A stretch of DNA of 64,000 bases from Curvibacter sp. GWA2_63_95 (GTDB taxonomy: Bacteria > Pseudomonadota > Gammaproteobacteria > Burkholderiales > Burkholderiaceae_C), in contig MGPB01000030.1 of assembly GCA_001795455.1 (NCBI GenBank), positions 62,001 through 126,000 on the forward strand. Direction: 5' to 3'. Shown here one piece after another: positions 1-64,000 of the stretch (its first letter is position 1; every line of letters begins with the position of its first letter). A model generated the notes under the pieces. That model made no database searches, was not told where the DNA came from, and worked only from the letters and a program-made list of their open reading frames with translations. Made by a program: the position numbers and the translations under genes.

Positions 1-178
1 TGACGGCGAGCTGGAAGCCATCCCGAATGTCCACGCCCAAACCGGCGCCAGGGCCGGACAAGGTGCTCAGCAGGCCCACGCGCACGGGTTCGGTGGACTG
101 GGCCACTGCGGCCACAGAGCAGGCGGCCAGGGCAGCGGCGGCGACAAGGCGCAGGGAGGCAAGACGGGCGAGGGACAT
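1..178 (-). CDS. ABC transporter substrate-binding protein, N-terminus only (Leu/Ile/Val-type), truncated by window edge
   Basis: Reverse strand reads MSLARLASLRLVAAAALAACSVAAVAQSTEPVRVGLLSTLSGPGAGLGVDIRDGFQLAV: signal peptide plus a typical periplasmic-binding N-terminus; runs off the left edge. Confidence 0.75.
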   Translation of the reverse strand, partial: MSLARLASLRLVAAAALAACSVAAVAQSTEPVRVGLLSTLSGPGAGLGVDIRDGFQLAV

Positions 179-302
179 TGCGAAGCTTCCTTTGTGGGAT
201 GGGTGAGACCGAAACATTATCGGCCCATCCGGCTTCGCACCCGGCCCTGCAAGGGCCGGTTTTGCATTCTGGCCCACAGGGGGCCAGATAGGCAGGGTTG
301 GC

Positions 303-539
303 TCAGTTCAGCAGGTAGCTGTCGGCCTGGTCTTCAAAGTCTTCGGCGTCGATGGCGGCGTCAAACGCTGCGCGGGCGGCGATGGCTTCCTTGGTGTAGG
401 GGATCAGTGGCTTGTCCAGCGGGCGCAGCTTGTGGCGGCGCAGGCCACGCAGCTGTTGGGAGCGTTCCATGGTCTGCAAAACCAGCTCAGGCTCCATCAT
501 CAGGCTGAAGGGGTTCAGGGCGGTGGCGGTGTCTTTCAT
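303..539 (-). CDS. small hypothetical protein (78 aa)
   Basis: ORF from internal Met MKDTATALNPFSLMMEPELVLQ...; intact, plausible start. Confidence 0.5.
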   Translation of the reverse strand: MKDTATALNPFSLMMEPELVLQTMERSQQLRGLRRHKLRPLDKPLIPYTKEAIAARAAFDAAIDAEDFEDQADSYLLN

Positions 540-774
540 GGCAGTTCTCCGGTGGTTGCCGCGCCATCCAATGACTTTGGCGCTTGGATGAACTGTAGTC
601 ACGCCCCCGGGGAACTGGAGTCCGACACGCGCTGTAAGTCGTGTAGGAATTTGCCTTACAGGCGTTGCCCCCACGCTCCACCGCTGCGCGGGTCGCTGCC
701 CCCCTATGGGGGCTAACTCGCCTTGGGGCGGCCCGGCGGCGAGTTGCAGCTCTCGCGCATGGGGCCTGGTGCTC

Positions 775-2157
775 TCAGATCAACCGTGCCCGCACGCTCT
801 TGCCCTTCACCTTGCCCGCATTGAGCTTGGCGCAGGCGTCTTTGGCAACACTGCGCTCCACGGCCACAAAGGTGCAGTACTCGGTGACGGCAATCTTGCC
901 AATCTGCTCACGCGTGTAGGCGGGGCCGCCGTCCAGGCTGGTCAGGGCGCCCAGCACATCGCCGGGGCGAATCTTCTCTTTGCGGCCACCGGCAATTTGC
1001 ACGGTGGTCATGGGGGGCAGCAGGCGGCCACTGCCCGTGGGCGTGAGTTCGTCACGCTTGAACCAGACCGACGGTGCATTCTGGTACTGCTCAATCTTGC
1101 CCACCGATCCCATTTCGTTCATGGACACCAGGCTCACCGCCAGGCCCGACTGGCCTGCGCGGCCGGTGCGGCCAATGCGGTGCACATGCACCTCGGCGTC
1201 GGGCGTGATGTCCACGTTGATGACCAGGTCCAGCTCTTTCACGTCCAGGCCGCGCGAGGCCACGTCGGTCGCCACCAGCACCGAGCAGCTGCGGTTGGCA
1301 AACTGCGCCAGCACCTGGTCGCGCTCGCGCTGCTCCAGGTCGCCGTGGAGGGCCTGGGCCACAAAGCCCTGGCCTTGCAGCAGCGTCACCAGCTCGTTGC
1401 ACTGCTGGCGTGTGTTGCAAAAGGCAATCGTGCTGGTGGGGCGGAAGTGGTTGAGCAGCAGGCCCACGGTGTCCAGCCGGTTGCTGCGCTCCACCTCGTA
1501 AAAGCGTTGTTCGATGGTGTTTTCGGCGACGGCAGCTTTTACGGTGATCTGCTGTGGATCGCGCATGAACTGTTTGGCCAGCTTCTCAATGCCCTCGGGG
1601 TAGGTGGCCGAGAACAGCAGGGTCTGGCGCTCCTTGGGGGTCTGCTTGACTACGGTGGCAATGTCGTCAAAGAAGCCCATGTCCAGCATGCGGTCGGCCT
1701 CGTCCAGCACCAGGGTGTTCAGGTTCTCCAGCGAGAGGTATTCACGCTCCAGCAGGTCCATGATGCGGCCCGGCGTGCCCACCACAATGTGTGCGCCGTT
1801 TTCCAGGCTGGCACGTTGGCCGCGGGTGGCCACACCACCGCACAGCGTCACTACCTTGATGTTTTCCTCGGCCCGGGCCAGGCGGCGAATTTCCACCGTC
1901 ACCTGGTCCGCCAGCTCACGCGTGGGGCACAGCACCATGGCCTGCACGGCAAACCAGCGCGGGTTTAGCTTGGCCAGCAGCGCCAGTGCAAAGGCCGCCG
2001 TCTTGCCGCTGCCCGTCTTGGCCTGGGCAATCAGGTCTTGCCCGGCCAGCGCCACGGGCAGGCTGGCAGCCTGGATGGGCGTCATGGACTCGTAGCCCAG
2101 TTGTTGCAGGTTGGCCAGAGTGGCGGGGGAGAGGGGGAGAGAGGAGAAAGCAGTCAT
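775..2157 (-). CDS. dbpA: ATP-dependent DEAD-box RNA helicase, DbpA-like
   Basis: AKTGSGKT, PTRELA, DEAD (VLDEADRMLDMGF), SAT, HRIGRTGRAG motifs; DbpA-like C-terminal RNA-binding region. Confidence 0.9.
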   Translation of the reverse strand: MTAFSSLPLSPATLANLQQLGYESMTPIQAASLPVALAGQDLIAQAKTGSGKTAAFALALLAKLNPRWFAVQAMVLCPTRELADQVTVEIRRLARAEENIKVVTLCGGVATRGQRASLENGAHIVVGTPGRIMDLLEREYLSLENLNTLVLDEADRMLDMGFFDDIATVVKQTPKERQTLLFSATYPEGIEKLAKQFMRDPQQITVKAAVAENTIEQRFYEVERSNRLDTVGLLLNHFRPTSTIAFCNTRQQCNELVTLLQGQGFVAQALHGDLEQRERDQVLAQFANRSCSVLVATDVASRGLDVKELDLVINVDITPDAEVHVHRIGRTGRAGQSGLAVSLVSMNEMGSVGKIEQYQNAPSVWFKRDELTPTGSGRLLPPMTTVQIAGGRKEKIRPGDVLGALTSLDGGPAYTREQIGKIAVTEYCTFVAVERSVAKDACAKLNAGKVKGKSVRARLI

Positions 2158-2209
2158 GCCCCGATTATCGGCGGCTGGGGTTCGCCATGGTTGGCTGGCG
2201 CGCCTAAAT

Positions 2210-2264
2210 GCTATGGTTTTAGTAGCTGCTTGCGCATATTCCACGGGCGCCAGAGGCTTGTTTT
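2210..2264 (+). repeat. dispersed stem-loop repeat, copy 1
   Basis: gctatggttttagtagctgcttgcgcatattccacgggcgccagaggc; matches seven other copies in the window. Confidence 0.85.
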
Positions 2265-2494
2265 ATATGTAAAGTCCTCTTGCCGGGGCATGGTTTGCGC
2301 ACGGCGGGCGGCCTGGCCCGCGTTCTTCTGCTCGCGTCGCGGGTGGCTGTTTCTGGTGGGGTTGGGTTGCTGCGTCAACACCGCGGTGGGTGCGCCTGCT
2401 CTGTGGCAGCCGCGAGTGCGGCCTGCGCCTGCGGGCCCCACCACCCGCCTGGATGCGTGGGCTGGGAGACGATTTTGATCTTCGGCTTCAGACT

Positions 2495-2634
2495 GAGGCT
2501 GTGTGAAAACTCATCGTGGTTGACGTCAGTCCGAAATTCGACCGATCAGATGGGCCCAGGTTACGTTTTGTTGAGTGTGCCAAGGGGTCAAGGACCCCTC
2601 AAAACATGACTCAACGGAGTTTTCACACAGCCTC
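2495..2634. mobile_element. MITE-like element: 140 bp, perfect 18-bp terminal inverted repeats, 4-bp flanking direct repeat GACT
   Basis: GAGGCTGTGTGAAAACTC (2495-2512) and its exact reverse complement GAGTTTTCACACAGCCTC (2617-2634); gact on both flanks; no internal transposase ORF. Confidence 0.75.
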
Positions 2635-2785
2635 GACTGAAAGCGGTCTATGGATACTGCTCGGAAGTAGTCATCCTCTCTGATGCGAGAGTTGGGCTGA
2701 TTGCGGATGCCAATTACGCCCCAAAACCGTAATCCGCATTGCTTATGTACAAACGTTAAGGTATTCGGCGTTCTCGCAACACCGA

Positions 2786-3547
2786 TTACTTTGGTGTGAG
2801 CGCGCGAACGACAAAGGCCAAATCGGAATCTTCATACTCCGAGAATCTAGGCCTACTTGTGAGCGAGGGACGCCAAGGTCCAATATCCGGAGATGCGTAG
2901 CCACAGCTAAGGTACTCGTAATCCTGATCGCCCCCGAAAAGGCGGAGATATCTACCAACAAGCCCTCCACCAATAATGAGATCTTTTGCAGTAGCAATAA
3001 CTGTCGCTGATGTACCTTCCTGAACTTGGATCTCAGCCTCAAAGATTGGCGGCGACCACCAATAACTCACAGGTTTTAATGGAAGCATATGAACTTCTAC
3101 TTTGGAGTTGGTTTCAGGAACTATCTGACAGTGTTTCACCTCGATAATTTTCGGGTTTTCAGACCTCGTTACGCCTGCGCAAATTGACCCGTACTGGGAT
3201 TTAACAAACTGAAAGTCACCACTCTCAATTGCTCGATCCCATCTTTTGCCTCCATACGATGTGGCTGTTTTATCCACGTATGAAGTGAAACCACTGGGCT
3301 TTGTGTTTAGCGATTGGAAGAATGCTGGTGAAGGCAGATTACGACAAGCCCGTTCAAATGCTACTTTGGACGCTATCGCCCAAGCTACTACAGCGCAAAG
3401 CATGAGTCCAGGAAAAAGGAAGCGTAAACCAATGGGCTTTACCTTTTCATCAAAGACTCCCCCAATGCGATTTGCGACATAAAACGGAATTGCAGAGACC
3501 GCAAGGAACAACGCAAGATAAATGAGACTGAACAAACCATAAATCAT
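2786..3547 (-). CDS. hypothetical membrane protein
   Basis: MIYGLFSLIYLALFLAVSAIPFYV... with hydrophobic N-terminal helices; no recognised family. Confidence 0.55.
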   Translation of the reverse strand: MIYGLFSLIYLALFLAVSAIPFYVANRIGGVFDEKVKPIGLRFLFPGLMLCAVVAWAIASKVAFERACRNLPSPAFFQSLNTKPSGFTSYVDKTATSYGGKRWDRAIESGDFQFVKSQYGSICAGVTRSENPKIIEVKHCQIVPETNSKVEVHMLPLKPVSYWWSPPIFEAEIQVQEGTSATVIATAKDLIIGGGLVGRYLRLFGGDQDYEYLSCGYASPDIGPWRPSLTSRPRFSEYEDSDLAFVVRALTPK

Positions 3548-3792
3548 TTTTTTGTCCTTGGGTTTGCGAAAAGTGGAACAACCTTTAACGTCGCATAGCG
3601 TGGCGACTAAGCGCCGAAAAGAGGACTGAAGACTATGCTCCAGCAGCCTGCGGCGCCCGGGTTCCAAAGTGCGGGTGGCGACTCGATATAGTCCTCCACG
3701 GCAGTTTGAATCAGAGGTGATGAAGATGATTCGATATTGGTCACGGGGAATATCCAGAGTCAGCAATTCTTACGTCGCGACAGATACTTGAA

Positions 3793-3814
3793 CATCCCCC
3801 ATTCGGGTGATTCT
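3793..3814 (-). repeat. 22-nt near-duplicate motif, copy A
   Basis: catcccccattcgggtgattctt versus catcccccaatcgggtgaatctt at 5535; two mismatches. Confidence 0.6.
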
Positions 3815-3952
3815 TTGAAGGTCTGCTTCCGCCGCGTAGCTGAGGCGCCTGCAGACTGACTGCAGACATTCGCGCAGCTCATAAGCGGTCGTTAGCGTTT
3901 AAGCTGAGCCGCAGAGGGAGGCTTGCCGACGGACGTCGGCTCGAGCGACCGG

Positions 3953-4552
3953 TTAGACACCTGTGGCCGAGAATGCAGAGACAAGGACTGGCCACCATTT
4001 CTGACAAATCTCGGCAACGTCCGACGCGCCCTTGGTCACTTGAATGGCCTTCTCAAGTAACGAAAGTGCCATGGTATTACGCCGAGACTCCCTTGGCGCC
4101 GAGGCTTCTTTAGCAACAACACTCAAACTCTCTACTAGCTCATTTTTCTGATTTCTGGATAGATCGCCACTTTGGAGAATAGCCTCAGACAACACCTTTA
4201 CTGCCTCGGCCAAACCGGATTCCCCTGTTTGCAGCAACGCGGAAATTGATTGATCCACCGTGCCGATTGATCCAGTGTTTATTGTTCCAACGACGCTGTT
4301 GTTTACCGAGATATTGTTCAATTTAACTCCTGCAGCAAAGACCGGCCGCGGACGCGGAGGAAACCGAGGACCTATCGGTGGAAGACCAACCACAGCGGCC
4401 ATCTCATCGCTAGCGTAGTTCATCATGCGCTCGTTGTTTTCGACTTGTTGCTGCTGAATTTGCGAGAACTTCAGGTAGCAATCGAGACACAACGGAATAT
4501 TCTGATCGCCGACCTGATACATCGGCGGCGTATTGCATTGATAGCATTTCAC
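3953..4552 (-). CDS. hypothetical protein with N-terminal CxxC...CxxC zinc-ribbon-like motif
   Basis: MKCYQCNTPP...IPLCLDCYLKF, then NNISVNNSVVGTINTGSIGTVDQSISAL and a helical C-terminus. Confidence 0.55.
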   Translation of the reverse strand: MKCYQCNTPPMYQVGDQNIPLCLDCYLKFSQIQQQQVENNERMMNYASDEMAAVVGLPPIGPRFPPRPRPVFAAGVKLNNISVNNSVVGTINTGSIGTVDQSISALLQTGESGLAEAVKVLSEAILQSGDLSRNQKNELVESLSVVAKEASAPRESRRNTMALSLLEKAIQVTKGASDVAEICQKWWPVLVSAFSATGV

Positions 4553-4589
4553 AGACGCTTCTCCAAGTCGCTAGCGTAATTTGTAGGCA

Positions 4590-5003
4590 TCACGACCCTT
4601 TGAGGGCTGCAATTGCCACGACTAACGAGCCTATGGCAACGCCCAACGAAAGGAAGGAGGCCGCCGTAGCGAACCAAAATCTTTTCCCTTCTTCTTGTAG
4701 GCCAGCCAGCACTGAAACAAGTAGTGGAAAGTTGACGCACTTTGCATCATTGCCAACCTTTAGCGCGAAAAAATGCACCTTCGAATCATCTGATTGCGCG
4801 TAACCATGCTTGCGCTCTAAGTGGTAATAAAGCCTGCCAAAAATAATATCCCTGTCCGTTTTCAGTAAACCTGCGATTTTTTGGCAGTCAATGGGTACGT
4901 AGATTTTTGAAGCACGATCCTCGCGTATTTCGTAATCGGCGAAGGATGTTTTGTAGTGCTCAAAGATAGTTTCAAGTATTTCTTTGTCAGTCGGAATTTT
5001 CAT
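4590..5003 (-). CDS. hypothetical protein with cytosolic N-terminal domain and C-terminal hydrophobic helix
   Basis: MKIPTDKEILETIFEHYKTSF...FWFATAASFLSLGVAIGSLVVAIAALKGS. Confidence 0.5.
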   Translation of the reverse strand: MKIPTDKEILETIFEHYKTSFADYEIREDRASKIYVPIDCQKIAGLLKTDRDIIFGRLYYHLERKHGYAQSDDSKVHFFALKVGNDAKCVNFPLLVSVLAGLQEEGKRFWFATAASFLSLGVAIGSLVVAIAALKGS

Positions 5004-5035
5004 CTGGGGCGGCCCTCTAGGTCGGTTCTTACTAG

Positions 5036-5383
5036 TTACTTCTCAACCATGATGTAAATGTCGCCGTCCTTGCCCAGTCCATCATGCGGTGGTTGGGTGC
5101 CGCTGCGAATTTTCGGAAGGGCGTTAATTTCGGCTTTGATGGCTGCTATGTCTTCTCCGTGGAGGTGCAGCTTTTCCAAGAGCGTGTTCTTATCAGCCTG
5201 AAGGTTATTGATTTCGTCCTTCGCTGCCATCAATCGTTCCCGAGCAGCTTCGAGTGCACCACCCATCACTGAGCGAGTAAGAGCGATGGAAACGGACGCA
5301 ACTAATATGACTAACACAATGAATGTGAGCGGAAACGTTGAAATAACCTGCCAGTGTTCTTTTATAAACGACGCTAATTCCAT
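5036..5383 (-). CDS. hypothetical single-TM coiled-coil protein
   Basis: N-terminal TM (LTFIVLVILVASVSIAL) followed by a heptad-like region AARERLMAAKDEINNLQADKNTLLEKL. Confidence 0.5.
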   Translation of the reverse strand: MELASFIKEHWQVISTFPLTFIVLVILVASVSIALTRSVMGGALEAARERLMAAKDEINNLQADKNTLLEKLHLHGEDIAAIKAEINALPKIRSGTQPPHDGLGKDGDIYIMVEK

Positions 5384-5534
5384 TGTTACTCCTAGAGATG
5401 ATGTGGCGGGCTAACGTTCGAGCTAACCGACCCACTACTGCATGCCACGCAAATTCCTCCGCTAGAAGATGCTTTGGCAAGCTGAAAGGAACGACCGCTT
5501 CCGCCGCATTGTGGCCGTTTGTTGTTCACCTGAG

Positions 5535-5557
5535 CATCCCCCAATCGGGTGAATCTT
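5535..5557 (-). repeat. 22-nt near-duplicate motif, copy B
   Basis: catcccccaatcgggtgaatctt; see copy A at 3793. Confidence 0.6.
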
Positions 5558-5701
5558 CCTGTGTCTTCCTCTTCCACGCACGTATCGCTAGCAGGTAGCC
5601 CGTGTACCCGGGCTGCCTGCCCTCCAAGCCCGTAGGCCTGCAGGGGAGCCTCAACCCCCAGCCCTCCCTAAAATGCAACCATTGCCACCCACGGTTACCC
5701 C

Positions 5702-7198
5702 ATGAACCTCAAACTCCCCAGCCTCCTGCTCACCACCTTGTTGCTCACCAGCTGCGGTACCACCATGGTCAACCCGGTCACGGGGCAGGCCGAGCGTTCG
5801 GTGATGAGCGAAGAGGACGAGGTGGCCGAGGGGGCCAAGGCGCATGCGGAGGTGTTGAAGGAATATGGCGCCTACAACAACGCCGCGGTGCAGCGCTACG
5901 TGACCAACCTGGGACAGAGCCTTGCCGCGCAAAGCCACCGCAGCCAGTTGCAATGGCACTTCACCGTGCTCGACAGTCCCGAGATCAACGCCTTTGCGCT
6001 GCCCGGCGGCTATGTGTATGTGACGCGCGGCATCATGGCCTATATGGACAGCGAGGCCGATTTGGCCGGCGTCATCGGCCATGAGATTGGCCACGTGACG
6101 GCGCGCCACGGTGCGCAGCGCGCCACGCGCCAGCAGACCGCGGGCCTGGGTGTGCTGGCAGCCAGCGTGCTGGGCGCGGTGCTGGAGAGCCAGGGCTTTG
6201 GTGGCGCCGGGCAGCTGGCCAGCCAGGCCTCGCAAACCGCGGCTGCGGGCTATATCGCGTCCTACGGGCGCGACCAGGAGCTGCAGGCTGACGGCCTGGG
6301 CGCCGAGTACCTTTCGCGCACGCGTTACGACCCGCGCAACATGGTGGATGTGATCACCGTGCTGAAGAACCAGGAGCGTTTTGCCGCCGACCAGGCCAAG
6401 GCCGAAGGCCGCCCGGTGCCCAGCGGTGGCGACTGGCTGGCCTCGCACCCCAGCAACGACCAGCGCCTGCAGTCCATCACCGCGCTGGCTGCGCAGTACA
6501 AAGACCAGGGAAGCTACAACAGCGAGGGGCGTGAGCGCTACCTCAAGCTCATCAGTGGCATGACCTTTGGCGACAGCCCGGCCCAGGGCCTGACGCGTGG
6601 GCGCAATTTCTACCACGAGCCCCTGGGCATTGCGCTCACCGCGCCCACCGGCTGGTACATCCAGAACGACGCCGACCAGCTGGCCCTGCTGAACACTGCG
6701 CGCGACGCCGCGGTGGTGGTGCGCGTGGCGCCCGCACAGGCGGGCAAGACACACACCGAGGTGATTCGCAGCCTGCTCAAGCCGACACAGGGCCGCACAG
6801 AGGCCACCACACTCAATGGCCTACAGGCTACGCGTTTTGCCGGTGCACGCACCGCCAGCAACGGCCAGACGCAGGCGCTGGAGGCCACCGTGATCACCGG
6901 CCCGGGTGACACCATTTATCTGTTGCAAACCAGTGCCAAAGACGCCAACGCCTTGCAACGCGCCCGCGCTCAGGTGCGCGAGGCGGAGGGCAGCTTCCGC
7001 GCCCTTACCGCACAAGACCGTACCGCGGCGCGGCCCTGGGGTATCAAGACGGTGGCCTACCCCAAAGGCGGGTTTGCCGAGCTGGCCAAAAACTCCCCCA
7101 TTGCGCGGCCCGAGCAGCAGCTGCGCCTGATCAACGGCTACTACGGGGGCGGCGAGCCCAAGCTGGGCCAGCTGGTCAAAGTGGTGGATTCTCTTTAA
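5702..7198 (+). CDS. M48-family metalloprotease lipoprotein (BepA/YfgC-like)
   Basis: Lipobox LTSC; HEIGH zinc motif (GVIGHEIGHVTARHG); 498 aa. Confidence 0.85.
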   Translation: MNLKLPSLLLTTLLLTSCGTTMVNPVTGQAERSVMSEEDEVAEGAKAHAEVLKEYGAYNNAAVQRYVTNLGQSLAAQSHRSQLQWHFTVLDSPEINAFALPGGYVYVTRGIMAYMDSEADLAGVIGHEIGHVTARHGAQRATRQQTAGLGVLAASVLGAVLESQGFGGAGQLASQASQTAAAGYIASYGRDQELQADGLGAEYLSRTRYDPRNMVDVITVLKNQERFAADQAKAEGRPVPSGGDWLASHPSNDQRLQSITALAAQYKDQGSYNSEGRERYLKLISGMTFGDSPAQGLTRGRNFYHEPLGIALTAPTGWYIQNDADQLALLNTARDAAVVVRVAPAQAGKTHTEVIRSLLKPTQGRTEATTLNGLQATRFAGARTASNGQTQALEATVITGPGDTIYLLQTSAKDANALQRARAQVREAEGSFRALTAQDRTAARPWGIKTVAYPKGGFAELAKNSPIARPEQQLRLINGYYGGGEPKLGQLVKVVDSL

Positions 7199-7200
7199 TT

Positions 7201-7252
7201 GCTATCAAAATGGGAGCTACTCGCGCAATAAGCGCGGGGGCTAGAGGCTAAT
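7201..7252 (+). repeat. dispersed stem-loop repeat, copy 2
   Basis: gctatcaaaatgggagctactcgcgcaataagcgcgggggctagaggc. Confidence 0.85.
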
Positions 7253-7255
7253 TTC

Positions 7256-8398
7256 ATGCATAAACTGCACATCTCCACCCAATTCGACTCCGGCGCCATC
7301 GAGGTGGTGCAGCTGGAGCGCGCCGACGATATCCAGCTGCGCATCCGCAAAGACAATGCGGCGGACTTTGCCCAGTGGTTCCACTTCTGCCTGCACGGCG
7401 CGGCCTTTCAGCCGGTGACGCTGCGCTTCCTCAACGCTGCCGAGTCTGCCTACCCCAAGGGCTGGGACGATTACCAGGTGGTGGCCAGCTACGACCGCCA
7501 GGAGTGGACGCGCATTGACACGCACTACGACGGCAAAGAAATGACGGCCCGCCTCACGCCCATGGCGCAGGCGGTGTACTTTGCCTACTTTGAGCCCTAT
7601 TCCTACGAGCAGCACCTGGACTTGCTGGCCTCGGCCGCCACCTCGCCCTGGGTCACGCTGCAGCGCCTGGGCAGCACGGTGCAGGGCCGCGACATGACGC
7701 TCCTGCGCATCACCGACGAAGCGGGCAACACACCGCCCGAGCAGAAAAAGAAGGTCTGGATGATTGCCCGTCAGCACCCCGGCGAGACCATGGCCGAGTG
7801 GTTTGTGGAGGGTTTCTTGGAGCGCCTGCTGGACGCCGACGATGCCGTGGCCCGCGTGCTGCGCGAGCGCTGTGTTTTCTACGTGGTGCCGCACATGAAC
7901 CCCGACGGTGCGGTGCTGGGCAACCTGCGCACCAACGCCGCCGGCGCCAACCTGAACCGCGAGTGGGCCGCACCCACGGCGGAGCGTTCGCCCGAGGTGC
8001 TGCTGGTGCGCCAGGCCATGCTGGACATTGGCGTGGACCTGAACCTGGATGTGCACGGCGACGAGGGCCTGCCCTACAACTTTGTGGTGGGGTCTGAGGG
8101 CACGCCCGGCTACAGCCCACACGTGGCTGCACAGGAAGACGCCTTCAAGGCCGCCTGGGCCGCGAGCTGCCCGGATTTTCAGGACCGGGTGAACTACGGC
8201 AAGTCGGCGCCTGGGCAGGCCAACATGACGCTGGCCACCAGCTGGATCGCCCAGCAGTTTGGCTGCCTGGCCTTCACCGTGGAGATGCCGTTCAAGGACA
8301 ACGCCGACCTGCCCGACCCACTGGTGGGCTGGAGTGGTGAGCGCTCCAAGAAGCTGGGCGCCAGCGTGCTGCAGCCGCTGCTGCAGTGGAGCGCCTAG
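7256..8398 (+). CDS. M14-family carboxypeptidase, cytosolic carboxypeptidase (CCP)-like
   Basis: RQHPGETMAEWFVEGFL (HxxE), VPHMNPDGAVLGNLRTNAAGANLNREW, LDVHGDEG motifs. Confidence 0.85.
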   Translation: MHKLHISTQFDSGAIEVVQLERADDIQLRIRKDNAADFAQWFHFCLHGAAFQPVTLRFLNAAESAYPKGWDDYQVVASYDRQEWTRIDTHYDGKEMTARLTPMAQAVYFAYFEPYSYEQHLDLLASAATSPWVTLQRLGSTVQGRDMTLLRITDEAGNTPPEQKKKVWMIARQHPGETMAEWFVEGFLERLLDADDAVARVLRERCVFYVVPHMNPDGAVLGNLRTNAAGANLNREWAAPTAERSPEVLLVRQAMLDIGVDLNLDVHGDEGLPYNFVVGSEGTPGYSPHVAAQEDAFKAAWAASCPDFQDRVNYGKSAPGQANMTLATSWIAQQFGCLAFTVEMPFKDNADLPDPLVGWSGERSKKLGASVLQPLLQWSA

Positions 8399-9222
8399 GC
8401 CGCTGTGCCCACCTTGCGCTTGCGCACCACCGCACCCATCAGCCCCAGCCCGGCCAGCAGCAGGGCGTAGGTCTCGGGTTCGGGTACGGCGGATAGGGGC
8501 GTGATGTAGCTCGCTCCCTCACGGATGCGTGTGATGTCGATACCAAAATTCACCCGCCCAGACTCGGTTCCCCTTCCGAGCCCATAGTTCGTGAAAAAGA
8601 AGGCGCTAGCGTTGCTGTTTGGGGAAAAAACGCTCAGATCGGATGGACTGATCTCAGTGGGCCCCAGCATGTCTGGCGATGGAAAGAGCCCAGCACCGCC
8701 TGCGAACAAAGAGAAGGACATCGATACGGAAGTCGCTATCGGGACGCCGCCTATCACTGTGCCCGCCCCTGGCAGCGTGCTGCTCACCAAAGTGTCCAAT
8801 GACGCAGACCGCACAAAACCCGTTCGAAGACCGTAAAGATCTATGCCGACACCAAATTGGTCATTGGCCAGTTCTACATAGCAATCGAAAGCCAGATTTA
8901 CGCAGGCGTTGCCGATAGGGGAAAACGTAAATGCCCCTGAAGTGGCAGAGGTGTCGCGCACCGAATGGGTGAATCTGCTGATGTCTGCAGCCGAATTCGA
9001 GTCTGGTGTGCCGAAATCCAAATCGAACGACACGGAAAACGATTGGCCGTCCAGCGCATGTTCGATGCTGCTCTGCGTGGCGGTATTGCCGGACCCTTGG
9101 TTCAACGCGCGAATCGTACCTTCGACGTTGAAGTGACGAACTGGTTGGGCGATGGCGGATGCGCAGAACGTTGCAGCTGCCATGCCCGCCACAATTACTT
9201 TTTGAATGCTGCTCATTGGCAT
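8395..9222 (-). CDS. PEP-CTERM sorting domain protein
   Basis: C-terminus AVPEPETYALLLAGLGLMGAVVRKRK (VPEP, TM, basic tail) with N-terminal signal peptide. Confidence 0.9.
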   Translation of the reverse strand: MPMSSIQKVIVAGMAAATFCASAIAQPVRHFNVEGTIRALNQGSGNTATQSSIEHALDGQSFSVSFDLDFGTPDSNSAADISRFTHSVRDTSATSGAFTFSPIGNACVNLAFDCYVELANDQFGVGIDLYGLRTGFVRSASLDTLVSSTLPGAGTVIGGVPIATSVSMSFSLFAGGAGLFPSPDMLGPTEISPSDLSVFSPNSNASAFFFTNYGLGRGTESGRVNFGIDITRIREGASYITPLSAVPEPETYALLLAGLGLMGAVVRKRKVGTAA

Positions 9223-9245
9223 AGGTTTCTCCTTGGTTGAAGTTA

Positions 9246-10739
9246 TTACTTGAGGACTGCTTTGGCTGACGCGATCGGCTCGTTGGCCACCGTTTCCAGC
9301 AGCTTCTGAATGTCACCGAATCCTTCAACGGCCTTCAGGTCCTGAAAGTCGCCCCAGCGCAGGGCTGCCGGAATGTCTTTGTAGATCTCTCGCGGCGCGG
9401 CGAAGCAGGCCACGGGCACACTGCCACTGTCTCCGGGCAGCAGCTTGAAGCCTTGCTTGCCTGGCAACAGCAAGGGCGTCGCGGGCTCCACCATCGGATC
9501 ATCCACAAAGCGGTTGGGGAAGATGCGCTGCAGTTTTCCGCCCGCGGTTTGTGCATAGCAGTACACGTAGGCTGGCGCGGTGGTTTGAACGGCGAATGAC
9601 AGTCCTTCATTTGCCCCGCCTGGAGCGGGTGCAATGTTCAGCCCAATCCGCGCCGCTGCTGGGCTGGCGGCAGGTGGCGCGGCGGCGACATCACGAAACG
9701 GCTGCGCCGGTGGTGGCGGGAAGGGGCTGCTCAAAAACCGGGTGAAGAATGGCAAATCCACCAGGGCCTTGTCGCCCATGCCTGTGGCAGAGCGGTACGC
9801 TGACACCGCTTGCAGCAGCGCAGGTGTCACATTGCCGTTGGCGGGACCGTCAAAGTAGCCACGATTCCGCAGCTGGGTTTGAAAGTAGCCGGTGAGTTCG
9901 CCGCCCCGCTCCATGCCAACAAACCAGTCTTCAATTTCGTTGGCAATCTCGGGGTTGCGGGCATCGGTATTCAGGCAACTCCAATAGGGCAGCTTGAGCA
10001 AGCGCCCAAACAGCTCCACCGACGACAGCTCCACCATGTTTCGCAGGGCCTGCGCAGTGCCGTCTGAGCGCTGCAGCGACGTGCTGAAGTTGATGCCTAC
10101 CTTGGTGAAGGTCGCCTGCGCGTCCAGCGCATCCCCTTCTTTGGTGATGGTAGTGAGGTTTTTGGAAACCACGCCGGGGATCAGGGACAGGCGGGCCGTG
10201 TCGGCCATGGCCACATCCAGCCCCATCACATTGAATTGCCTGCTGGTGGACGCACCGGCGCCAAACAAACTGCCCAGCGAAAAGCCACCATCGGTCTGGC
10301 GCTTGATGACACCTTCATCCAGCTGGGAAATGGAGCCGCGCAAATTGAAACGCGGCACTACTGCGAACGCGCTGCGCTTTTGTGCGTTGGCCATGAAGGC
10401 GACGGCGTTGTTGGCGTCCTGCCCAAAAACAATGACCTCTATGGCCCGGCTACGCCGGCTCTGCTCCGAGATGGCGGACATCATCATGTCGCGTGTCCCG
10501 GCGCTGACCTTCTTGGTGGCGTCAGACAGGTCCTCCAGCACCACACTGACATCACGTACCGCGTAGTCAATGTAGAGCTTGTCCATGCAGCGCATGGTGT
10601 CTGAGAAGTTGGTCACATTGCGTTGCAGTGCGCCAGCGGGTGATTTCAAGGCCGTCTGGGCATCTGCCGCTTTGGGCGGCAATGGTGCGCAGGCGGTGAT
10701 AACGAGTGTCGCCAATAGAACTAAACGTGACTGGGGCAT
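9246..10739 (-). CDS. CsgG/HfaB-like curli-type secretion lipoprotein with PG-binding-like and DUF4384-like C-terminal regions
   Basis: Lipobox-like VITACAPLP; CsgG-like core ending ...ALRNMVELSSVELFGRLLKLPYWSCL; LRNRGYFDGPANGNVTPALLQAVSAYR (PG_binding_1-like); DUF4384-like AYVYCYAQTAGGKLQRIFPNRFVDD. Start set at Met84 of the track ORF. Confidence 0.7.
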   Translation of the reverse strand: MPQSRLVLLATLVITACAPLPPKAADAQTALKSPAGALQRNVTNFSDTMRCMDKLYIDYAVRDVSVVLEDLSDATKKVSAGTRDMMMSAISEQSRRSRAIEVIVFGQDANNAVAFMANAQKRSAFAVVPRFNLRGSISQLDEGVIKRQTDGGFSLGSLFGAGASTSRQFNVMGLDVAMADTARLSLIPGVVSKNLTTITKEGDALDAQATFTKVGINFSTSLQRSDGTAQALRNMVELSSVELFGRLLKLPYWSCLNTDARNPEIANEIEDWFVGMERGGELTGYFQTQLRNRGYFDGPANGNVTPALLQAVSAYRSATGMGDKALVDLPFFTRFLSSPFPPPPAQPFRDVAAAPPAASPAAARIGLNIAPAPGGANEGLSFAVQTTAPAYVYCYAQTAGGKLQRIFPNRFVDDPMVEPATPLLLPGKQGFKLLPGDSGSVPVACFAAPREIYKDIPAALRWGDFQDLKAVEGFGDIQKLLETVANEPIASAKAVLK

Positions 10740-10755
10740 GGTGGTTGTGTATTGC

Positions 10756-11097
10756 TCAGCGGCAGTTGTTGCCGGCTTGGATGATGTCGCCGGTGACGAT
10801 GACCGTGGTTTCGCGGCGGGCAGACGTGCCAATCTTTTTGTCGTCCTCAAACACATTGCCGATGGCAATGGTGCAGCCGTCACCCAAAGTCTTGGCCCCA
10901 GATCCGGTTGAGCTCGGCTCGCTGTCAGCCAGCTTGCTGCTGGCGCGCTCTGCAGCACGTGCTGCCTGTTCGCTTTTGGCACGGGCAATGCGCGCGTTGA
11001 TGTTGTCGCCTATCTCGGCTGAGCCAGCCTGTGCCGTTGATATCCAGGAAAACATGGCGACATAGCAGAGGAAAGAAGGCAAAGGATTGGCGCGCAT
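10756..11097 (-). CDS. small secreted protein carrying one unit resembling the neighbouring repeat protein
   Basis: Signal peptide; CTIAIGNV...TTVIVTGDIIQ resembles the repeat unit's TIsVGSv...TTxxxvTGdItQ. Confidence 0.6.
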   Translation of the reverse strand: MRANPLPSFLCYVAMFSWISTAQAGSAEIGDNINARIARAKSEQAARAAERASSKLADSEPSSTGSGAKTLGDGCTIAIGNVFEDDKKIGTSARRETTVIVTGDIIQAGNNCR

Positions 11098-11098
11098 T

Positions 11099-12403
11099 TC
11101 AACGCCCAGCCTCTACGCCACCGACGATGACTCTTTGCAGTTGCCCTGAGCCGTTGGCACTTTGTGAAATATCTCCGCTAACCTGTACGTCCGTTGTGAT
11201 GTTGCCGCTACCCCCGCCTCGTACGCTGCCCAAATTGATCGTTTGGGTGCTAAGGCTACCCCCGCCCGATTGCGTGACGTTACCGGTGACGAGTGCCCTG
11301 GTCGTCACCACCGCACTGGAATTTTCGCTACTGCCGACGCTAATGTTTTGAGTAATCTGTCCCCCATTGGAAGCCGATTGGGTGATGTCACCAGTGGTGA
11401 ATGCCTCAGTGATGCTTTGGGTGCTCGAATCCTTGGCGCTACCTACTGATATCGTTTGCTGTGCGCTTGACACTCCGTTCTGTGTTTGGGTAATGACACC
11501 CGAGCTAGCTGCGCGGGTGGCCACATTGCCGCGAGAATCTTCCACGCTGCCGATTTGAATGATCTGAGCACCGTTGCTGCCAGCTGCATCTTGTGTGACC
11601 GTACCAGTCAAGACAGCGTCGGTTCTGACTTCTGCCGGATTCCCGCCTTTGACGCTGCCTACGTCAATGATCTGTTGAGACAATCCAGAAGTTGTTGTTT
11701 GACTAACCGCGGCGTTGACGGTGCCATTGGTTGAAACTTGCCCTGCTGATCGTAGATCCGATACGGTGCCTGCCGTAAGGGATTGTTGGGAGCCCCTCGT
11801 GGAGGTCTGAATTTGTGTAATAGCGCCTGTGATCGTGCCACGAGTATTGATCGAAGTAGCCTGTGAGTTTTGGATGTTGGCTACGCCAACGGTTTGTCCA
11901 CCGGCACCTCTACCGGTGCCGCTGCTACTTTGCGTAACTCCTGCCCCGCTGATGCTGCCCTGTGTGGTTGCGGTGCCAACGACAGAAGCAGCCCCTGTCA
12001 AACTACCCACATCGATGGCTTGCGGCGTGTCTCCCGCTCCAGTCACAATTTGCTGTATCGGAGCTGAGACATCGCCCTGAAGCCGCAGATTGTTACCCCT
12101 TGACGCCGTGTCAGCCCCCGCAACTGAAAGAGTTTGTTCATTGGCGCTAACGCTTGTCTGGGTCTGTGTCACATCGCCAGTCAAACTTCCGCGCGTTGTC
12201 AAGTTCGAAGCGCCCTGGTCGTTCGCTTTGGCTCCTGCAACAGGCGCTTCGGAGGATGCGAGATTCCGTGACGCGACGGTCCGCTGAGGGACCACCAGCG
12301 TATTTGGGGTACCCGCACTCACGGGCGCAAGTTGGGCAAAGGCTGCGGGTGCCCAGATGGCTAACACCGCAACGAGAACATTGGATGGGATGCGATTTGT
12401 CAT
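11099..12403 (-). CDS. secreted repetitive protein with ten ~36-aa repeats, candidate amyloid/beta-solenoid fibre subunit
   Basis: Signal peptide (VLVAVLAIWAPAAFA); repeats of form TTrGxvTGdITQ(x8-12)QxIxVGSvxds from about aa 65 to the C-terminus. Confidence 0.75.
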   Translation of the reverse strand: MTNRIPSNVLVAVLAIWAPAAFAQLAPVSAGTPNTLVVPQRTVASRNLASSEAPVAGAKANDQGASNLTTRGSLTGDVTQTQTSVSANEQTLSVAGADTASRGNNLRLQGDVSAPIQQIVTGAGDTPQAIDVGSLTGAASVVGTATTQGSISGAGVTQSSSGTGRGAGGQTVGVANIQNSQATSINTRGTITGAITQIQTSTRGSQQSLTAGTVSDLRSAGQVSTNGTVNAAVSQTTTSGLSQQIIDVGSVKGGNPAEVRTDAVLTGTVTQDAAGSNGAQIIQIGSVEDSRGNVATRAASSGVITQTQNGVSSAQQTISVGSAKDSSTQSITEAFTTGDITQSASNGGQITQNISVGSSENSSAVVTTRALVTGNVTQSGGGSLSTQTINLGSVRGGGSGNITTDVQVSGDISQSANGSGQLQRVIVGGVEAGR

Positions 12404-12490
12404 TTGTAGCTCTCCTTTATGCAGCGCAACCAGTGCACGTGTTGTCCCTGGCGGCTGAAGATCGTTGGGCGCCCAAGGCTGGCTTCGTTC

Positions 12491-12538
12491 GCTATCAATG
12501 TGATAGCTGCTTGCGCAATATCCATGTGCGCCTTAGCC
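12491..12538 (+). repeat. dispersed stem-loop repeat, copy 3
   Basis: gctatcaatgtgatagctgcttgcgcaatatccatgtgcgccttagcc; perfect 7-bp stem. Confidence 0.85.
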
Positions 12539-12546
12539 AAAAAGTA

Positions 12547-12933
12547 CTAGTAAGTTCCAGAGGTGGCTGATGCCTTGGCTGCACCCCCCACCGTGTGCCA
12601 CACGCCTCCGCTGCCTTCGCCATTGCGGTCGCCGGGCTTGGTGTCGCCCACAAAGTAATACAGCGGCTTGCCTTTCACTGCCCACTGCTTGGCACCGTTG
12701 GCGTCGATCAGCGTGAAGTCGCCTACGGGAGTGGCACCGTCTTTGGCCACAAATGCAGGCCAAGCTGTCAGGCAGCCGCCACTGCAGTTGCTCTTGCCGG
12801 GTGTGTCTTTATCAAAGATGTACACCGTGCGCCCGGCGGCATCCGCCAGCACACCGTCGCGTACGACGGGTTGGGCCTGAACGGCAGCGGTCAGCAAAGT
12901 CAGCAAGGCCAGGGAGATGATGTGTTTGGTCAT
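12547..12933 (-). CDS. COG4315-like secreted lipoprotein-repeat family protein
   Basis: Signal peptide; GVLADAAGRTVYIFDKDTPGKSNCSGGCLTAWPAF and GKPLYYFVGDTKPGD (Y-x4-D repeats). Confidence 0.75.
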   Translation of the reverse strand: MTKHIISLALLTLLTAAVQAQPVVRDGVLADAAGRTVYIFDKDTPGKSNCSGGCLTAWPAFVAKDGATPVGDFTLIDANGAKQWAVKGKPLYYFVGDTKPGDRNGEGSGGVWHTVGGAAKASATSGTY

Positions 12934-12964
12934 GTTGGTGTGTCTTTCCAGGGATAGGTGTTGA

Positions 12965-13675
12965 TCAGGCATTGGCCTTGGCGCTGCGGCGTCGCGCCAC
13001 CGTACCTATCAGCCCCAGCCCGGCCAGCAACATGGAGTAGGTTTCGGGCTCAGGTACTGCCGTGACCATGTGTCCGTATTGGATGTGGTCTACCTCGATG
13101 CCGCCGGAGCTGTTGCTGATGGTGATGCTTTTCACTCCGCCAGCGAAATGGACACCCAAAAAGCGGTCGTCCGCGGTGGTGCCATAAAAACTGTTGTCAG
13201 CAAAGCCACTGAAGGTGCTGCTGCCCAACAAGGCCCCGTCTTCACCGCGGGCGCTGAAGGTGATGCTGCCTGCCCCATCGGTCCAGACAAGACCAAACGC
13301 GGTGGGGAGCTGTGTCGGGCTGTTGAAGGTGAATGTGATGCCCGCGCTGCCACTGCCAGAAAACCAGCTGTGCCCCTGGTTGCCCAAGCCATCGATATTG
13401 CCATCGTCTGCGTCCACGGAATCGACCAGGCTGCCCCATTGTGCGGGCGAGATAACGCTGCCCGTGTTGGCAGACAAGCCGCCGTTCAGGGCGCCGTCTT
13501 CCAGGGTGTCCAGGAATGTGGGGCTTGCGCCCGCATAGAAGCCGACCGGAATGTCTGCAGACGATAGGTAGGCCGATGGCCCGTAGAAGACGGGTGCCGC
13601 GATCGACGCAGATGCGGCTGAAGCCAGGGTGATTACGGCCAAGGTCGAGGCCACGAAATGCTGGTGCAAAGACAT
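12965..13675 (-). CDS. PEP-CTERM sorting domain protein
   Basis: C-terminus TAVPEPETYSMLLAGLGLIGTVARRRSAKANA; N-terminal signal peptide. Confidence 0.9.
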   Translation of the reverse strand: MSLHQHFVASTLAVITLASAASASIAAPVFYGPSAYLSSADIPVGFYAGASPTFLDTLEDGALNGGLSANTGSVISPAQWGSLVDSVDADDGNIDGLGNQGHSWFSGSGSAGITFTFNSPTQLPTAFGLVWTDGAGSITFSARGEDGALLGSSTFSGFADNSFYGTTADDRFLGVHFAGGVKSITISNSSGGIEVDHIQYGHMVTAVPEPETYSMLLAGLGLIGTVARRRSAKANA

Positions 13676-13791
13676 AAAAAGCTCCCTGAAGTGAGGGCGT
13701 TGTGCCCGGTGGTGAAGTACAGATACTTCAGGGGAGAGGCTAAAACGCCAAGGGGCTGGCCGCAATGCGCCTGAGTGCGTAGGGCGCTGCG

Positions 13792-13819
13792 GTTTTCTAC
13801 GCAGTTCTGCGTAGAAAAC
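13792..13819. promoter_or_regulatory. perfect 28-bp palindrome of unknown function
   Basis: gttttctacgcag tt... reads gttttctacgcag|ttctgcgtagaaaac: 13-nt self-complementary arms. Confidence 0.5.
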
Positions 13820-13943
13820 GCCCCCATCGCTTGTTTCAGGAAGCGCGGGTCGCTGCGGCCTTTGACATCTTGTTTAACTGTGGGGCGTTTGCTGGCGTCA
13901 TCGATGGAGGCAAACCCGCCAGCGGTCTTGGGCGGCGCATGGC

Positions 13944-14591
13944 CTAGTAGCCGGAGCTTTCTTTGCCCGCAAACGGTGGCCGTCGGCCTACCAGGGCCTC
14001 GAGCATGGAGAGTTCGTAGTCGCGGTGGTTGATCACCGGCGCTGCCGTTAGCAAGGGCGCCGCTGTGTCTTTGCCCACATAAAAGGGCGAGTCATGGTAG
14101 GTGGTGGCCACCGTGCGTGCCTGACTGGGGTCGGCCGTGGGGGTCAGGTCGGCGGTGCCGTAACACAGGCAAAAGTAGGTTTGTGTGTCGGTGGCTTCGA
14201 TGTAGCAGGCGGTGCCCCGGATGCCCGCCGTCATGGTGGGCATGACGATGCGTTTGCTGCCGGGGCCAAACACCGCCAGCACTTTGCCGGTCACCACGCG
14301 CAAGATGCCGGTGACGCCTTCGCTGGCGAATTGCACCAGGCTGTCCTCACGCATCAGGTAGGCGTTGTTGCCCATCACGTAGACCACTTCGCTGGCCTTG
14401 CCGGTGGCAATGGTGTCACCCGTCAGCACCAACTGGCCTTCCTTGGCCGGGCTGCCGTTGACTTGCACCAGGCCTTTGAGGCTGCGAATGCCGGGCACCA
14501 GGGGCCGTGTGCCCATGGACATCACCTGCACCATGTACGACGACAGACTGACGGCGCCCAAGGCCTGAAGAATGCTGCGACGGTGTGACAT
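13944..14591 (-). CDS. FecR-domain-like secreted protein
   Basis: MSHRRSILQALGAVSLSSYM...GLVQVNGSPAKEGQLVLTGDTIATGKASEVVYVMG...MPTMTAGIRGTACYIE typical of FecR-like domains. Confidence 0.7.
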   Translation of the reverse strand: MSHRRSILQALGAVSLSSYMVQVMSMGTRPLVPGIRSLKGLVQVNGSPAKEGQLVLTGDTIATGKASEVVYVMGNNAYLMREDSLVQFASEGVTGILRVVTGKVLAVFGPGSKRIVMPTMTAGIRGTACYIEATDTQTYFCLCYGTADLTPTADPSQARTVATTYHDSPFYVGKDTAAPLLTAAPVINHRDYELSMLEALVGRRPPFAGKESSGY

Positions 14592-14736
14592 GGAAACTTC
14601 CCCGTGTATGGTGGTGCGCATGCTGCGCCGGTGCTTCTTGTTCTTGCGCGATGCTACCCAATAACAGGGAAAACAAGCAATGCGCAATGGGACGTAGGGT
14701 TGCGCTGTCGGGTACGCACTTGGGCGTATGTGGGGC

Positions 14737-15387
14737 CTACTGCAGTGCGCCTGGCGCGGTGTTGGCACTGGCTGCGCGAATGGCATAGGCAGCCATTTCG
14801 GCGCTGTTGCGCAGGCCCAGCTTGCTGCGGATGTTCTCCCTGTGTTTGCGTGCAGTGGCTTCGCTGATGCCGAGTTTGGCACCCATCTCCTTGCTGGTCA
14901 GGCCTTCACCCACCAGTTTCAGAATCACTACTTCGCTGTGGGTGAGTTTGGCTTCCGGGCCGGGCGCCGCGGGTTCCTGGATGAACAGGGCCGCAATTTC
15001 GTTGCTGACATAGCGGCGCCCCTGGGCGATGCGCCGGATGGCCTGCAGCAGCTCGTGGCTGCTTTCGTTCTTGGGTACATACCCCGCAGCACCCAGCGCG
15101 AGGGCCGCGCGCACCGATGCGGCATCCATGCGGGCAGTCACCACCAGGGTGCGGGTGGGGCAGTGGGCGGTGCGCAGGGCCTGCATCACTGCCAGGCCGT
15201 CGAGTTGGGGCAGGCCCAGGTCCAGCAGCAAGACGTCGGGTTGCAGCGCCAGCACCTGCGCCAGTGCACGGGTGCCATCGTTGGCCAGGCCCACGCAGTC
15301 CATGTCGGCCTGCGTGTTGATGAGCATTTGCAGCGCATCGGCCAACATGGCGTGGTCTTCGGCGATAAAAATGCGTACGCTTGGCAT
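14737..15387 (-). CDS. NarL/FixJ (LuxR)-type response regulator
   Basis: Receiver domain (IFIAEDHAMLADAL, DVLLLDLGLPQLDG) and C-terminal HTH (LTSKEMGAKLGISEATARKHRENIRSKL). Confidence 0.9.
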   Translation of the reverse strand: MPSVRIFIAEDHAMLADALQMLINTQADMDCVGLANDGTRALAQVLALQPDVLLLDLGLPQLDGLAVMQALRTAHCPTRTLVVTARMDAASVRAALALGAAGYVPKNESSHELLQAIRRIAQGRRYVSNEIAALFIQEPAAPGPEAKLTHSEVVILKLVGEGLTSKEMGAKLGISEATARKHRENIRSKLGLRNSAEMAAYAIRAASANTAPGALQ

Positions 15388-15413
15388 AACGGTGCAATCA
15401 GGGAGTTAAAGCA

Positions 15414-16778
15414 ATGCAGTGGACACGACCTCAATCTGCCGCGCGGCAAGCCTATGAAGAAAAGGCCTTTGCGCTCTATTTTGCCTACGAAATTCCGTTT
15501 CCCTATATCGGTGTGACCTTGATGGCGCTCACCTGTGCCTGGCTGATGTACGGGCAGGTAGCCACCCATTACATCGTGGTCTGGTTGGTGACGGGCGGTG
15601 CGCTCAGCGTGCTGCGAGAGGTGTTTGTCTGGCACATGAAGCCCAAGCTGGAGCGTGGCGAGGGTTACCAGGCGATCCTTTGGGGCTTCACGCTGTCGTC
15701 GTTTCTGACCGGTGCGACATGGGGGATGTTTACCTGGATGTACTTTGATGCCGGGCGGCCACTGTCCTTGTTGATGGCGGGATCGGTGGTTGCCGGCCTG
15801 GCGGGGGGCACGGTGACTCCGGTTTCCATTTTTTTGCCTGCCTATTACGCGGCGGTGCTGCCCACTGTCTTGCCGTTTGCCATCATGCTGGCCCTGGTGG
15901 GGACCGTAGAGCACAGTGTGCTGGCCGGCATGACGCTGGTGTTCCTCGCGTCCACTTCGGGGTATGCCCACGTGACCAACCGCCTGCACCGCGAATCGAT
16001 GCGCTTGCGTTTTGAGAACCAACAGCTGATTGCGGATCTGGGCGAACGCAGGGCTGCGGCGGAGGTGGCCTCCCAAACCAAATCACTGTTCCTTGCGGGG
16101 GTTAGCCACGACTTGAAGCAACCCATCCGCGCCATCGGTTTGTACCTCGGGGTGCTGCAGCACACGGAGCCCGCTGCCCAGGCCGTTGCATTGGCCAGTG
16201 TGGTTCCAAAAATGGAAAAGGCTCTGGGCGAGCTGCATGGGCAAGTGTCCCGGTTGCTGGAGTTGTCGCGCCTGGAGTCTGGGGCCTTGCAGTTGCATAT
16301 GGAGCACGTAGAACTGCAGCCGGTCTTTGCGGGTCTGCATGCGCTGTTTGGTGAGCAGGCCCGCAACAAGGGTATCCGTTTGCACTTTGCAACGCCACGT
16401 GCGCGCCGCCATGCACACGTGTGGGCGGACCGGCGGCTGTTGGAATCCATTTTGCAGAACCTGATCAGCAACGCCATCAAACACACGCCCGCGGGTGCGG
16501 TGTATGTGGGCACTCGCCTGCGCATGGACTACCCCGTGGGCCGCCAGCTCTGCATTGAGGTGCGTGACAGTGGCACCGGCATCGCCAGCCACCTGCAGCC
16601 GCAGCTCTTTGAGGCCTACCGCAGTTTTGATGACCGGCAGGCCAGCGAGAGCCACGGTTTGGGCTTGGCCATCGCCAAGGCACAAGCCACCTATCTGGGG
16701 TGTGACATTCGCCTGCGATCCCGTGAGGGGCAGGGATCGACCTTTACGCTGTGCGGGATTGCGTTGGCTCCCACCTGA
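15414..16778 (+). CDS. membrane sensor histidine kinase, divergent from the response regulator
   Basis: Multiple TM segments; H-box GVSHDLKQPIRAIGLYL, N-box LESILQNLISNAIKHTP, G-boxes DSGTGIA, SHGLGLAI. Confidence 0.9.
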   Translation: MQWTRPQSAARQAYEEKAFALYFAYEIPFPYIGVTLMALTCAWLMYGQVATHYIVVWLVTGGALSVLREVFVWHMKPKLERGEGYQAILWGFTLSSFLTGATWGMFTWMYFDAGRPLSLLMAGSVVAGLAGGTVTPVSIFLPAYYAAVLPTVLPFAIMLALVGTVEHSVLAGMTLVFLASTSGYAHVTNRLHRESMRLRFENQQLIADLGERRAAAEVASQTKSLFLAGVSHDLKQPIRAIGLYLGVLQHTEPAAQAVALASVVPKMEKALGELHGQVSRLLELSRLESGALQLHMEHVELQPVFAGLHALFGEQARNKGIRLHFATPRARRHAHVWADRRLLESILQNLISNAIKHTPAGAVYVGTRLRMDYPVGRQLCIEVRDSGTGIASHLQPQLFEAYRSFDDRQASESHGLGLAIAKAQATYLGCDIRLRSREGQGSTFTLCGIALAPT

Positions 16779-16787
16779 TCTACCAGC

Positions 16788-17228
16788 CTATTTGCCGTTG
16801 ATGCCCAGCAGCTCCACCTCGAACAGCAGGGTGGCATTGGGCGGGATCACGCCGCCTGCGCCGCGCTCGCCGTAGGCGATCTGGGGTGGGCAGGTGAGCT
16901 TGGCTTTGCCGCCCACCTTCATGCGCTGCACACCTTCGGTCCAGCAGGCAATCACGCGGCCCAGCGGAAACTCGATCGGCTCGCCACGCTTGTAGGAGCT
17001 GTCGAACTCCTTGCCATCGGGCAGGGTGCCGCGGTAGTGCACCTTCACCGTGTCGCTGGCCTTGGGGCTGGCGCCCGTGCCGACCTTGAGTGCGCGGTAG
17101 ACCAGGCCGGTGCTGCTGAGCACGGCGCCTTCTTCTTTGGCGGCTGCGGTGGTGGTGGCGTTTTGGGCCCCGCTGCAGGTGCTGGCGAAGACCAGGGTGA
17201 GGGCGGCAATGCGCGAGAGGTAATGCAT
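16788..17228 (-). CDS. FKBP-type peptidyl-prolyl cis-trans isomerase
   Basis: VHYRGTLPDGKEFDSSYKRGEPIEFPLGRVI...AYGERGAGGVIPPNATLLFEVELL. Confidence 0.9.
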   Translation of the reverse strand: MHYLSRIAALTLVFASTCSGAQNATTTAAAKEEGAVLSSTGLVYRALKVGTGASPKASDTVKVHYRGTLPDGKEFDSSYKRGEPIEFPLGRVIACWTEGVQRMKVGGKAKLTCPPQIAYGERGAGGVIPPNATLLFEVELLGINGK

Positions 17229-17294
17229 GGAGTTGTGTTTGGAAAAAAAGGAAGTCGAATTGTCGCAGTCACCTGGCCGTGGTTCAATTGGGTC

Positions 17295-18446
17295 ATGCCT
17301 GCGTTTTTCGATTCTGGTTCCATCACACCCCAGTACCACGGCATGGGGCCCGTGGCGCACACGCTCTCGGAGCAGTTGCGCGCGGTTCACGGCCTGATCG
17401 GTTCCCGCTACCCGTTTATCGACCGGGTGGCCGTGGTGCTCTACGACCCTGCCACCGATTTGCTCAAGACCTTTGTCAGCAGCAACAAAGACGACACCAT
17501 GCTCAAACAGTACGAGGTGCCGCTGAGCGACGTGCCCTCGCTGGCGGAGTTGGCCCGTACGCGCCAGCGGCGCTTGGTCGGAGACATTGCAGAAACCTTC
17601 CGCTCCAACAGCCAGCACACCCGCTGGCTCAAGGCACAGGACTACCGCTCCAGCTACACCACGCCGGTGTACCAGGATGGGGCCCTGGCAGCTTTCCTGT
17701 TTTACGACTCCAAGCAAGCCCAGGTGTTTGACGAGGATGCTGCGCAGTTTCTGGACACTTTTTCTGACCTGATTGCCCAGCTCTACCTGCTGCAAAAACG
17801 CCTGGTGCATGGCCTGGTGGGCACCATCCAGGTGGCGGTGGACTTGGCGCGCATTCGCGACTTTGAGACAGGCCAGCACCTCGAGCGCATTGCCTACTAT
17901 TCGCGCATCATGGCGCGGGCCCTGGCCGAGCAGCATGGCCTGACGGACGAGTACATCGAATACCTGCAGCTCTTCGCCCCCCTGCACGACATTGGCAAGG
18001 TCGGCATCCCCGACCACATCCTGCTCAAGCCGGGGCGGCTGGATGCTGCGGAGTACGAGGTGATGAAGCGCCACGTCACGATAGGCGAAGGCATCATCGA
18101 GCGCATTGGGAACGACATGGGGGTGCACGAGAGCCTGCCCACCCGCATCATGCGCAACATCGTGGCGACCCACCACGAGCGAGGCGACGGCTCGGGCTAC
18201 CCGCGCGGGCTGACCATGGCCAACATCCCCCTCGAAGGCCGCATCGTGGCCGTGGCCGATGTGTATGACGCGCTGACCAACCGGCGCGCCTACAAAGAGT
18301 CGTGGGACGATGCGGCCGTAGCCCGGGAGCTGCAGCGCGAAGTGGACGCCGGCCAGTTGGACGGTGACTGTGTCGCCGCCCTGATGGCCGCCCGCGAGGC
18401 GCGTATTGCCATCAAGCTGCGGTTTGCCGACCAGCACGCGCCCTGA
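17295..18446 (+). CDS. GAF-like plus HD-GYP domain phosphodiesterase
   Basis: HDIGKVGIPDHILLKPGRL, HHERGDGSGYPRGL, VADVYDALTNRRAYK. Confidence 0.9.
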   Translation: MPAFFDSGSITPQYHGMGPVAHTLSEQLRAVHGLIGSRYPFIDRVAVVLYDPATDLLKTFVSSNKDDTMLKQYEVPLSDVPSLAELARTRQRRLVGDIAETFRSNSQHTRWLKAQDYRSSYTTPVYQDGALAAFLFYDSKQAQVFDEDAAQFLDTFSDLIAQLYLLQKRLVHGLVGTIQVAVDLARIRDFETGQHLERIAYYSRIMARALAEQHGLTDEYIEYLQLFAPLHDIGKVGIPDHILLKPGRLDAAEYEVMKRHVTIGEGIIERIGNDMGVHESLPTRIMRNIVATHHERGDGSGYPRGLTMANIPLEGRIVAVADVYDALTNRRAYKESWDDAAVARELQREVDAGQLDGDCVAALMAAREARIAIKLRFADQHAP

Positions 18447-18479
18447 GCGGGGCGCGCGCGGTCACCTTGCGCATGAATT

Positions 18480-18534
18480 GCTACCAATTTGGTAGCTAGT
18501 CGCGCAATATCCATAAGGGTTTGAGGTCAATTTG
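18480..18534 (+). repeat. dispersed stem-loop repeat, copy 4
   Basis: gctaccaatttggtagctagtcgcgcaatatccataagggtttgagg; perfect 7-bp stem with a compensatory pair relative to copy 3. Confidence 0.85.
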
Positions 18535-18553
18535 GCCATCAAACCCCGCTGTG

Positions 18554-20548
<1,995 letters not shown>

Positions 20549-20677
20549 AGATAGGTCTCTGAGTCTCAATAAAACGGTTCGCGCGCCCCAAGCTGCTGGC
20601 CTGTAGCGCGGGCAACCCGCAATTATGGGCGAGGGGCCGGGTTTCAAGATGGCGGGTGTTTTGGCTACAGTGGGGCC

Positions 20678-20833
20678 ATGCAGACCACCAGCGCCATCGC
20701 CCAGCTGCCCAACCTGGGCCCCAAGTCCCGGCAGATGCTGGCGCTGGACGATTGGGAGCGTGCGGCCCGGGGCGGCCAGGGCGACCCTGTCCAGGGGATA
20801 TGCCAGCCGCCCCTTCCCCCGCGCGGGCGTTAG
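20678..20833 (+). pseudogene. possible truncated TfoX C-terminal-like fragment
   Basis: [33 protein letters not shown]...*: [12 protein letters not shown] resembles the TfoX_C HhH segment, then diverges and stops. Confidence 0.35.
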
Positions 20834-20863
20834 CGCTACATTGCAAGAAAAGTCTCCAGGGAA

Positions 20864-21145
20864 GTGAGCAACGCGATGAAACCGGACCAGCCAGTACCGC
20901 CCCACGACAAGCGGGCGGCCACCTCCACCCCGGCCAGCAGGCCTTTTGACAGCTTGCTGGACCCTTTGCCCGTGCCTGATGTGTCGGAGAGCGATACCGA
21001 TACGGCCTGGGGCCTGTGGGAAGCCAGTGTGGGCGGGCTGCTGCAAGAGGGCAAGGCGCCGCCAGAGACACCACCCCCCCACGGTTTTGAACCCACCCAA
21101 CCCGCGGGTCTGGATGGGGAACCCCTGCCCAAGAGCAAGGCTTAG
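20864..21145 (+). CDS. small hypothetical protein, GTG start (or ATG at 20876)
   Basis: [64 protein letters not shown]. Confidence 0.5.
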
Positions 21146-22410
21146 CCGGCTACCTCGCCCGGCGCCAGCCAGGCCAGCAGCTGCGCCGTCACCTCGGGGC
21201 GGTGCAGCAATTCCATGTGGTTCATCTTGTAGGCGATGCACTGGCTGGGCTTGGCAAACACCAGGGTGCGTTTTGCCTCGTCGTGCAGGCCCAGCGCACT
21301 GCGCAGCGGCACCAGCCCATCGCCCAGCAGCCGGTCGGCCAGGGCGCCGCGCTGGCTGGCGGTGGTGGCGGCCACGGTGTAGCAGGCCACGCCTTCAGGC
21401 AATGGCACGGGCAGGCGGCGGTCCGGCCCCTTGTGGAAGCGGTTGCGGCCCTGCCAGTCCTCTGGGCTGACACAGCCGTAACGCAGGTCGGTGATGCCGG
21501 CGCTGCGCAGCTGGCCCAGTTTGGCAAAGGGGCGCGAGTAAGGCGTGGCGCCCAGGATCACATCGACCCAGTTGCCAGCGCGCTCCAGTGGTGCGCCGTG
21601 GTGGGGCGTGCCCAGAAAGACGATGTTCTTCAACACCTGCAACCACGCAGGGTTGGCCGCGCGCGCCTGCTGCACCGCGCTGCGGGTTACTAGGCCACCC
21701 ATGCTGTGCGCCAGCACGGTGATGTCGGTCACCGGCACCGGCCAGTGCGCCACCAGTTGCTCCAGCTCGGCGGCCAGTGCGGCGCCGTTGTCCGAGGTGT
21801 GTAGGCCCGTGTTGTAGCGCACATAGACCGGGGTGTAGCCCACTGCGGCCAGGGCGTGGGCATGGCTGCGCACTTCACCGGTGGCCGTGGTGTGTGTCCA
21901 CTGCAGGTCGTTCATGCACAGGCCGTGAATGGTGATGAGCAGCTTGCCGCCTACAGTGGCGGCTGCGGGCAAGGTGTCAGGCCGGGCCCAGTCCAGCCTG
22001 TGGCCCGCGTGGCGCAGCTGCAGGTGCGTGGCCAGCGGGTTGCCGCTGGCGGCCAGGCGGTCGCCCAGCACGCCGTTCAGGGCGGCCAACACGGCCTCGC
22101 GCTGTGGGGTGTCGGGTAAAGCGGTATCGGCCGCGTCCAGCAGGGGCTGCAGCTTGCCCAAGATCGCCTCGGCACCACTGCCCACCAGTTGCGTCACGCC
22201 TTGCACGGTTTGGTAAATCAGGCCGGTCAGGCCGCGCGTGGTGCCTGCCGTCTTGCCGCCTGGCACGCCCATGCTGCCCCAGACCGACTGGTGCACCCCT
22301 TCGGCCATGCGGGCCACGCCGCGCGTGGCCTGGGTGGCCAGTTGCACCACGCCACGCAGGTCGGAGGTGCGGAAGTGCTGCAAGGCCTTGGGCCGCGGGG
22401 GCAGGGGCAT
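21142..22410 (-). CDS. alpha/beta-hydrolase (PGAP1/lipase-like)
   Basis: [15 protein letters not shown], nucleophile elbow [30 protein letters not shown]. Confidence 0.8.
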
Positions 22411-22429
22411 GGAGGCCTTTTGAACGGCG

Positions 22430-23434
22430 TTAGAACTTTTCGTGTGGCTGCAGGTAGCGCCACTGGCCCACGGGCAGGTTGCCCAGCATGACCTTGCCTA
22501 CGCGCACGCGCTTGAGGCCCACCACGCGCAGGCCCACCAGTTCGCACATGCGGCGGATCTGGCGCTTCTTGCCCTCGGTCAGCACAAAGCGCAGCTGCTC
22601 GGGGTTTTGCCATTCCACCTTGGCGGGTTTCAGGGCCTGGTCGTCCAGGCGCAGGCCGTGGCGCAGCAGCTTGAGTTTTTCAGGCGGGAACACGCTTTGC
22701 ACGTCGGTGCCCACCGGGTCGTCATCGTCGATGCGGCTGAGCTGCTGCACCTTGCCGCCGTATGTCGCAGCAGGCGAGTTGGCCGCCGCGCTGTTGGCCA
22801 CGCCGGTGTAGACCACGCGCACCAAATACTCTTTCTCCATCACCGAGTCTTCGCCAATCAGCTGGCGCGCCACGCGGCCGTCCTGCGTCAGCACCAAGAG
22901 GCCGGTGGAGTCAATGTCCAGCCGGCCAGCGGGCACCAGGCTCTTGAGCTGGCTGCCGTGGAAGAAGAAGCGCGCGTTGTCCTCGGCCCAGCGGTTTTGC
23001 GGCTGGATCAGGGTGATGGCGGGCTCGTGGCCGTCTTCGGCCTGGCCGCTGACGATGCCAATGGGCTTGTTCAGCAAAATGGTGACCTGGTTGGCCTGCT
23101 GGCCCTGGGCCTGTTTGTCGATCTCGATGCGCACGCCGGGCAGCACCTGCATGCCCATCTCGGCCACCTTGCCGTCCACTTTCACCCAGCCCTTGCCAAT
23201 CCACTCGTCGGCCTCGCGGCGCGAGGCCATGCCCAGCTCGGCCATGCGTTTGTTCAGGCGCACGGTGCCACCCGCGCCCTGGGCGGCCGTATTGGTCTGG
23301 CCGGCGGGAATGGCGCGGTTGCCGGGGGCCTTGTTGGCGGGGGGCGGCGCGCGGCGCACACCCGCCGGGCTGTTGGCGGCGCTAGGCGGTGCCGGTGCAC
23401 GGCGCAAGGTAGGGCGGGGGGGCTGGTCGGTCAT
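22430..23434 (-). CDS. RNA pseudouridine synthase (RluB/RluF-like)
   Basis: S4-like N-terminus VRLNKRMAELGMASRREADEWI; LNKPIGIVSG; AGRLDIDSTGLLVLTQDG; GKKRQIRRMCELVGLRVVGLKRVRVG. Confidence 0.9.
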   Translation of the reverse strand: MTDQPPRPTLRRAPAPPSAANSPAGVRRAPPPANKAPGNRAIPAGQTNTAAQGAGGTVRLNKRMAELGMASRREADEWIGKGWVKVDGKVAEMGMQVLPGVRIEIDKQAQGQQANQVTILLNKPIGIVSGQAEDGHEPAITLIQPQNRWAEDNARFFFHGSQLKSLVPAGRLDIDSTGLLVLTQDGRVARQLIGEDSVMEKEYLVRVVYTGVANSAAANSPAATYGGKVQQLSRIDDDDPVGTDVQSVFPPEKLKLLRHGLRLDDQALKPAKVEWQNPEQLRFVLTEGKKRQIRRMCELVGLRVVGLKRVRVGKVMLGNLPVGQWRYLQPHEKF

Positions 23435-23443
23435 GGTGAATTT

Positions 23444-23494
23444 GCTATTGTTTTAGGAGCTGCTTGCGCATATTTTACGCGGGCTAGGTGCCTA
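23444..23494 (+). repeat. dispersed stem-loop repeat, copy 5
   Basis: gctattgttttaggagctgcttgcgcatattttacgcgggctaggtgcc. Confidence 0.85.
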
Positions 23495-23857
23495 TCGGGG
23501 CGTCTTGGCTTTGAGCAGGCGCGGAATGTTGTCCTCAATCCAATCGGTCAGCAGGCGCACCTTTTCGGCAGCTTCGCGCCCTAGCGGGGTGAGGCTGTAT
23601 TCCACATGCGGCGGCACAACTTCGTAGGCAGTGCGGTTCACCAGGCCATCGCCTTCCAGGCTCTGCAGCGTCTGGATCAGCATGCGCTCGCTCACGCCAT
23701 TGATCTTGCGCCGCAACTCACCAAAGCGCAGCGTGCCGGACTCCAGCGCGATCAGTGCAAGAACCCCCCAGCGGCTGGTGATGTTTTGAAGTACCTCCCG
23801 GGAAGGGCAGGCTGCAGCCAGGACATCGCCTCGCTGGAATTTTGCGGCAATTCCCAT
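23492..23857 (-). CDS. HxlR-family transcriptional regulator
   Basis: CPSREVLQNITSRWGVLALIALESGTLRFGELRRKINGVSERMLIQTLQSLEGDGLVNRTAYEVVPPHVEYSLTPLG. Confidence 0.9.
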   Translation of the reverse strand: MGIAAKFQRGDVLAAACPSREVLQNITSRWGVLALIALESGTLRFGELRRKINGVSERMLIQTLQSLEGDGLVNRTAYEVVPPHVEYSLTPLGREAAEKVRLLTDWIEDNIPRLLKAKTPR

Positions 23858-24026
23858 CCTGTGGCTCCTTTAGAACACTGCCTGGATTGTAGGGAGGTGC
23901 CGGGTTTTACGCGGTGCGATGACACTTACTATTTTGTAGGTACTTGCATAAAGTAAGCGACAAACCTACATTCCATCGCAGCCCGGGCGTTGTACTGCCC
24001 GGTCCGCCAACTTTGAAAGGATTTGA

Positions 24027-24536
24027 ATGAAAACAACCCTACTGGCAGGCCTTGTGGCCGCCGCCTGCGCGCTGCCGGCCCTGGCACAGGAGGCCGTGCG
24101 TGGCTCCCGCAACGCCGATGCACTGTTCACCAGCGCTGACCCCAAGCTGCACGCCAACAAGCAGGTGGCCTACCACATCGTCAAGGATTTGCTGGAAGCC
24201 AACCACTGGGAACTGGCTGAGCGCTACATCGACAAGGACTACATCCAGCACAACCCCAATGCGCGCAACGGACGCGATGCCGTGGTGTATTTCTTCACCC
24301 AGGTACTCAAGGTGCAACCCAAGCCCATTCCCGAGAAACTGAGCCTGCCGGTCGCTGAGGTCATGGCCGAGGGCGATCTGGTGACGGTGATTTACCCGCG
24401 CAACGTGGTTGACCCCACGCACCCCAAGGGGGCTTACAGCACGGCCTGGTTTGACACCTGGCGCATCAAGGATGGCAAAGCAGTGGAGCACTGGGACCCG
24501 GCGCTGATGAACGAAGCGCCCACCCTGTCCAACTGA
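24027..24536 (+). CDS. SnoaL-like/NTF2-fold secreted protein
   Basis: Signal peptide; [35 protein letters not shown]...[24 protein letters not shown]. Confidence 0.75.
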
Positions 24537-24591
24537 GGCGCGCGCCCCATCCACGGTCGCTGCAGGTCGGCAAAAGGCACCTAGGGTAAAC

Positions 24592-24615
24592 CCTACTGTT
24601 GAACGCAACAGTAGG
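24592..24615. promoter_or_regulatory. perfect 10-bp-arm dyad upstream of dctA
   Basis: CCTACTGTTG-aacg-CAACAGTAGG, preceded by TAGGGT-aa-ACCCTA at 24582-24595. Confidence 0.5.
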
Positions 24616-24678
24616 CGCTTGGCGAGGCAATCCGTATCGTCGCGCCCTGTTTTTGTACTCTCCAAAGGCCTTTCTGCC

Positions 24679-26025
24679 ATGTCCGCGACCGTTGTGCGCA
24701 AGCCGCTTTACCAATCCCTCTATGTCCAGGTGCTGTTTGCCGTCACGGTAGGCGTGTTGCTCGGCCATTTTTACCCCCAGCTCGGTACCGATATGAAGCC
24801 GCTGGGGGATGCCTTCATCAAGCTCATCAAGATGATCATCGCGCCCATCATCTTCTGCACCGTGGTGGTGGGCATCGCCGGCATGGAAGACATGAAGAAA
24901 GTCGGCAAGACCGGCGGCCTGGCGCTGCTGTACTTCGAAGTGGTGTCCACGCTGGCGCTGGTGATCGGCCTGCTGGTGGTCAACTTCATCCAGCCCGGAT
25001 CGGGCATGCACGTGGACGCCGCCACGCTGGACACCAAGGCCATCGCGGCCTACACCGAGCCCGGCAAGATGAAGGGCACGGTGGACTTTCTGCTGGGCGT
25101 GATCCCGACCTCGGTGGTGGACGCCTTCGCCAAGGGCGACATCTTGCAGGTGCTGCTGTTCTCGGTGCTGTTCGGGTTTGCGCTGCACAAGTTTGGCGGC
25201 CGCGGCACCATGGTGTTTGACTTCATCGAGAAGTCCTCCCACGTGCTGTTCGACATTGTGGGCATCATCATGAAGGTGGCCCCCATCGGTGCGTTTGGCG
25301 CCATGGCCTTCACCATCGGCAAGTACGGCATCGACTCGCTGTTCTCGCTCGGCAAGCTCATGGGCACCTTCTACCTGACCTGCCTGATCTTCGTGTTCGG
25401 CGTGCTGGGCCTGATCGCCAAGCTGCATGGCTTCAGCGTGTTCAAGTTTGTGCGCTACATCAAGGAAGAGCTGCTCATCGTGCTGGGCACTTCGTCGTCC
25501 GAGTCAGTGTTGCCCCGCATGATGGAAAAACTGGAGAACCTGGGCGCCCGCAAATCGGTGGTGGGTCTGGTCATTCCGACCGGGTATTCGTTCAACCTGG
25601 ACGGCACCTCCATCTACCTCACCATGGCCGCGGTGTTCATCGCCCAGGCCACCGACACGCCCATGACCCTGGTGCAGCAGCTCACGCTGCTGGCCGTGTT
25701 GCTGCTCACCTCCAAGGGCGCGGCGGGCATCACCGGCAGCGGCTTTATCGTACTGGCGGCCACACTGTCGGCCGTGGGCGGCGTGCCCGTGGCGGGCCTG
25801 GCACTCATCCTGGGCATTGACCGCTTCATGAGTGAAGCACGCGCCCTGACCAATCTGGTGGGCAATGGCGTGGCCACCCTGGTGGTGGCCAAGTGGACCG
25901 GCGACCTGGACATGCAGCGCCTGCAGGCCGGCCTGGAGCACCCCACGCAGCAAGAAGCCCAAGCGCCCGAGGAAATTCTGGACCAGCACGTGGAACACAT
26001 GGCCGTTCGCCCCAGCAAGGGCTGA
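24679..26025 (+). CDS. dctA: C4-dicarboxylate transporter DctA (DAACS family)
   Basis: [97 protein letters not shown]. Confidence 0.95.
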
Positions 26026-26038
26026 GAGCATTCGCCCA

Positions 26039-26545
26039 CTAGTTGCGCGCGTCAAGGGTCTCGAAAATCCTTGACGCTGCATCTGGGGCGCTCACGGTCG
26101 CCGAATCGATGACCAGTCGATGGCTCGACCACGGTTCGTACTCACGTTGTTGAACTTCAGCCCACGTTGGCAGTGTGTGCCCCGGGATGTCTGCCTTGCG
26201 GTTCTCCACACGCCTTTGATGTTCGCTTATGTCCGAACACACAACTTCCACTTCGACGATGTGTGAGTTAGCACTTTCAGCAATCGCACGCCAAGTTTCT
26301 CGGATAGAGGTCAGCGGGTTCACGGCATCTGCCACAACGGTTCCCCCCAAGCAGAGATTGGCCTTGGCCATTTGGTAGGCCACAAGGTAGCCCAATGCCC
26401 CCACCCCATGCTGTGTGTGCAAGGCAGACAAGATGGCTTGTTCAATGGTGTCGATCCGAACATAGGCAGCGCGACACCGGCGCGCCAGGATCTGGGCGAT
26501 GGTCGTTTTGCCCGTGCCCGGCAGACCGCTAAAGATGATTAACAT
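26039..26545 (-). CDS. AAA/zeta-toxin-like P-loop kinase
   Basis: MLIIFSGLPGTGKTTIAQILARR Walker A; small nucleotide-kinase-like protein. Confidence 0.7.
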   Translation of the reverse strand: MLIIFSGLPGTGKTTIAQILARRCRAAYVRIDTIEQAILSALHTQHGVGALGYLVAYQMAKANLCLGGTVVADAVNPLTSIRETWRAIAESANSHIVEVEVVCSDISEHQRRVENRKADIPGHTLPTWAEVQQREYEPWSSHRLVIDSATVSAPDAASRIFETLDARN

Positions 26546-26635
26546 GCGCGTGATTCTGCCCCAGCGGCTCTGTCGAGGGTGTCTGCACATGCCACCCCGC
26601 CAGCCGCATGAAAGTGGCCATGTGTGTGTCAAGTC

Positions 26636-26690
26636 GCTATAAAAATAGTAGCTGATTGCGCAATTTCCACGAGGGCTAGGTCGTGATTTG
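26636..26690 (+). repeat. dispersed stem-loop repeat, copy 6 (overlaps the 3' end of the Crp/Fnr gene)
   Basis: gctataaaaatagtagctgattgcgcaatttccacgagggctaggtc. Confidence 0.85.
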
Positions 26691-27401
26691 GCGTGTAAAC
26701 ACCCGCGACCGCAGTGCCTGCAGATCCAGCACCCGCAGCCCGCCGTATTCCACCCGAATGAAGGCCTGGGCCTCCAGCGCGTTCAGCGCCTCGTTCACGC
26801 GTTGGCGCGACAGGCCCACCAGGTAGGCCAGCTCCTGTTGGGTGATGCGCAGCACCTCGCCCACGCCGGGGTAGAGCACAGGGTTGAACAGGGAGGCCAG
26901 GCTGCGCGCCACGCGGATGTCGGGGTTGGTCATGCGGTCGATCTCGCGCGCGGCGATGAACTGGCCCAGGCGTTCGTTGAGCTGGTTCATCACAAAGCGG
27001 TTGAAACCAATCGAGTGGTCCAGCAGCCAGTGGAAAGTGTCCACATGCAGGCCCGCCACCAGGCTCTTGCGCAGCGCCTGGATGTTGTAGCGGTAGGTCT
27101 CGCGCTTGAGCGCCGTGCCCTCGCCAAACCAGCCGCCCGGTGGCACGCCGGTAAAGGTCATGGTTTGGCCCTCGGCGTTGTCGGTGCTCATCTTCAGCAG
27201 GCCGTCCACCACACCAAACCAATAGGTCACCGGGCGGCCCATGCGGCACAGGTATTCGCCCGGTGCCGCCTCGGCAATGCGCAGGTCGTCCACGGCGCGC
27301 TGGCGTTCGTCAGGCAGCAGCACTTGCAGCCATGGGATGGCCGCCAATTCGACGTCGGTGAGCGGACGGCGGCGCTGGTGCAGGCTGGAGTCGGTGCTCA
27401 T
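26676..27401 (-). CDS. Crp/Fnr-family transcriptional regulator
   Basis: Cyclic-nucleotide-binding-like domain and HTH (ITQQELAYLVGLSRQRVNEALNALE). The longer 947-aa track ORF is not credible. Confidence 0.85.
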   Translation of the reverse strand: MSTDSSLHQRRRPLTDVELAAIPWLQVLLPDERQRAVDDLRIAEAAPGEYLCRMGRPVTYWFGVVDGLLKMSTDNAEGQTMTFTGVPPGGWFGEGTALKRETYRYNIQALRKSLVAGLHVDTFHWLLDHSIGFNRFVMNQLNERLGQFIAAREIDRMTNPDIRVARSLASLFNPVLYPGVGEVLRITQQELAYLVGLSRQRVNEALNALEAQAFIRVEYGGLRVLDLQALRSRVFTRQITT

Positions 27402-27461
27402 GGGCGGGCCTTGTAAGTTGCCAATAAGTGAAGGGAAAACACCTACCGAGAAATGCACAAA

Positions 27462-27479
27462 TTGTCGTCCAAACGACAA
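27462..27479. promoter_or_regulatory. candidate operator dyad between divergent Crp/Fnr and acyl-CoA ligase genes
   Basis: TTGTCGT-ccaa-ACGACAA perfect 7-bp arms. Confidence 0.5.
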
Positions 27480-27563
27480 CTTGGCGTCAAATGCAGTCCT
27501 ACCATTCGCCCCATACCAAAAGCCCCTTGGCGCATGCCGGGGGCCATAACGAGGTGACACGCA

Positions 27564-29516
27564 ATGGGTACGCACACGACATTTCCGCAGCTGCTGCTGC
27601 AGCACGCCAGCCAGCGCCCGCAGGCGCCGGCCATGCGTGAAAAGGAATACGGCATCTGGCAGGCGCTGACCTGGGCCGAGCTGGCGCAGATGGTGGAGCA
27701 CATCGCAGCCGGTCTGCACCAGGCTGGTCTGCAACGGCATGACCACATGGTGGTGGTGGGCGCGAACCGGCCCCGCCTGTACGCCACCATGCTGGCTGCG
27801 CAGAGCCTGGGGGCCATTCCCATCCCGCTGTACCAGGATGCCGCGGCACCCGAGTGTGTGTTCCCCATCAACAATGCCGAGGTGCGCTTCGCCTTTGCCG
27901 AAGACCAGGAGCAGGTAGACAAGCTGCTGGAAGTACGTGAGCAGTGCCCGCAGCTGGCCCACATTTACTTTGATGACCCGCGTGGCCTGCGCAACTACGA
28001 CGAGCCCGGCCTGGCGGCCATGGACGAGCTGCAGGCGGCGGGCAAGGCGTTTGCAGCATTGCATGTGGACTTCTTCAAGGCGGAGATCGCGAAGATCACG
28101 CACACCGATGTGGCGGCCATGTTTTTCACCTCCGGCACCACGGGCAACCCCAAGGGCGTGGTGCATACGCACGATTCCTTGTTGAACCGCGCCCGCGCCG
28201 GTGCCACGTTTGACCGCCTCACCAGTGACGAAGACGTGCTGGCCTACATGCCACCGGCCTGGATCGGGCAGAACATCTTCAGCTACGCCCAGTGGCTGTC
28301 GTGCGGCTACGTGGTGAACTGCCCCGAAAGCAGCGCCACCGCCAGCATCGACCTGAAGGAAATTGGTCCCACCTACTACTTCGCGCCGCCGCGCGTGTTC
28401 GAGGGCATGCTCACCACGGTGATGATTCGCATGGAGGACGCGGGTGCCCTCAAGCGCAACATGTTCCATTACTTCATGGGCGTGGCCAAGAAGGTGGGCC
28501 CGGCGCTGATGGACGGTTTGCCGGTGTCCACCACGGACCGCGCCTTGTATGCGCTGGGCAATGTGCTGGTCTACGGCCCACTGCGCAACACGCTGGGCTT
28601 CAGCCGCGTGCGGGTGGCCTACACGGCGGGCGAGGCGATTGGTCCGGACCTGTTCACCTTCTACCGCTCCATCGGCATCAACCTCAAACAGCTCTACGGT
28701 TCCACCGAGACTGCGGTGTTTGTCTGCCTGCAGCCCGACAACCAGGCGCGTGCCGACACGGTGGGCGTGCCCTGCGAGGGCGTGGAGATCAAGGTGGCCG
28801 ACAACGGCGAGATTCTGGTCAAGTCGCCCGGCCTCCTGAAGGAGTACTACAAGAACCCCGCCGCCACGGCCGAGGTGCTGACCGCCGACGGCTGGTACCA
28901 CACCAGTGATGCTGGCTTCATTGACGCGCACGGGCACCTCAAGATCATCGACCGCGTGAAGGACGTAGGCCGCATCCAGGGCGGGACCTTCGATGCCGCC
29001 ATGTTTGCGCCCAAGTATGTGGAGAACAAACTCAAGTTCTTCCAGCACATCAAGGAGGTGGTGGCCTATGGCGATGGCCGCGAGCAGGTGTGTGTGCTCA
29101 TCAACATCGACTTTGAGGCGGTGGGCAACTGGGCCGAACGCCGTAACCTGCCCTACGCCGGCTACACCGACCTGGCGCAAAAGCCCGAGGTCTACCAGCT
29201 CATCAAGGAATGTGTGGAGAAGGTGAATGCCGACCTGAGCGCGGACGCACTGCTGGCCGGCAGCCAGGTGAGCCGCTTCCTGGTGTTGCACAAGGAGCTG
29301 GACGCGGACGACGGTGAGCTGACGCGGACCAACAAGGTGCGCCGCGGCTTTATTGCCGACAAATACAACGTGCTGGTGGACGCCCTGTATGGCGGCAAGA
29401 CCAGCCAGTTCATTGAAACCCAGGTCAAGTTTGAAGACGGGCGTACCGGTAGCGTGAGCGCCACGCTGCGCATTGAAGACGCCAAGACCTTTGCCGCTGT
29501 GAAGGCCGCTGCATGA
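27564..29516 (+). CDS. AMP-dependent long-chain acyl-CoA synthetase family protein
   Basis: FFTSGTTGNPKGVVHTH, QLYGSTETA, GWYHTSDAGFIDAHGHLKIIDRVKD. Confidence 0.9.
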   Translation: MGTHTTFPQLLLQHASQRPQAPAMREKEYGIWQALTWAELAQMVEHIAAGLHQAGLQRHDHMVVVGANRPRLYATMLAAQSLGAIPIPLYQDAAAPECVFPINNAEVRFAFAEDQEQVDKLLEVREQCPQLAHIYFDDPRGLRNYDEPGLAAMDELQAAGKAFAALHVDFFKAEIAKITHTDVAAMFFTSGTTGNPKGVVHTHDSLLNRARAGATFDRLTSDEDVLAYMPPAWIGQNIFSYAQWLSCGYVVNCPESSATASIDLKEIGPTYYFAPPRVFEGMLTTVMIRMEDAGALKRNMFHYFMGVAKKVGPALMDGLPVSTTDRALYALGNVLVYGPLRNTLGFSRVRVAYTAGEAIGPDLFTFYRSIGINLKQLYGSTETAVFVCLQPDNQARADTVGVPCEGVEIKVADNGEILVKSPGLLKEYYKNPAATAEVLTADGWYHTSDAGFIDAHGHLKIIDRVKDVGRIQGGTFDAAMFAPKYVENKLKFFQHIKEVVAYGDGREQVCVLINIDFEAVGNWAERRNLPYAGYTDLAQKPEVYQLIKECVEKVNADLSADALLAGSQVSRFLVLHKELDADDGELTRTNKVRRGFIADKYNVLVDALYGGKTSQFIETQVKFEDGRTGSVSATLRIEDAKTFAAVKAAA

Positions 29517-30298
29517 CATCCAAAAAGATCGGTGACGTCATTCTGGACGTCAAGAACATCTCCCTGCGTTTTGGTGGCGTCAAGGCGCTGACCGACATCA
29601 GCTTTGATGTGCGTGAGCACGAGATCCGCGCCATCATCGGGCCCAACGGCGCGGGCAAGAGTTCGATGCTGAACTGCATCAACGGCGTGTATGCACCGCA
29701 GGACGGGGCCATCACCTTCCGGGGCCAAGCCTTCAAGTACATGAACAGCCACCAGGTGGCCACCATGGGCATAGGTCGCACCTTCCAGAACCTGGCCTTG
29801 TTCAAGGGCATGAGTGTGCTGGACAACATCATGTCCGGGCGCAACCTCAAGATCAAAAGCAACATCCTGTTGCAGGCACTGCGCATCGGCCCGGCCGAAC
29901 GCGAAGAGATTGCGCACCGCGAGGCCGTGGAACGCATCATTGATTTCCTGGAGATCCAGGCCTACCGCAAGACACCCGTGGGCCAGTTGCCCTACGGCCT
30001 GCAAAAGCGGGTAGACCTGGGGCGCGCGCTGGCCATGGAGCCGCAGGTGCTGTTGCTGGACGAACCCATGGCGGGCATGAACGTGGAGGAGAAGCAGGAC
30101 ATGTGCCGCTTTGTGCTCGACGTGAACGACGAGTTTGGCACCACGGTGGTGTTGATCGAACACGACATGGGCGTGGTGATGGACATCAGCGACCGCGTGG
30201 TGGTGCTGGACTACGGGAAAAAGATTGGCGACGGCACACCCGATGAAGTGCGCAACAACCCCGACGTGATCAGCGCCTACCTCGGCACCTCGCACTAA
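29513..30298 (+). CDS. livG: branched-chain amino acid-type ABC transporter ATP-binding protein (LivG-like)
   Basis: GPNGAGKSS, PYGLQKRVDLGRALAMEPQVLLLDEPMAGMN; overlaps previous gene by 4 nt. Confidence 0.9.
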   Translation: MTSKKIGDVILDVKNISLRFGGVKALTDISFDVREHEIRAIIGPNGAGKSSMLNCINGVYAPQDGAITFRGQAFKYMNSHQVATMGIGRTFQNLALFKGMSVLDNIMSGRNLKIKSNILLQALRIGPAEREEIAHREAVERIIDFLEIQAYRKTPVGQLPYGLQKRVDLGRALAMEPQVLLLDEPMAGMNVEEKQDMCRFVLDVNDEFGTTVVLIEHDMGVVMDISDRVVVLDYGKKIGDGTPDEVRNNPDVISAYLGTSH

Positions 30299-30310
30299 GG
30301 ACATACCAAG

Positions 30311-31240
30311 ATGGCATTTTTTCTTGAAACCTTGCTCGGCGGCCTGATGGCCGGCATGTTGTATTCGCTGGTGGCGCTGGGCTTTGTGCTGATCTTCAAG
30401 GCCTCGGGCGTGTTCAACTTTGCCCAGGGCGCCATGGTGCTGTTTGCGGCATTGGCCATGGCGCGCTTTGCGGAGTGGATTCCCTTGCACCTGGGTATCA
30501 CCAACCCCGTGGCCGCCAACGTACTGGCATTTGTGGGCGCGGGCGTGGTGATGTTTGTGGTCGCCTGGATCATCGAGCGCCTGGTGTTGCGCCATCTGGT
30601 GAACCAGGAGGGCACTACGCTGTTGATGGCCACGCTGGGCATCACCTACTTCATGGAAGGCCTGGGGCAAACCATTTTTGGCAGCAGTATTTACAAGATC
30701 GACATTGGCATGCCCAAAGATCCGGTGATGATTTTGGAGAGCACCTTTGAAGGCGGCATCCTGATCAACAAGGAAGACTTCTATGCCGCGCTGATTGCCG
30801 CCGCGCTGGTCGCGCTGCTCAGTGTCTTCTTCCAAAAGACGGCCACCGGCCGTGCCTTGCGGGCGGTGGCTGACGACCACCAAGCCGCGCAATCCATCGG
30901 CATTCCGCTGAACCGCATCTGGGTCATCGTCTGGTGTGTGGCCGGTGTGGTGGCGCTGGTGGCCGGCATGATTTGGGGCAGCAAGCTGGGGGTGCAGTTC
31001 TCGCTGACCACCGTGGCCTTGCGTGCCTTGCCCGTGGTGATCTTGGGGGGGCTGACGTCGGTGCCCGGCGCGATTGTGGGCGGTTTGATCATCGGCGTGG
31101 GCGAGAAGCTGTCCGAGGTCTACCTGGGGCCCTATGTGGGCGGCGGCATTGAAATCTGGTTTGCCTATGTACTGGCGCTGGGCTTCCTGCTGATCCGGCC
31201 CCAAGGCCTGTTTGGCGAAAAAATAATCGATCGTGTATGA
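30311..31240 (+). CDS. livH: ABC transporter permease (LivH-like)
   Basis: LLGGLMAGMLYSLVALGFVLIFKASGVFNFAQGAM. Confidence 0.92.
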   Translation: MAFFLETLLGGLMAGMLYSLVALGFVLIFKASGVFNFAQGAMVLFAALAMARFAEWIPLHLGITNPVAANVLAFVGAGVVMFVVAWIIERLVLRHLVNQEGTTLLMATLGITYFMEGLGQTIFGSSIYKIDIGMPKDPVMILESTFEGGILINKEDFYAALIAAALVALLSVFFQKTATGRALRAVADDHQAAQSIGIPLNRIWVIVWCVAGVVALVAGMIWGSKLGVQFSLTTVALRALPVVILGGLTSVPGAIVGGLIIGVGEKLSEVYLGPYVGGGIEIWFAYVLALGFLLIRPQGLFGEKIIDRV

Positions 31241-31289
31241 CCCCCGTTTTGAACCAACGTTCCCAAGCCATTGCGTGCCCCAAGAGGCA

Positions 31290-31369
31290 GGGCGACAGTG
31301 GGCTTTGCGTAGGTAAAGGAGGAGCCCGCAATGCGGGCGGGGGACACGAAGCAAAGCGCACTGGCGCCC
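31290..31369. repeat. 80-bp imperfect palindrome between LivH and LivM genes
   Basis: GGGCGACAGTGGGCTTTGC ... GCAAAGCGCACTGGCGCCC (17 of 19 pairs), with internal GCCCGC-aat-GCGGGC at 31324-31338. Confidence 0.65.
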
Positions 31370-31401
31370 GGGCTGCCAGCTAACAGATTGCGAGAGAAAA
31401 A

Positions 31402-32478
31402 ATGTTCTACAGAGAAAACGGCCAATTCAAAACCACCTACCGCGCGGACCAGCAGATCTTTCCCATCGCGCAGGACCGTATCGCCATCCTGGCCATGCTG
31501 GTGGTGGGCTTTGCCGCGGTGCCCCTGCTGGCCAGCGACTACATGTTCCGTGCCATCCTGATTCCCTTTCTGATCTTCTCGCTGGCAGCGGTGGGGGTGA
31601 ACATTCTGGTGGGCTTTTGCGGCCAGATCTCGCTGGGCTCGGGCGCCTTCATGGCGGTGGGGGCGTATGCCGCCTACAACTTCTTTGTGCGCATTGAAGG
31701 CATGCCGCTGCTGGTGGCACTGCTCTTGGGCGGCGTGAGTTCCATGGTGTTTGGCATGGTGTTCGGTTTGCCCAGCTTGCGGGTCAAGGGGCTGTATCTG
31801 GCCGTGGCCACGCTTGCGGCGCAGTTTTTTGCAGACTGGATGTTCTTGCGCATCCAGTGGTTCACCAACAACTCGCCCTCGGGTTCGGTGTCGGTGTCCA
31901 ACCTGCAGGTGTTTGGCCTGTCGCTGGAGAGCCCGGTGGCCAAGTACATCTTCTGCCTGAGCCTGCTGGTCATCATTGCGCTACTGGCCAAAAACCTGGT
32001 GCGCGGCGCTGTGGGGCGCGAGTGGATGGCCATCCGCGACATGGACGTGGCGGCCGCGGTTATCGGGATCCGTCCCATGTACGCCAAGCTCAGCGCGTTT
32101 GCGGTCAGCTCCTTCATCGTGGGCGTGGCCGGTGCCCTGTGGGGCTTCATTTATCTGGGGGCCTGGGAGCCAGCGGCCTTCTCGGTGGACCAGTCGTTCA
32201 AGCTGCTGTTCATGGTGATCATCGGCGGCATGGGCTCCATCATGGGCAGTTTTTTTGGCGCGGCCTTCATCGTGGTGCTGCCCATTTTTCTGAGCCAGGT
32301 CCTGCCTGTGCTGGCCAGCCTGTTTGGGATTGAGATTTCCACTGCCGGCATCTCGCATGCCGAGCTGATGATTTTTGGCGGCCTGATTGTGTGGTTCCTG
32401 ATCGTGGAGCCGCATGGCCTGGCCAAGCTCTGGTCTATCGGTAAACAGAAATTGCGTTTGTGGCCTTTCCCTCACTGA
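31402..32478 (+). CDS. livM: ABC transporter permease (LivM-like)
   Basis: NILVGFCGQISLGSGAFMAVGAYAAY; GSIMGSFFGAAFIVVLP. Confidence 0.92.
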   Translation: MFYRENGQFKTTYRADQQIFPIAQDRIAILAMLVVGFAAVPLLASDYMFRAILIPFLIFSLAAVGVNILVGFCGQISLGSGAFMAVGAYAAYNFFVRIEGMPLLVALLLGGVSSMVFGMVFGLPSLRVKGLYLAVATLAAQFFADWMFLRIQWFTNNSPSGSVSVSNLQVFGLSLESPVAKYIFCLSLLVIIALLAKNLVRGAVGREWMAIRDMDVAAAVIGIRPMYAKLSAFAVSSFIVGVAGALWGFIYLGAWEPAAFSVDQSFKLLFMVIIGGMGSIMGSFFGAAFIVVLPIFLSQVLPVLASLFGIEISTAGISHAELMIFGGLIVWFLIVEPHGLAKLWSIGKQKLRLWPFPH

Positions 32479-32538
32479 GAAGGAAGAGCCAGGTTCCGGG
32501 TTCCCTCGTGCTTCAACACTTAATTACAGGAGAGACAA

Positions 32539-33858
32539 ATGAAGCTTTCTAAACTCGTTCTCGCAACCGTCGCGCTGGCCTCCGGGCTGGCGGCTGGCCA
32601 GGCCATGGCCCAGGCCAAGGAGCAGTTCATTCCGGTGCTGTCCTACCGCACCGGGCCCTACGCGCCCAACGGTGTGCCATGGGCCAATGGCTATGTGGAC
32701 TACATCAAGCTCACCAATGCGCGTGGTGGCATCAATGGTGTGAAGTTCAGCTTTGAAGAGTGCGAAACCGGGTACGACACCGCCCGCAGCGTGGAGTGCT
32801 ACGAGCGCTTGAAGAGCAAGGGTGCGTCCTTTGTGCAGCCGCTGTCCACCGGCGCTACGTTTGCCATTACCGAAAAAGCACCGGCCGACAAAATCCCCGT
32901 GGTGACGGTGGGCTATGGCCGCAGCGAAAGCGCGGATGGTTCGGTGTTCAAGTGGAACTTCCCGATTGCCGGCACCTACTGGGTGGCGGCTGACGCCATC
33001 ATGCAAGCGATCGCCAAGAAAGAAGGCGGCTTTGACAAGCTCAAGGGCAAGAAGCTGGCGCTGGTCTACCACGACAGCCCGTTTGGCAAGGAGCCCATCC
33101 CGCTGTTGCAAGAGCGCGCCGCCATGCATGGTTTCAACCTGCAGCTGCTGCCCGTGACTGCCCCCGGCGTGGAGCAGAAAGCCACCTGGTTGCAAGTGCG
33201 CCAGAACCGTCCTGACTACGTCGTGCTGTGGGGCTGGGGCGTCATGAACAGCACCGCCATCAAGGAAGCGCAAGCCACTGGCTACCCGCGCGAAAAGATG
33301 TATGGCGTGTGGTGGGCCGGTGCCGAGCCGGATGTGAAAGACGTGGCCGACGGTGCCAAGGGCTACAACGCCGTGACCATGCAGCACGGAGCCGAGCCCA
33401 ACTCCAAGTTGGTAAAGGACGTGATGGCCATGGTCCACGGCAAGGGCCAGGGCACGGGACCCAAAGATGAGGTGGGCCAGGTGCTCTACATGCGTGGCGC
33501 CATGAGCGCGATGCTGGCGATTGAAGGTGTGCGCTCTGCCCAAGACCGCTTTGGCAAGGGCAAGGTCATGACCGGCGAGCAAGTGCGCTGGGGCCTGGAA
33601 AACCTGAACCTGACCCAGCCCAAGCTGGACGCCCTGGGCTTTGCCGGCGTGATGCGCCCCATCAGCACCTCCTGTGTGGACCACATGGGTGCTTCGTGGG
33701 CCCGTATCCACACCTGGGATGGCAAGGCCTGGAAGTTCACCTCGGATTGGCTGCAGGGAGATGAACAAATCATCAAACCCCTGGTCAAGAGCACGGCTGC
33801 CAAGTACGCCACCGAGAAGAAGCTGACACCGCGTACCCCTGCAGATTGCCAAAGCTGA
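32539..33858 (+). CDS. ABC transporter substrate-binding protein (Peripla_BP_6/LivK-like)
   Basis: Signal peptide; SYRTGPYAPNGVPWANGYVDYIKLTNARGGINGVKFSFEECETGYDTARSVECYERL. Confidence 0.9.
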   Translation: MKLSKLVLATVALASGLAAGQAMAQAKEQFIPVLSYRTGPYAPNGVPWANGYVDYIKLTNARGGINGVKFSFEECETGYDTARSVECYERLKSKGASFVQPLSTGATFAITEKAPADKIPVVTVGYGRSESADGSVFKWNFPIAGTYWVAADAIMQAIAKKEGGFDKLKGKKLALVYHDSPFGKEPIPLLQERAAMHGFNLQLLPVTAPGVEQKATWLQVRQNRPDYVVLWGWGVMNSTAIKEAQATGYPREKMYGVWWAGAEPDVKDVADGAKGYNAVTMQHGAEPNSKLVKDVMAMVHGKGQGTGPKDEVGQVLYMRGAMSAMLAIEGVRSAQDRFGKGKVMTGEQVRWGLENLNLTQPKLDALGFAGVMRPISTSCVDHMGASWARIHTWDGKAWKFTSDWLQGDEQIIKPLVKSTAAKYATEKKLTPRTPADCQS

Positions 33859-33996
33859 TGCTTTGGCAATCTTTGGGGATGCGGTGTTACCGCCTGTATT
33901 GACGGCACCCTCCCCAACCCCTCCCGCCGAGCGGGAGGGGCAGCGGCCCTCGCGGGCCGCCAATCGACAGCGCTGCGATGCAGCTTTGTCGATTGG
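33843..33996. other. array of four stem-loops between the SBP gene and LivF gene
   Basis: AGATTGCCAAAG/CTTTGGCAATCT (33843-33872); CCCCTCCCGC/GCGGGAGGGG (33918-33940); GCGGCCC/GGGCCGC (33943-33960); CCAATCGACA/TGTCGATTGG with nested GCTGC/GCAGC (33960-33996). Confidence 0.7.
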
Positions 33997-34009
33997 TAAA
34001 GGCAAACCT

Positions 34010-34819
34010 ATGGAACCGAAAAACATTGTTCTCAACGTGAATGGCATCGAGGTCATTTACAACCACGTCATCTTGGTGCTCAAGGGCGTGTCGCTGCAGG
34101 TGCCCGAAGGCGGCATTGTGGCCATCCTGGGGGGCAACGGTGCGGGCAAGACCACCACCTTGCGCGCCGTGTCCAACCTGTTGGCGGGTGAGCGCGGTGC
34201 CGTGACCAAGGGCAGCATCGAGCTGCGCGGTGAGCGCATCGAGAACCTGAGCCCGGCCGACCTGGTGCAGCGCGGCGTGGTGCAGGTGATGGAGGGGCGC
34301 CACTGCTTTGCCCACCTGACGATTGAAGAAAACCTGCTGACCGGTGGCTACACGCGCAAGAGCAAGGCCGAGGTGGCGGCGAACCTGGAGAAGGTCTACG
34401 CCTACTTCCCGCGCCTCAAGACCCGCCGCACTTCGCAGGCGGCCTACACCTCAGGCGGCGAGCAGCAGATGTGCGCGATTGGCCGCGCGCTGATGGCCAA
34501 CCCCAGCATGGTGCTGCTGGACGAGCCCTCCATGGGCCTGGCGCCGCAGATCGTGGAAGAGGTGTTCGAGATTGTGAAAGACCTCAACGCCAAAGAGCGC
34601 GTGACCTTTTTGCTGGCCGAGCAGAACACCAACATGGCCCTCAAGTACGCCGACTACGGCTACATCATGGAAAGCGGCCGAGTGGTGATGGATGGCGCCG
34701 CCGAGGACCTGCGCAGCAACGAGGACGTGAAGGAGTTCTACCTGGGCGTGGGCGGGGGCGAGCGCAAGAGCTTCAAGGATGTGAAAAGTTACAAGCGCCG
34801 CAAGCGCTGGCTGGCTTGA
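34010..34819 (+). CDS. livF: branched-chain amino acid-type ABC transporter ATP-binding protein (LivF-like)
   Basis: GGNGAGKTTTLRAVSNLL, SGGEQQMCAIGRALMANPSMVLLDEPSMGLAP. Confidence 0.9.
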   Translation: MEPKNIVLNVNGIEVIYNHVILVLKGVSLQVPEGGIVAILGGNGAGKTTTLRAVSNLLAGERGAVTKGSIELRGERIENLSPADLVQRGVVQVMEGRHCFAHLTIEENLLTGGYTRKSKAEVAANLEKVYAYFPRLKTRRTSQAAYTSGGEQQMCAIGRALMANPSMVLLDEPSMGLAPQIVEEVFEIVKDLNAKERVTFLLAEQNTNMALKYADYGYIMESGRVVMDGAAEDLRSNEDVKEFYLGVGGGERKSFKDVKSYKRRKRWLA

Positions 34820-34822
34820 GTT

Positions 34823-34876
34823 GCTATGTTTTTAATAGCTGCTTGCGCATATTCCATCGGGGCTAGAGCCCTAAAA
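34823..34876 (+). repeat. dispersed stem-loop repeat, copy 7
   Basis: gctatgtttttaatagctgcttgcgcatattccatcggggctagagcc. Confidence 0.85.
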
Positions 34877-34903
34877 CACCCTTAAACCCCTCGGCAGCCC
34901 ACC

Positions 34904-36157
34904 ATGACCAGACCCTACGACGCCCTGGAAACCCGTTCCCCTGCCGAGCGCGAAGCCGCGCTGATGGCCGCCCTGCCCGCGCAAGTGGCGCATGCCCAGC
35001 GCCACGCGCCGGCATTTGCCCGCATTCTGGCGGGTGTGGAGGCGTCCCGGGTGGTCGACCGTGCCGCCTTGGCCCGATTGCCGGTGACGCGCAAAACCGA
35101 GTTGCAGGGCCTGCAGCAGGCTGCACGCGAGCAGGGGGGCAATGTGTTTGGAGGGTTCAGTGCGCTGGGCTTTGGTGCGGCCATGCCGCGTGTGTTTGCC
35201 AGCCCGGGCCCGATCTATGAACCCGAGGGCACCGCACGCGACTACTGGCGCATGGCGCGTGCCATCTATGCCGCGGGTTTTCGGCCCGGGGAGCTGATCC
35301 ACAACAGTTTCAGTTACCACTTTGTGCCTGCCGGTTCGATGATGGAGACCGGTGCCCATGCGCTGGGCTGCACCGTGTTCCCCGGTGGCACCGGCCAGAC
35401 CGAGCAGCAGGTGCAGGCCATGCGCGAGTTGCAACCCGCGGGTTACATCGGCACGCCCAGTTTCCTGAAGATCATTCTGGAGAAGGCTGCCGAAATGGGC
35501 GTGACCATCCCCAGCGTCACCAAAGCCATGTTTGGCGGCGAGGCGTTTCCACCGTCCTTGCGCGACTGGTTTTTGGCGCACGGCGTGGATGGGTATCAGT
35601 GTTACGCCACGGCCGATTTGGGGCTGATTGCCTATGAAACTTCGGCCCGCGAAGGCTTGGTGCTGGACGAAGGCGTGATTGTGGAGATCGTGCGCCCCGG
35701 CACCGGCGACCCGGTGGCTGACGGGGAGGTCGGGGAGGTGGTGGTGACCACGCTGGGCGCGGGCTACCCCTTGGTGCGGTTTGGCACGGGCGATTTGTCC
35801 GCTGTGCTGGTCGGGGCCTGCCCTACGGGGCGCACCAACACCCGTATCAAAGGCTGGATGGGCCGGGCCGACCAGACCACCAAGGTGCGCGGCATGTTTG
35901 TGCACGCCAAGCAGGTGGACGAGATTGCCAAGCGTTTTGCCGAGGTGCTGCGGGCGCGACTGGTGGTGAGTGGAGAGATGGCCAGCGACGCCATGGCCTT
36001 GCACATCGAGGTGCAGGGCAACCCGGAGGGGCTGGCCAGCCGGGTGGGCGAGGCCATCCGCGACGTGACCAAGCTGCGCGGTGATGTGGTGCTGGTGGCA
36101 CCGGGCAGCTTGCCCAATGACGGCAAGGTGATTGAAGACGCGCGCAGCTACCGCTAG
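34904..36157 (+). CDS. phenylacetate-CoA ligase-like AMP-binding enzyme
   Basis: LARLPVTRKTELQ, FPGGTGQTEQQVQ, GYQCYATADLGLIAYET, TTLGAGYPLVRFGTGDLSAVL. Confidence 0.85.
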   Translation: MTRPYDALETRSPAEREAALMAALPAQVAHAQRHAPAFARILAGVEASRVVDRAALARLPVTRKTELQGLQQAAREQGGNVFGGFSALGFGAAMPRVFASPGPIYEPEGTARDYWRMARAIYAAGFRPGELIHNSFSYHFVPAGSMMETGAHALGCTVFPGGTGQTEQQVQAMRELQPAGYIGTPSFLKIILEKAAEMGVTIPSVTKAMFGGEAFPPSLRDWFLAHGVDGYQCYATADLGLIAYETSAREGLVLDEGVIVEIVRPGTGDPVADGEVGEVVVTTLGAGYPLVRFGTGDLSAVLVGACPTGRTNTRIKGWMGRADQTTKVRGMFVHAKQVDEIAKRFAEVLRARLVVSGEMASDAMALHIEVQGNPEGLASRVGEAIRDVTKLRGDVVLVAPGSLPNDGKVIEDARSYR

Positions 36158-36358
36158 GGAACGGGTGCACACTCGTGCCGGGCAAGGGTTTTCCCGAGCT
36201 GTTGAACACCACAGTTACCAAGGTCTGCGGGCATCGATAACCTTGGCGCGGCTGATATAGGATTTCGCAGCCCAAGACCCCTGATCGCCAGGTGCTTTTC
36301 GCATGACAGCGCGTGCCGGGGCAGGCTAGACTGCACACATTAACCAGGAGACTGACCC

Positions 36359-37330
36359 ATGAAAAAACTGCTCATCGTTGCGGCTGCTCTAGCGGCCATT
36401 GGTGCCCACGCACAAAGCTACCCTTCCAAACCGATTTCCATCGTGGTGCCCTTCACTGCAGGCGGACCCACGGACCGTGTGGCCCGTGACCTGGCCGAAG
36501 CCATGCGCAAGCCCCTGGGTGGCGTGAGCATCATCATTGACAACGTAGCGGGTGCCGGTAGCTCCATTGGCTCCAACAAGGTGGCCAAGGCTGCGCCTGA
36601 TGGTTACACCCTGCTGGTGAACCACATCGCCATGGGCACCATGCCATCGTTGCTGCGCAACATGCCGTTCAAGGTCGAGTCGGACTTCGAGTACGTGGGC
36701 ATGATCAATGACGTGCCCATGACCCTGATCGGACGCCCCACATTGCCCGCCCAGAACTACAAAGACCTGAGCGGCTGGATTGCGCAGAACAAGGGCAAGA
36801 TCAACTTGGGCAATGCCGGCATTGGCTCCGCCTCCCACCTGTGCGGCCTGTTGTTCCAGAACGCAGTGGCCACCGACATGACCACGGTTCCCTACAAGGG
36901 CACGGCTCCGGCCATGACCGACTTGATGGGCGGCCAAATCGACCTGATGTGTGACCAGACCACCAACACCACACAGCAAATCGAAGGCAAGAAGGTCATT
37001 GCCTATGCAGTGACTACCTCCAAGCCCCTGACCACGCCCGCACTCAAGAGCCTGCCTACCTTGCAAGAATCGGGTCTGAAGGGTTTTGAAGTCACCATCT
37101 GGCATGGCATTTATGCCCCCAAAGGTACGCCGGCCGACGTGCTGGCAAAGTTGAATACAGCCTTGAAGGCCGCGTTGAAGGACCCTGACTTCATCAAGAA
37201 ACAGGAGGCTTTGGGTGCCGTGGTGGTGACCGACAAGCGCGTGGAGCCCGCAGAGCACAAGAAGTTTGTGGCTGCCGAAATCGCCAAGTGGAGCCCTGTG
37301 ATCAAGGCCGCTGGCGTGTACGCTGACTAA
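36359..37330 (+). CDS. Bug/TctC-family tripartite tricarboxylate substrate-binding protein
   Basis: Signal peptide; YPSKPISIVVPFTAGGPTDRVARDLAEAM. Confidence 0.92.
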   Translation: MKKLLIVAAALAAIGAHAQSYPSKPISIVVPFTAGGPTDRVARDLAEAMRKPLGGVSIIIDNVAGAGSSIGSNKVAKAAPDGYTLLVNHIAMGTMPSLLRNMPFKVESDFEYVGMINDVPMTLIGRPTLPAQNYKDLSGWIAQNKGKINLGNAGIGSASHLCGLLFQNAVATDMTTVPYKGTAPAMTDLMGGQIDLMCDQTTNTTQQIEGKKVIAYAVTTSKPLTTPALKSLPTLQESGLKGFEVTIWHGIYAPKGTPADVLAKLNTALKAALKDPDFIKKQEALGAVVVTDKRVEPAEHKKFVAAEIAKWSPVIKAAGVYAD

Positions 37331-37365
37331 GCCTGCGTTTTTCTTGCCCCCCAGGGGCTGAGCCA

Positions 37366-37405
37366 ATCGTCTGGTGGTGCCTAGGTGCCCCAGACGATTT
37401 CTTTT
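37366..37405 (+). terminator. candidate intrinsic terminator for the TctC-like gene, overlapping the 3' end of the convergent DUF1840 gene
   Basis: ATCGTCTGG...CCAGACGAT (9-bp arms) followed by ttctttttg. Confidence 0.5.
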
Positions 37406-37713
37406 TGGGCCTGCAGGCTACGACGCAGCATGTCCAGAATCGGCGTGGCGCGCTGGCGCAGCGCAATGCCTGCGGGCGTGCTGTCCTCCTCGCCGTTGGC
37501 CTTCGCGTTCAGGGCGGCTTGCGCACGCTGGGCGTCTTCTTCGGCAATGGCGGCCTCCAGGGCGGCTTGGGCGGCTGGCATGTCCTCGGGCAGGAGGATG
37601 CCTTTGGCGGGGGCGCCTTCCTCGAACTTGCCCCAGATTTGCAGGATCTGACGGCCATTGGGTTCGAGCATGATGACGTCGCTGGCGACCTTGGATTTGA
37701 ACTTGTAGAGCAT
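37381..37713 (-). CDS. DUF1840-like protein
   Basis: MLYKFKSKVASDVIMLEPNGRQILQIWGK...ILLPEDMPAAQAALEAAI. Confidence 0.75.
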   Translation of the reverse strand: MLYKFKSKVASDVIMLEPNGRQILQIWGKFEEGAPAKGILLPEDMPAAQAALEAAIAEEDAQRAQAALNAKANGEEDSTPAGIALRQRATPILDMLRRSLQAQKEIVWGT

Positions 37714-37788
37714 GGCGATGGACTCCGGTTTTGTGGTGCAATGTGCCCACCCTTTTACCCCAAATGCAATTCACCGAGGAGCAGCACC

Positions 37789-38115
37789 GTGGCAGACCTT
37801 CACATTCTTCGAGAACACACCCTGGGCTTGGCCGGTGCTCGCAAGATCGCCTTTGAATGGGCCGAGCAGGTGGAGCAGGAATTTGACATGGCGTGTGTGT
37901 ACGCCGAAGGCAAGACGGAGGATGAGGTGAGTTTCAAGCGCTCGGGCGTGAACGGCACCCTGCGGGTGACCAAGGATCAGTTTGAACTGGATGCCAAGCT
38001 GGGGTTCTTGCTGGGGGCCTTCAAGGACAAGATCGAGGCCGAGATTGTCAAGAACCTGGACCAGTTGCTGGCGCCCAAGGCGACCAAGTCCAAAGTGGGG
38101 GCGAAAAAAAAGTAG
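37789..38115 (+). CDS. polyhydroxyalkanoic acid system family protein (GTG start)
   Basis: ADLHILREHTLGLAGARKIAFEWAEQVEQEFDM...DQFELDAKLGFLLGAFKDKIEAEIVKNLDQLL. Confidence 0.75.
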   Translation: MADLHILREHTLGLAGARKIAFEWAEQVEQEFDMACVYAEGKTEDEVSFKRSGVNGTLRVTKDQFELDAKLGFLLGAFKDKIEAEIVKNLDQLLAPKATKSKVGAKKK

Positions 38116-38121
38116 CATGAC

Positions 38122-38175
38122 GCTACTTTTTTGATAGCTGCTTGCGCAGCATCTGCAGGCGTTGGAGCCTGATTT
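38122..38175 (+). repeat. dispersed stem-loop repeat, copy 8
   Basis: gctacttttttgatagctgcttgcgcagcatctgcaggcgttggagcc. Confidence 0.8.
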
Positions 38176-38440
38176 AGCCCAAAGATTCGATCAGGTCGAT
38201 GTACTGCTGCATGGCGTCATCGCCGCTGATGCCCTTGAAGCCACTCCATGCGTCCCATTTGGCACGACCCACCATGTCGGCAAAGCCGGGTTTCTTCTCG
38301 GTGTTGTCCCCGGCGGTGGCTTGTTTGTAGAGCGCATAGATCTTGAGCAGCGTGCCGTTGTCGGGGCGCTCGCTCAGGTTTTTGGAATTTGCTACGGCGG
38401 CTTCAAAAGCGGCTTTCAGGTCGGCCATGGTGTTCTCCAT
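38174..38440 (-). CDS. acyl-CoA-binding protein (ACBP)
   Basis: LKAAFEAAVANSKNLSERPDNGTLLKIYALYKQATAGD...GRAKWDAWSGFKGISGDDAMQQYIDLIE. Confidence 0.92.
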   Translation of the reverse strand: MENTMADLKAAFEAAVANSKNLSERPDNGTLLKIYALYKQATAGDNTEKKPGFADMVGRAKWDAWSGFKGISGDDAMQQYIDLIESLG

Positions 38441-38523
38441 TGATGGTTACCCGCGTATCTTAAGGGGCGTTTTCACTGCAGAATAGGCGCGCACCCCCAA
38501 CCCCTGTTTAGCGCGGAGATTCC

Positions 38524-40131
38524 ATGGTCACCCGAGTTCTTGCCCAAGATGTTGCCCAGAAGGCCAAACGCCGTGTTGCCGCCACCGTTGCCCCCGTTGG
38601 TCCGGTGGCCAAGAAGGCGACCCGCCAGGCCCAGAAAGCCGCACGGGTGGTGCAGAAAAATGTGACCGATGCAGTGGTGGGTTCCCTGGGCTTGCATGGC
38701 GAACGCATGAGCAAGGTCGACACCGCCTGGCTGCGCATGGATTCGGCCGCGAACCTGATGATGATTGTGGGCGTGTGGGTGATCCACCCCAAGCTCAAAC
38801 TGGCCGATCTGCAGCTGCGCATTGAAGAGCGCTTGCTCAAGTACCCGCGCTTTGTGCAGTGCGCTGTGGAAGACGCGGCCGGTGCCACCTGGGTGAAAGA
38901 TCCGGCCTTCAACATCGGCAACCACCTGGTCACTGAAACCCTGGCCAAAAAGCCTGCGGGCCGCGAGCAGGAGGCCCTGCAAGACCGCTTGGCCCAGTTG
39001 ACCATGGAGCCGCTGGACAAGCGGCACCCGCTGTGGCAAATCCACTTGGTGGAGGATTACAAGGGTGGCTCGGCCATGATGGTGCGCATTCACCACTGCA
39101 TTGCCGATGGCATTGCGCTGATCTCGGTCACCCAGTCGCTGGTGGATGGTGGTGCTCCGCCACCCCAGCGCACACCGCGTGAAGCCCGCGCCGATGGGTT
39201 GGAGGGGGCAGAGGAATGGATTGCCAATGCCTTGCTCAAGCCCTTTACCAGCATGACCGTGAAGGCGCTGGGCGCGGCGGGTGAGGGGGCTGCCCGGTCC
39301 ATGGGTTTGCTGATGGAGCCGCAAAAAGGCATGGAGCAGGGCATGCACAACTCGGTGGATGCCGCCAAGATGGCCTACCAGGTGGTCAGTGACCTGGCGT
39401 CATTGGCACTGATGCCGGATGACTCACCTACCCGCCTGAAAGGCCTGCCCGGCAACCGCAAACGCGTGGCCTGGTGCCCGCCGATTCCGCTGGAGGAGGT
39501 GAAGGCGGTTGGCAAGGCGCTGAACTGCTCCATCAACGACGTGCTGCTGAGCTGCGTGGCGGGCGCGATTGGCGAGTACCTGAAAGAGCAGGGCGAAGTG
39601 GTAACGGGCAAGGAGATTCGCGCCATGGTGCCGGTGAACCTGCGCCCCATGGAGCAGGCCTACAAGCTGGGTAACCAATTCGGCCTGGCGCCGCTGGTGC
39701 TGCCGATTGGGGTGGACAACCCGGTGGAGCGCGTGTACGAGGTGCGCACCCGTATGCGCGGGCTCAAGGGCAGCATGCAGCCGCTGCTGGCCTTTGGCTT
39801 GCTGGCGGTGGCGGGCTTGCTGATCAAACCCGCACAAGACGCCTTGCTCAACCTGTTCTCCAAAAAAACCACGGCCGTGATGACCAATGTGCCGGGGCCA
39901 CGCGAGAAGCTCAAGATTTGTGGGTCAACCATTGAAGAAACGCTGTTCTGGGTGCCCCAGAGCGGCTCGGTGGGGCTGGGTGTGTCCATCCTGAGCTACG
40001 GCGGGGGGGTGCAGTTCGGCGTGGTATCCGATGCCAAGCTGTGCCCGGACCCGCAGAAAATCATTGACCAGTTTGAGCCCGAGTTTGCCAAGCTCTCCAT
40101 GCTCACCCTGATGCTGCCCTGGGGCGACTGA
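38524..40131 (+). CDS. wax ester synthase/diacylglycerol acyltransferase (WS/DGAT) family protein
   Basis: HHCIADG (HHxxxDG active site); LGLHGERMSKVDTAWLRMD N-terminus; MTNVPGPREKLKICGSTIEE C-terminal motif. Confidence 0.92.
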   Translation: MVTRVLAQDVAQKAKRRVAATVAPVGPVAKKATRQAQKAARVVQKNVTDAVVGSLGLHGERMSKVDTAWLRMDSAANLMMIVGVWVIHPKLKLADLQLRIEERLLKYPRFVQCAVEDAAGATWVKDPAFNIGNHLVTETLAKKPAGREQEALQDRLAQLTMEPLDKRHPLWQIHLVEDYKGGSAMMVRIHHCIADGIALISVTQSLVDGGAPPPQRTPREARADGLEGAEEWIANALLKPFTSMTVKALGAAGEGAARSMGLLMEPQKGMEQGMHNSVDAAKMAYQVVSDLASLALMPDDSPTRLKGLPGNRKRVAWCPPIPLEEVKAVGKALNCSINDVLLSCVAGAIGEYLKEQGEVVTGKEIRAMVPVNLRPMEQAYKLGNQFGLAPLVLPIGVDNPVERVYEVRTRMRGLKGSMQPLLAFGLLAVAGLLIKPAQDALLNLFSKKTTAVMTNVPGPREKLKICGSTIEETLFWVPQSGSVGLGVSILSYGGGVQFGVVSDAKLCPDPQKIIDQFEPEFAKLSMLTLMLPWGD

Positions 40132-40144
40132 GCCCCGCCGCGAC

Positions 40145-40918
40145 TCAGGCGCTGAGCTCGGCCTGCACGCGGTCCACGCCCAGGTGCTCCATGGCGTCCA
40201 TGGGGCGCACGCTGGCGGCTTCTTCATACAGGCGCTGCGCCTCTGCCATGCGTGCGTCGCCGTCCAGCATTAGCAATGCCTTGCCGTATTCGGTGAGCGC
40301 GATGGCGGCCTGGGGAATCCTTGCCATGCCTTCGGCAAATAGCTTCATGGCGGTCTCGCGTTTGGCGCCATAGGTGAGTTGTCCAATCAGGGCGCCCACT
40401 TTGTCAATCACCTCGGCATGGAAGGCGGCCAGTGCAATGTAGGCGTCTGCGTGCTCGGGTTGCAAGGCCAGTGTGGTCTCGAACGCCGCCTTGACTTTGG
40501 CACCCATGCCCTTGGCCAGGGCTTTGGCGACGCTCACGCCCTGGCTGTAGCGCCCCAGCGCGTAGCCATGCAGGTAGTGGGCGTTTGCGCAGTCGGGCGC
40601 TTGCTGGGACAGCGCCTCGCAGCGCTTGGCCACCTCCATGAACAGGTCCAGGCGCGCTTTTTCGCGAGGTTCCAGATAGTCGGCGTAGATGAGCCGGGCC
40701 TTGTTGGCAACGATGGCGCCGGCGATGCCCAGCGCGTCGCCCGCAGCCGCCGCGGCCTGGAATTCGCCCCGGTGGTAAAGCACCCACGCGTTCAGCAGGT
40801 GTGGGTCGCTGGGCAGGGGCTCTTGGTCGCCGCGGTGCAGCACCGCCCACTGGGCGCACACCTCCGCGGCATCGAACGGATACTGCTCGGGGTGGGGGAA
40901 GGCGCTCCAGCTGCTCAT
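40145..40918 (-). CDS. TPR-like hypothetical protein
   Basis: Helical-repeat-like sequence, 257 aa. Confidence 0.6.
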   Translation of the reverse strand: MSSWSAFPHPEQYPFDAAEVCAQWAVLHRGDQEPLPSDPHLLNAWVLYHRGEFQAAAAAGDALGIAGAIVANKARLIYADYLEPREKARLDLFMEVAKRCEALSQQAPDCANAHYLHGYALGRYSQGVSVAKALAKGMGAKVKAAFETTLALQPEHADAYIALAAFHAEVIDKVGALIGQLTYGAKRETAMKLFAEGMARIPQAAIALTEYGKALLMLDGDARMAEAQRLYEEAASVRPMDAMEHLGVDRVQAELSA

Positions 40919-40924
40919 CGTGCG

Positions 40925-41581
40925 TCAGGGGCTGGTGTAAGCCCCTGCCAGGGCGAGCAGGTGGGTGCGCTGCTGGGTTTCCAGGTAGGGCACCAGCAGG
41001 TTGAGTACGTGGTGGGCGCCGCGCATGAGTGCAGCCTGGGCGCTGGCAGGTTCCAGCGCGTTGCGTGGGTCGCGCACGTACTCAAAGCTCAGCCAATAGG
41101 TGAGCACCACCACCATGCTGGTGGCGGTGGGTTCCATTTCGCGGGCGTCCATGCGCAAGGCGCCCGAGCGGGCCATGCTCTCCAGCAGGGCGCGGATGGA
41201 GCGGGTCTTGTTTTTGAGCACGCCCTGGAAGTGGGTCTCCAGTCTGCGGTTCTTGCTCAGAAGGTCGTTGAGGTCCCGGTACAAAAACCGGTACTGCCAG
41301 ATCAGCTCGAATAGCGTGTGCATGTAAAACCAGGCGTCCTCCACATCGCGCACGTTGTCGCTGGCGTTCAACACTTCGTTGAGTGAGCGTTCGTAACGGT
41401 CAAACAGCGAGTTGATCAGCTCGTCCTTGGCCGGATAGTGGTAGTACAGATTGCCGGGGCTGATGCCGAGTTCGGCCGAAATCAGTGTGGTGGAGACATT
41501 CGGTTCGCCAAAACGGTTGAACAGTTCCAGCGTGACTTCCAGAATCCGTTCCGCGGTGCGGCGTGGGGCTTTTTTGACCAT
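40925..41581 (-). CDS. TetR-family transcriptional regulator
   Basis: TAERILEVTLELFNRFGEPNVSTTLISAELGISPGNLYYHYPAKDELI. Confidence 0.92.
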   Translation of the reverse strand: MVKKAPRRTAERILEVTLELFNRFGEPNVSTTLISAELGISPGNLYYHYPAKDELINSLFDRYERSLNEVLNASDNVRDVEDAWFYMHTLFELIWQYRFLYRDLNDLLSKNRRLETHFQGVLKNKTRSIRALLESMARSGALRMDAREMEPTATSMVVVLTYWLSFEYVRDPRNALEPASAQAALMRGAHHVLNLLVPYLETQQRTHLLALAGAYTSP

Positions 41582-41590
41582 GGTGTGCCT

Positions 41591-42841
41591 TCAGTGCAGA
41601 GCTTTGGCGGCTGTGGGAGCGGTGACCAGGTGGCCCAGGTCGTCCATCAGCTCCTGCAGGGTGGCAATGGCACGGCCCAACTCGGTGGGGGCCTTTTGGG
41701 GTTGGCACAGGTGGCGTTTGGGGTCATCGAGCGCCTGGTGATTGAGACTGATGCCGTGGCGCGCCAACTTGGCCGACAGCCCCGTCTTGCGCGAGCGCAG
41801 CATCTGGCGCGTCTGTTGGTAGGCATGTTCTGCCAGATGGCGGCGCTGGGCATAACTGAAGGTGTTGGCCAAATACAGCTCCGGATCGCGGTGGTCGGGT
41901 TCGATCCAGATGATGTCGGTATGGGGATAGGCGTGCTCGTAGTGCTTCATGCCCAGCTCCATGCGGGAATGGATCATGGAGCGGAAGGTCTGGCTCAGGA
42001 CTGCAGGCAGGCCGCCATCCACGATGCGCGGAATCTTGCGCTTCTCGGGCGGGAGTCCGCGTCGCATCACTTTGTCCACCTGAGGGGCCGTGGCATCAAA
42101 AGGCACCAAGGGGTTGAGGCAGATCATCAGGTCTACCCCTTCCTCCAATGCGACCGAGGCGTGCATGGTTTTCTTGAGTGCGCCGTCCACGTAGTACTGG
42201 TCGTCAATTTCGACTGGGGGAAATAGCCCAGGCAAAGCGGAGCTGGCCTGCACGGCCTGGGAGATGGGGATGTGGTCAAAGCCCGGGCGCCCGAACGGGG
42301 CGGCTTCACCACTGTCCAGATTGGTGGCCACCAGCGTGAGCTGGGTCTTGAGTTGGCGAAAGTCGTTGGTGCGGCCCTTTTGGCTGAACAGGCGTGCCAA
42401 CTGGGTATTCACCTGTGCGTTGGAAAACACACCCGTGGGCAGACCGGGGCTCAGGCGTTCCAGCGCCCGTAGCAGGGAGCTGCGGCCACTGAGCACTTGC
42501 CAGGCCACTTGCAGTGCCAAACCCGGCAGCATGATGCCGCGGCGGGCAAATTCACCGTAGGCTGGCTCCATGAGCCAGGAGGGGTCAAAGGTGTCGGACG
42601 GTGTGCTGTCGTTTTCGATGAAGGAGGCGCACATGGACCGCGGTGTCATGCCATTGGCCAAAGCGGCGGCAATAAAGCCGCCTGCCGAGACGCCGATGTA
42701 GTGATGCAGCCGGGTGAAGTCTAGGCCTTGCAGCGATTCCTCCAGTGCACACATGGCACCAACCTCGTAAATCGCCCCCAAAGGACCACCCCCTGCCAAT
42801 GCCAGCGCTATCTTGGGGGATGTGTTTTTTTCAACGGTCAT
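41591..42841 (-). CDS. patatin-like phospholipase
   Basis: LALAGGGPLGAIYEVGAMCALEE; GVSAGGF (GxSxG); VDGALKKT (DGA). Confidence 0.92.
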   Translation of the reverse strand: MTVEKNTSPKIALALAGGGPLGAIYEVGAMCALEESLQGLDFTRLHHYIGVSAGGFIAAALANGMTPRSMCASFIENDSTPSDTFDPSWLMEPAYGEFARRGIMLPGLALQVAWQVLSGRSSLLRALERLSPGLPTGVFSNAQVNTQLARLFSQKGRTNDFRQLKTQLTLVATNLDSGEAAPFGRPGFDHIPISQAVQASSALPGLFPPVEIDDQYYVDGALKKTMHASVALEEGVDLMICLNPLVPFDATAPQVDKVMRRGLPPEKRKIPRIVDGGLPAVLSQTFRSMIHSRMELGMKHYEHAYPHTDIIWIEPDHRDPELYLANTFSYAQRRHLAEHAYQQTRQMLRSRKTGLSAKLARHGISLNHQALDDPKRHLCQPQKAPTELGRAIATLQELMDDLGHLVTAPTAAKALH

Positions 42842-42904
42842 GGTCTGAAAGTGTAGATGCGAGTGCACTCAGTTTTTGTTGCGTTGCAGCAGTGTTTGTC
42901 GCGC

Positions 42905-42928
42905 AAAAAAAAGGGCGCCGAAGCGCCC
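42905..42928 (-). terminator. rho-independent terminator for the phasin gene
   Basis: Reverse strand GGGCGC-ttcg-GCGCCC-TTTTTTTT directly downstream of the phasin stop. Confidence 0.85.
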
Positions 42929-42955
42929 TGGTGTTTGCGCGGTCAGCGCGGCACA

Positions 42956-43579
42956 TCAAGCCTGCGTGGCCGGTGCGTCTGCGGCGCTGGGCGCTACCGG
43001 CTTGGCGACGGGCGCTGCGCGTTTGCTCGCTGCCTTTTTGGCAGGGGCGGCTGTCTTCTTGGTTGTGGCCTTCACAGCCTTTTTTGCGGCAGCGGGGGCC
43101 GCCTTTTTGGCCGCTGGTTTCTTGGCGGGTTGGGCCGCGGGGGCTTTGGCGGCAACGGGCGCCTTGGGGGACAGCTTTTGCACGGCCTTGTTCAGTTCGT
43201 CAATGCGGGCAATCAGGGCGGCAACGTCCTTGGCAGAGGGGACGCCCAGCTTGTTCAGGGCCTTGGCCACGCGTTCTTCAAAGATGTTTTCCAGCTTGTC
43301 CCACTGGCCGGAGGCCTTGGTGGAAATGTCGGTGGCCATGGTGGACATTTTGGAGGTGGCCTCCGAAATCTTTTCTTCGGCAGCCGCCTGGGTTTTGCGC
43401 TGGATGCTTACGCCTTCCTTGACCAGGGATTCAAAGGCCTTGCTGCCTTCTGCTTGTGCGCGGGTGAAGGCCCCCAAGCCGGCTTGCCAGATCTGCTGGG
43501 CAGAGTCTTTGACTGAGCCGGAGAGATGGATGCCGGCTGTTTTGGCTTGGGGTTTGTTTTTTTGCAATTTTTTGACCAT
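42956..43579 (-). CDS. PHA granule-associated phasin (PhaF/PhaI-like) with histone-H1-like Lys/Ala-rich tail
   Basis: Phasin-like core (SAQQIWQAGLGAFTRAQAEGSKAFESLVKEG) and tail KKPAAKKAAPAAAKKAVKATTKKTAAPAKKAASKRAA. Confidence 0.85.
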   Translation of the reverse strand: MVKKLQKNKPQAKTAGIHLSGSVKDSAQQIWQAGLGAFTRAQAEGSKAFESLVKEGVSIQRKTQAAAEEKISEATSKMSTMATDISTKASGQWDKLENIFEERVAKALNKLGVPSAKDVAALIARIDELNKAVQKLSPKAPVAAKAPAAQPAKKPAAKKAAPAAAKKAVKATTKKTAAPAKKAASKRAAPVAKPVAPSAADAPATQA

Positions 43580-43744
43580 GGTGGCTCCTGATGGTGGTGG
43601 CGAGTGGGTAACTTTAGCCGGGACTCTAAGCGCAGAAGTCCCGGCTGTGTAGGTGTGCCCTACTAACGGTGTGTTTTTGCGGGTTTACGATGAACAAGGC
43701 GGCTTGTAAAGTCGGTCAGAATGGTTTGATTCTTTGGAGCATGT

Positions 43745-45745
43745 ATGCAGTACTTTGTGACCGGAGCCACCGGCTTTATTGGCAAGCGTCTTGTAAAAAA
43801 ACTGCTGGAGCGCAAGGGCGCTGTGGTGCACTTTTTGATTCGCAAGGAGAGTCAGGACAAGGTCGCTGGGCTGCATGAGTTTTGGGGGCTGAAGGATGCC
43901 AAAGGTGCTGCACGCGCGGTGCCGGTTTTTGGGGACCTGACCAGCAAGAAGCTGGGTGTGGCGACCGATGCGGTCAAGACACTGAAAGGCAGCGTCGACC
44001 ATTTCTACCACCTGGCCGCGGTGTATGACCTGGGTGCTGACGAGGAAAGCCAGATCGCCGTCAACATCGAAGGCACGCGCAACACCATTGACTTTGCCAA
44101 GGCGATCGATGCCGGGCATTTCCACCATGTGTCGTCGATTGCTGCCGCGGGCTTGTACGAGGGTGTCTTCCGCGAAGACATGTTTGAAGAGGCCGAGAAC
44201 TACGACCACCCCTATTTCATGACCAAGCACGAGAGCGAAAAAATCGTGCGCAAAGACTGCAAAGTGCCCTGGTCGGTGTACCGCCCCGCCATGGTGGTGG
44301 GCGACAGCCAGACCGGTGAGATGGACAAGATCGACGGTCCTTATTACTTTTTCAAGTTGATCCAGCGCATGCGCCAGTTGCTCCCGCCGTGGATGCCTGC
44401 GATTGGCCTGGAGGGCGGACGCATCAACATCGTGCCGGTGGATTTTGTGGTCGATGCGCTGGACACCATCAGCCACAAGGCCGGAATTGCCAAGAAGTGC
44501 TACCACCTGGTGGACCCGGTGGGCTACCGCGTGGGTGATGTGCTGGATATCTTCAGCAAAGCGGCCCATGCCCCCAAGATGAATGTGTTTGTGAATGCGG
44601 CCTTGCTGGGCTTCATTCCGCGCAGCGTGACCAAGAGCCTGATGGCGCTGGCGCCTGTACGCCGTGTGCGCAATGCCATCATGAAAGACCTGAGTCTGCC
44701 CGAAGACATGCTCACGTTTGTGAACTACCCCACGCGTTTTGATTGCCGCGACACCCAGGCCATGCTCAAGGGCAGCGGGGTGGCGTGCCCCAATCTCAAG
44801 GATTACGCGTGGCGCCTGTGGGACTATTGGGAGCGTCACCTCGACCCAGATCTGCACATCGACCGCAGCCTGCGCGGTACGGTGGGCGGTAAGGTCGTGC
44901 TGATTACCGGCGGATCATCCGGCATTGGCTTGGCGGCTGCACACAAGTTTGCCGAGGCGGGTGCCACGACGATCATTTGCGGCCGCGACGTCGACAAGTT
45001 GGAGGAGGCCTGCAAAGAAGCCAAGGCCAAGGGCTACAGCTTTGTGGCGTATCCGGCCGACATCGCTGACATGGCCGATTGCGACCGGTTTGTGCAGCTA
45101 TTGATTGAGAACCATGGTGGTGTGGACTTCCTGATCAACAACGCCGGCCGCTCCATCCGCCGCGCCATCGAGTCCAGCTACGACCGTTTCCATGACTACG
45201 AGCGCACCATGCAGCTCAATTACTTTGGTTGTCTGCGTGTGACCATGGGCTTGCTGCCCGGTATGGTGGCCAAAAAGAAAGGCCATGTGGTCAACATCAG
45301 CTCCATCGGCGTGCTGACCAATGCCCCGCGCTTCAGTGCCTATGTGGCTTCCAAGGCCGCACTGGACGCCTGGACTCGCTGCGCCTCCAGCGAATTTGCC
45401 GATCAGGGCATCAGCTTCACCACCATCAACATGCCGCTGGTGCGCACGCCCATGATCGCGCCCACGGGCATCTACAACAACGTGCCCACGCTGTCCCCCG
45501 AGCAAGCCGCCGACATGGTGGCCGACGCCTGCATCAGCAAGCCCGTTCGCATCGCCACCCGCCTGGGCATCACCGGCCAGGTGCTGCACGCTTTGGTGCC
45601 GCGCATCGCCCAGATCGCCATGAACACCAGCTTCCGCATGTTTCCGGATTCATCGGCTGCCAAGGGAGGCAAGCCCGGGGAGAAGCCGAAGTTGTCGGCG
45701 GAGGCGATTGCTATGCAGCAGATGATGCGGGGGATTCATTTCTGA
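43745..45745 (+). CDS. double-SDR fatty acyl-CoA reductase (Maqu_2507-like)
   Basis: N-terminal extended SDR (FVTGATGFIGKRLVKKLL) plus C-terminal classical SDR (VLITGGSSGIGLAAAHKFAEAG ... SAYVASKAALDAW); 666 aa. Confidence 0.85.
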   Translation: MQYFVTGATGFIGKRLVKKLLERKGAVVHFLIRKESQDKVAGLHEFWGLKDAKGAARAVPVFGDLTSKKLGVATDAVKTLKGSVDHFYHLAAVYDLGADEESQIAVNIEGTRNTIDFAKAIDAGHFHHVSSIAAAGLYEGVFREDMFEEAENYDHPYFMTKHESEKIVRKDCKVPWSVYRPAMVVGDSQTGEMDKIDGPYYFFKLIQRMRQLLPPWMPAIGLEGGRINIVPVDFVVDALDTISHKAGIAKKCYHLVDPVGYRVGDVLDIFSKAAHAPKMNVFVNAALLGFIPRSVTKSLMALAPVRRVRNAIMKDLSLPEDMLTFVNYPTRFDCRDTQAMLKGSGVACPNLKDYAWRLWDYWERHLDPDLHIDRSLRGTVGGKVVLITGGSSGIGLAAAHKFAEAGATTIICGRDVDKLEEACKEAKAKGYSFVAYPADIADMADCDRFVQLLIENHGGVDFLINNAGRSIRRAIESSYDRFHDYERTMQLNYFGCLRVTMGLLPGMVAKKKGHVVNISSIGVLTNAPRFSAYVASKAALDAWTRCASSEFADQGISFTTINMPLVRTPMIAPTGIYNNVPTLSPEQAADMVADACISKPVRIATRLGITGQVLHALVPRIAQIAMNTSFRMFPDSSAAKGGKPGEKPKLSAEAIAMQQMMRGIHF

Positions 45746-45810
45746 GTCAGTGTGCTCGTGTTTAGTACACCATAAAAGTATGATGGCGACTACGCCTCGC
45801 GCATAGCTTT

Positions 45811-45842
45811 GCGTGGGGCAGCCCACGCACTACTGCTTTTTA
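45811..45842 (+). terminator. weak candidate terminator downstream of the reductase
   Basis: GCGTGGG-gcag-CCCACGC with a T-run (gcttttt) about 7-8 nt further downstream. Confidence 0.35.
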
Positions 45843-45920
45843 CATTGTCGATCGCGCTGAATTGACAGGCCACGCATTGTTAAGGTGCGCTGCGACTAAA
45901 ATTAAGCTTCGGGAAATATC

Positions 45921-46937
45921 ATGCTCAATAATTTATCAATCCTAATCACTGGTGGTACCGGCTCTTTTGGAAAAGCGTTTGTAGAAACGGTTTTGGAAAA
46001 ATACCCAGATGTCAGGCGTTTAGTCATCTTTAGTCGGGATGAGCTCAAACAGTTCGAGATGGCTCAGAAATTCCCTGTTTCCAAGTACCCTGCGCTGCGG
46101 TACTTTATTGGGGATGTAAGGGACTCGGATCGATTGCGTCGTGCCATGGAGGGAATTAATGTTGTTATCCATGCAGCAGCACTCAAGCAGGTTCCTGCCG
46201 CGGAATATAACCCCTTCGAATGTATCAAAACTAACGTTTTGGGTGCTCAGAATGTTATTGAGGCATGTCTCGATATGGGAGTTAGGCGCGTCGTCGCACT
46301 GTCAACGGATAAAGCGGCGGCGCCAATCAATTTGTACGGTGCGACCAAGTTGTGCTCTGATAAATTGTTTACTGCCGCAAATAACATCAAGGGTGGCCGT
46401 GATTTGCGCTTTAGCGTGGTGAGGTATGGCAACGTCATGGGTAGTCGTGGGTCTGTAATTCCTTTTTTTTTAGGAAAGCGAAAAACTGGGGTTTTGCCAA
46501 TAACAGACCCCGCGATGACCCGCTTCAACATTAGCTTGCAGGACGGAGTGGATATGGTCTTGTGGGCTTTGGAGCGAGCCCAAGGTGGCGAGATTTTTGT
46601 TCCAAAAATTCCTAGTTATAGGATTACCGATGTAGCTAATGCCATTGGGCCAGAGTGTGAGCATGCCATTGTGGGTATTCGTCCCGGTGAAAAAATTCAT
46701 GAAGAAATGATTACAGCAAGTGATAGCTTCAACACTGTTGATCTTGGCAAGTACTTTGCTATATTGCCATCTGCCGGATCGCATTCAGTGGAAACTTATT
46801 GTGCAGAATTTGGTGGTAAACCGGTTGAGCCTGGGTATGCCTATGACAGTGGTAGTAACACTGACTTTCTTACGGTAGAACAATTGCGTGAATTGATCGC
46901 TAGAGATTTTTCGGGCGCAGATTCGGAAAGCATATGA
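45921..46937 (+). CDS. pseB: UDP-GlcNAc 4,6-dehydratase (inverting), PseB-like
   Basis: ILITGGTGSFGKAFVETVLEKYPDVRRLVIFSRDELKQFEM...HAAALKQVPAAEYNPFE...STDKAAAPINLYGATK. Confidence 0.95.
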   Translation: MLNNLSILITGGTGSFGKAFVETVLEKYPDVRRLVIFSRDELKQFEMAQKFPVSKYPALRYFIGDVRDSDRLRRAMEGINVVIHAAALKQVPAAEYNPFECIKTNVLGAQNVIEACLDMGVRRVVALSTDKAAAPINLYGATKLCSDKLFTAANNIKGGRDLRFSVVRYGNVMGSRGSVIPFFLGKRKTGVLPITDPAMTRFNISLQDGVDMVLWALERAQGGEIFVPKIPSYRITDVANAIGPECEHAIVGIRPGEKIHEEMITASDSFNTVDLGKYFAILPSAGSHSVETYCAEFGGKPVEPGYAYDSGSNTDFLTVEQLRELIARDFSGADSESI

Positions 46938-48091
46938 TTCCATATGGTCGTCAGAGTATTAATCAAGAGGATGTTGATGCTGTAGTCCGAGTGTTGCAAT
47001 CGGATTATTTAACTCAGGGGCCAACTGTTCCTCTGTTTGAAGATTCCGTTATTGCGCATTGTGGCGCACGTCACGCTTTAGCCGTTAATAGTGCCACAAG
47101 TGCTTTGCATATTGCATGTTTGGCGCTGGGCCTTGGTCCTGGTGATTGGCTTTGGACGACCCCGATTACCTTTGTTGCCTCCGCAAATTGTGCTCTCTAT
47201 TGTGGCGCGCAAGTCAGCTTTGTTGACATTGATCCGCTGACATATAACTTGTGTCCCGATGCGTTGGAGCAAAAGCTTCTACGGGCGAAGATTGAAAATC
47301 GCCTCCCTAAGATTGTTGTGCCTGTACATCTGTGCGGTCAACCTTGCGATATGCAGCGCATCCATGCATTAGCGCAAAAGTTTGGTTTCAAAATCATAGA
47401 AGATGCCTCGCATGCCATCGGGGGTAAATACTTGGGAGAGCCGATTGGCAATTGTCGTTTTAGCGATATCACCGTCTTTAGTTTCCATCCAGTAAAGATC
47501 ATTACGACGGCGGAGGGTGGTATGGTTGTTACCAATTCGAGCGAATTGTTCGAATCAATGGGCCTTTTGCGTAGTCACGGCATTACACGGGATGTTCGAC
47601 AAATGAGCCATGCGCCTGATGGGCCTTGGTATTACCAACAAGTGGCGTTGGGTTTCAACTATCGGATGACTGACTTGCAAGCCGCTTTGGGGGTTAGTCA
47701 GATGCACCGATTGGAGGGATTCGTTGCACAACGCCATGCCATTGCAAATCGCTATGAACAACTCCTGTCGGAATTACCTGTAACACGGCCATGGCAACAT
47801 CCTGATGGTTACTCGGGATTGCATTTGTATGTGATTCGGTTGCAAACCGAGCGCCTTATGAGTTCGCAGCGTGAAATATTCGAGGTGCTTCGTGATAAGG
47901 GTGTTGGCGTTAATTTGCATTATATCCCTGTGCACACTCAGCCCTATTATGCGCGCATGGGTTTTCTTTCGGAGGATTATCCCCAGGCAATGCGCTATTA
48001 CGCGCAGGCAATTAGCTTGCCAATGTATCCAGGTCTGACGCAGGCTATGCAAGAACAGGTAGTCGATGCACTCTCTGGTGTTCTGCAATGA
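46934..48091 (+). CDS. pseC: UDP-4-amino-4,6-dideoxy-altrosamine transaminase, PseC-like
   Basis: MIPYGRQSINQEDVDAVVRVLQSDYLTQGPTVPLFE...EDASHAIGGKY...TVFSFHPVKIITTAEGGM. Confidence 0.95.
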   Translation: MIPYGRQSINQEDVDAVVRVLQSDYLTQGPTVPLFEDSVIAHCGARHALAVNSATSALHIACLALGLGPGDWLWTTPITFVASANCALYCGAQVSFVDIDPLTYNLCPDALEQKLLRAKIENRLPKIVVPVHLCGQPCDMQRIHALAQKFGFKIIEDASHAIGGKYLGEPIGNCRFSDITVFSFHPVKIITTAEGGMVVTNSSELFESMGLLRSHGITRDVRQMSHAPDGPWYYQQVALGFNYRMTDLQAALGVSQMHRLEGFVAQRHAIANRYEQLLSELPVTRPWQHPDGYSGLHLYVIRLQTERLMSSQREIFEVLRDKGVGVNLHYIPVHTQPYYARMGFLSEDYPQAMRYYAQAISLPMYPGLTQAMQEQVVDALSGVLQ

Positions 48092-48957
48092 TGCGTTTGG
48101 CGCTTGGCACCGTTCAGTTTGGGCTGCCATATGGTGTCGCGAACCAATCAGGACAGGTGAGTCGCGAGCAGTCTCAGGCAATGTTGGGCCTCGCCATCGC
48201 CAGCAAAATTGATACCTTGGACACAGCTATCGCCTATGGCGAAAGTGAAGTTCGTTTGGGTGCGCTGGGGATCAATGACTTTAACGCCATAACCAAACTC
48301 CCTGCCTTGCCTGAAGGACTGACTGATGTTGCCTCATGGGTTCAGAGGCAGGTAGAAGCATCCATGTCTCGACTTGGGGTGTCGGTTTTGTATGGATTGC
48401 TTCTGCATAGGTCTGAGCAATTGCTTGGCCCCGATGGTCGAGCTCTGTACAAAGCACTCTACGAATTGAAAGATAGCGGATTGGTGCAAAAAATCGGCAT
48501 CTCTGTGTATTCTCCGCGCGAGCTCGACGCAATTTGCCCATTGTTTTCCCTTGACTTGGTGCAGGCGCCCTTCAATTTGGTCGATCGGCGCTTGCAAAGC
48601 TCTGGGTGGCTGCGGCGACTCAAAGCTGAAGGGGTGGAGGTCCATACGCGGTCGACGTTTCTGCAGGGGCTGCTCTTGATGGGACAAGACGAGCGCCCCT
48701 CCAAGTTCATGGCATGGTCGGATTTGTGGGCGACTTGGGATAAATGGCTTGTCGAGCGCAATGTTGCCCCTGTCCATGCTTGTTTGGGCTTTGTGTTGGG
48801 GCATCCAGAAATAGAACGCGTAGTAGTCGGTGCCGATAGCTCGATGCAATTGACACAACTGATCGATGCAGCTTGTGCACCCAAGCTCTCGGAGTTTCCA
48901 AACCTTGACTGTATCGATGAGTTACTGATCAACCCTGCGCGGTGGCCACTGCTCTGA
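48088..48957 (+). CDS. aldo/keto reductase
   Basis: LALGTVQFGLPYGVANQSGQVSREQ...DTAIAYGESE...GLLLHRSEQLLG. Confidence 0.9.
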   Translation: MMRLALGTVQFGLPYGVANQSGQVSREQSQAMLGLAIASKIDTLDTAIAYGESEVRLGALGINDFNAITKLPALPEGLTDVASWVQRQVEASMSRLGVSVLYGLLLHRSEQLLGPDGRALYKALYELKDSGLVQKIGISVYSPRELDAICPLFSLDLVQAPFNLVDRRLQSSGWLRRLKAEGVEVHTRSTFLQGLLLMGQDERPSKFMAWSDLWATWDKWLVERNVAPVHACLGFVLGHPEIERVVVGADSSMQLTQLIDAACAPKLSEFPNLDCIDELLINPARWPLL

Positions 48958-48998
48958 ATGAGCCTTACCAAGATATAAATCGACACAAAGGAATCCAA

Positions 48999-50303
48999 AT
49001 GAAAACAGGGCAAGAGCTTTGGCAAAGAGCAAAAAAAGCTATTCCAGGTGGCAACATGCTCCTCTCTAAGAGGGCTGAGATGTTCCTTCCTGACCAATGG
49101 CCTGCTTATTTTAGTAAATCTCAGGGTTGCACGGTCTGGGACCTTGACGGCAATGTTTATACCGACATGTGCATCATGGGGATTGGTACAAATACCCTCG
49201 GCTATGGCCATCCCGAAGTAGATGACGCTGTGCGTAAGACTATTGATGCTGGCAATATGTCGACGTTGAACTGCCCGGAGGAAGTTTATCTCGCAGAGAA
49301 GCTTATTGAGATTCATCCTTGGGCTGAAATGGTGCGACTTGCTCGATCGGGTGGTGAGGCCAACGCAATAGCGATACGTATCGCGCGGGCCGCCTCGGGA
49401 CGTGACAAAGTGGCTGTTTGTGGATACCACGGTTGGCATGACTGGTATCTCTCCGCCAATTTGGGCGACGATGAGCAACTTGCTGGGCATCTACTTCCGG
49501 GGCTTGATCCCAAAGGCGTGCCACAAAGTCTTCGGGGTACGGTTTTTCCCTTTACCTACAACAATTTCCTCGAGTTGGAAGCGCTTATAAATCAGCATGA
49601 TATTGGCGTCATAAAAATGGAAGTCGTTCGGAATTTGGGGCCAGTGGATAATTTCTTACAAAAAGTTCGAAAACTCGCTACTGATCGTGGAATTGTTTTG
49701 ATTTTTGATGAGTGCACGTCTGGGTTTAGGGAGACGTTCGGTGGCCTTCATAAAAAGTACGGTGTGGAGCCTGACATGGCTATGTTTGGTAAGGCCTTGG
49801 GAAACGGGTATGCGATAACAGCAACCATCGGTAAGCGTGAAGTTATGGAGGCAGCTCAATCCACTTTTATAAGTAGCACATTTTGGACAGAGCGAATCGG
49901 GCCTACTGCTGCGCTTAAGACGCTTGAGGTGATGGAGAGAACCAAATCTTGGGAGACGATTACACAGACCGGCTTATCGATTAGAGGGCAATGGCAGCAA
50001 CTCGCGGACAAATACAAACTCAGTATTGAGCATTGGGGTTTGCCCGCGCTAACGGGTTTTAGTTTTGTTTCAGATAACGCACTTGCATACAAAACATTAT
50101 TGACCCAGGAAATGCTGGCCCGCGGTTATCTTGCCTCAAATAGTGTTTATGTTTGTACATCTCATACGCCTGAAGTCGTGCATGGCTATTTCGATGCACT
50201 TGATTCAGTTTTCGCGCTTATTGCGCGTTGTGAGCAAGGTGAGAATGTTATGAGTCTGCTGAAAGGTCCAGTTTGTCATGCCGGATTTAAGCGACTAAAT
50301 TGA
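48999..50303 (+). CDS. class III aminotransferase (glutamate-1-semialdehyde aminotransferase-like)
   Basis: IPGGNMLLSKRAEMFLPDQWPAYFSKSQGCTVWDLDGNVYTDMCI...DECTSGFRETFGGLHKKYGVEPDMAMFGKALGNGYAI. Confidence 0.92.
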   Translation: MKTGQELWQRAKKAIPGGNMLLSKRAEMFLPDQWPAYFSKSQGCTVWDLDGNVYTDMCIMGIGTNTLGYGHPEVDDAVRKTIDAGNMSTLNCPEEVYLAEKLIEIHPWAEMVRLARSGGEANAIAIRIARAASGRDKVAVCGYHGWHDWYLSANLGDDEQLAGHLLPGLDPKGVPQSLRGTVFPFTYNNFLELEALINQHDIGVIKMEVVRNLGPVDNFLQKVRKLATDRGIVLIFDECTSGFRETFGGLHKKYGVEPDMAMFGKALGNGYAITATIGKREVMEAAQSTFISSTFWTERIGPTAALKTLEVMERTKSWETITQTGLSIRGQWQQLADKYKLSIEHWGLPALTGFSFVSDNALAYKTLLTQEMLARGYLASNSVYVCTSHTPEVVHGYFDALDSVFALIARCEQGENVMSLLKGPVCHAGFKRLN

Positions 50304-50313
50304 TAGCAGTGAG

Positions 50314-51081
50314 GTGTCGAGCATGCGAGTTGTTGCAATTATTCAGGCAAGGATGGGCTCTACTCGTTTGCCGGGTAAAGTTCTGATGCCTTTGTCGGGT
50401 GTGCCTGTGCTCGAGCATGTTGTTCAAAGGGTTCGTGCTTGTGCCACAGTTAATGAAGTAGTGGTTGCGACATCCAACGACGTTACTGACGATGTTTTGG
50501 CTGATTGGTGCAATCGGCACGAAGTTGAAGTCTTTCGTGGTAGTTTGACTGATGTATTAGATCGTTATTACCATTGCGCCGAACGGTACTCAGCTGACGC
50601 AATTGTGAGAATCACCGCAGACTGCCCCGCAGTTGACCCGCTAGTGATCGACGGTGTTGTCTCCGCTTTCCTAGCAGACTCATTTGATCTCTTTTATCTG
50701 GGCGGGGAGTTCCCCGACGGGCTTGATTGCGCAGTTTTCTCAAAGGAAGCGTTATCGCGTGCATGGCGTGAGGCGACGCTGCCTTCCGAGCGTGAGCATG
50801 TAGGCCCCTACATTACCAATCACCCTGAGATATTCAAGATTGGCCAGTTAATCAAGTTTCATGGTTTGTCTCATCATCGTTGGACGCTTGACGAACCGAG
50901 AGACTTAAGCTTTCTTCAGGTAATTTTTTCTCGCCTGAATGCGTCAGGCACCCATATCTTTCATTCGGAAGAGGTTTTGCAACTTCTGCAGCGAGAACCC
51001 GAGATCTTGAATATAAATGGTGGGATTGTGCGCAATGAGGGGCTTTTAAAGTCAGTTGCTGCGGACGGCGAAATGGGATGA
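50314..51081 (+). CDS. SpsF-like cytidylyltransferase family protein
   Basis: RVVAIIQARMGSTRLPGKVLMPLSGVPVLEHVVQR...VRITADCPAVDPLVID. Confidence 0.9.
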   Translation: MSSMRVVAIIQARMGSTRLPGKVLMPLSGVPVLEHVVQRVRACATVNEVVVATSNDVTDDVLADWCNRHEVEVFRGSLTDVLDRYYHCAERYSADAIVRITADCPAVDPLVIDGVVSAFLADSFDLFYLGGEFPDGLDCAVFSKEALSRAWREATLPSEREHVGPYITNHPEIFKIGQLIKFHGLSHHRWTLDEPRDLSFLQVIFSRLNASGTHIFHSEEVLQLLQREPEILNINGGIVRNEGLLKSVAADGEMG

Positions 51082-52088
51082 ATGCACCTCGGAAGATAGC
51101 GTTTCGTGTTGATGAGTCCTCTCAAGTTGGGTTTGGTCACATGTCCCGCTGTCGCACGTTGGCGCATGCGCTGTGGCTGGCCGGTTGCGAAGTACAGTTT
51201 TATTGCGCCAAGATTTCAAACTCTACACGCCGTGAGCTTGAGGTTTCGGGTTTTCATGTTTTCCTTTTGCAAACTGAGCAAGAGTTTTTGGATGCGGACC
51301 TATCAGAAAGTGTAGTAGTCGTTGATGGCTATCAATTTGGACCGGAGTTGGGGGGCGCTATGAAGAAGCGAGCGTGGAAGACGGTCTATCTTGATGATTA
51401 CAGGGGTGTTAATTACGACTGCGATGTTTTGATTTGTAATAACGAAGGCTTGATGAGGAGCCAGTTATCCACGCCAGAGTACTGCAAAGTTTTTCTTGGG
51501 GGGCGCTATGTCCTCATAAAGCCGGAGGTTTTACGTGCCGCAAGATGTTTGCGGCACGGTGCGCGGATTTCCAAGTCGGTGATGCTGGTAGCGGGGGGCA
51601 CCAACCAGAAGGCATGGGTCATCAGAATGCTGGGCTTGCTTGGCAAGCTAGAGCCTCGGGCCGTAATCTGGGTTTTGACAGGGCGTCGACTTTCTGCCGT
51701 CAATGTTCAAAGAGCTTCTGGATTGCCGTTGAAGAAGCTGCGGTTTTTTTCGAAACAATCCGCTACTCAGATGATTCGCCGTTATCAGAGGGCTGGTTAC
51801 CTTGTTGCTCCGGCCAGTACGGTGTTGCTTGAGGCGTTTGCAGCCGGTATTCCAGCCATCTCGGGGTGGATCGCGCAGAACCAGCAAACCTCACTCAATG
51901 CTTTTGAGGCACAGGGGTTGATCGCAAACATTGGGGATCTTCGTGTACCGGAGCTTCGTGAGCTGCGTGCCGCACGCTCTTCTGTACTCAAGTCAGGAGT
52001 TAAAATGGCGCGACTCCAGGAAGCATTCATCAGAGAGTCTTTGGCCGGTACGGCTGAGATTGTCCAAGAGCTGCTTGGTGAGTGTTGA
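51078..52088 (+). CDS. pseG: UDP-2,4-diacetamido-2,4,6-trideoxy-beta-L-altropyranose hydrolase, PseG-like
   Basis: IAFRVDESSQVGFGHMSRCRTLAHAL...VVVDGYQFG...APASTVLLEAFAAGIPAI. Confidence 0.88.
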   Translation: MNAPRKIAFRVDESSQVGFGHMSRCRTLAHALWLAGCEVQFYCAKISNSTRRELEVSGFHVFLLQTEQEFLDADLSESVVVVDGYQFGPELGGAMKKRAWKTVYLDDYRGVNYDCDVLICNNEGLMRSQLSTPEYCKVFLGGRYVLIKPEVLRAARCLRHGARISKSVMLVAGGTNQKAWVIRMLGLLGKLEPRAVIWVLTGRRLSAVNVQRASGLPLKKLRFFSKQSATQMIRRYQRAGYLVAPASTVLLEAFAAGIPAISGWIAQNQQTSLNAFEAQGLIANIGDLRVPELRELRAARSSVLKSGVKMARLQEAFIRESLAGTAEIVQELLGEC

Positions 52089-52239
52089 CGAATCCCGAAA
52101 AGTTCCGTCAATCCGCCGGACATGAGGGGCGAGTCGATTGGTGCGGGTTGATTGTTCGCGGAACCCGCTTTCAAGGCCGAGGGGTGGATTCGGTTGATCG
52201 TTCCTGTGTACGGATAGTTGAAAGAACAGAAGCAAGCTT

Positions 52240-53262
52240 ATGAGCATCCCTGTAAAAAGAAACCGCCCTTTCATCATTGCCGAGCTATCGGGTAACCACA
52301 ATCGCTCATTGGATTTGGCATTGGAGTTGATTCGCACCGCGGCCAAGGCAGGGGCTTCCGCTATTAAGCTGCAAACCTACACCCCAGATTGTCTTACCGT
52401 CCGCGGGGCATTCACTATTACTGAAGCAAGTTCGCCGTGGTTTGGTCGTGAGCTGTATGACCTCTATGAGGAGGCGAATACGCCTTGGGAATGGCACAGA
52501 GAGTTGTTTGAAGCGGCGCAAGCCGAAGGCTTGCCATGTTTCTCTACGCCCTTTAGTACCAAAGCGGTGGAATTTCTCGAAACGTTAGGCAACCCGATAT
52601 ACAAAGTTGCCTCGTTCGAAATCAACCACACACCGTTGTTGCAGTGCGTCGCACAAACGGGCAAGCCGGTCATCATGTCTACGGGGGGGGCAACAGTCTC
52701 CGAAATTGATGAGGCCGTGAACACCTTGCGCAAGCATGGCTGCAATGACTTGACCTTACTCAAGTGCACCAGTGCCTACCCGGCTGATCCCAAGGAGATC
52801 AATTTGCGGACCATTCCCCACATGGCCGCGCTTTTTGGTTGCGATGTAGGGCTGTCAGACCATACCTTGGGGATCGGGGTGTCGGTCGCTTCGATCGGTT
52901 TTGGTGTAACGTGCATTGAAAAGCACATGACCAAGTCGCGCGCAGACGGCGGGGTCGACTCCTCATTCTCCATGGAGCCTGATGAGTTTGCGATGCTGGT
53001 CACCGAAAGTAACCGTGCTTTTGACGCCTTGGGTCGCGTTTACTATGGTTTGGAAGAAACGGAGGGCAAGGTCAGTGCGGGCAAGCGCTCCATTTATGCC
53101 GCTCGAGATATTGCACTCGGAGATGTGTTTACCGAAGAAAATATTCGCGTGATCCGTCCCGGCTATGGCTTGCATCCACGGTATTTCCATGCGCTGCTGG
53201 GGCAGCGCGCCGAGCGTGCCATCGCCTTGGGCGAGCCTTTAGGTGTGCAGGACATCCAGTGA
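52240..53262 (+). CDS. pseI: pseudaminic acid synthase, PseI/NeuB-like
   Basis: FIIAELSGNHNRSLDLALELIRTAAKAGASAIKLQTYTPDCLT...SAF-like C-terminal domain. Confidence 0.95.
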   Translation: MSIPVKRNRPFIIAELSGNHNRSLDLALELIRTAAKAGASAIKLQTYTPDCLTVRGAFTITEASSPWFGRELYDLYEEANTPWEWHRELFEAAQAEGLPCFSTPFSTKAVEFLETLGNPIYKVASFEINHTPLLQCVAQTGKPVIMSTGGATVSEIDEAVNTLRKHGCNDLTLLKCTSAYPADPKEINLRTIPHMAALFGCDVGLSDHTLGIGVSVASIGFGVTCIEKHMTKSRADGGVDSSFSMEPDEFAMLVTESNRAFDALGRVYYGLEETEGKVSAGKRSIYAARDIALGDVFTEENIRVIRPGYGLHPRYFHALLGQRAERAIALGEPLGVQDIQ

Positions 53263-53831
53263 GTGCTTTCGCGAATCCTCTTTACACTTTCAAGAACTTC
53301 ACGGAACTGACGAAGCACGAGTCCGAAGAGGTACTGCACGGCCGAAATGACGCGGAAGTGCGACGGTGGATGACATCGGATATGGTCATTACCGCCGACG
53401 ATCATAGGCGCTTCATGCGTGGGCTGAAGGACAACCCGCGCGCGATTTATGTGAGGATTGCGCGGGCAGGGTGTTTTGCTGGCGTGTATTCACTGAATGA
53501 CTTGGCAGACGGTTCTGGCCTCGGAGGGTTTTGGGTCACGGCTCAGACGCGTGAACGGTTTTTACCTTTGAACGTGGTCTTTCAGGGAATGGACTACATG
53601 TTTCGGGCATCGGGAGTCGAGCGCATTTACGGTTTTCAGAAACTTGACAACTTGAGCGCAATGAGGCTCAACGGTTTGTTGGGGCTGTCAGTAAAAGAAT
53701 CTAGCACTGCGGGTGCCGAAGGCATGCAACAGATTGAAATTACCAAGCAGCAGTGGCAGCAAAAGACGGCACAAGACGCCAAGCTGCTCAAGCTGATGAA
53801 CAGAATGGAAACCCTCAATGGAACAACTTAA
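53259..53831 (+). CDS. GNAT-like acetyltransferase (PseH-like)
   Basis: YTFKNFTELTKHESEEVLHGRNDAEVRRWMTSDMVITADDHRRFM...NVVFQGMDYMFRASGVERIYGFQKLDNLSAMRLNGLLG. Confidence 0.75.
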   Translation: MSAFANPLYTFKNFTELTKHESEEVLHGRNDAEVRRWMTSDMVITADDHRRFMRGLKDNPRAIYVRIARAGCFAGVYSLNDLADGSGLGGFWVTAQTRERFLPLNVVFQGMDYMFRASGVERIYGFQKLDNLSAMRLNGLLGLSVKESSTAGAEGMQQIEITKQQWQQKTAQDAKLLKLMNRMETLNGTT

Positions 53832-54054
53832 AAAATATAACGCCGCCTTTGTCGAGATTGTCGGAGTGAGCGAAGACCAACTTCCGGGCCTTGTTTACCA
53901 GGCCACTGCCGGCTGGGACTCTGTGGGGCACATGCAGCTCATGACCCAGCTCGAAGATGTCTTTGGCATTGCCTTGGAGATGGAAGACATCCTAGAGTTC
54001 TCCGGCTACGAAAAGGGCATGGATATTCTGCGCAAGTACGGGGTCGCGCTCTAG
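53818..54054 (+). CDS. acyl carrier protein
   Basis: 78 aa with WDSVGHMQLMTQLEDVF phosphopantetheine-site motif. Confidence 0.9.
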   Translation: MEQLKKYNAAFVEIVGVSEDQLPGLVYQATAGWDSVGHMQLMTQLEDVFGIALEMEDILEFSGYEKGMDILRKYGVAL

Positions 54055-54064
54055 GTTGTAACCA

Positions 54065-54805
54065 GTGTTTTTGAATAAAACAGTTCTGATCACCGGTGCC
54101 AACCGAGGGATTGGCCGGGCCATCGCTGAGGCGTTTGCCCAGGTGGGCGCCGGCCTGATCGTGCACAGCCGCAGCCAGACTGCAGCCTTTGCCGAGGACA
54201 TGCTGGCGCTGGCGGCCCGCTACAAGGTGGCGGTTGAGCATGTGGTCTTTGACATGACGGACACCCCAGGCATGAAGGCCGCCATCAATGCAGCCTTGCC
54301 GCCGAGCCGCAAGATTGATGTGCTGGTCAACAACGCAGGCATCGCCCATGGGGGGCTTTTTCAAATGACGCCGGTGTCGGTGGTGCGCAGCGTGTTCGAC
54401 GTCAACTTCTTTGCGCAACTTGAGTTGACTCAGCTCATGGTGCGCCGCATGAGCCGCCAAAAAGTCGGGGCGATTGTCAACATCGGCTCCATTGCCGGGC
54501 TCGACCTGGCGGCTGGCAATGTGGCTTACGGCGTCTCAAAGGCCGCCTTGATGGCATTCACCCAAACCCTGGCGGCCGAGGTAGGCTCCATGGGGGTGCG
54601 CGTGAATGCGGTGGCGCCGGGGTTGGTCGATACCGAGATGGCGACCCAGATGGAAAAAAAGGCGGGGACTGAGATGATTCAAAACAGTGCCATGAAGCGG
54701 CTGGCAACGGTGGAGGAAATTGCGCAGGTGGTGCTTTTCCTGGCCTCGGACGCTGCCTCATTCGTGAACGGACAAGTCATTCCGGTCAATGGAGGCAGCG
54801 CATGA
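54065..54805 (+). CDS. SDR oxidoreductase (FabG-like); alternative start codon likely
   Basis: VLITGANRGIGRAIAEAFAQVGAGLIVHSR...NIGSIAGLDLAAGNVAYGVSKAALMAF. Confidence 0.92.
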   Translation: MFLNKTVLITGANRGIGRAIAEAFAQVGAGLIVHSRSQTAAFAEDMLALAARYKVAVEHVVFDMTDTPGMKAAINAALPPSRKIDVLVNNAGIAHGGLFQMTPVSVVRSVFDVNFFAQLELTQLMVRRMSRQKVGAIVNIGSIAGLDLAAGNVAYGVSKAALMAFTQTLAAEVGSMGVRVNAVAPGLVDTEMATQMEKKAGTEMIQNSAMKRLATVEEIAQVVLFLASDAASFVNGQVIPVNGGSA

Positions 54806-55647
54806 TGACTCACACCAGCACCCACATCGCAACCGTGCAAGCGCTTGAAAGCATGGCCCGGGAAATGCGCCACGACATTTATCGCATGGGCCTGCAGACT
54901 GGCCTGAACGGCGCGCACTTTGGGGGCGGCTTGTCGCTGGTGGAGATCATGGCGGTGCTCTACCAGTCTGTGATGCGCGTGAACCCGGCGCAGCCGCGCT
55001 GGCCCGAGCGTGACCGTTTTATTTTGAGCAAGGGGCACGGGGCCATGGCGTATTACGCAGCCCTTAAGCAGGTGGGCTTTGTGACAGACGAGGACCTTAT
55101 GACCTTCAAGGGCAACCACACCTTTCTCTATGGCCACCCGTCCATGAACCCCGACAAGGGCATCGAGTTTTCCAGCGGCAGCCTGGGCTTGGGTCTGGCG
55201 TTGGGCGTGGGAACAGCCATGGGCTTGCGCAAGCGCGGTAACCATGCGTCGCGCGTGTTCGTGCTCATGGGCGACGGCGAGTGCGGCGAAGGATCGGTCT
55301 GGGAAAGCGCGGCGTCGGCGGCGCATTTCGGGCTGTCGAACCTGGTGGCCATCATCGACAAAAATGGCCTGCAGTATGACGGCCCGACCAAGGATGTGCT
55401 GAACATGGATGGCATGGCCGAAAAATGGGAAAGCTTTGGCTGGCAGGCGCGCACCGTTGACGGCCACAACCTGGCTGAGCTGCTGGACGCTTTTGACAAC
55501 CTGGGGGGCAAGCCCACAGTCATTGTGGCCAACACCGTCAAGGGTAAAGGCGTGTCCTATATGGAAAACAACCCGGCTTGGCACCACAACCGATTGACCC
55601 AGGCTCAATTTGACGAATTGACCGCAGCCAAGGCGGTGAACCCATGA
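54802..55647 (+). CDS. transketolase N-terminal (TPP-binding) subunit
   Basis: RDRFILSKGHGAMAYYAALKQVGF...VLMGDGECGEGSVWESAASAAHFGLSNLVAIIDKNGLQYDG. Confidence 0.93.
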   Translation: MMTHTSTHIATVQALESMAREMRHDIYRMGLQTGLNGAHFGGGLSLVEIMAVLYQSVMRVNPAQPRWPERDRFILSKGHGAMAYYAALKQVGFVTDEDLMTFKGNHTFLYGHPSMNPDKGIEFSSGSLGLGLALGVGTAMGLRKRGNHASRVFVLMGDGECGEGSVWESAASAAHFGLSNLVAIIDKNGLQYDGPTKDVLNMDGMAEKWESFGWQARTVDGHNLAELLDAFDNLGGKPTVIVANTVKGKGVSYMENNPAWHHNRLTQAQFDELTAAKAVNP

Positions 55648-56621
55648 GTATTTTTACTCGCGCCAATATCCGGACCTGGTCGATGCTTGGCTCTGCCGGC
55701 ACCTTTGGCCAGGCCGCCATGGGCCTGCCTGCGATCAACCCTGAAACTCTGATCGTCACCGCCGATTTGCGCAATTTCTCCGGGCTGGACCGTTTTGCCG
55801 CGGCCCATCCCGACCGGCTCATCAATGTGGGCATTGCCGAGCAAAACATGGTGGGCTTGGCTGCAGGGCTCTGCAACGAAGGCTTCAATGTCTTCGCCAC
55901 CACTTACGCCACCTTTGCGGCAGCGCGCAGCGCCGATCCTGTGCGGGTGAACATGGGTTATATGGGGCTGGGCGTCAAGCTCGTTGGCCTGGGAGCTGGT
56001 TTTTCGGTGGGTGTACTGGGACCGACGCACATCAGCCTGGAGGACATTGCGTTCATGCGCGCGATTCCTAACATGGCCGTGATCTCGCCAGCCGACTGCA
56101 CCGAGACGGTCAAGGCTGTGCAGGCGCTGGTCAACTACCCGGGGCCCGCTTATTTGCGACTGGGCGGGAATGTGCCGCATCCGGTGGTGTTTGCGGAAGA
56201 CTATGAGTTTTGCATTGGCAAAGCCATCCGCCTGCGTGGCGGTGAGGACATCACCATCGTGGCCACCGGCCCGGTCGTCTACGAGTCACTGCAGGCAGCC
56301 AAACTGTTAGAAGCGCTGGGCCTGCGGGTGGGTGTGGTCAACATGCACACCATCAAGCCGCTGGACACCGAGATGTTGCGCGAGGTCTACGCTTCAGCTC
56401 GTTTGGTCGTGACGGTCGAGGAGCACAGCATTCTGGGTGGCCTGGGTGGTGCTGTTGCAGAGCACAAGTGCCAATTTGCGGCAACGCCGCCGCAGCTCAT
56501 CATTGGCGTTCGCGATTACTTTCCCCATGCGGGCGATTACCGGCACTTGCTGTCCGAAACCGGGCTAACTGCCCCTCAGATCGCCACGCAGATCCAGTCG
56601 CGATGGAGCACGGTGGCGTGA
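55644..56621 (+). CDS. transketolase C-terminal subunit
   Basis: AAHPDRLINVGIAEQNMVGLAAGLCNEGFNVFATTYATFAAARSADPVRV...TVEEHSILGGLGGAVAE. Confidence 0.93.
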   Translation: MSIFTRANIRTWSMLGSAGTFGQAAMGLPAINPETLIVTADLRNFSGLDRFAAAHPDRLINVGIAEQNMVGLAAGLCNEGFNVFATTYATFAAARSADPVRVNMGYMGLGVKLVGLGAGFSVGVLGPTHISLEDIAFMRAIPNMAVISPADCTETVKAVQALVNYPGPAYLRLGGNVPHPVVFAEDYEFCIGKAIRLRGGEDITIVATGPVVYESLQAAKLLEALGLRVGVVNMHTIKPLDTEMLREVYASARLVVTVEEHSILGGLGGAVAEHKCQFAATPPQLIIGVRDYFPHAGDYRHLLSETGLTAPQIATQIQSRWSTVA

Positions 56622-58036
56622 CACTCTTTCCCGTGGACGCGTTTCCCGCCGATCGGCTCGCCGCGCTGGACGATTCGGGTCAGGTGCTGTCCTATGGGGA
56701 CTTGGCGCAGATTTCAATGCGCCTAGCGTCTTCGGTTCGAGCCAGAACGGTGGCCTTGGTCCTGGTCCGCAACACCTTGGGCTGCGTGGCGACCATCGTG
56801 GCCTTGATCAAGCAGGGCGTCGTTCCCATCTTGCTCGACGCCAGCGCCGCCCCAGCGACCATTGCGCTGCACAGAGAGCGCTATCAACCCGACGTACTGG
56901 TGCTGCCAAGCGACCTGCAAGCGCAGTATCCAGACAACCCTTGCCTGTTGCGCATGCTTGACTATGCGGTGCTCGCGTCAGAGAACCAAGCCAGCCGCTG
57001 CCCGACTCACCCCGACCTGGCCTTGCTGATTAGCACCTCGGGCAGCACGGGCAGTCCCAAGCTGGTTCGGCAGAGCCGGGGTAATGTGCTGTCGAACGCC
57101 CAGGCAATTGCGAGCTACTTGAACATTGGCCCCGGCGATCGCCCGGTCACCAGTTTGCCGCTGCACTACACCTACGGTTTTTCCGTGCTGAGCAGCCATT
57201 TGCAAGTAGGCGCCACCTTGTTGGTGACCGACCGCTCGGTCATGGAGAAACCTTTCTGGACGTTCATCAAAGAGGCTGGTGCGACCTCTCTGGCGGGCGT
57301 GCCCTACACCTACCAAATGCTCAAGCGGCTGGGTTTCCTTCGAGCGAATCCCGGCTCGCTGCACACCCTGACCCAGGCGGGCGGCAAGCTTAGCGACGCC
57401 CTGGTCCGCGAATTTGCCGAGTTCGCGGCGCGCAGCGGCATTGATTTTTACGTGATGTACGGACAGACCGAGGCGACTGCGCGGATGAGCTATGTGCCAG
57501 CAGGAAGGGCGCTGGATAAGGCCGGCAGCATCGGCGTGGCCATACCGGGCGGTGAGCTGTTCTTGGTGGACTCGGAGGGGGGCGAAATCAACGCCGCCGA
57601 CGTGCAGGGCGAGTTGGGCTACCGAGGCCCCAATGTGACCATGGGCTATGCCGAGCAGCGCGCCGATCTGTCCACGGGCGATGAGCGCCGGGGCACCTTA
57701 CTCACAGGCGACCTGGCCCTGCGTGATGCCGACGGGTATTACTACATTACCGGGCGCCTGAGCCGTATCGCCAAGCTGTTTGGCAAGCGCGTGAGTTTGG
57801 ACGATCTGGAGCAGATCTGCCTTGGGCTGGTGACGGAGGTGGCCTGCACCGGCGCCGAAGACCGGGTCACGGTGTGGGTGACGGATTGTGAGCATACCGC
57901 TGCACTGTCTGGCTTGTTGGCTGAGCGCACGGCCATTCACGCTTCCGCCTATCAGGTGCGGCTGATTGACAGCTTGCCACGAACACCGGTTGGCAAAACA
58001 GACTACCGGCTGCTTTCAAGCAGGATGCAGGCATGA
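56603..58036 (+). CDS. AMP-binding (acyl/aminoacyl-adenylating) enzyme
   Basis: LLISTSGSTGSPKLVRQSRGNV, MYGQTEATARMSYVP, TGDLALRDADGYYYITGRLSRIAKLFGKRVSLDDLE; start reset to 56603. Confidence 0.9.
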   Translation: MEHGGVTLFPVDAFPADRLAALDDSGQVLSYGDLAQISMRLASSVRARTVALVLVRNTLGCVATIVALIKQGVVPILLDASAAPATIALHRERYQPDVLVLPSDLQAQYPDNPCLLRMLDYAVLASENQASRCPTHPDLALLISTSGSTGSPKLVRQSRGNVLSNAQAIASYLNIGPGDRPVTSLPLHYTYGFSVLSSHLQVGATLLVTDRSVMEKPFWTFIKEAGATSLAGVPYTYQMLKRLGFLRANPGSLHTLTQAGGKLSDALVREFAEFAARSGIDFYVMYGQTEATARMSYVPAGRALDKAGSIGVAIPGGELFLVDSEGGEINAADVQGELGYRGPNVTMGYAEQRADLSTGDERRGTLLTGDLALRDADGYYYITGRLSRIAKLFGKRVSLDDLEQICLGLVTEVACTGAEDRVTVWVTDCEHTAALSGLLAERTAIHASAYQVRLIDSLPRTPVGKTDYRLLSSRMQA

Positions 58037-59148
58037 TGGATTTGACGGCTTGGCATGCACTCGCACCTTATGCCTTGGATCACAGCGCCAAACATGCCAT
58101 GCTCACGCGCGGCTTACTTGAACTTACGGCGCACCATGCGACACAGTGCGAGCCTTATCGCCGGATGCTCGAGGCTCAGGGTTTTCGGCCTGAGGCGGTC
58201 CATTCGCCTGCCGATATTCCCTTCTTACCAGTCCGCTTATTCAAGCAGTTGGATCTGCGCAGTGTGACGCAGGAGGACGTGGTCAAAACCATGACATCCA
58301 GCGGCACTTCGGGTCAGACCCCGTCCCGGATATTCTTGGACCGCAGCACGGCCGCAAATCAAACCAAAGCTTTGACGCGCATCGTCTCAGCCGTGACGGG
58401 TGCGCAACGCATGCCCATGATCGTGGTGGATAGTCCTTCCGTCATCAAAGACCGTGCCTTGTTTTCGGCTCGGGGTGCGGGTATTTTGGGGTTTTCGATT
58501 TTCGGTCGCGACAGAATTTTTGCACTTGACGACAACATGCAATTGGACGTCGACATGGTGGCCCAGTTCCTGAATAAACATGTGGGGAGCCCCGTCTTCA
58601 TTTTTGGCTTCACCTTCATGGTTTGGCAATACCTGTACAAAGCACTGGTCAGTAGCGGTAGGCAACTCGACCTTGGGCAAGCCATCTTGGTTCACGGTGG
58701 CGGTTGGAAGACGCTGGTGAATGAGTCTGTTTCTTCAACCGTATTTCGTGAGCGTTTACAAGCGGTCTGCGGCATCAGCCGAGTACATGACTACTACGGT
58801 ATGGTGGAGCAGACAGGGTCCATCTACATCGAATGTGAGCATGGCCATCTGCATGCATCGGTTTATTCGGACATCATTGTGAGGCGGCACGTGGACTTTT
58901 CCGTGGCTGACGTGGGTGAATCTGGCTTGATTGAGGTGGTGTCGGTTTTGCCGGGGAGCTACCCGGGACACGCCCTGTTGACAGAAGACGAAGGGATGGT
59001 CCTCGGCGAGGATGATTGTCCATGCGGTCGCATGGGCAAGTACTTTAAGGTTCACGGACGCATTAAGAGCGCGGAGCTAAGGGGCTGCAGCGACACGTAT
59101 GCCGCTGGCCCAAATGAAGCACCCCGAGAGTTGTCAAATGGCTATTGA
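58033..59148 (+). CDS. LuxE-like acyl-protein synthetase family protein
   Basis: IPFLPVRLFKQLDLRSV...MTSSGTSGQTPSRIFLDRSTAANQTKAL...HDYYGMVEQTGSIYIECEHGHLH. Confidence 0.88.
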   Translation: MMDLTAWHALAPYALDHSAKHAMLTRGLLELTAHHATQCEPYRRMLEAQGFRPEAVHSPADIPFLPVRLFKQLDLRSVTQEDVVKTMTSSGTSGQTPSRIFLDRSTAANQTKALTRIVSAVTGAQRMPMIVVDSPSVIKDRALFSARGAGILGFSIFGRDRIFALDDNMQLDVDMVAQFLNKHVGSPVFIFGFTFMVWQYLYKALVSSGRQLDLGQAILVHGGGWKTLVNESVSSTVFRERLQAVCGISRVHDYYGMVEQTGSIYIECEHGHLHASVYSDIIVRRHVDFSVADVGESGLIEVVSVLPGSYPGHALLTEDEGMVLGEDDCPCGRMGKYFKVHGRIKSAELRGCSDTYAAGPNEAPRELSNGY

Positions 59149-60346
59149 CAAAGTGGTTGAACTCCTGGCTCCGTTGGGTGCAGACTTGCTGGCTGTCCAG
59201 CACACTCGTGCACTGCCACCGTTTTCGCCTCAAGTTTTGAGTTTTCTTGGTGATTTGTCGGATCTTCTGCGTTCCGATTCACGGGTTCGATTGCTGCCTG
59301 ATCTTTACGCATTCGGATTTTGGTGTAGACGCACCTCCATAGAGGCTATGGGGCGCAGTTACGCTGACAACCATTCTCGTCTTGGTCGAGGGGTCATTTT
59401 TCATGTAGGCCCTGCCAATGTACCGGTGAACTTTGCTTATTCCTTGGCAGCAGGTCTACTTGCCGGGAATGCAAATCTGGTTCGTGTTCCTTCGGCTGAC
59501 TTCCCCCAAGTAGCAATCATTGCGCAAACACTGGACACTCTGCTAAAGAAACCTGAGCACCGCGAACTGAGTGATCACATTCGGTTGGTACGCTATGACC
59601 GAAACTCACATGAGGCTACAGCAAAATTTTCAGAAATCTGCGACGTCCGTGTCATCTGGGGCGGTGATGACACCATTGATGTGATTCGCCGCCATAAATT
59701 GAATGCGCGCGCATTTGACATAACTTTTGCTGATCGATATTCGGTTTGTATCATTGATGCAGAAAACTACCTGCAAACCACCAAGTACTCATCATTAGCG
59801 CAAGCGTTCTACAACGATACATACTTGTTTGACCAAAAAGCCTGTACCGCACCCCATCTGGTACTTTGGCTGGGCAAGACGGACGTAGTTAATCGTGCCC
59901 AAAATGTGTTTTGGGAGAGCCTGCAAGCGTATGTTGAAGAAAAATACACTTTAGATGCTCAATCCGCAGTTACAAAACTGTCTGCGGCCTTGCGATATGC
60001 GGCCTCGCATGAAGGTACTCGTATTTTGCCTTCTAGAGATAATTTAATTACCAGAGTCACTCATCCGGAGCTGGAGGCGGGCATCGAAAATTGGCATTCG
60101 AATTGTGGTTTTTTTGTCGAATGTCATTTGTCGAGGATTGAAGAAGTCCTACCCATCATCACTCGAAAATATCAAACACTGTCATATATAGGTTTGAGCG
60201 GTGACTGTTTGCGACAGCTCTTAATTAAGGCAAGAAGCCTTGGGGTCGATCGTATTGTCCCAGTCGGTCGGACACTAGAGTTTTCACTGGAATGGGATGG
60301 ATATGATTTAATTCGCACTATGAGTCGATTGATTTATCGTGCTTAA
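59138..60346 (+). CDS. LuxC-like acyl-CoA/acyl reductase
   Basis: GVIFHVGPANVPVNFAYSLAAGLLAGNANLVRVPS...VIWGGDDTIDVIRRHKL...DQKACTAPHLVLW (Cys region); start set at MAIDKVV. Confidence 0.88.
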   Translation: MAIDKVVELLAPLGADLLAVQHTRALPPFSPQVLSFLGDLSDLLRSDSRVRLLPDLYAFGFWCRRTSIEAMGRSYADNHSRLGRGVIFHVGPANVPVNFAYSLAAGLLAGNANLVRVPSADFPQVAIIAQTLDTLLKKPEHRELSDHIRLVRYDRNSHEATAKFSEICDVRVIWGGDDTIDVIRRHKLNARAFDITFADRYSVCIIDAENYLQTTKYSSLAQAFYNDTYLFDQKACTAPHLVLWLGKTDVVNRAQNVFWESLQAYVEEKYTLDAQSAVTKLSAALRYAASHEGTRILPSRDNLITRVTHPELEAGIENWHSNCGFFVECHLSRIEEVLPIITRKYQTLSYIGLSGDCLRQLLIKARSLGVDRIVPVGRTLEFSLEWDGYDLIRTMSRLIYRA

Positions 60347-60348
60347 CT

Positions 60349-61704
60349 ATGAAAATAACTCATTTTAGTAACTCATTCATGTCGATTTCATCGCAAGGAG
60401 AGACTTTTGTCTGTGATCCTTGGGTTGGTAAGGCAAATGCGAGTGGATGGCAGAGCTTTCCGGAATTCTCAAGCATTGAGTTGGCAGAGTATCTTGCAGA
60501 TGCAAAGTGGATTTATGTTTCACATTTGCATGACGATCACTTCCATCCCGAGACACTCAAAGTGCACGGTTTATTGGATCGGGAATTTATAATCAAGCGC
60601 TTTAGTCAGCCGATATTGCGAGAGCGACTCAAGCGCTTGGGCGTAACACGTATCCGCGAAATTGATGCTTTCGAGGTAGTAAAAATAGGCCCGTTTGAAA
60701 TATCTATCTTTCCCCAATTGTCTAGCAACTCATCTGGACTTGAGGATGATGTGAATTTTGATCTGGATACATCGATTGCTATCAAAGCGGATGGGAAAGT
60801 TTTCTTTAATCAAGTCGACAATCCACTTTCATTTGAAGACTTGAAAAATGTACACGCCTACATCAGTCAAAAAATGGGGGCTATTGATGTCGCATGTCTG
60901 ATGAGCGGTGCCGCAAGTGAGTATCCACATTTGTTTCTTGGGGTTGATCACGCGAATGAAAAGAAGCGAATAGTGGATCGATCATTGTTGGATCTTGCGC
61001 AGTGGCTTAGTTTGCTTAACCCGCAGTACTATTTTCCAGCTGGAGGTACTTATCTCATCCCGGGGTGGTTGAGTCAGTTTGCTGCTAATGTGGCCCAACC
61101 AACTTACCCCGAGATAGTCAATTTTCTTAGCGACAAGCGGCTTTCTACACAGTGTATTTCCTTGGAAGGAGGCCGTTTTCTCGAATGGGATTCAGAAAGT
61201 CAAAAAGTGGAGGTGGGGTCATCGATCTCTCCTGTGGTTTTTGAGAGGGAAGTGGCAACCGAAATCCATAAAGTGGATCCGTATGTTTACGAGCACTTTG
61301 ATGCCCCGGAGTGGTCAGTACTTACCAAATACCTCGACCAAGCTAGATCCAACTGGGAGGAGAAGGTAGTCCGGAAGCACTATGAAATCACGCAGTCCAT
61401 CATTTTTGAAGTGTATCGTCCTCTTTCTCTAAAGGATGGCAAGTCCGATGTATCCAAGCATTTGGGGACATTCCGTATTCATGCGGCCAAAACACCAGAT
61501 CGCGGTGTATTGTCCATACATATAGATCAAAGGGCACTGTTTGCATGTGTCGTTCGCAAATTGGTGTGGAATGGTGTTTTGGGGGCGCTATGCCTTTATG
61601 AAAGAACGCCTAATCGCCACTATCCAACGGATTTCTTTTCCTTAAACTTTCTAACAATTACCGATCAGCAGGTCGAGCAATTAGTTGATTCGATCGAGGC
61701 TTAG
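60349..61704 (+). CDS. metallo-beta-lactamase-fold protein, possibly CMP-NeuAc hydroxylase (CMAH)-like without a Rieske domain
   Basis: MKITHFSNSFMSISSQGETFVCDPW...VSHLHDDHFHPETL; GAASEYPHLFLGVDHANEKKRIVDRSLLDLAQWLSLLNPQYYFPAGG. Confidence 0.65.
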   Translation: MKITHFSNSFMSISSQGETFVCDPWVGKANASGWQSFPEFSSIELAEYLADAKWIYVSHLHDDHFHPETLKVHGLLDREFIIKRFSQPILRERLKRLGVTRIREIDAFEVVKIGPFEISIFPQLSSNSSGLEDDVNFDLDTSIAIKADGKVFFNQVDNPLSFEDLKNVHAYISQKMGAIDVACLMSGAASEYPHLFLGVDHANEKKRIVDRSLLDLAQWLSLLNPQYYFPAGGTYLIPGWLSQFAANVAQPTYPEIVNFLSDKRLSTQCISLEGGRFLEWDSESQKVEVGSSISPVVFEREVATEIHKVDPYVYEHFDAPEWSVLTKYLDQARSNWEEKVVRKHYEITQSIIFEVYRPLSLKDGKSDVSKHLGTFRIHAAKTPDRGVLSIHIDQRALFACVVRKLVWNGVLGALCLYERTPNRHYPTDFFSLNFLTITDQQVEQLVDSIEA

Positions 61705-61727
61705 TCCTCTGTAATGATAAAAAATCT

Positions 61728-62411
61728 ATGGATAAGAATAATTTTGATGTTCGGGCCGCCTACGAGTCAGCCAAACAGACCGATACGGTTGAAATGAATG
61801 GTCGATACCATTTGGGAATGCGGGAAATTCAAACGTTCAAGCTTCTAGCCCAAGAGTCCGGAATCGCGTTGCCGCGTAACACGGCATTTCTGGATCTTGG
61901 TTGCGCTGACCGTTATTTGGAGAAAGCGTGTGTTGCAGAGGGATGGTTGTACACGGGGCTTGACTATAGCAACCTGAATTTTGAGTTCGATACGTTTCCT
62001 TTGGCAGACGCCTCTATTGACGTAGCTGCAAGTCTGGCGGTGATTGAGCACTTGCGCGATCCTGCTAAATTTCTATCGGAAATATACAGATGCTTAAAGC
62101 CTGGTGGGGTTGTCTATTTATCGACACCCAACTTTCGGCTGGACTGGAAAAACTTTTATAACGATCCAACGCATGTCCGTCCGTACACGCCAGAATCCAT
62201 TGAGCAATTGCTAAAGCTGCAAGGGTATGATTCAGTTAAAAGTTATCCGGGCCTCAGATGCAAGGATATAGCTTGGTATCGTGGAAAACACCGATTTCTT
62301 AAAGCCTATTACCTTCTGCCATTTCGCTATGACACGCGATTGCCGGTGCCAAGTTTCCTCAAAGGGCACGCTAGGTCAGTTTTTGCTCTAGGGCGTAAGC
62401 AATTGACCTAG
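61728..62411 (+). CDS. class I SAM-dependent methyltransferase
   Basis: AFLDLGCADRYLEKACVAEGWLYTGLDYS...SLAVIEHLRDPAKFLSEIYRCLKPGGVVYLSTPN. Confidence 0.9.
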   Translation: MDKNNFDVRAAYESAKQTDTVEMNGRYHLGMREIQTFKLLAQESGIALPRNTAFLDLGCADRYLEKACVAEGWLYTGLDYSNLNFEFDTFPLADASIDVAASLAVIEHLRDPAKFLSEIYRCLKPGGVVYLSTPNFRLDWKNFYNDPTHVRPYTPESIEQLLKLQGYDSVKSYPGLRCKDIAWYRGKHRFLKAYYLLPFRYDTRLPVPSFLKGHARSVFALGRKQLT

Positions 62412-62487
62412 ATTAAGCAGTACACATGAGGGCAAGTTCATTCTGATGGCTGAAGCACTATGAAAATTGTTAAACGAAAGACGAAGA

Positions 62488-63588
62488 ATGCGTAAACGTG
62501 CCCTGATTACAGGTATTACAGGACAAGACGGCTCATATTTGGCAGAGTTCCTTTTGAACAAGGGTTACGAGGTGCATGGCCTGCGTCGACGGACATCCAT
62601 GTTCAATACGGACCGAATTGACCATCTGTACCGCGACAGTCATGAGGATGATGTCCGCTTGGTACTGCACTACGGTGATATGACAGACTCGTCAAGCCTC
62701 GTAAGAATCATTCAACAAATACAGCCGGACGAAATCTACAACCTCGCAGCCCAATCACATGTGGCTGTGAGTTTTGAGGAGCCCGAGTACACGGCCAACG
62801 CAGATGCTCTCGGCCCACTGCGCCTGCTGGAAGCGATCCGACTACTGGGATTGGAGAAGAAAACTCGGTTTTATCAAGCGTCAACATCTGAACTCTACGG
62901 TCTGGTTCAGGAGACTCCGCAAAAAGAAACAACGCCGTTTTACCCTCGGAGTCCCTATGCTGTGGCCAAGCTGTATGCGTATTGGATCACCGTCAACTAT
63001 CGCGAAGCCTACGGTATCTACGCGTGCAATGGAATACTCTTTAACCATGAAAGTCCGGTTAGAGGTGAAATATTTGTAACGCGAAAAATAACTCGCGCAC
63101 TTGCCCGAATCAAACTGGGACTGCAGAAATGCCTCTATCTGGGCAACCTGAATGCAAAGCGTGATTGGGGCCATGCCAAAGACTATGTCGAGATGCAATG
63201 GCTGATGTTGCAGCAGGAAAAGCCGGAGGACTTTGTGATTGCAACCGGAGTGCAATACAGCGTTCGTGATTTCATAGATGCGGCTGTGAAGCACCTCGGT
63301 ATGGATGTTGAGTGGCGAGGAGATGGCTTGAACGAAATTGGTGTGCTTCTCAATTCTTCAGATGGGTCAGAAGGGATCATCGTTCGTGTCGATCCAAAAT
63401 ACTACCGTCCAGCAGAGGTGGAAACACTTCTTGGAGATGCATCCAAGGCCAGAGACAAATTGGGCTGGTCAGCGAAGATCAGCTTTCAGGAACTGGTCCA
63501 GGAAATGGTGCGTGTCGATCTCGAATCAGCAGAGCGGGACGAACTGGTGAAACACCATGGTTATAGAACCATGAATTACCATGAGTAA
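62488..63588 (+). CDS. gmd: GDP-mannose 4,6-dehydratase
   Basis: [45 protein letters not shown]...[39 protein letters not shown]. Confidence 0.96.
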
Positions 63589-63605
63589 AGTGGGTTAGAT
63601 TTGCA

Positions 63606-64000
63606 ATGAAGGCGCAAACACTTGCACCACTCATGGCGAGTTTGTGGGGGCACATAAGCTCGCGCAGACGCCATCAGATCTTCCTGTTACTCGGGTTGAT
63701 GATTCTGGCATCATTCGCCGAGATATTAAGTATCGGTGCGGTCCTTCCTTTTCTCGGCGTGCTGACGGCATCCGACCGCGTATTCAACCATCCGCTGGCA
63801 CAGCCTTTCATCACGTTGCTGGAGTTGCAAAGACCGAGTGACTTGTTGTTACCGCTGACAGTCGCGTTCGGAGTTGCAGCCTTGGTGACTGGAGCATTGC
63901 GACTAACCTTGCTTTGGGCCAATACAAAGCTTTCATATAGTATCGGAGCAGATATAAGCAAAGATATCTATCGACGGACACTTTATCAGCCGTATGCAAC
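63606..64000 (+). CDS. ABC transporter/flippase N-terminal transmembrane domain (PglK/MsbA-like), truncated by window end
   Basis: Translation MKAQTLAPLMASLWGHISSRRRHQIFLLLGLMILASFAEILSIGAVLPFLGVLTASDRVF...YSIGADISKDIYRRTLYQPYA; absent from the ORF track because it is open at the edge. Confidence 0.8.
   Translation, partial: MKAQTLAPLMASLWGHISSRRRHQIFLLLGLMILASFAEILSIGAVLPFLGVLTASDRVFNHPLAQPFITLLELQRPSDLLLPLTVAFGVAALVTGALRLTLLWANTKLSYSIGADISKDIYRRTLYQPYA

Follow-up and report, generated by a model that had tools for sequence, protein, structure and literature searches.

The locus described here raises the question of what an ACP, a FabG-like SDR, a split transketolase, an AMP-forming ligase and homologues of LuxE and LuxC contribute when they follow immediately on an authentic cluster of pse genes. 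The window, which is the whole stretch of DNA analysed, covers 64,000 nt of Curvibacter sp. GWA2_63_95 (MGPB01000030.1, positions 62,001–126,000, forward strand). Families were assigned using Pfam and NCBIfam profiles, with a Pfam scan of ten proteins (Table 1). From the ACP to LuxC there are seven genes, all open, collinear and on the + strand, at the positions and with the overlaps given in the first-pass annotation. The overlaps are 4 nt (PseI/PseH-like), 14 nt (PseH-like/ACP), 4 nt (SDR/TktN), 4 nt (TktN/TktC), 19 nt (TktC/ligase), 4 nt (ligase/LuxE) and 11 nt (LuxE/LuxC), and the 10 nt between the ACP and SDR genes are the sole gap within the unit. These near-continuous overlaps bear out the proposal of a single translationally coupled unit. 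It extends further than was first described, to an MBL-fold gene found 3 nt after the LuxC stop codon and then a methyltransferase gene, and both are equally placed in the closest relative (locus L008).

Table 1. Genes of the pse locus and the adjoining module, with positions in the window
Feature	Position	Strand	Assignment
PseB, UDP-GlcNAc 4,6-dehydratase (inverting)	45921..46937	+	TIGR03589, 522 bits vs cut-off 408
PseC aminotransferase	46934..48091	+	TIGR03588, 560 bits vs cut-off 424
Aldo/keto reductase (AKR)-like pse-locus gene	48088..48957	+	KidO-like NF011432, 143 bits, below cut-off; pse-adjacent in Acetobacterium bakii too
Class III (GSA-type) aminotransferase of pse locus	48942..50303, start uncertain	+	PRK06209 family, 240 bits, below cut-off; in A. 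bakii too
PseF-like cytidylyltransferase	50314..51081	+	KdsB-type models, best 71 bits, below cut-off; place in locus
PseG-like UDP-sugar hydrolase	51078..52088	+	TIGR03590, 121 bits vs cut-off 153.6 (below)
PseI, pseudaminic acid synthase	52240..53262	+	TIGR03586, 451 bits vs cut-off 340
Divergent PseH-like GNAT	53259..53831	+	TIGR03585, 51 bits vs cut-off 93 (below)
ACP	53818..54054	+	PF00550 (PP-binding); phosphopantetheine Ser35 in WDSVGHM, Ser kept in 66/66
FabG-like SDR	54065..54805	+	adh_short_C2; catalytic Ser142/Tyr155/Lys159 conserved
TktN, ThDP-binding half of split transketolase	54802..55647	+	PF00456 (Transketolase_N), 148 bits; ThDP/Mg and donor-His residues present
TktC, pyrimidine-binding half of split transketolase	55644..56621	+	PF02779 (Transket_pyr) and PF02780 (Transketolase_C); catalytic Glu66 present
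AMP-forming acid-ACP ligase	56603..58036	+	PF00501 (AMP-binding), 162 bits; core lysine in 74/74
LuxE-like acyl-protein synthetase	58033..59148	+	PF04443, 179 bits; acyl Cys352, GCS cysteine in 83/83
LuxC-like acyl reductase	59138..60346 (alternative longer start 59099)	+	PF05893, 112 bits; Cys236, 78/78
MBL-fold protein	60349..61704	+	Lactamase_B_3 match slightly below cut-off
SAM methyltransferase	61728..62411	+	PF13489

Membership of the pathway to pseudaminic acid (Pse), a surface sugar akin to sialic acid, is indicated by PseB, PseC and PseI, which score above the NCBIfam equivalog cut-offs. The PseH and PseG cut-offs were not reached, both proteins being homologous yet divergent, and the PseH-like GNAT is without the canonical PseH CoA loop Q/R-x-x-G-x-G/A (one sequence compared). 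The first-pass annotation had linked the module to a nonulosonic acid. Supply of an ACP-bound acyl or aldehyde block to a nonulosonic acid precursor is still the best reading, but the module is not specific to pseudaminic acid, most of its relatives being found in other glycan loci. That distribution, and the continuation of the locus beyond the module into polysaccharide, further sugar and glycosyltransferase genes, would suit a module whose target is another polysaccharide sugar or an O-linked substituent and not pseudaminic acid. This is very unlikely given that gene ends overlap between the module, PseI and the PseH-like GNAT, and that the divergent members of the locus, the PseH-like protein and PseG, are exactly those that encounter the N4-acyl group. 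The same pairing of pse genes and module was found independently in Acetobacterium bakii DSM 8239, which carries AKR, class III aminotransferase, PseI, PseG, SDR, TktN, TktC, ACP, ligase, LuxE and LuxC genes, though its PseG exceeds the cut-off. This organism is a Firmicute, its gene order differs, and an acyltransferase-like protein (c16, by appearance) replaces the PseH-like GNAT.

Recurrence of the set was examined in 81 LuxE-anchored loci (the 80 best matches to LuxE, out of more than 500 LuxE loci, and one further locus), counted without regard to kinship. The transketolase pair was found with the same core in 41 of these, across many bacterial phyla, so the set in the window is more than a chance association. 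LuxC and the ligase were present in 79 loci and an ACP in 73. A TktC-anchored search, independent of LuxE, identified five loci scoring above 439 bits, all with ACP-ligase-LuxE-LuxC, versus none of the nine next-best split transketolase loci with these genes adjacent (one had LuxE/LuxC about 8 kb away). An acetolactate-synthase-like ThDP enzyme was absent from all 41 loci with the transketolase pair but present in 13 of the other 40. Correlation of distance matrices, again ignoring kinship, gave r=0.34–0.78 among LuxE, LuxC, ligase and ACP and r=0.40–0.79 among SDR, TktN and TktC, compared with 0.03–0.16 across the two sets. Judged from these correlations, the module is not the one block that it was first taken for but two separately exchanged blocks with evolutionary courses of their own. 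ACP, ligase, LuxE and LuxC make up the core, and SDR, TktN and TktC a cassette that can be swapped. In other loci the cassette is replaced by the acetolactate-synthase-like enzyme and a NeuB-like synthase, and in Aeromonas and Deinococcus the core is found without any extension cassette.

An N-acyltransferase or aminotransferase gene lies close to the core in 52 of the 81 loci. Some of the loci with the transketolase pair also carry GMC oxidoreductase and FabZ-like genes. These genes, together with the core-proximal aminotransferases (39/81), could indicate that the aldehyde is the end product, to be aminated or joined to a sugar chain, while TktN/TktC make a separate sugar, for example a branched or higher-carbon one. 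We regard this as unlikely, as all of the sugar aminotransferases in the window can be assigned to pse genes or to the AKR/class III partner, and an acyltransferase gene is close to the core in 40 of the 81 loci.

The gene set itself is already published, and no characterised pathway was recognised in it. The exact set has been reported from Dickeya zeae flagellar loci as 'fatty acid/liposugar' genes (PMC4522980, PMC7575072), and the set lacking the transketolase pair from flagellin islands of Aeromonas (PMC7874193) and Enterobacteriaceae (PMC4875605). We found no product or enzymology for these sets in the literature. The comparison with Dickeya was made between gene lists. Both have the split transketolase pair, ACP, FabG, ligase, LuxE and LuxC beside an acyltransferase and a sugar aminotransferase, and the window contains the complete luxC-luxE-fadD-tktA-tktB-fabG-acpP content of the two published lists. 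However, the Dickeya locus is flagellar, with a VioA-type aminotransferase and a maltose O-acetyltransferase-type acyltransferase, whereas the window has a pse polysaccharide locus and a PseH-like GNAT. Aeromonas FGI Group II resembles the window in combining pse genes with an ACP, 3-oxoacyl-ACP reductase, AMP-dependent synthetase, LuxE and LuxC (PMC7874193), but no transketolase pair is listed and the island is associated with polar flagella and maf-2.

More distant precedents concern the acyl group or the ThDP enzyme. In Shewanella oneidensis, sfmABCDE, including genes for NeuB-like, ThDP and SDR proteins, are required for Pse-linked flagellin modification, the ThDP enzyme and SDR being needed for the Pse-attached moiety (PMC3765264). 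Unlike in the window, the ThDP enzyme is of the acetolactate synthase type, a NeuB-like protein is involved, and LuxE, LuxC, ACP and AMP-ligase are not named in the operon. The 236 Da moiety found there (C9 with no nitrogen, by formula difference) is suggestive but was set aside as proof; SfmA may just act as PseI. The viosamine island of P. syringae likewise leads to an ACP-dependent N-hydroxyacyl group on a flagellin amino sugar, with an ACP, a reductase and VioB used for N-hydroxybutyryl-viosamine, but the acyl group comes from KAS III and the reductase and not from a ligase, LuxE/LuxC and transketolase (PMC3927599). In F. psychrophilum an ACP and an acyltransferase serve a dihydroxyhexanoyl group (PMC6519341), and 7-N-(3-hydroxybutanoyl)-Pse in A. 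baumannii K93 is mentioned through a citation in PMC10320297.

Flagellin, the target in several of these systems, is an unlikely one here because a search of the genome gave no match to the Maf family (PF01973), the flagellin genes lie on contig C11 and the window on C30, and the locus continues into polysaccharide genes. Unlike the Dickeya/enterobacterial cluster, the module is not located between fliA and fliC.

The authors who described the related sets proposed a lipid function, with fatty acids or fatty aldehydes entering the glycan to give a 'liposugar' (PMC4875605, PMC7575072, PMC7874193), and the LuxE and LuxC of bioluminescence do act on long-chain acyl groups. LuxE and LuxC of the window are homologous in sequence to the solved bioluminescence pair (PDB 7XC6), with which their acyl-cysteines, Cys352 and Cys236, align. 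However, they fall far below the cut-offs of the long-chain NCBIfam lux equivalog models (56.6 vs 550 bits for LuxE and 42.3 vs 750 bits for LuxC), and the window contains neither a luciferase nor LuxD. A KAS or chain-elongation gene is absent from the unit, the nearest solved relatives of the ligase are small-diacid CoA ligases, and the transketolase pair would be left without a role. The Pse derivative of 376.14 Da associated with the A. piscicola AH-3 flagellin island (PMC7874193) also fits a C4H6O3 acyl group replacing acetyl (calculated 376.148) and not a fatty chain. A lipid route is therefore quite unlikely. The position of LuxD is taken by a thioesterase in other loci.

The transketolase pair was compared with E. 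coli TktA. Equivalents of the ThDP/Mg and catalytic residues are present in the window proteins (H26, H66, H100, D155, N185, H261, E411 and H473), but the phosphate-binding residues and D469, which contacts the C2-OH, are not conserved, with R358, H461, R520 and D469 replaced by A18, G117, G175 and L125, respectively (S385 was not alignable). Across the TktN/TktC family H26, H66, H100, H261, E411 and H473 are kept and H461, D469 and R520 are missing, and the phosphate-binding R358 is retained in about half of the members. The Carboxydothermus split transketolase retains equivalents of H461, D469 and R520. As other secondary split transketolases are also without H461 and D469, this family is set apart only by having lost the basic residue at R520. 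A housekeeping transketolase was rejected; the genome encodes three other Transket_pyr proteins, and TktN/TktC group as a separate family.

In the C2 pathways of naphthyridinomycin and quinocarcin, a transketolase pair loads a glycolyl unit onto an ACP, a route that makes use of a lipoyl domain and includes an oxidation. The location of TktN/TktC next to a stand-alone ACP could point to similar transfer of a ketose C2 unit, with LuxE/LuxC acting elsewhere. This is improbable, as the Pfam scan of ten proteins showed no lipoyl domain, the ACP contains only the PP-binding domain, and the ligase and LuxE/LuxC, the constant core, would have no role. Ketol transfer onto an aldehyde made by LuxC appears to fit better than glycolyl loading, because the ketol-donor residues are kept, the phosphate site is absent and there is no lipoyl domain in the module.

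On the sequence evidence, there is about an even chance that the module is a pathway dedicated to assembling a short polyhydroxylated acyl group on the ACP and transferring it to the amino sugar from which pseudaminic acid is formed. The AMP-ligase, assigned by family, would load a small acid, perhaps dicarboxylic, onto the ACP. LuxE, which like LuxC has its catalytic residues, would then activate a carboxylate and pass it to the LuxC cysteine for reduction to an aldehyde. TktN/TktC, with ThDP and donor residues but no classical phosphate site, would add a C2 hydroxyacetyl unit to this aldehyde, and the SDR, which coevolves with them, would reduce the new ketone. The PseH-like GNAT, having no CoA loop, may take the acyl group from the ACP and place it on the 4-amino group of the UDP-sugar, and PseG, PseI and PseF would convert the product to a CMP-pseudaminic acid whose 7-N-acyl group is modified, presumably for a surface polysaccharide. 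The core would thus work with the SDR-Tkt cassette here, with the acetolactate-synthase-like enzyme and NeuB-like synthase elsewhere, or with neither. Since the SDR coevolves with the transketolase pair whereas LuxE/LuxC do not, the steps may also run in another order, and LuxE/LuxC could reduce the finished acyl chain instead of supplying the transketolase acceptor.

More tentatively, and at somewhat under an even chance, we suggest that bacteria have a general means of making glycan side groups. An aldehyde from the lux-type reductase, possibly held on the ACP, would gain two carbons through a dedicated non-phosphate transketolase, or elsewhere be extended by an acetolactate-synthase-like ThDP enzyme with a NeuB-like synthase, giving polyhydroxy acyl groups beyond those of fatty acid synthesis or amino acid chemistry. 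Serotype, the binding of phages and the recognition of flagellin depend on the N-acyl groups of nonulosonic acids and other amino sugars. If the proposal is correct, 'fatty acid' or 'luciferase-related' genes of several phyla would be a modular C–C bond-forming pathway to polyhydroxy acyl groups, unassigned flagellin sugar masses would be explained, glycan structure would become predictable from genomes, and a ketol transferase using non-phosphorylated aldehydes would be added to those recognised.

The MBL-fold protein at the end of the unit has faint similarity to the MBL domain of CmlA (E=0.012), and a structure model made from a two-sequence alignment had a pLDDT of 38. When relatives were sought across the phylum, they were found in its own genome only, and those borne on plasmids are distant. 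The methyltransferase that follows possibly O-methylates the product of the module.

The seven genes of the module are intact in the window, in the order ACP, FabG-like SDR, TktN, TktC, AMP-ligase, LuxE and LuxC, with the gene overlaps claimed in the first-pass annotation, and the family assignments made there stand in Pfam and NCBIfam. The pseudaminic acid (Pse) context is also genuine, with PseB, PseC and PseI passing their cut-offs. The pair of enzymes that encounter the N4-acyl group, PseG and PseH, scored under theirs. The unit extends past LuxC into genes for an MBL-fold protein and a methyltransferase, which hold the same place in L008, a Comamonadaceae contig that is the closest relative among the best 80 of 516 (LuxE 85% identical). 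The MBL-fold protein could be an acyl-group hydroxylase; among its distant plasmid relatives are a Rieske-domain protein and MBL proteins of haloarchaea.

A LuxE scan of genome contigs found 516 relatives, and the best 80 were fetched and combined with a same-genus locus (L005) to give 81 loci. TktN/TktC were present in 41 of these, LuxC and the ligase in 79 each, and the ACP in 73. Going by record titles, the loci come from Bacillota, Bacteroidota, Pseudomonadota, Spirochaetota, Synergistota, Verrucomicrobiota and Gastranaerophilales, and plasmid matches extend the range to Deinococcus, Nonomuraea, Ponticoccus and Rhizobium. In an independent TktC-anchored search of approximately 1,170 genomes, six members scored at least 439 bits and none other exceeded 335.5 bits. 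ACP, ligase, LuxE and LuxC lay beside the Tkt pair (TktN and TktC) in all five non-window members but adjoined it in none of the nine next-best split transketolase loci, one of which had LuxE/LuxC about 8 kb away. The original observation is confirmed, and the window set belongs to a widespread, uncharacterised module.

Pairwise-distance correlations were 0.34–0.78 within the core (LuxE, LuxC, ligase, ACP) and 0.40–0.79 within the SDR, TktN and TktC set, but just 0.03–0.16 between the two blocks, and the Tkt-SDR set therefore looks like a cassette swapped on a constant core. An acetolactate-synthase-like ThDP enzyme, mostly accompanied by a NeuB-like synthase, was found in 13/40 Tkt-less loci and 0/41 Tkt loci (Fisher p = 3e-5, kinship of loci ignored). 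Third-codon-position GC in the window is 0.73–0.78 for SDR-TktN-TktC-ligase and 0.42 for LuxC, a sharp contrast in keeping with a mosaic.

Every member retains the acyl-cysteines of LuxE and LuxC, two proteins that can be aligned with the solved Lux complex; the ACP serine, ligase lysine and SDR triad are conserved. TktN/TktC retain the ThDP, Mg and ketol-donor residues, and R358 in about half of the family, but the positions of E. coli TktA H461, D469 and R520 are substituted, unlike in the Carboxydothermus split transketolase. H461 and D469 are missing from other secondary split transketolases too, but these have a basic residue at R520 in 41/42 cases, so it is the loss of this basic residue that sets the family apart.

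In the proposed chemistry, a reading that uses all parts of the module, the core would make an aldehyde and handle acyl-ACP, the cassette would add two carbons and reduce the ketone, and an acyltransferase would move the product onto an amino sugar. In 52/81 loci, a gene for either an acyltransferase or a sugar aminotransferase was near the core. The window's candidate acyltransferase is its PseH-like GNAT, in which the CoA-binding loop of canonical PseH is missing (one sequence only). Some other loci have a thioesterase between ligase and LuxE, the place of LuxD in bioluminescence logic.

Read from sequence, the region 3' of the unit contains a GDP-mannose dehydratase-like gene, an ABC transporter, methyltransferases, glycosyltransferases, a sugar transferase and a PglF/WbpM-like protein. 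Because the flagellin genes are on a different contig and a search of this genome gave no Maf-family gene, the modified sugar is more likely to be in a surface polysaccharide than on flagellin.

The gene content is already known, as the same set has been listed between fliA and fliC in Dickeya zeae, where it was first judged unlikely to be flagella-related (PMC4522980) and later proposed as possible flagellin 'liposugar' genes (PMC7575072; see also PMC6206727), but the module is uncharacterised in the freely accessible literature searched. The set without Tkt has been listed for Group II islands of Aeromonas (PMC7874193) and partially for islands of enterobacteria (PMC4875605). New, as far as the searched literature shows, are the logic of the module, its division into two blocks, the altered site of the transketolase and the module's pairing with Pse in a polysaccharide locus. 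In A. piscicola AH-3, a 376.14 Da derivative of Pse serves as the linking sugar (PMC7874193). Replacing one acetyl of Pse5Ac7Ac with C4H6O3 (e.g. dihydroxybutanoyl) gives a computed 376.148, so it may be such a form; isomers fit equally.

Further features were recorded in the window and the comparison loci. In the same-genus genome, the module adjoins an apparent type I secretion system and a long repeat protein, which suggests a glycosylated secreted protein.

Coordinates of features in the window and comparison loci
Locus	Position	Feature	Remarks
Window	43745-45745	666-aa protein, reads as NAD-dependent epimerase/reductase-SDR fusion	Directly 5' of pse genes; by position outside module
Window	48088-50303	Aldo/keto reductase, class III aminotransferase	Within pse genes
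L038 (Acetobacterium bakii)	2-2125	Aldo/keto reductase, class III aminotransferase	Within pse genes
Window	60349-61704	MBL-fold protein	Immediately behind LuxC; weak likeness to MBL domain of diiron hydroxylase CmlA
L005 (same-genus genome G032)	3-5990	Module, apparent type I secretion system, long repeat protein	
L012	4256-12251	Acetolactate-synthase-like + NeuB-like cassette in place of Tkt pair, near ACP-ligase-LuxE-LuxC	Often with FabZ-like gene; similar in L016, L023, L040, L046, L048, L050, L053, L069, L082; many from gut or rumen bacteria
L012	12241-13227	L-lactate-dehydrogenase-like gene	This and 17 others (18/81 loci); typically directly after LuxC, with or without Tkt
L163 (Rhizobium anhuiense T24 plasmid)	2179-14362	Transketolase pair, hexapeptide-type acyltransferase, ACP, ligase, glycosyltransferase, DegT, LuxE, LuxC, SDR, GMC oxidoreductase, FabZ	One stretch; GMC-like oxidoreductase and FabZ-like gene also in L005, L148
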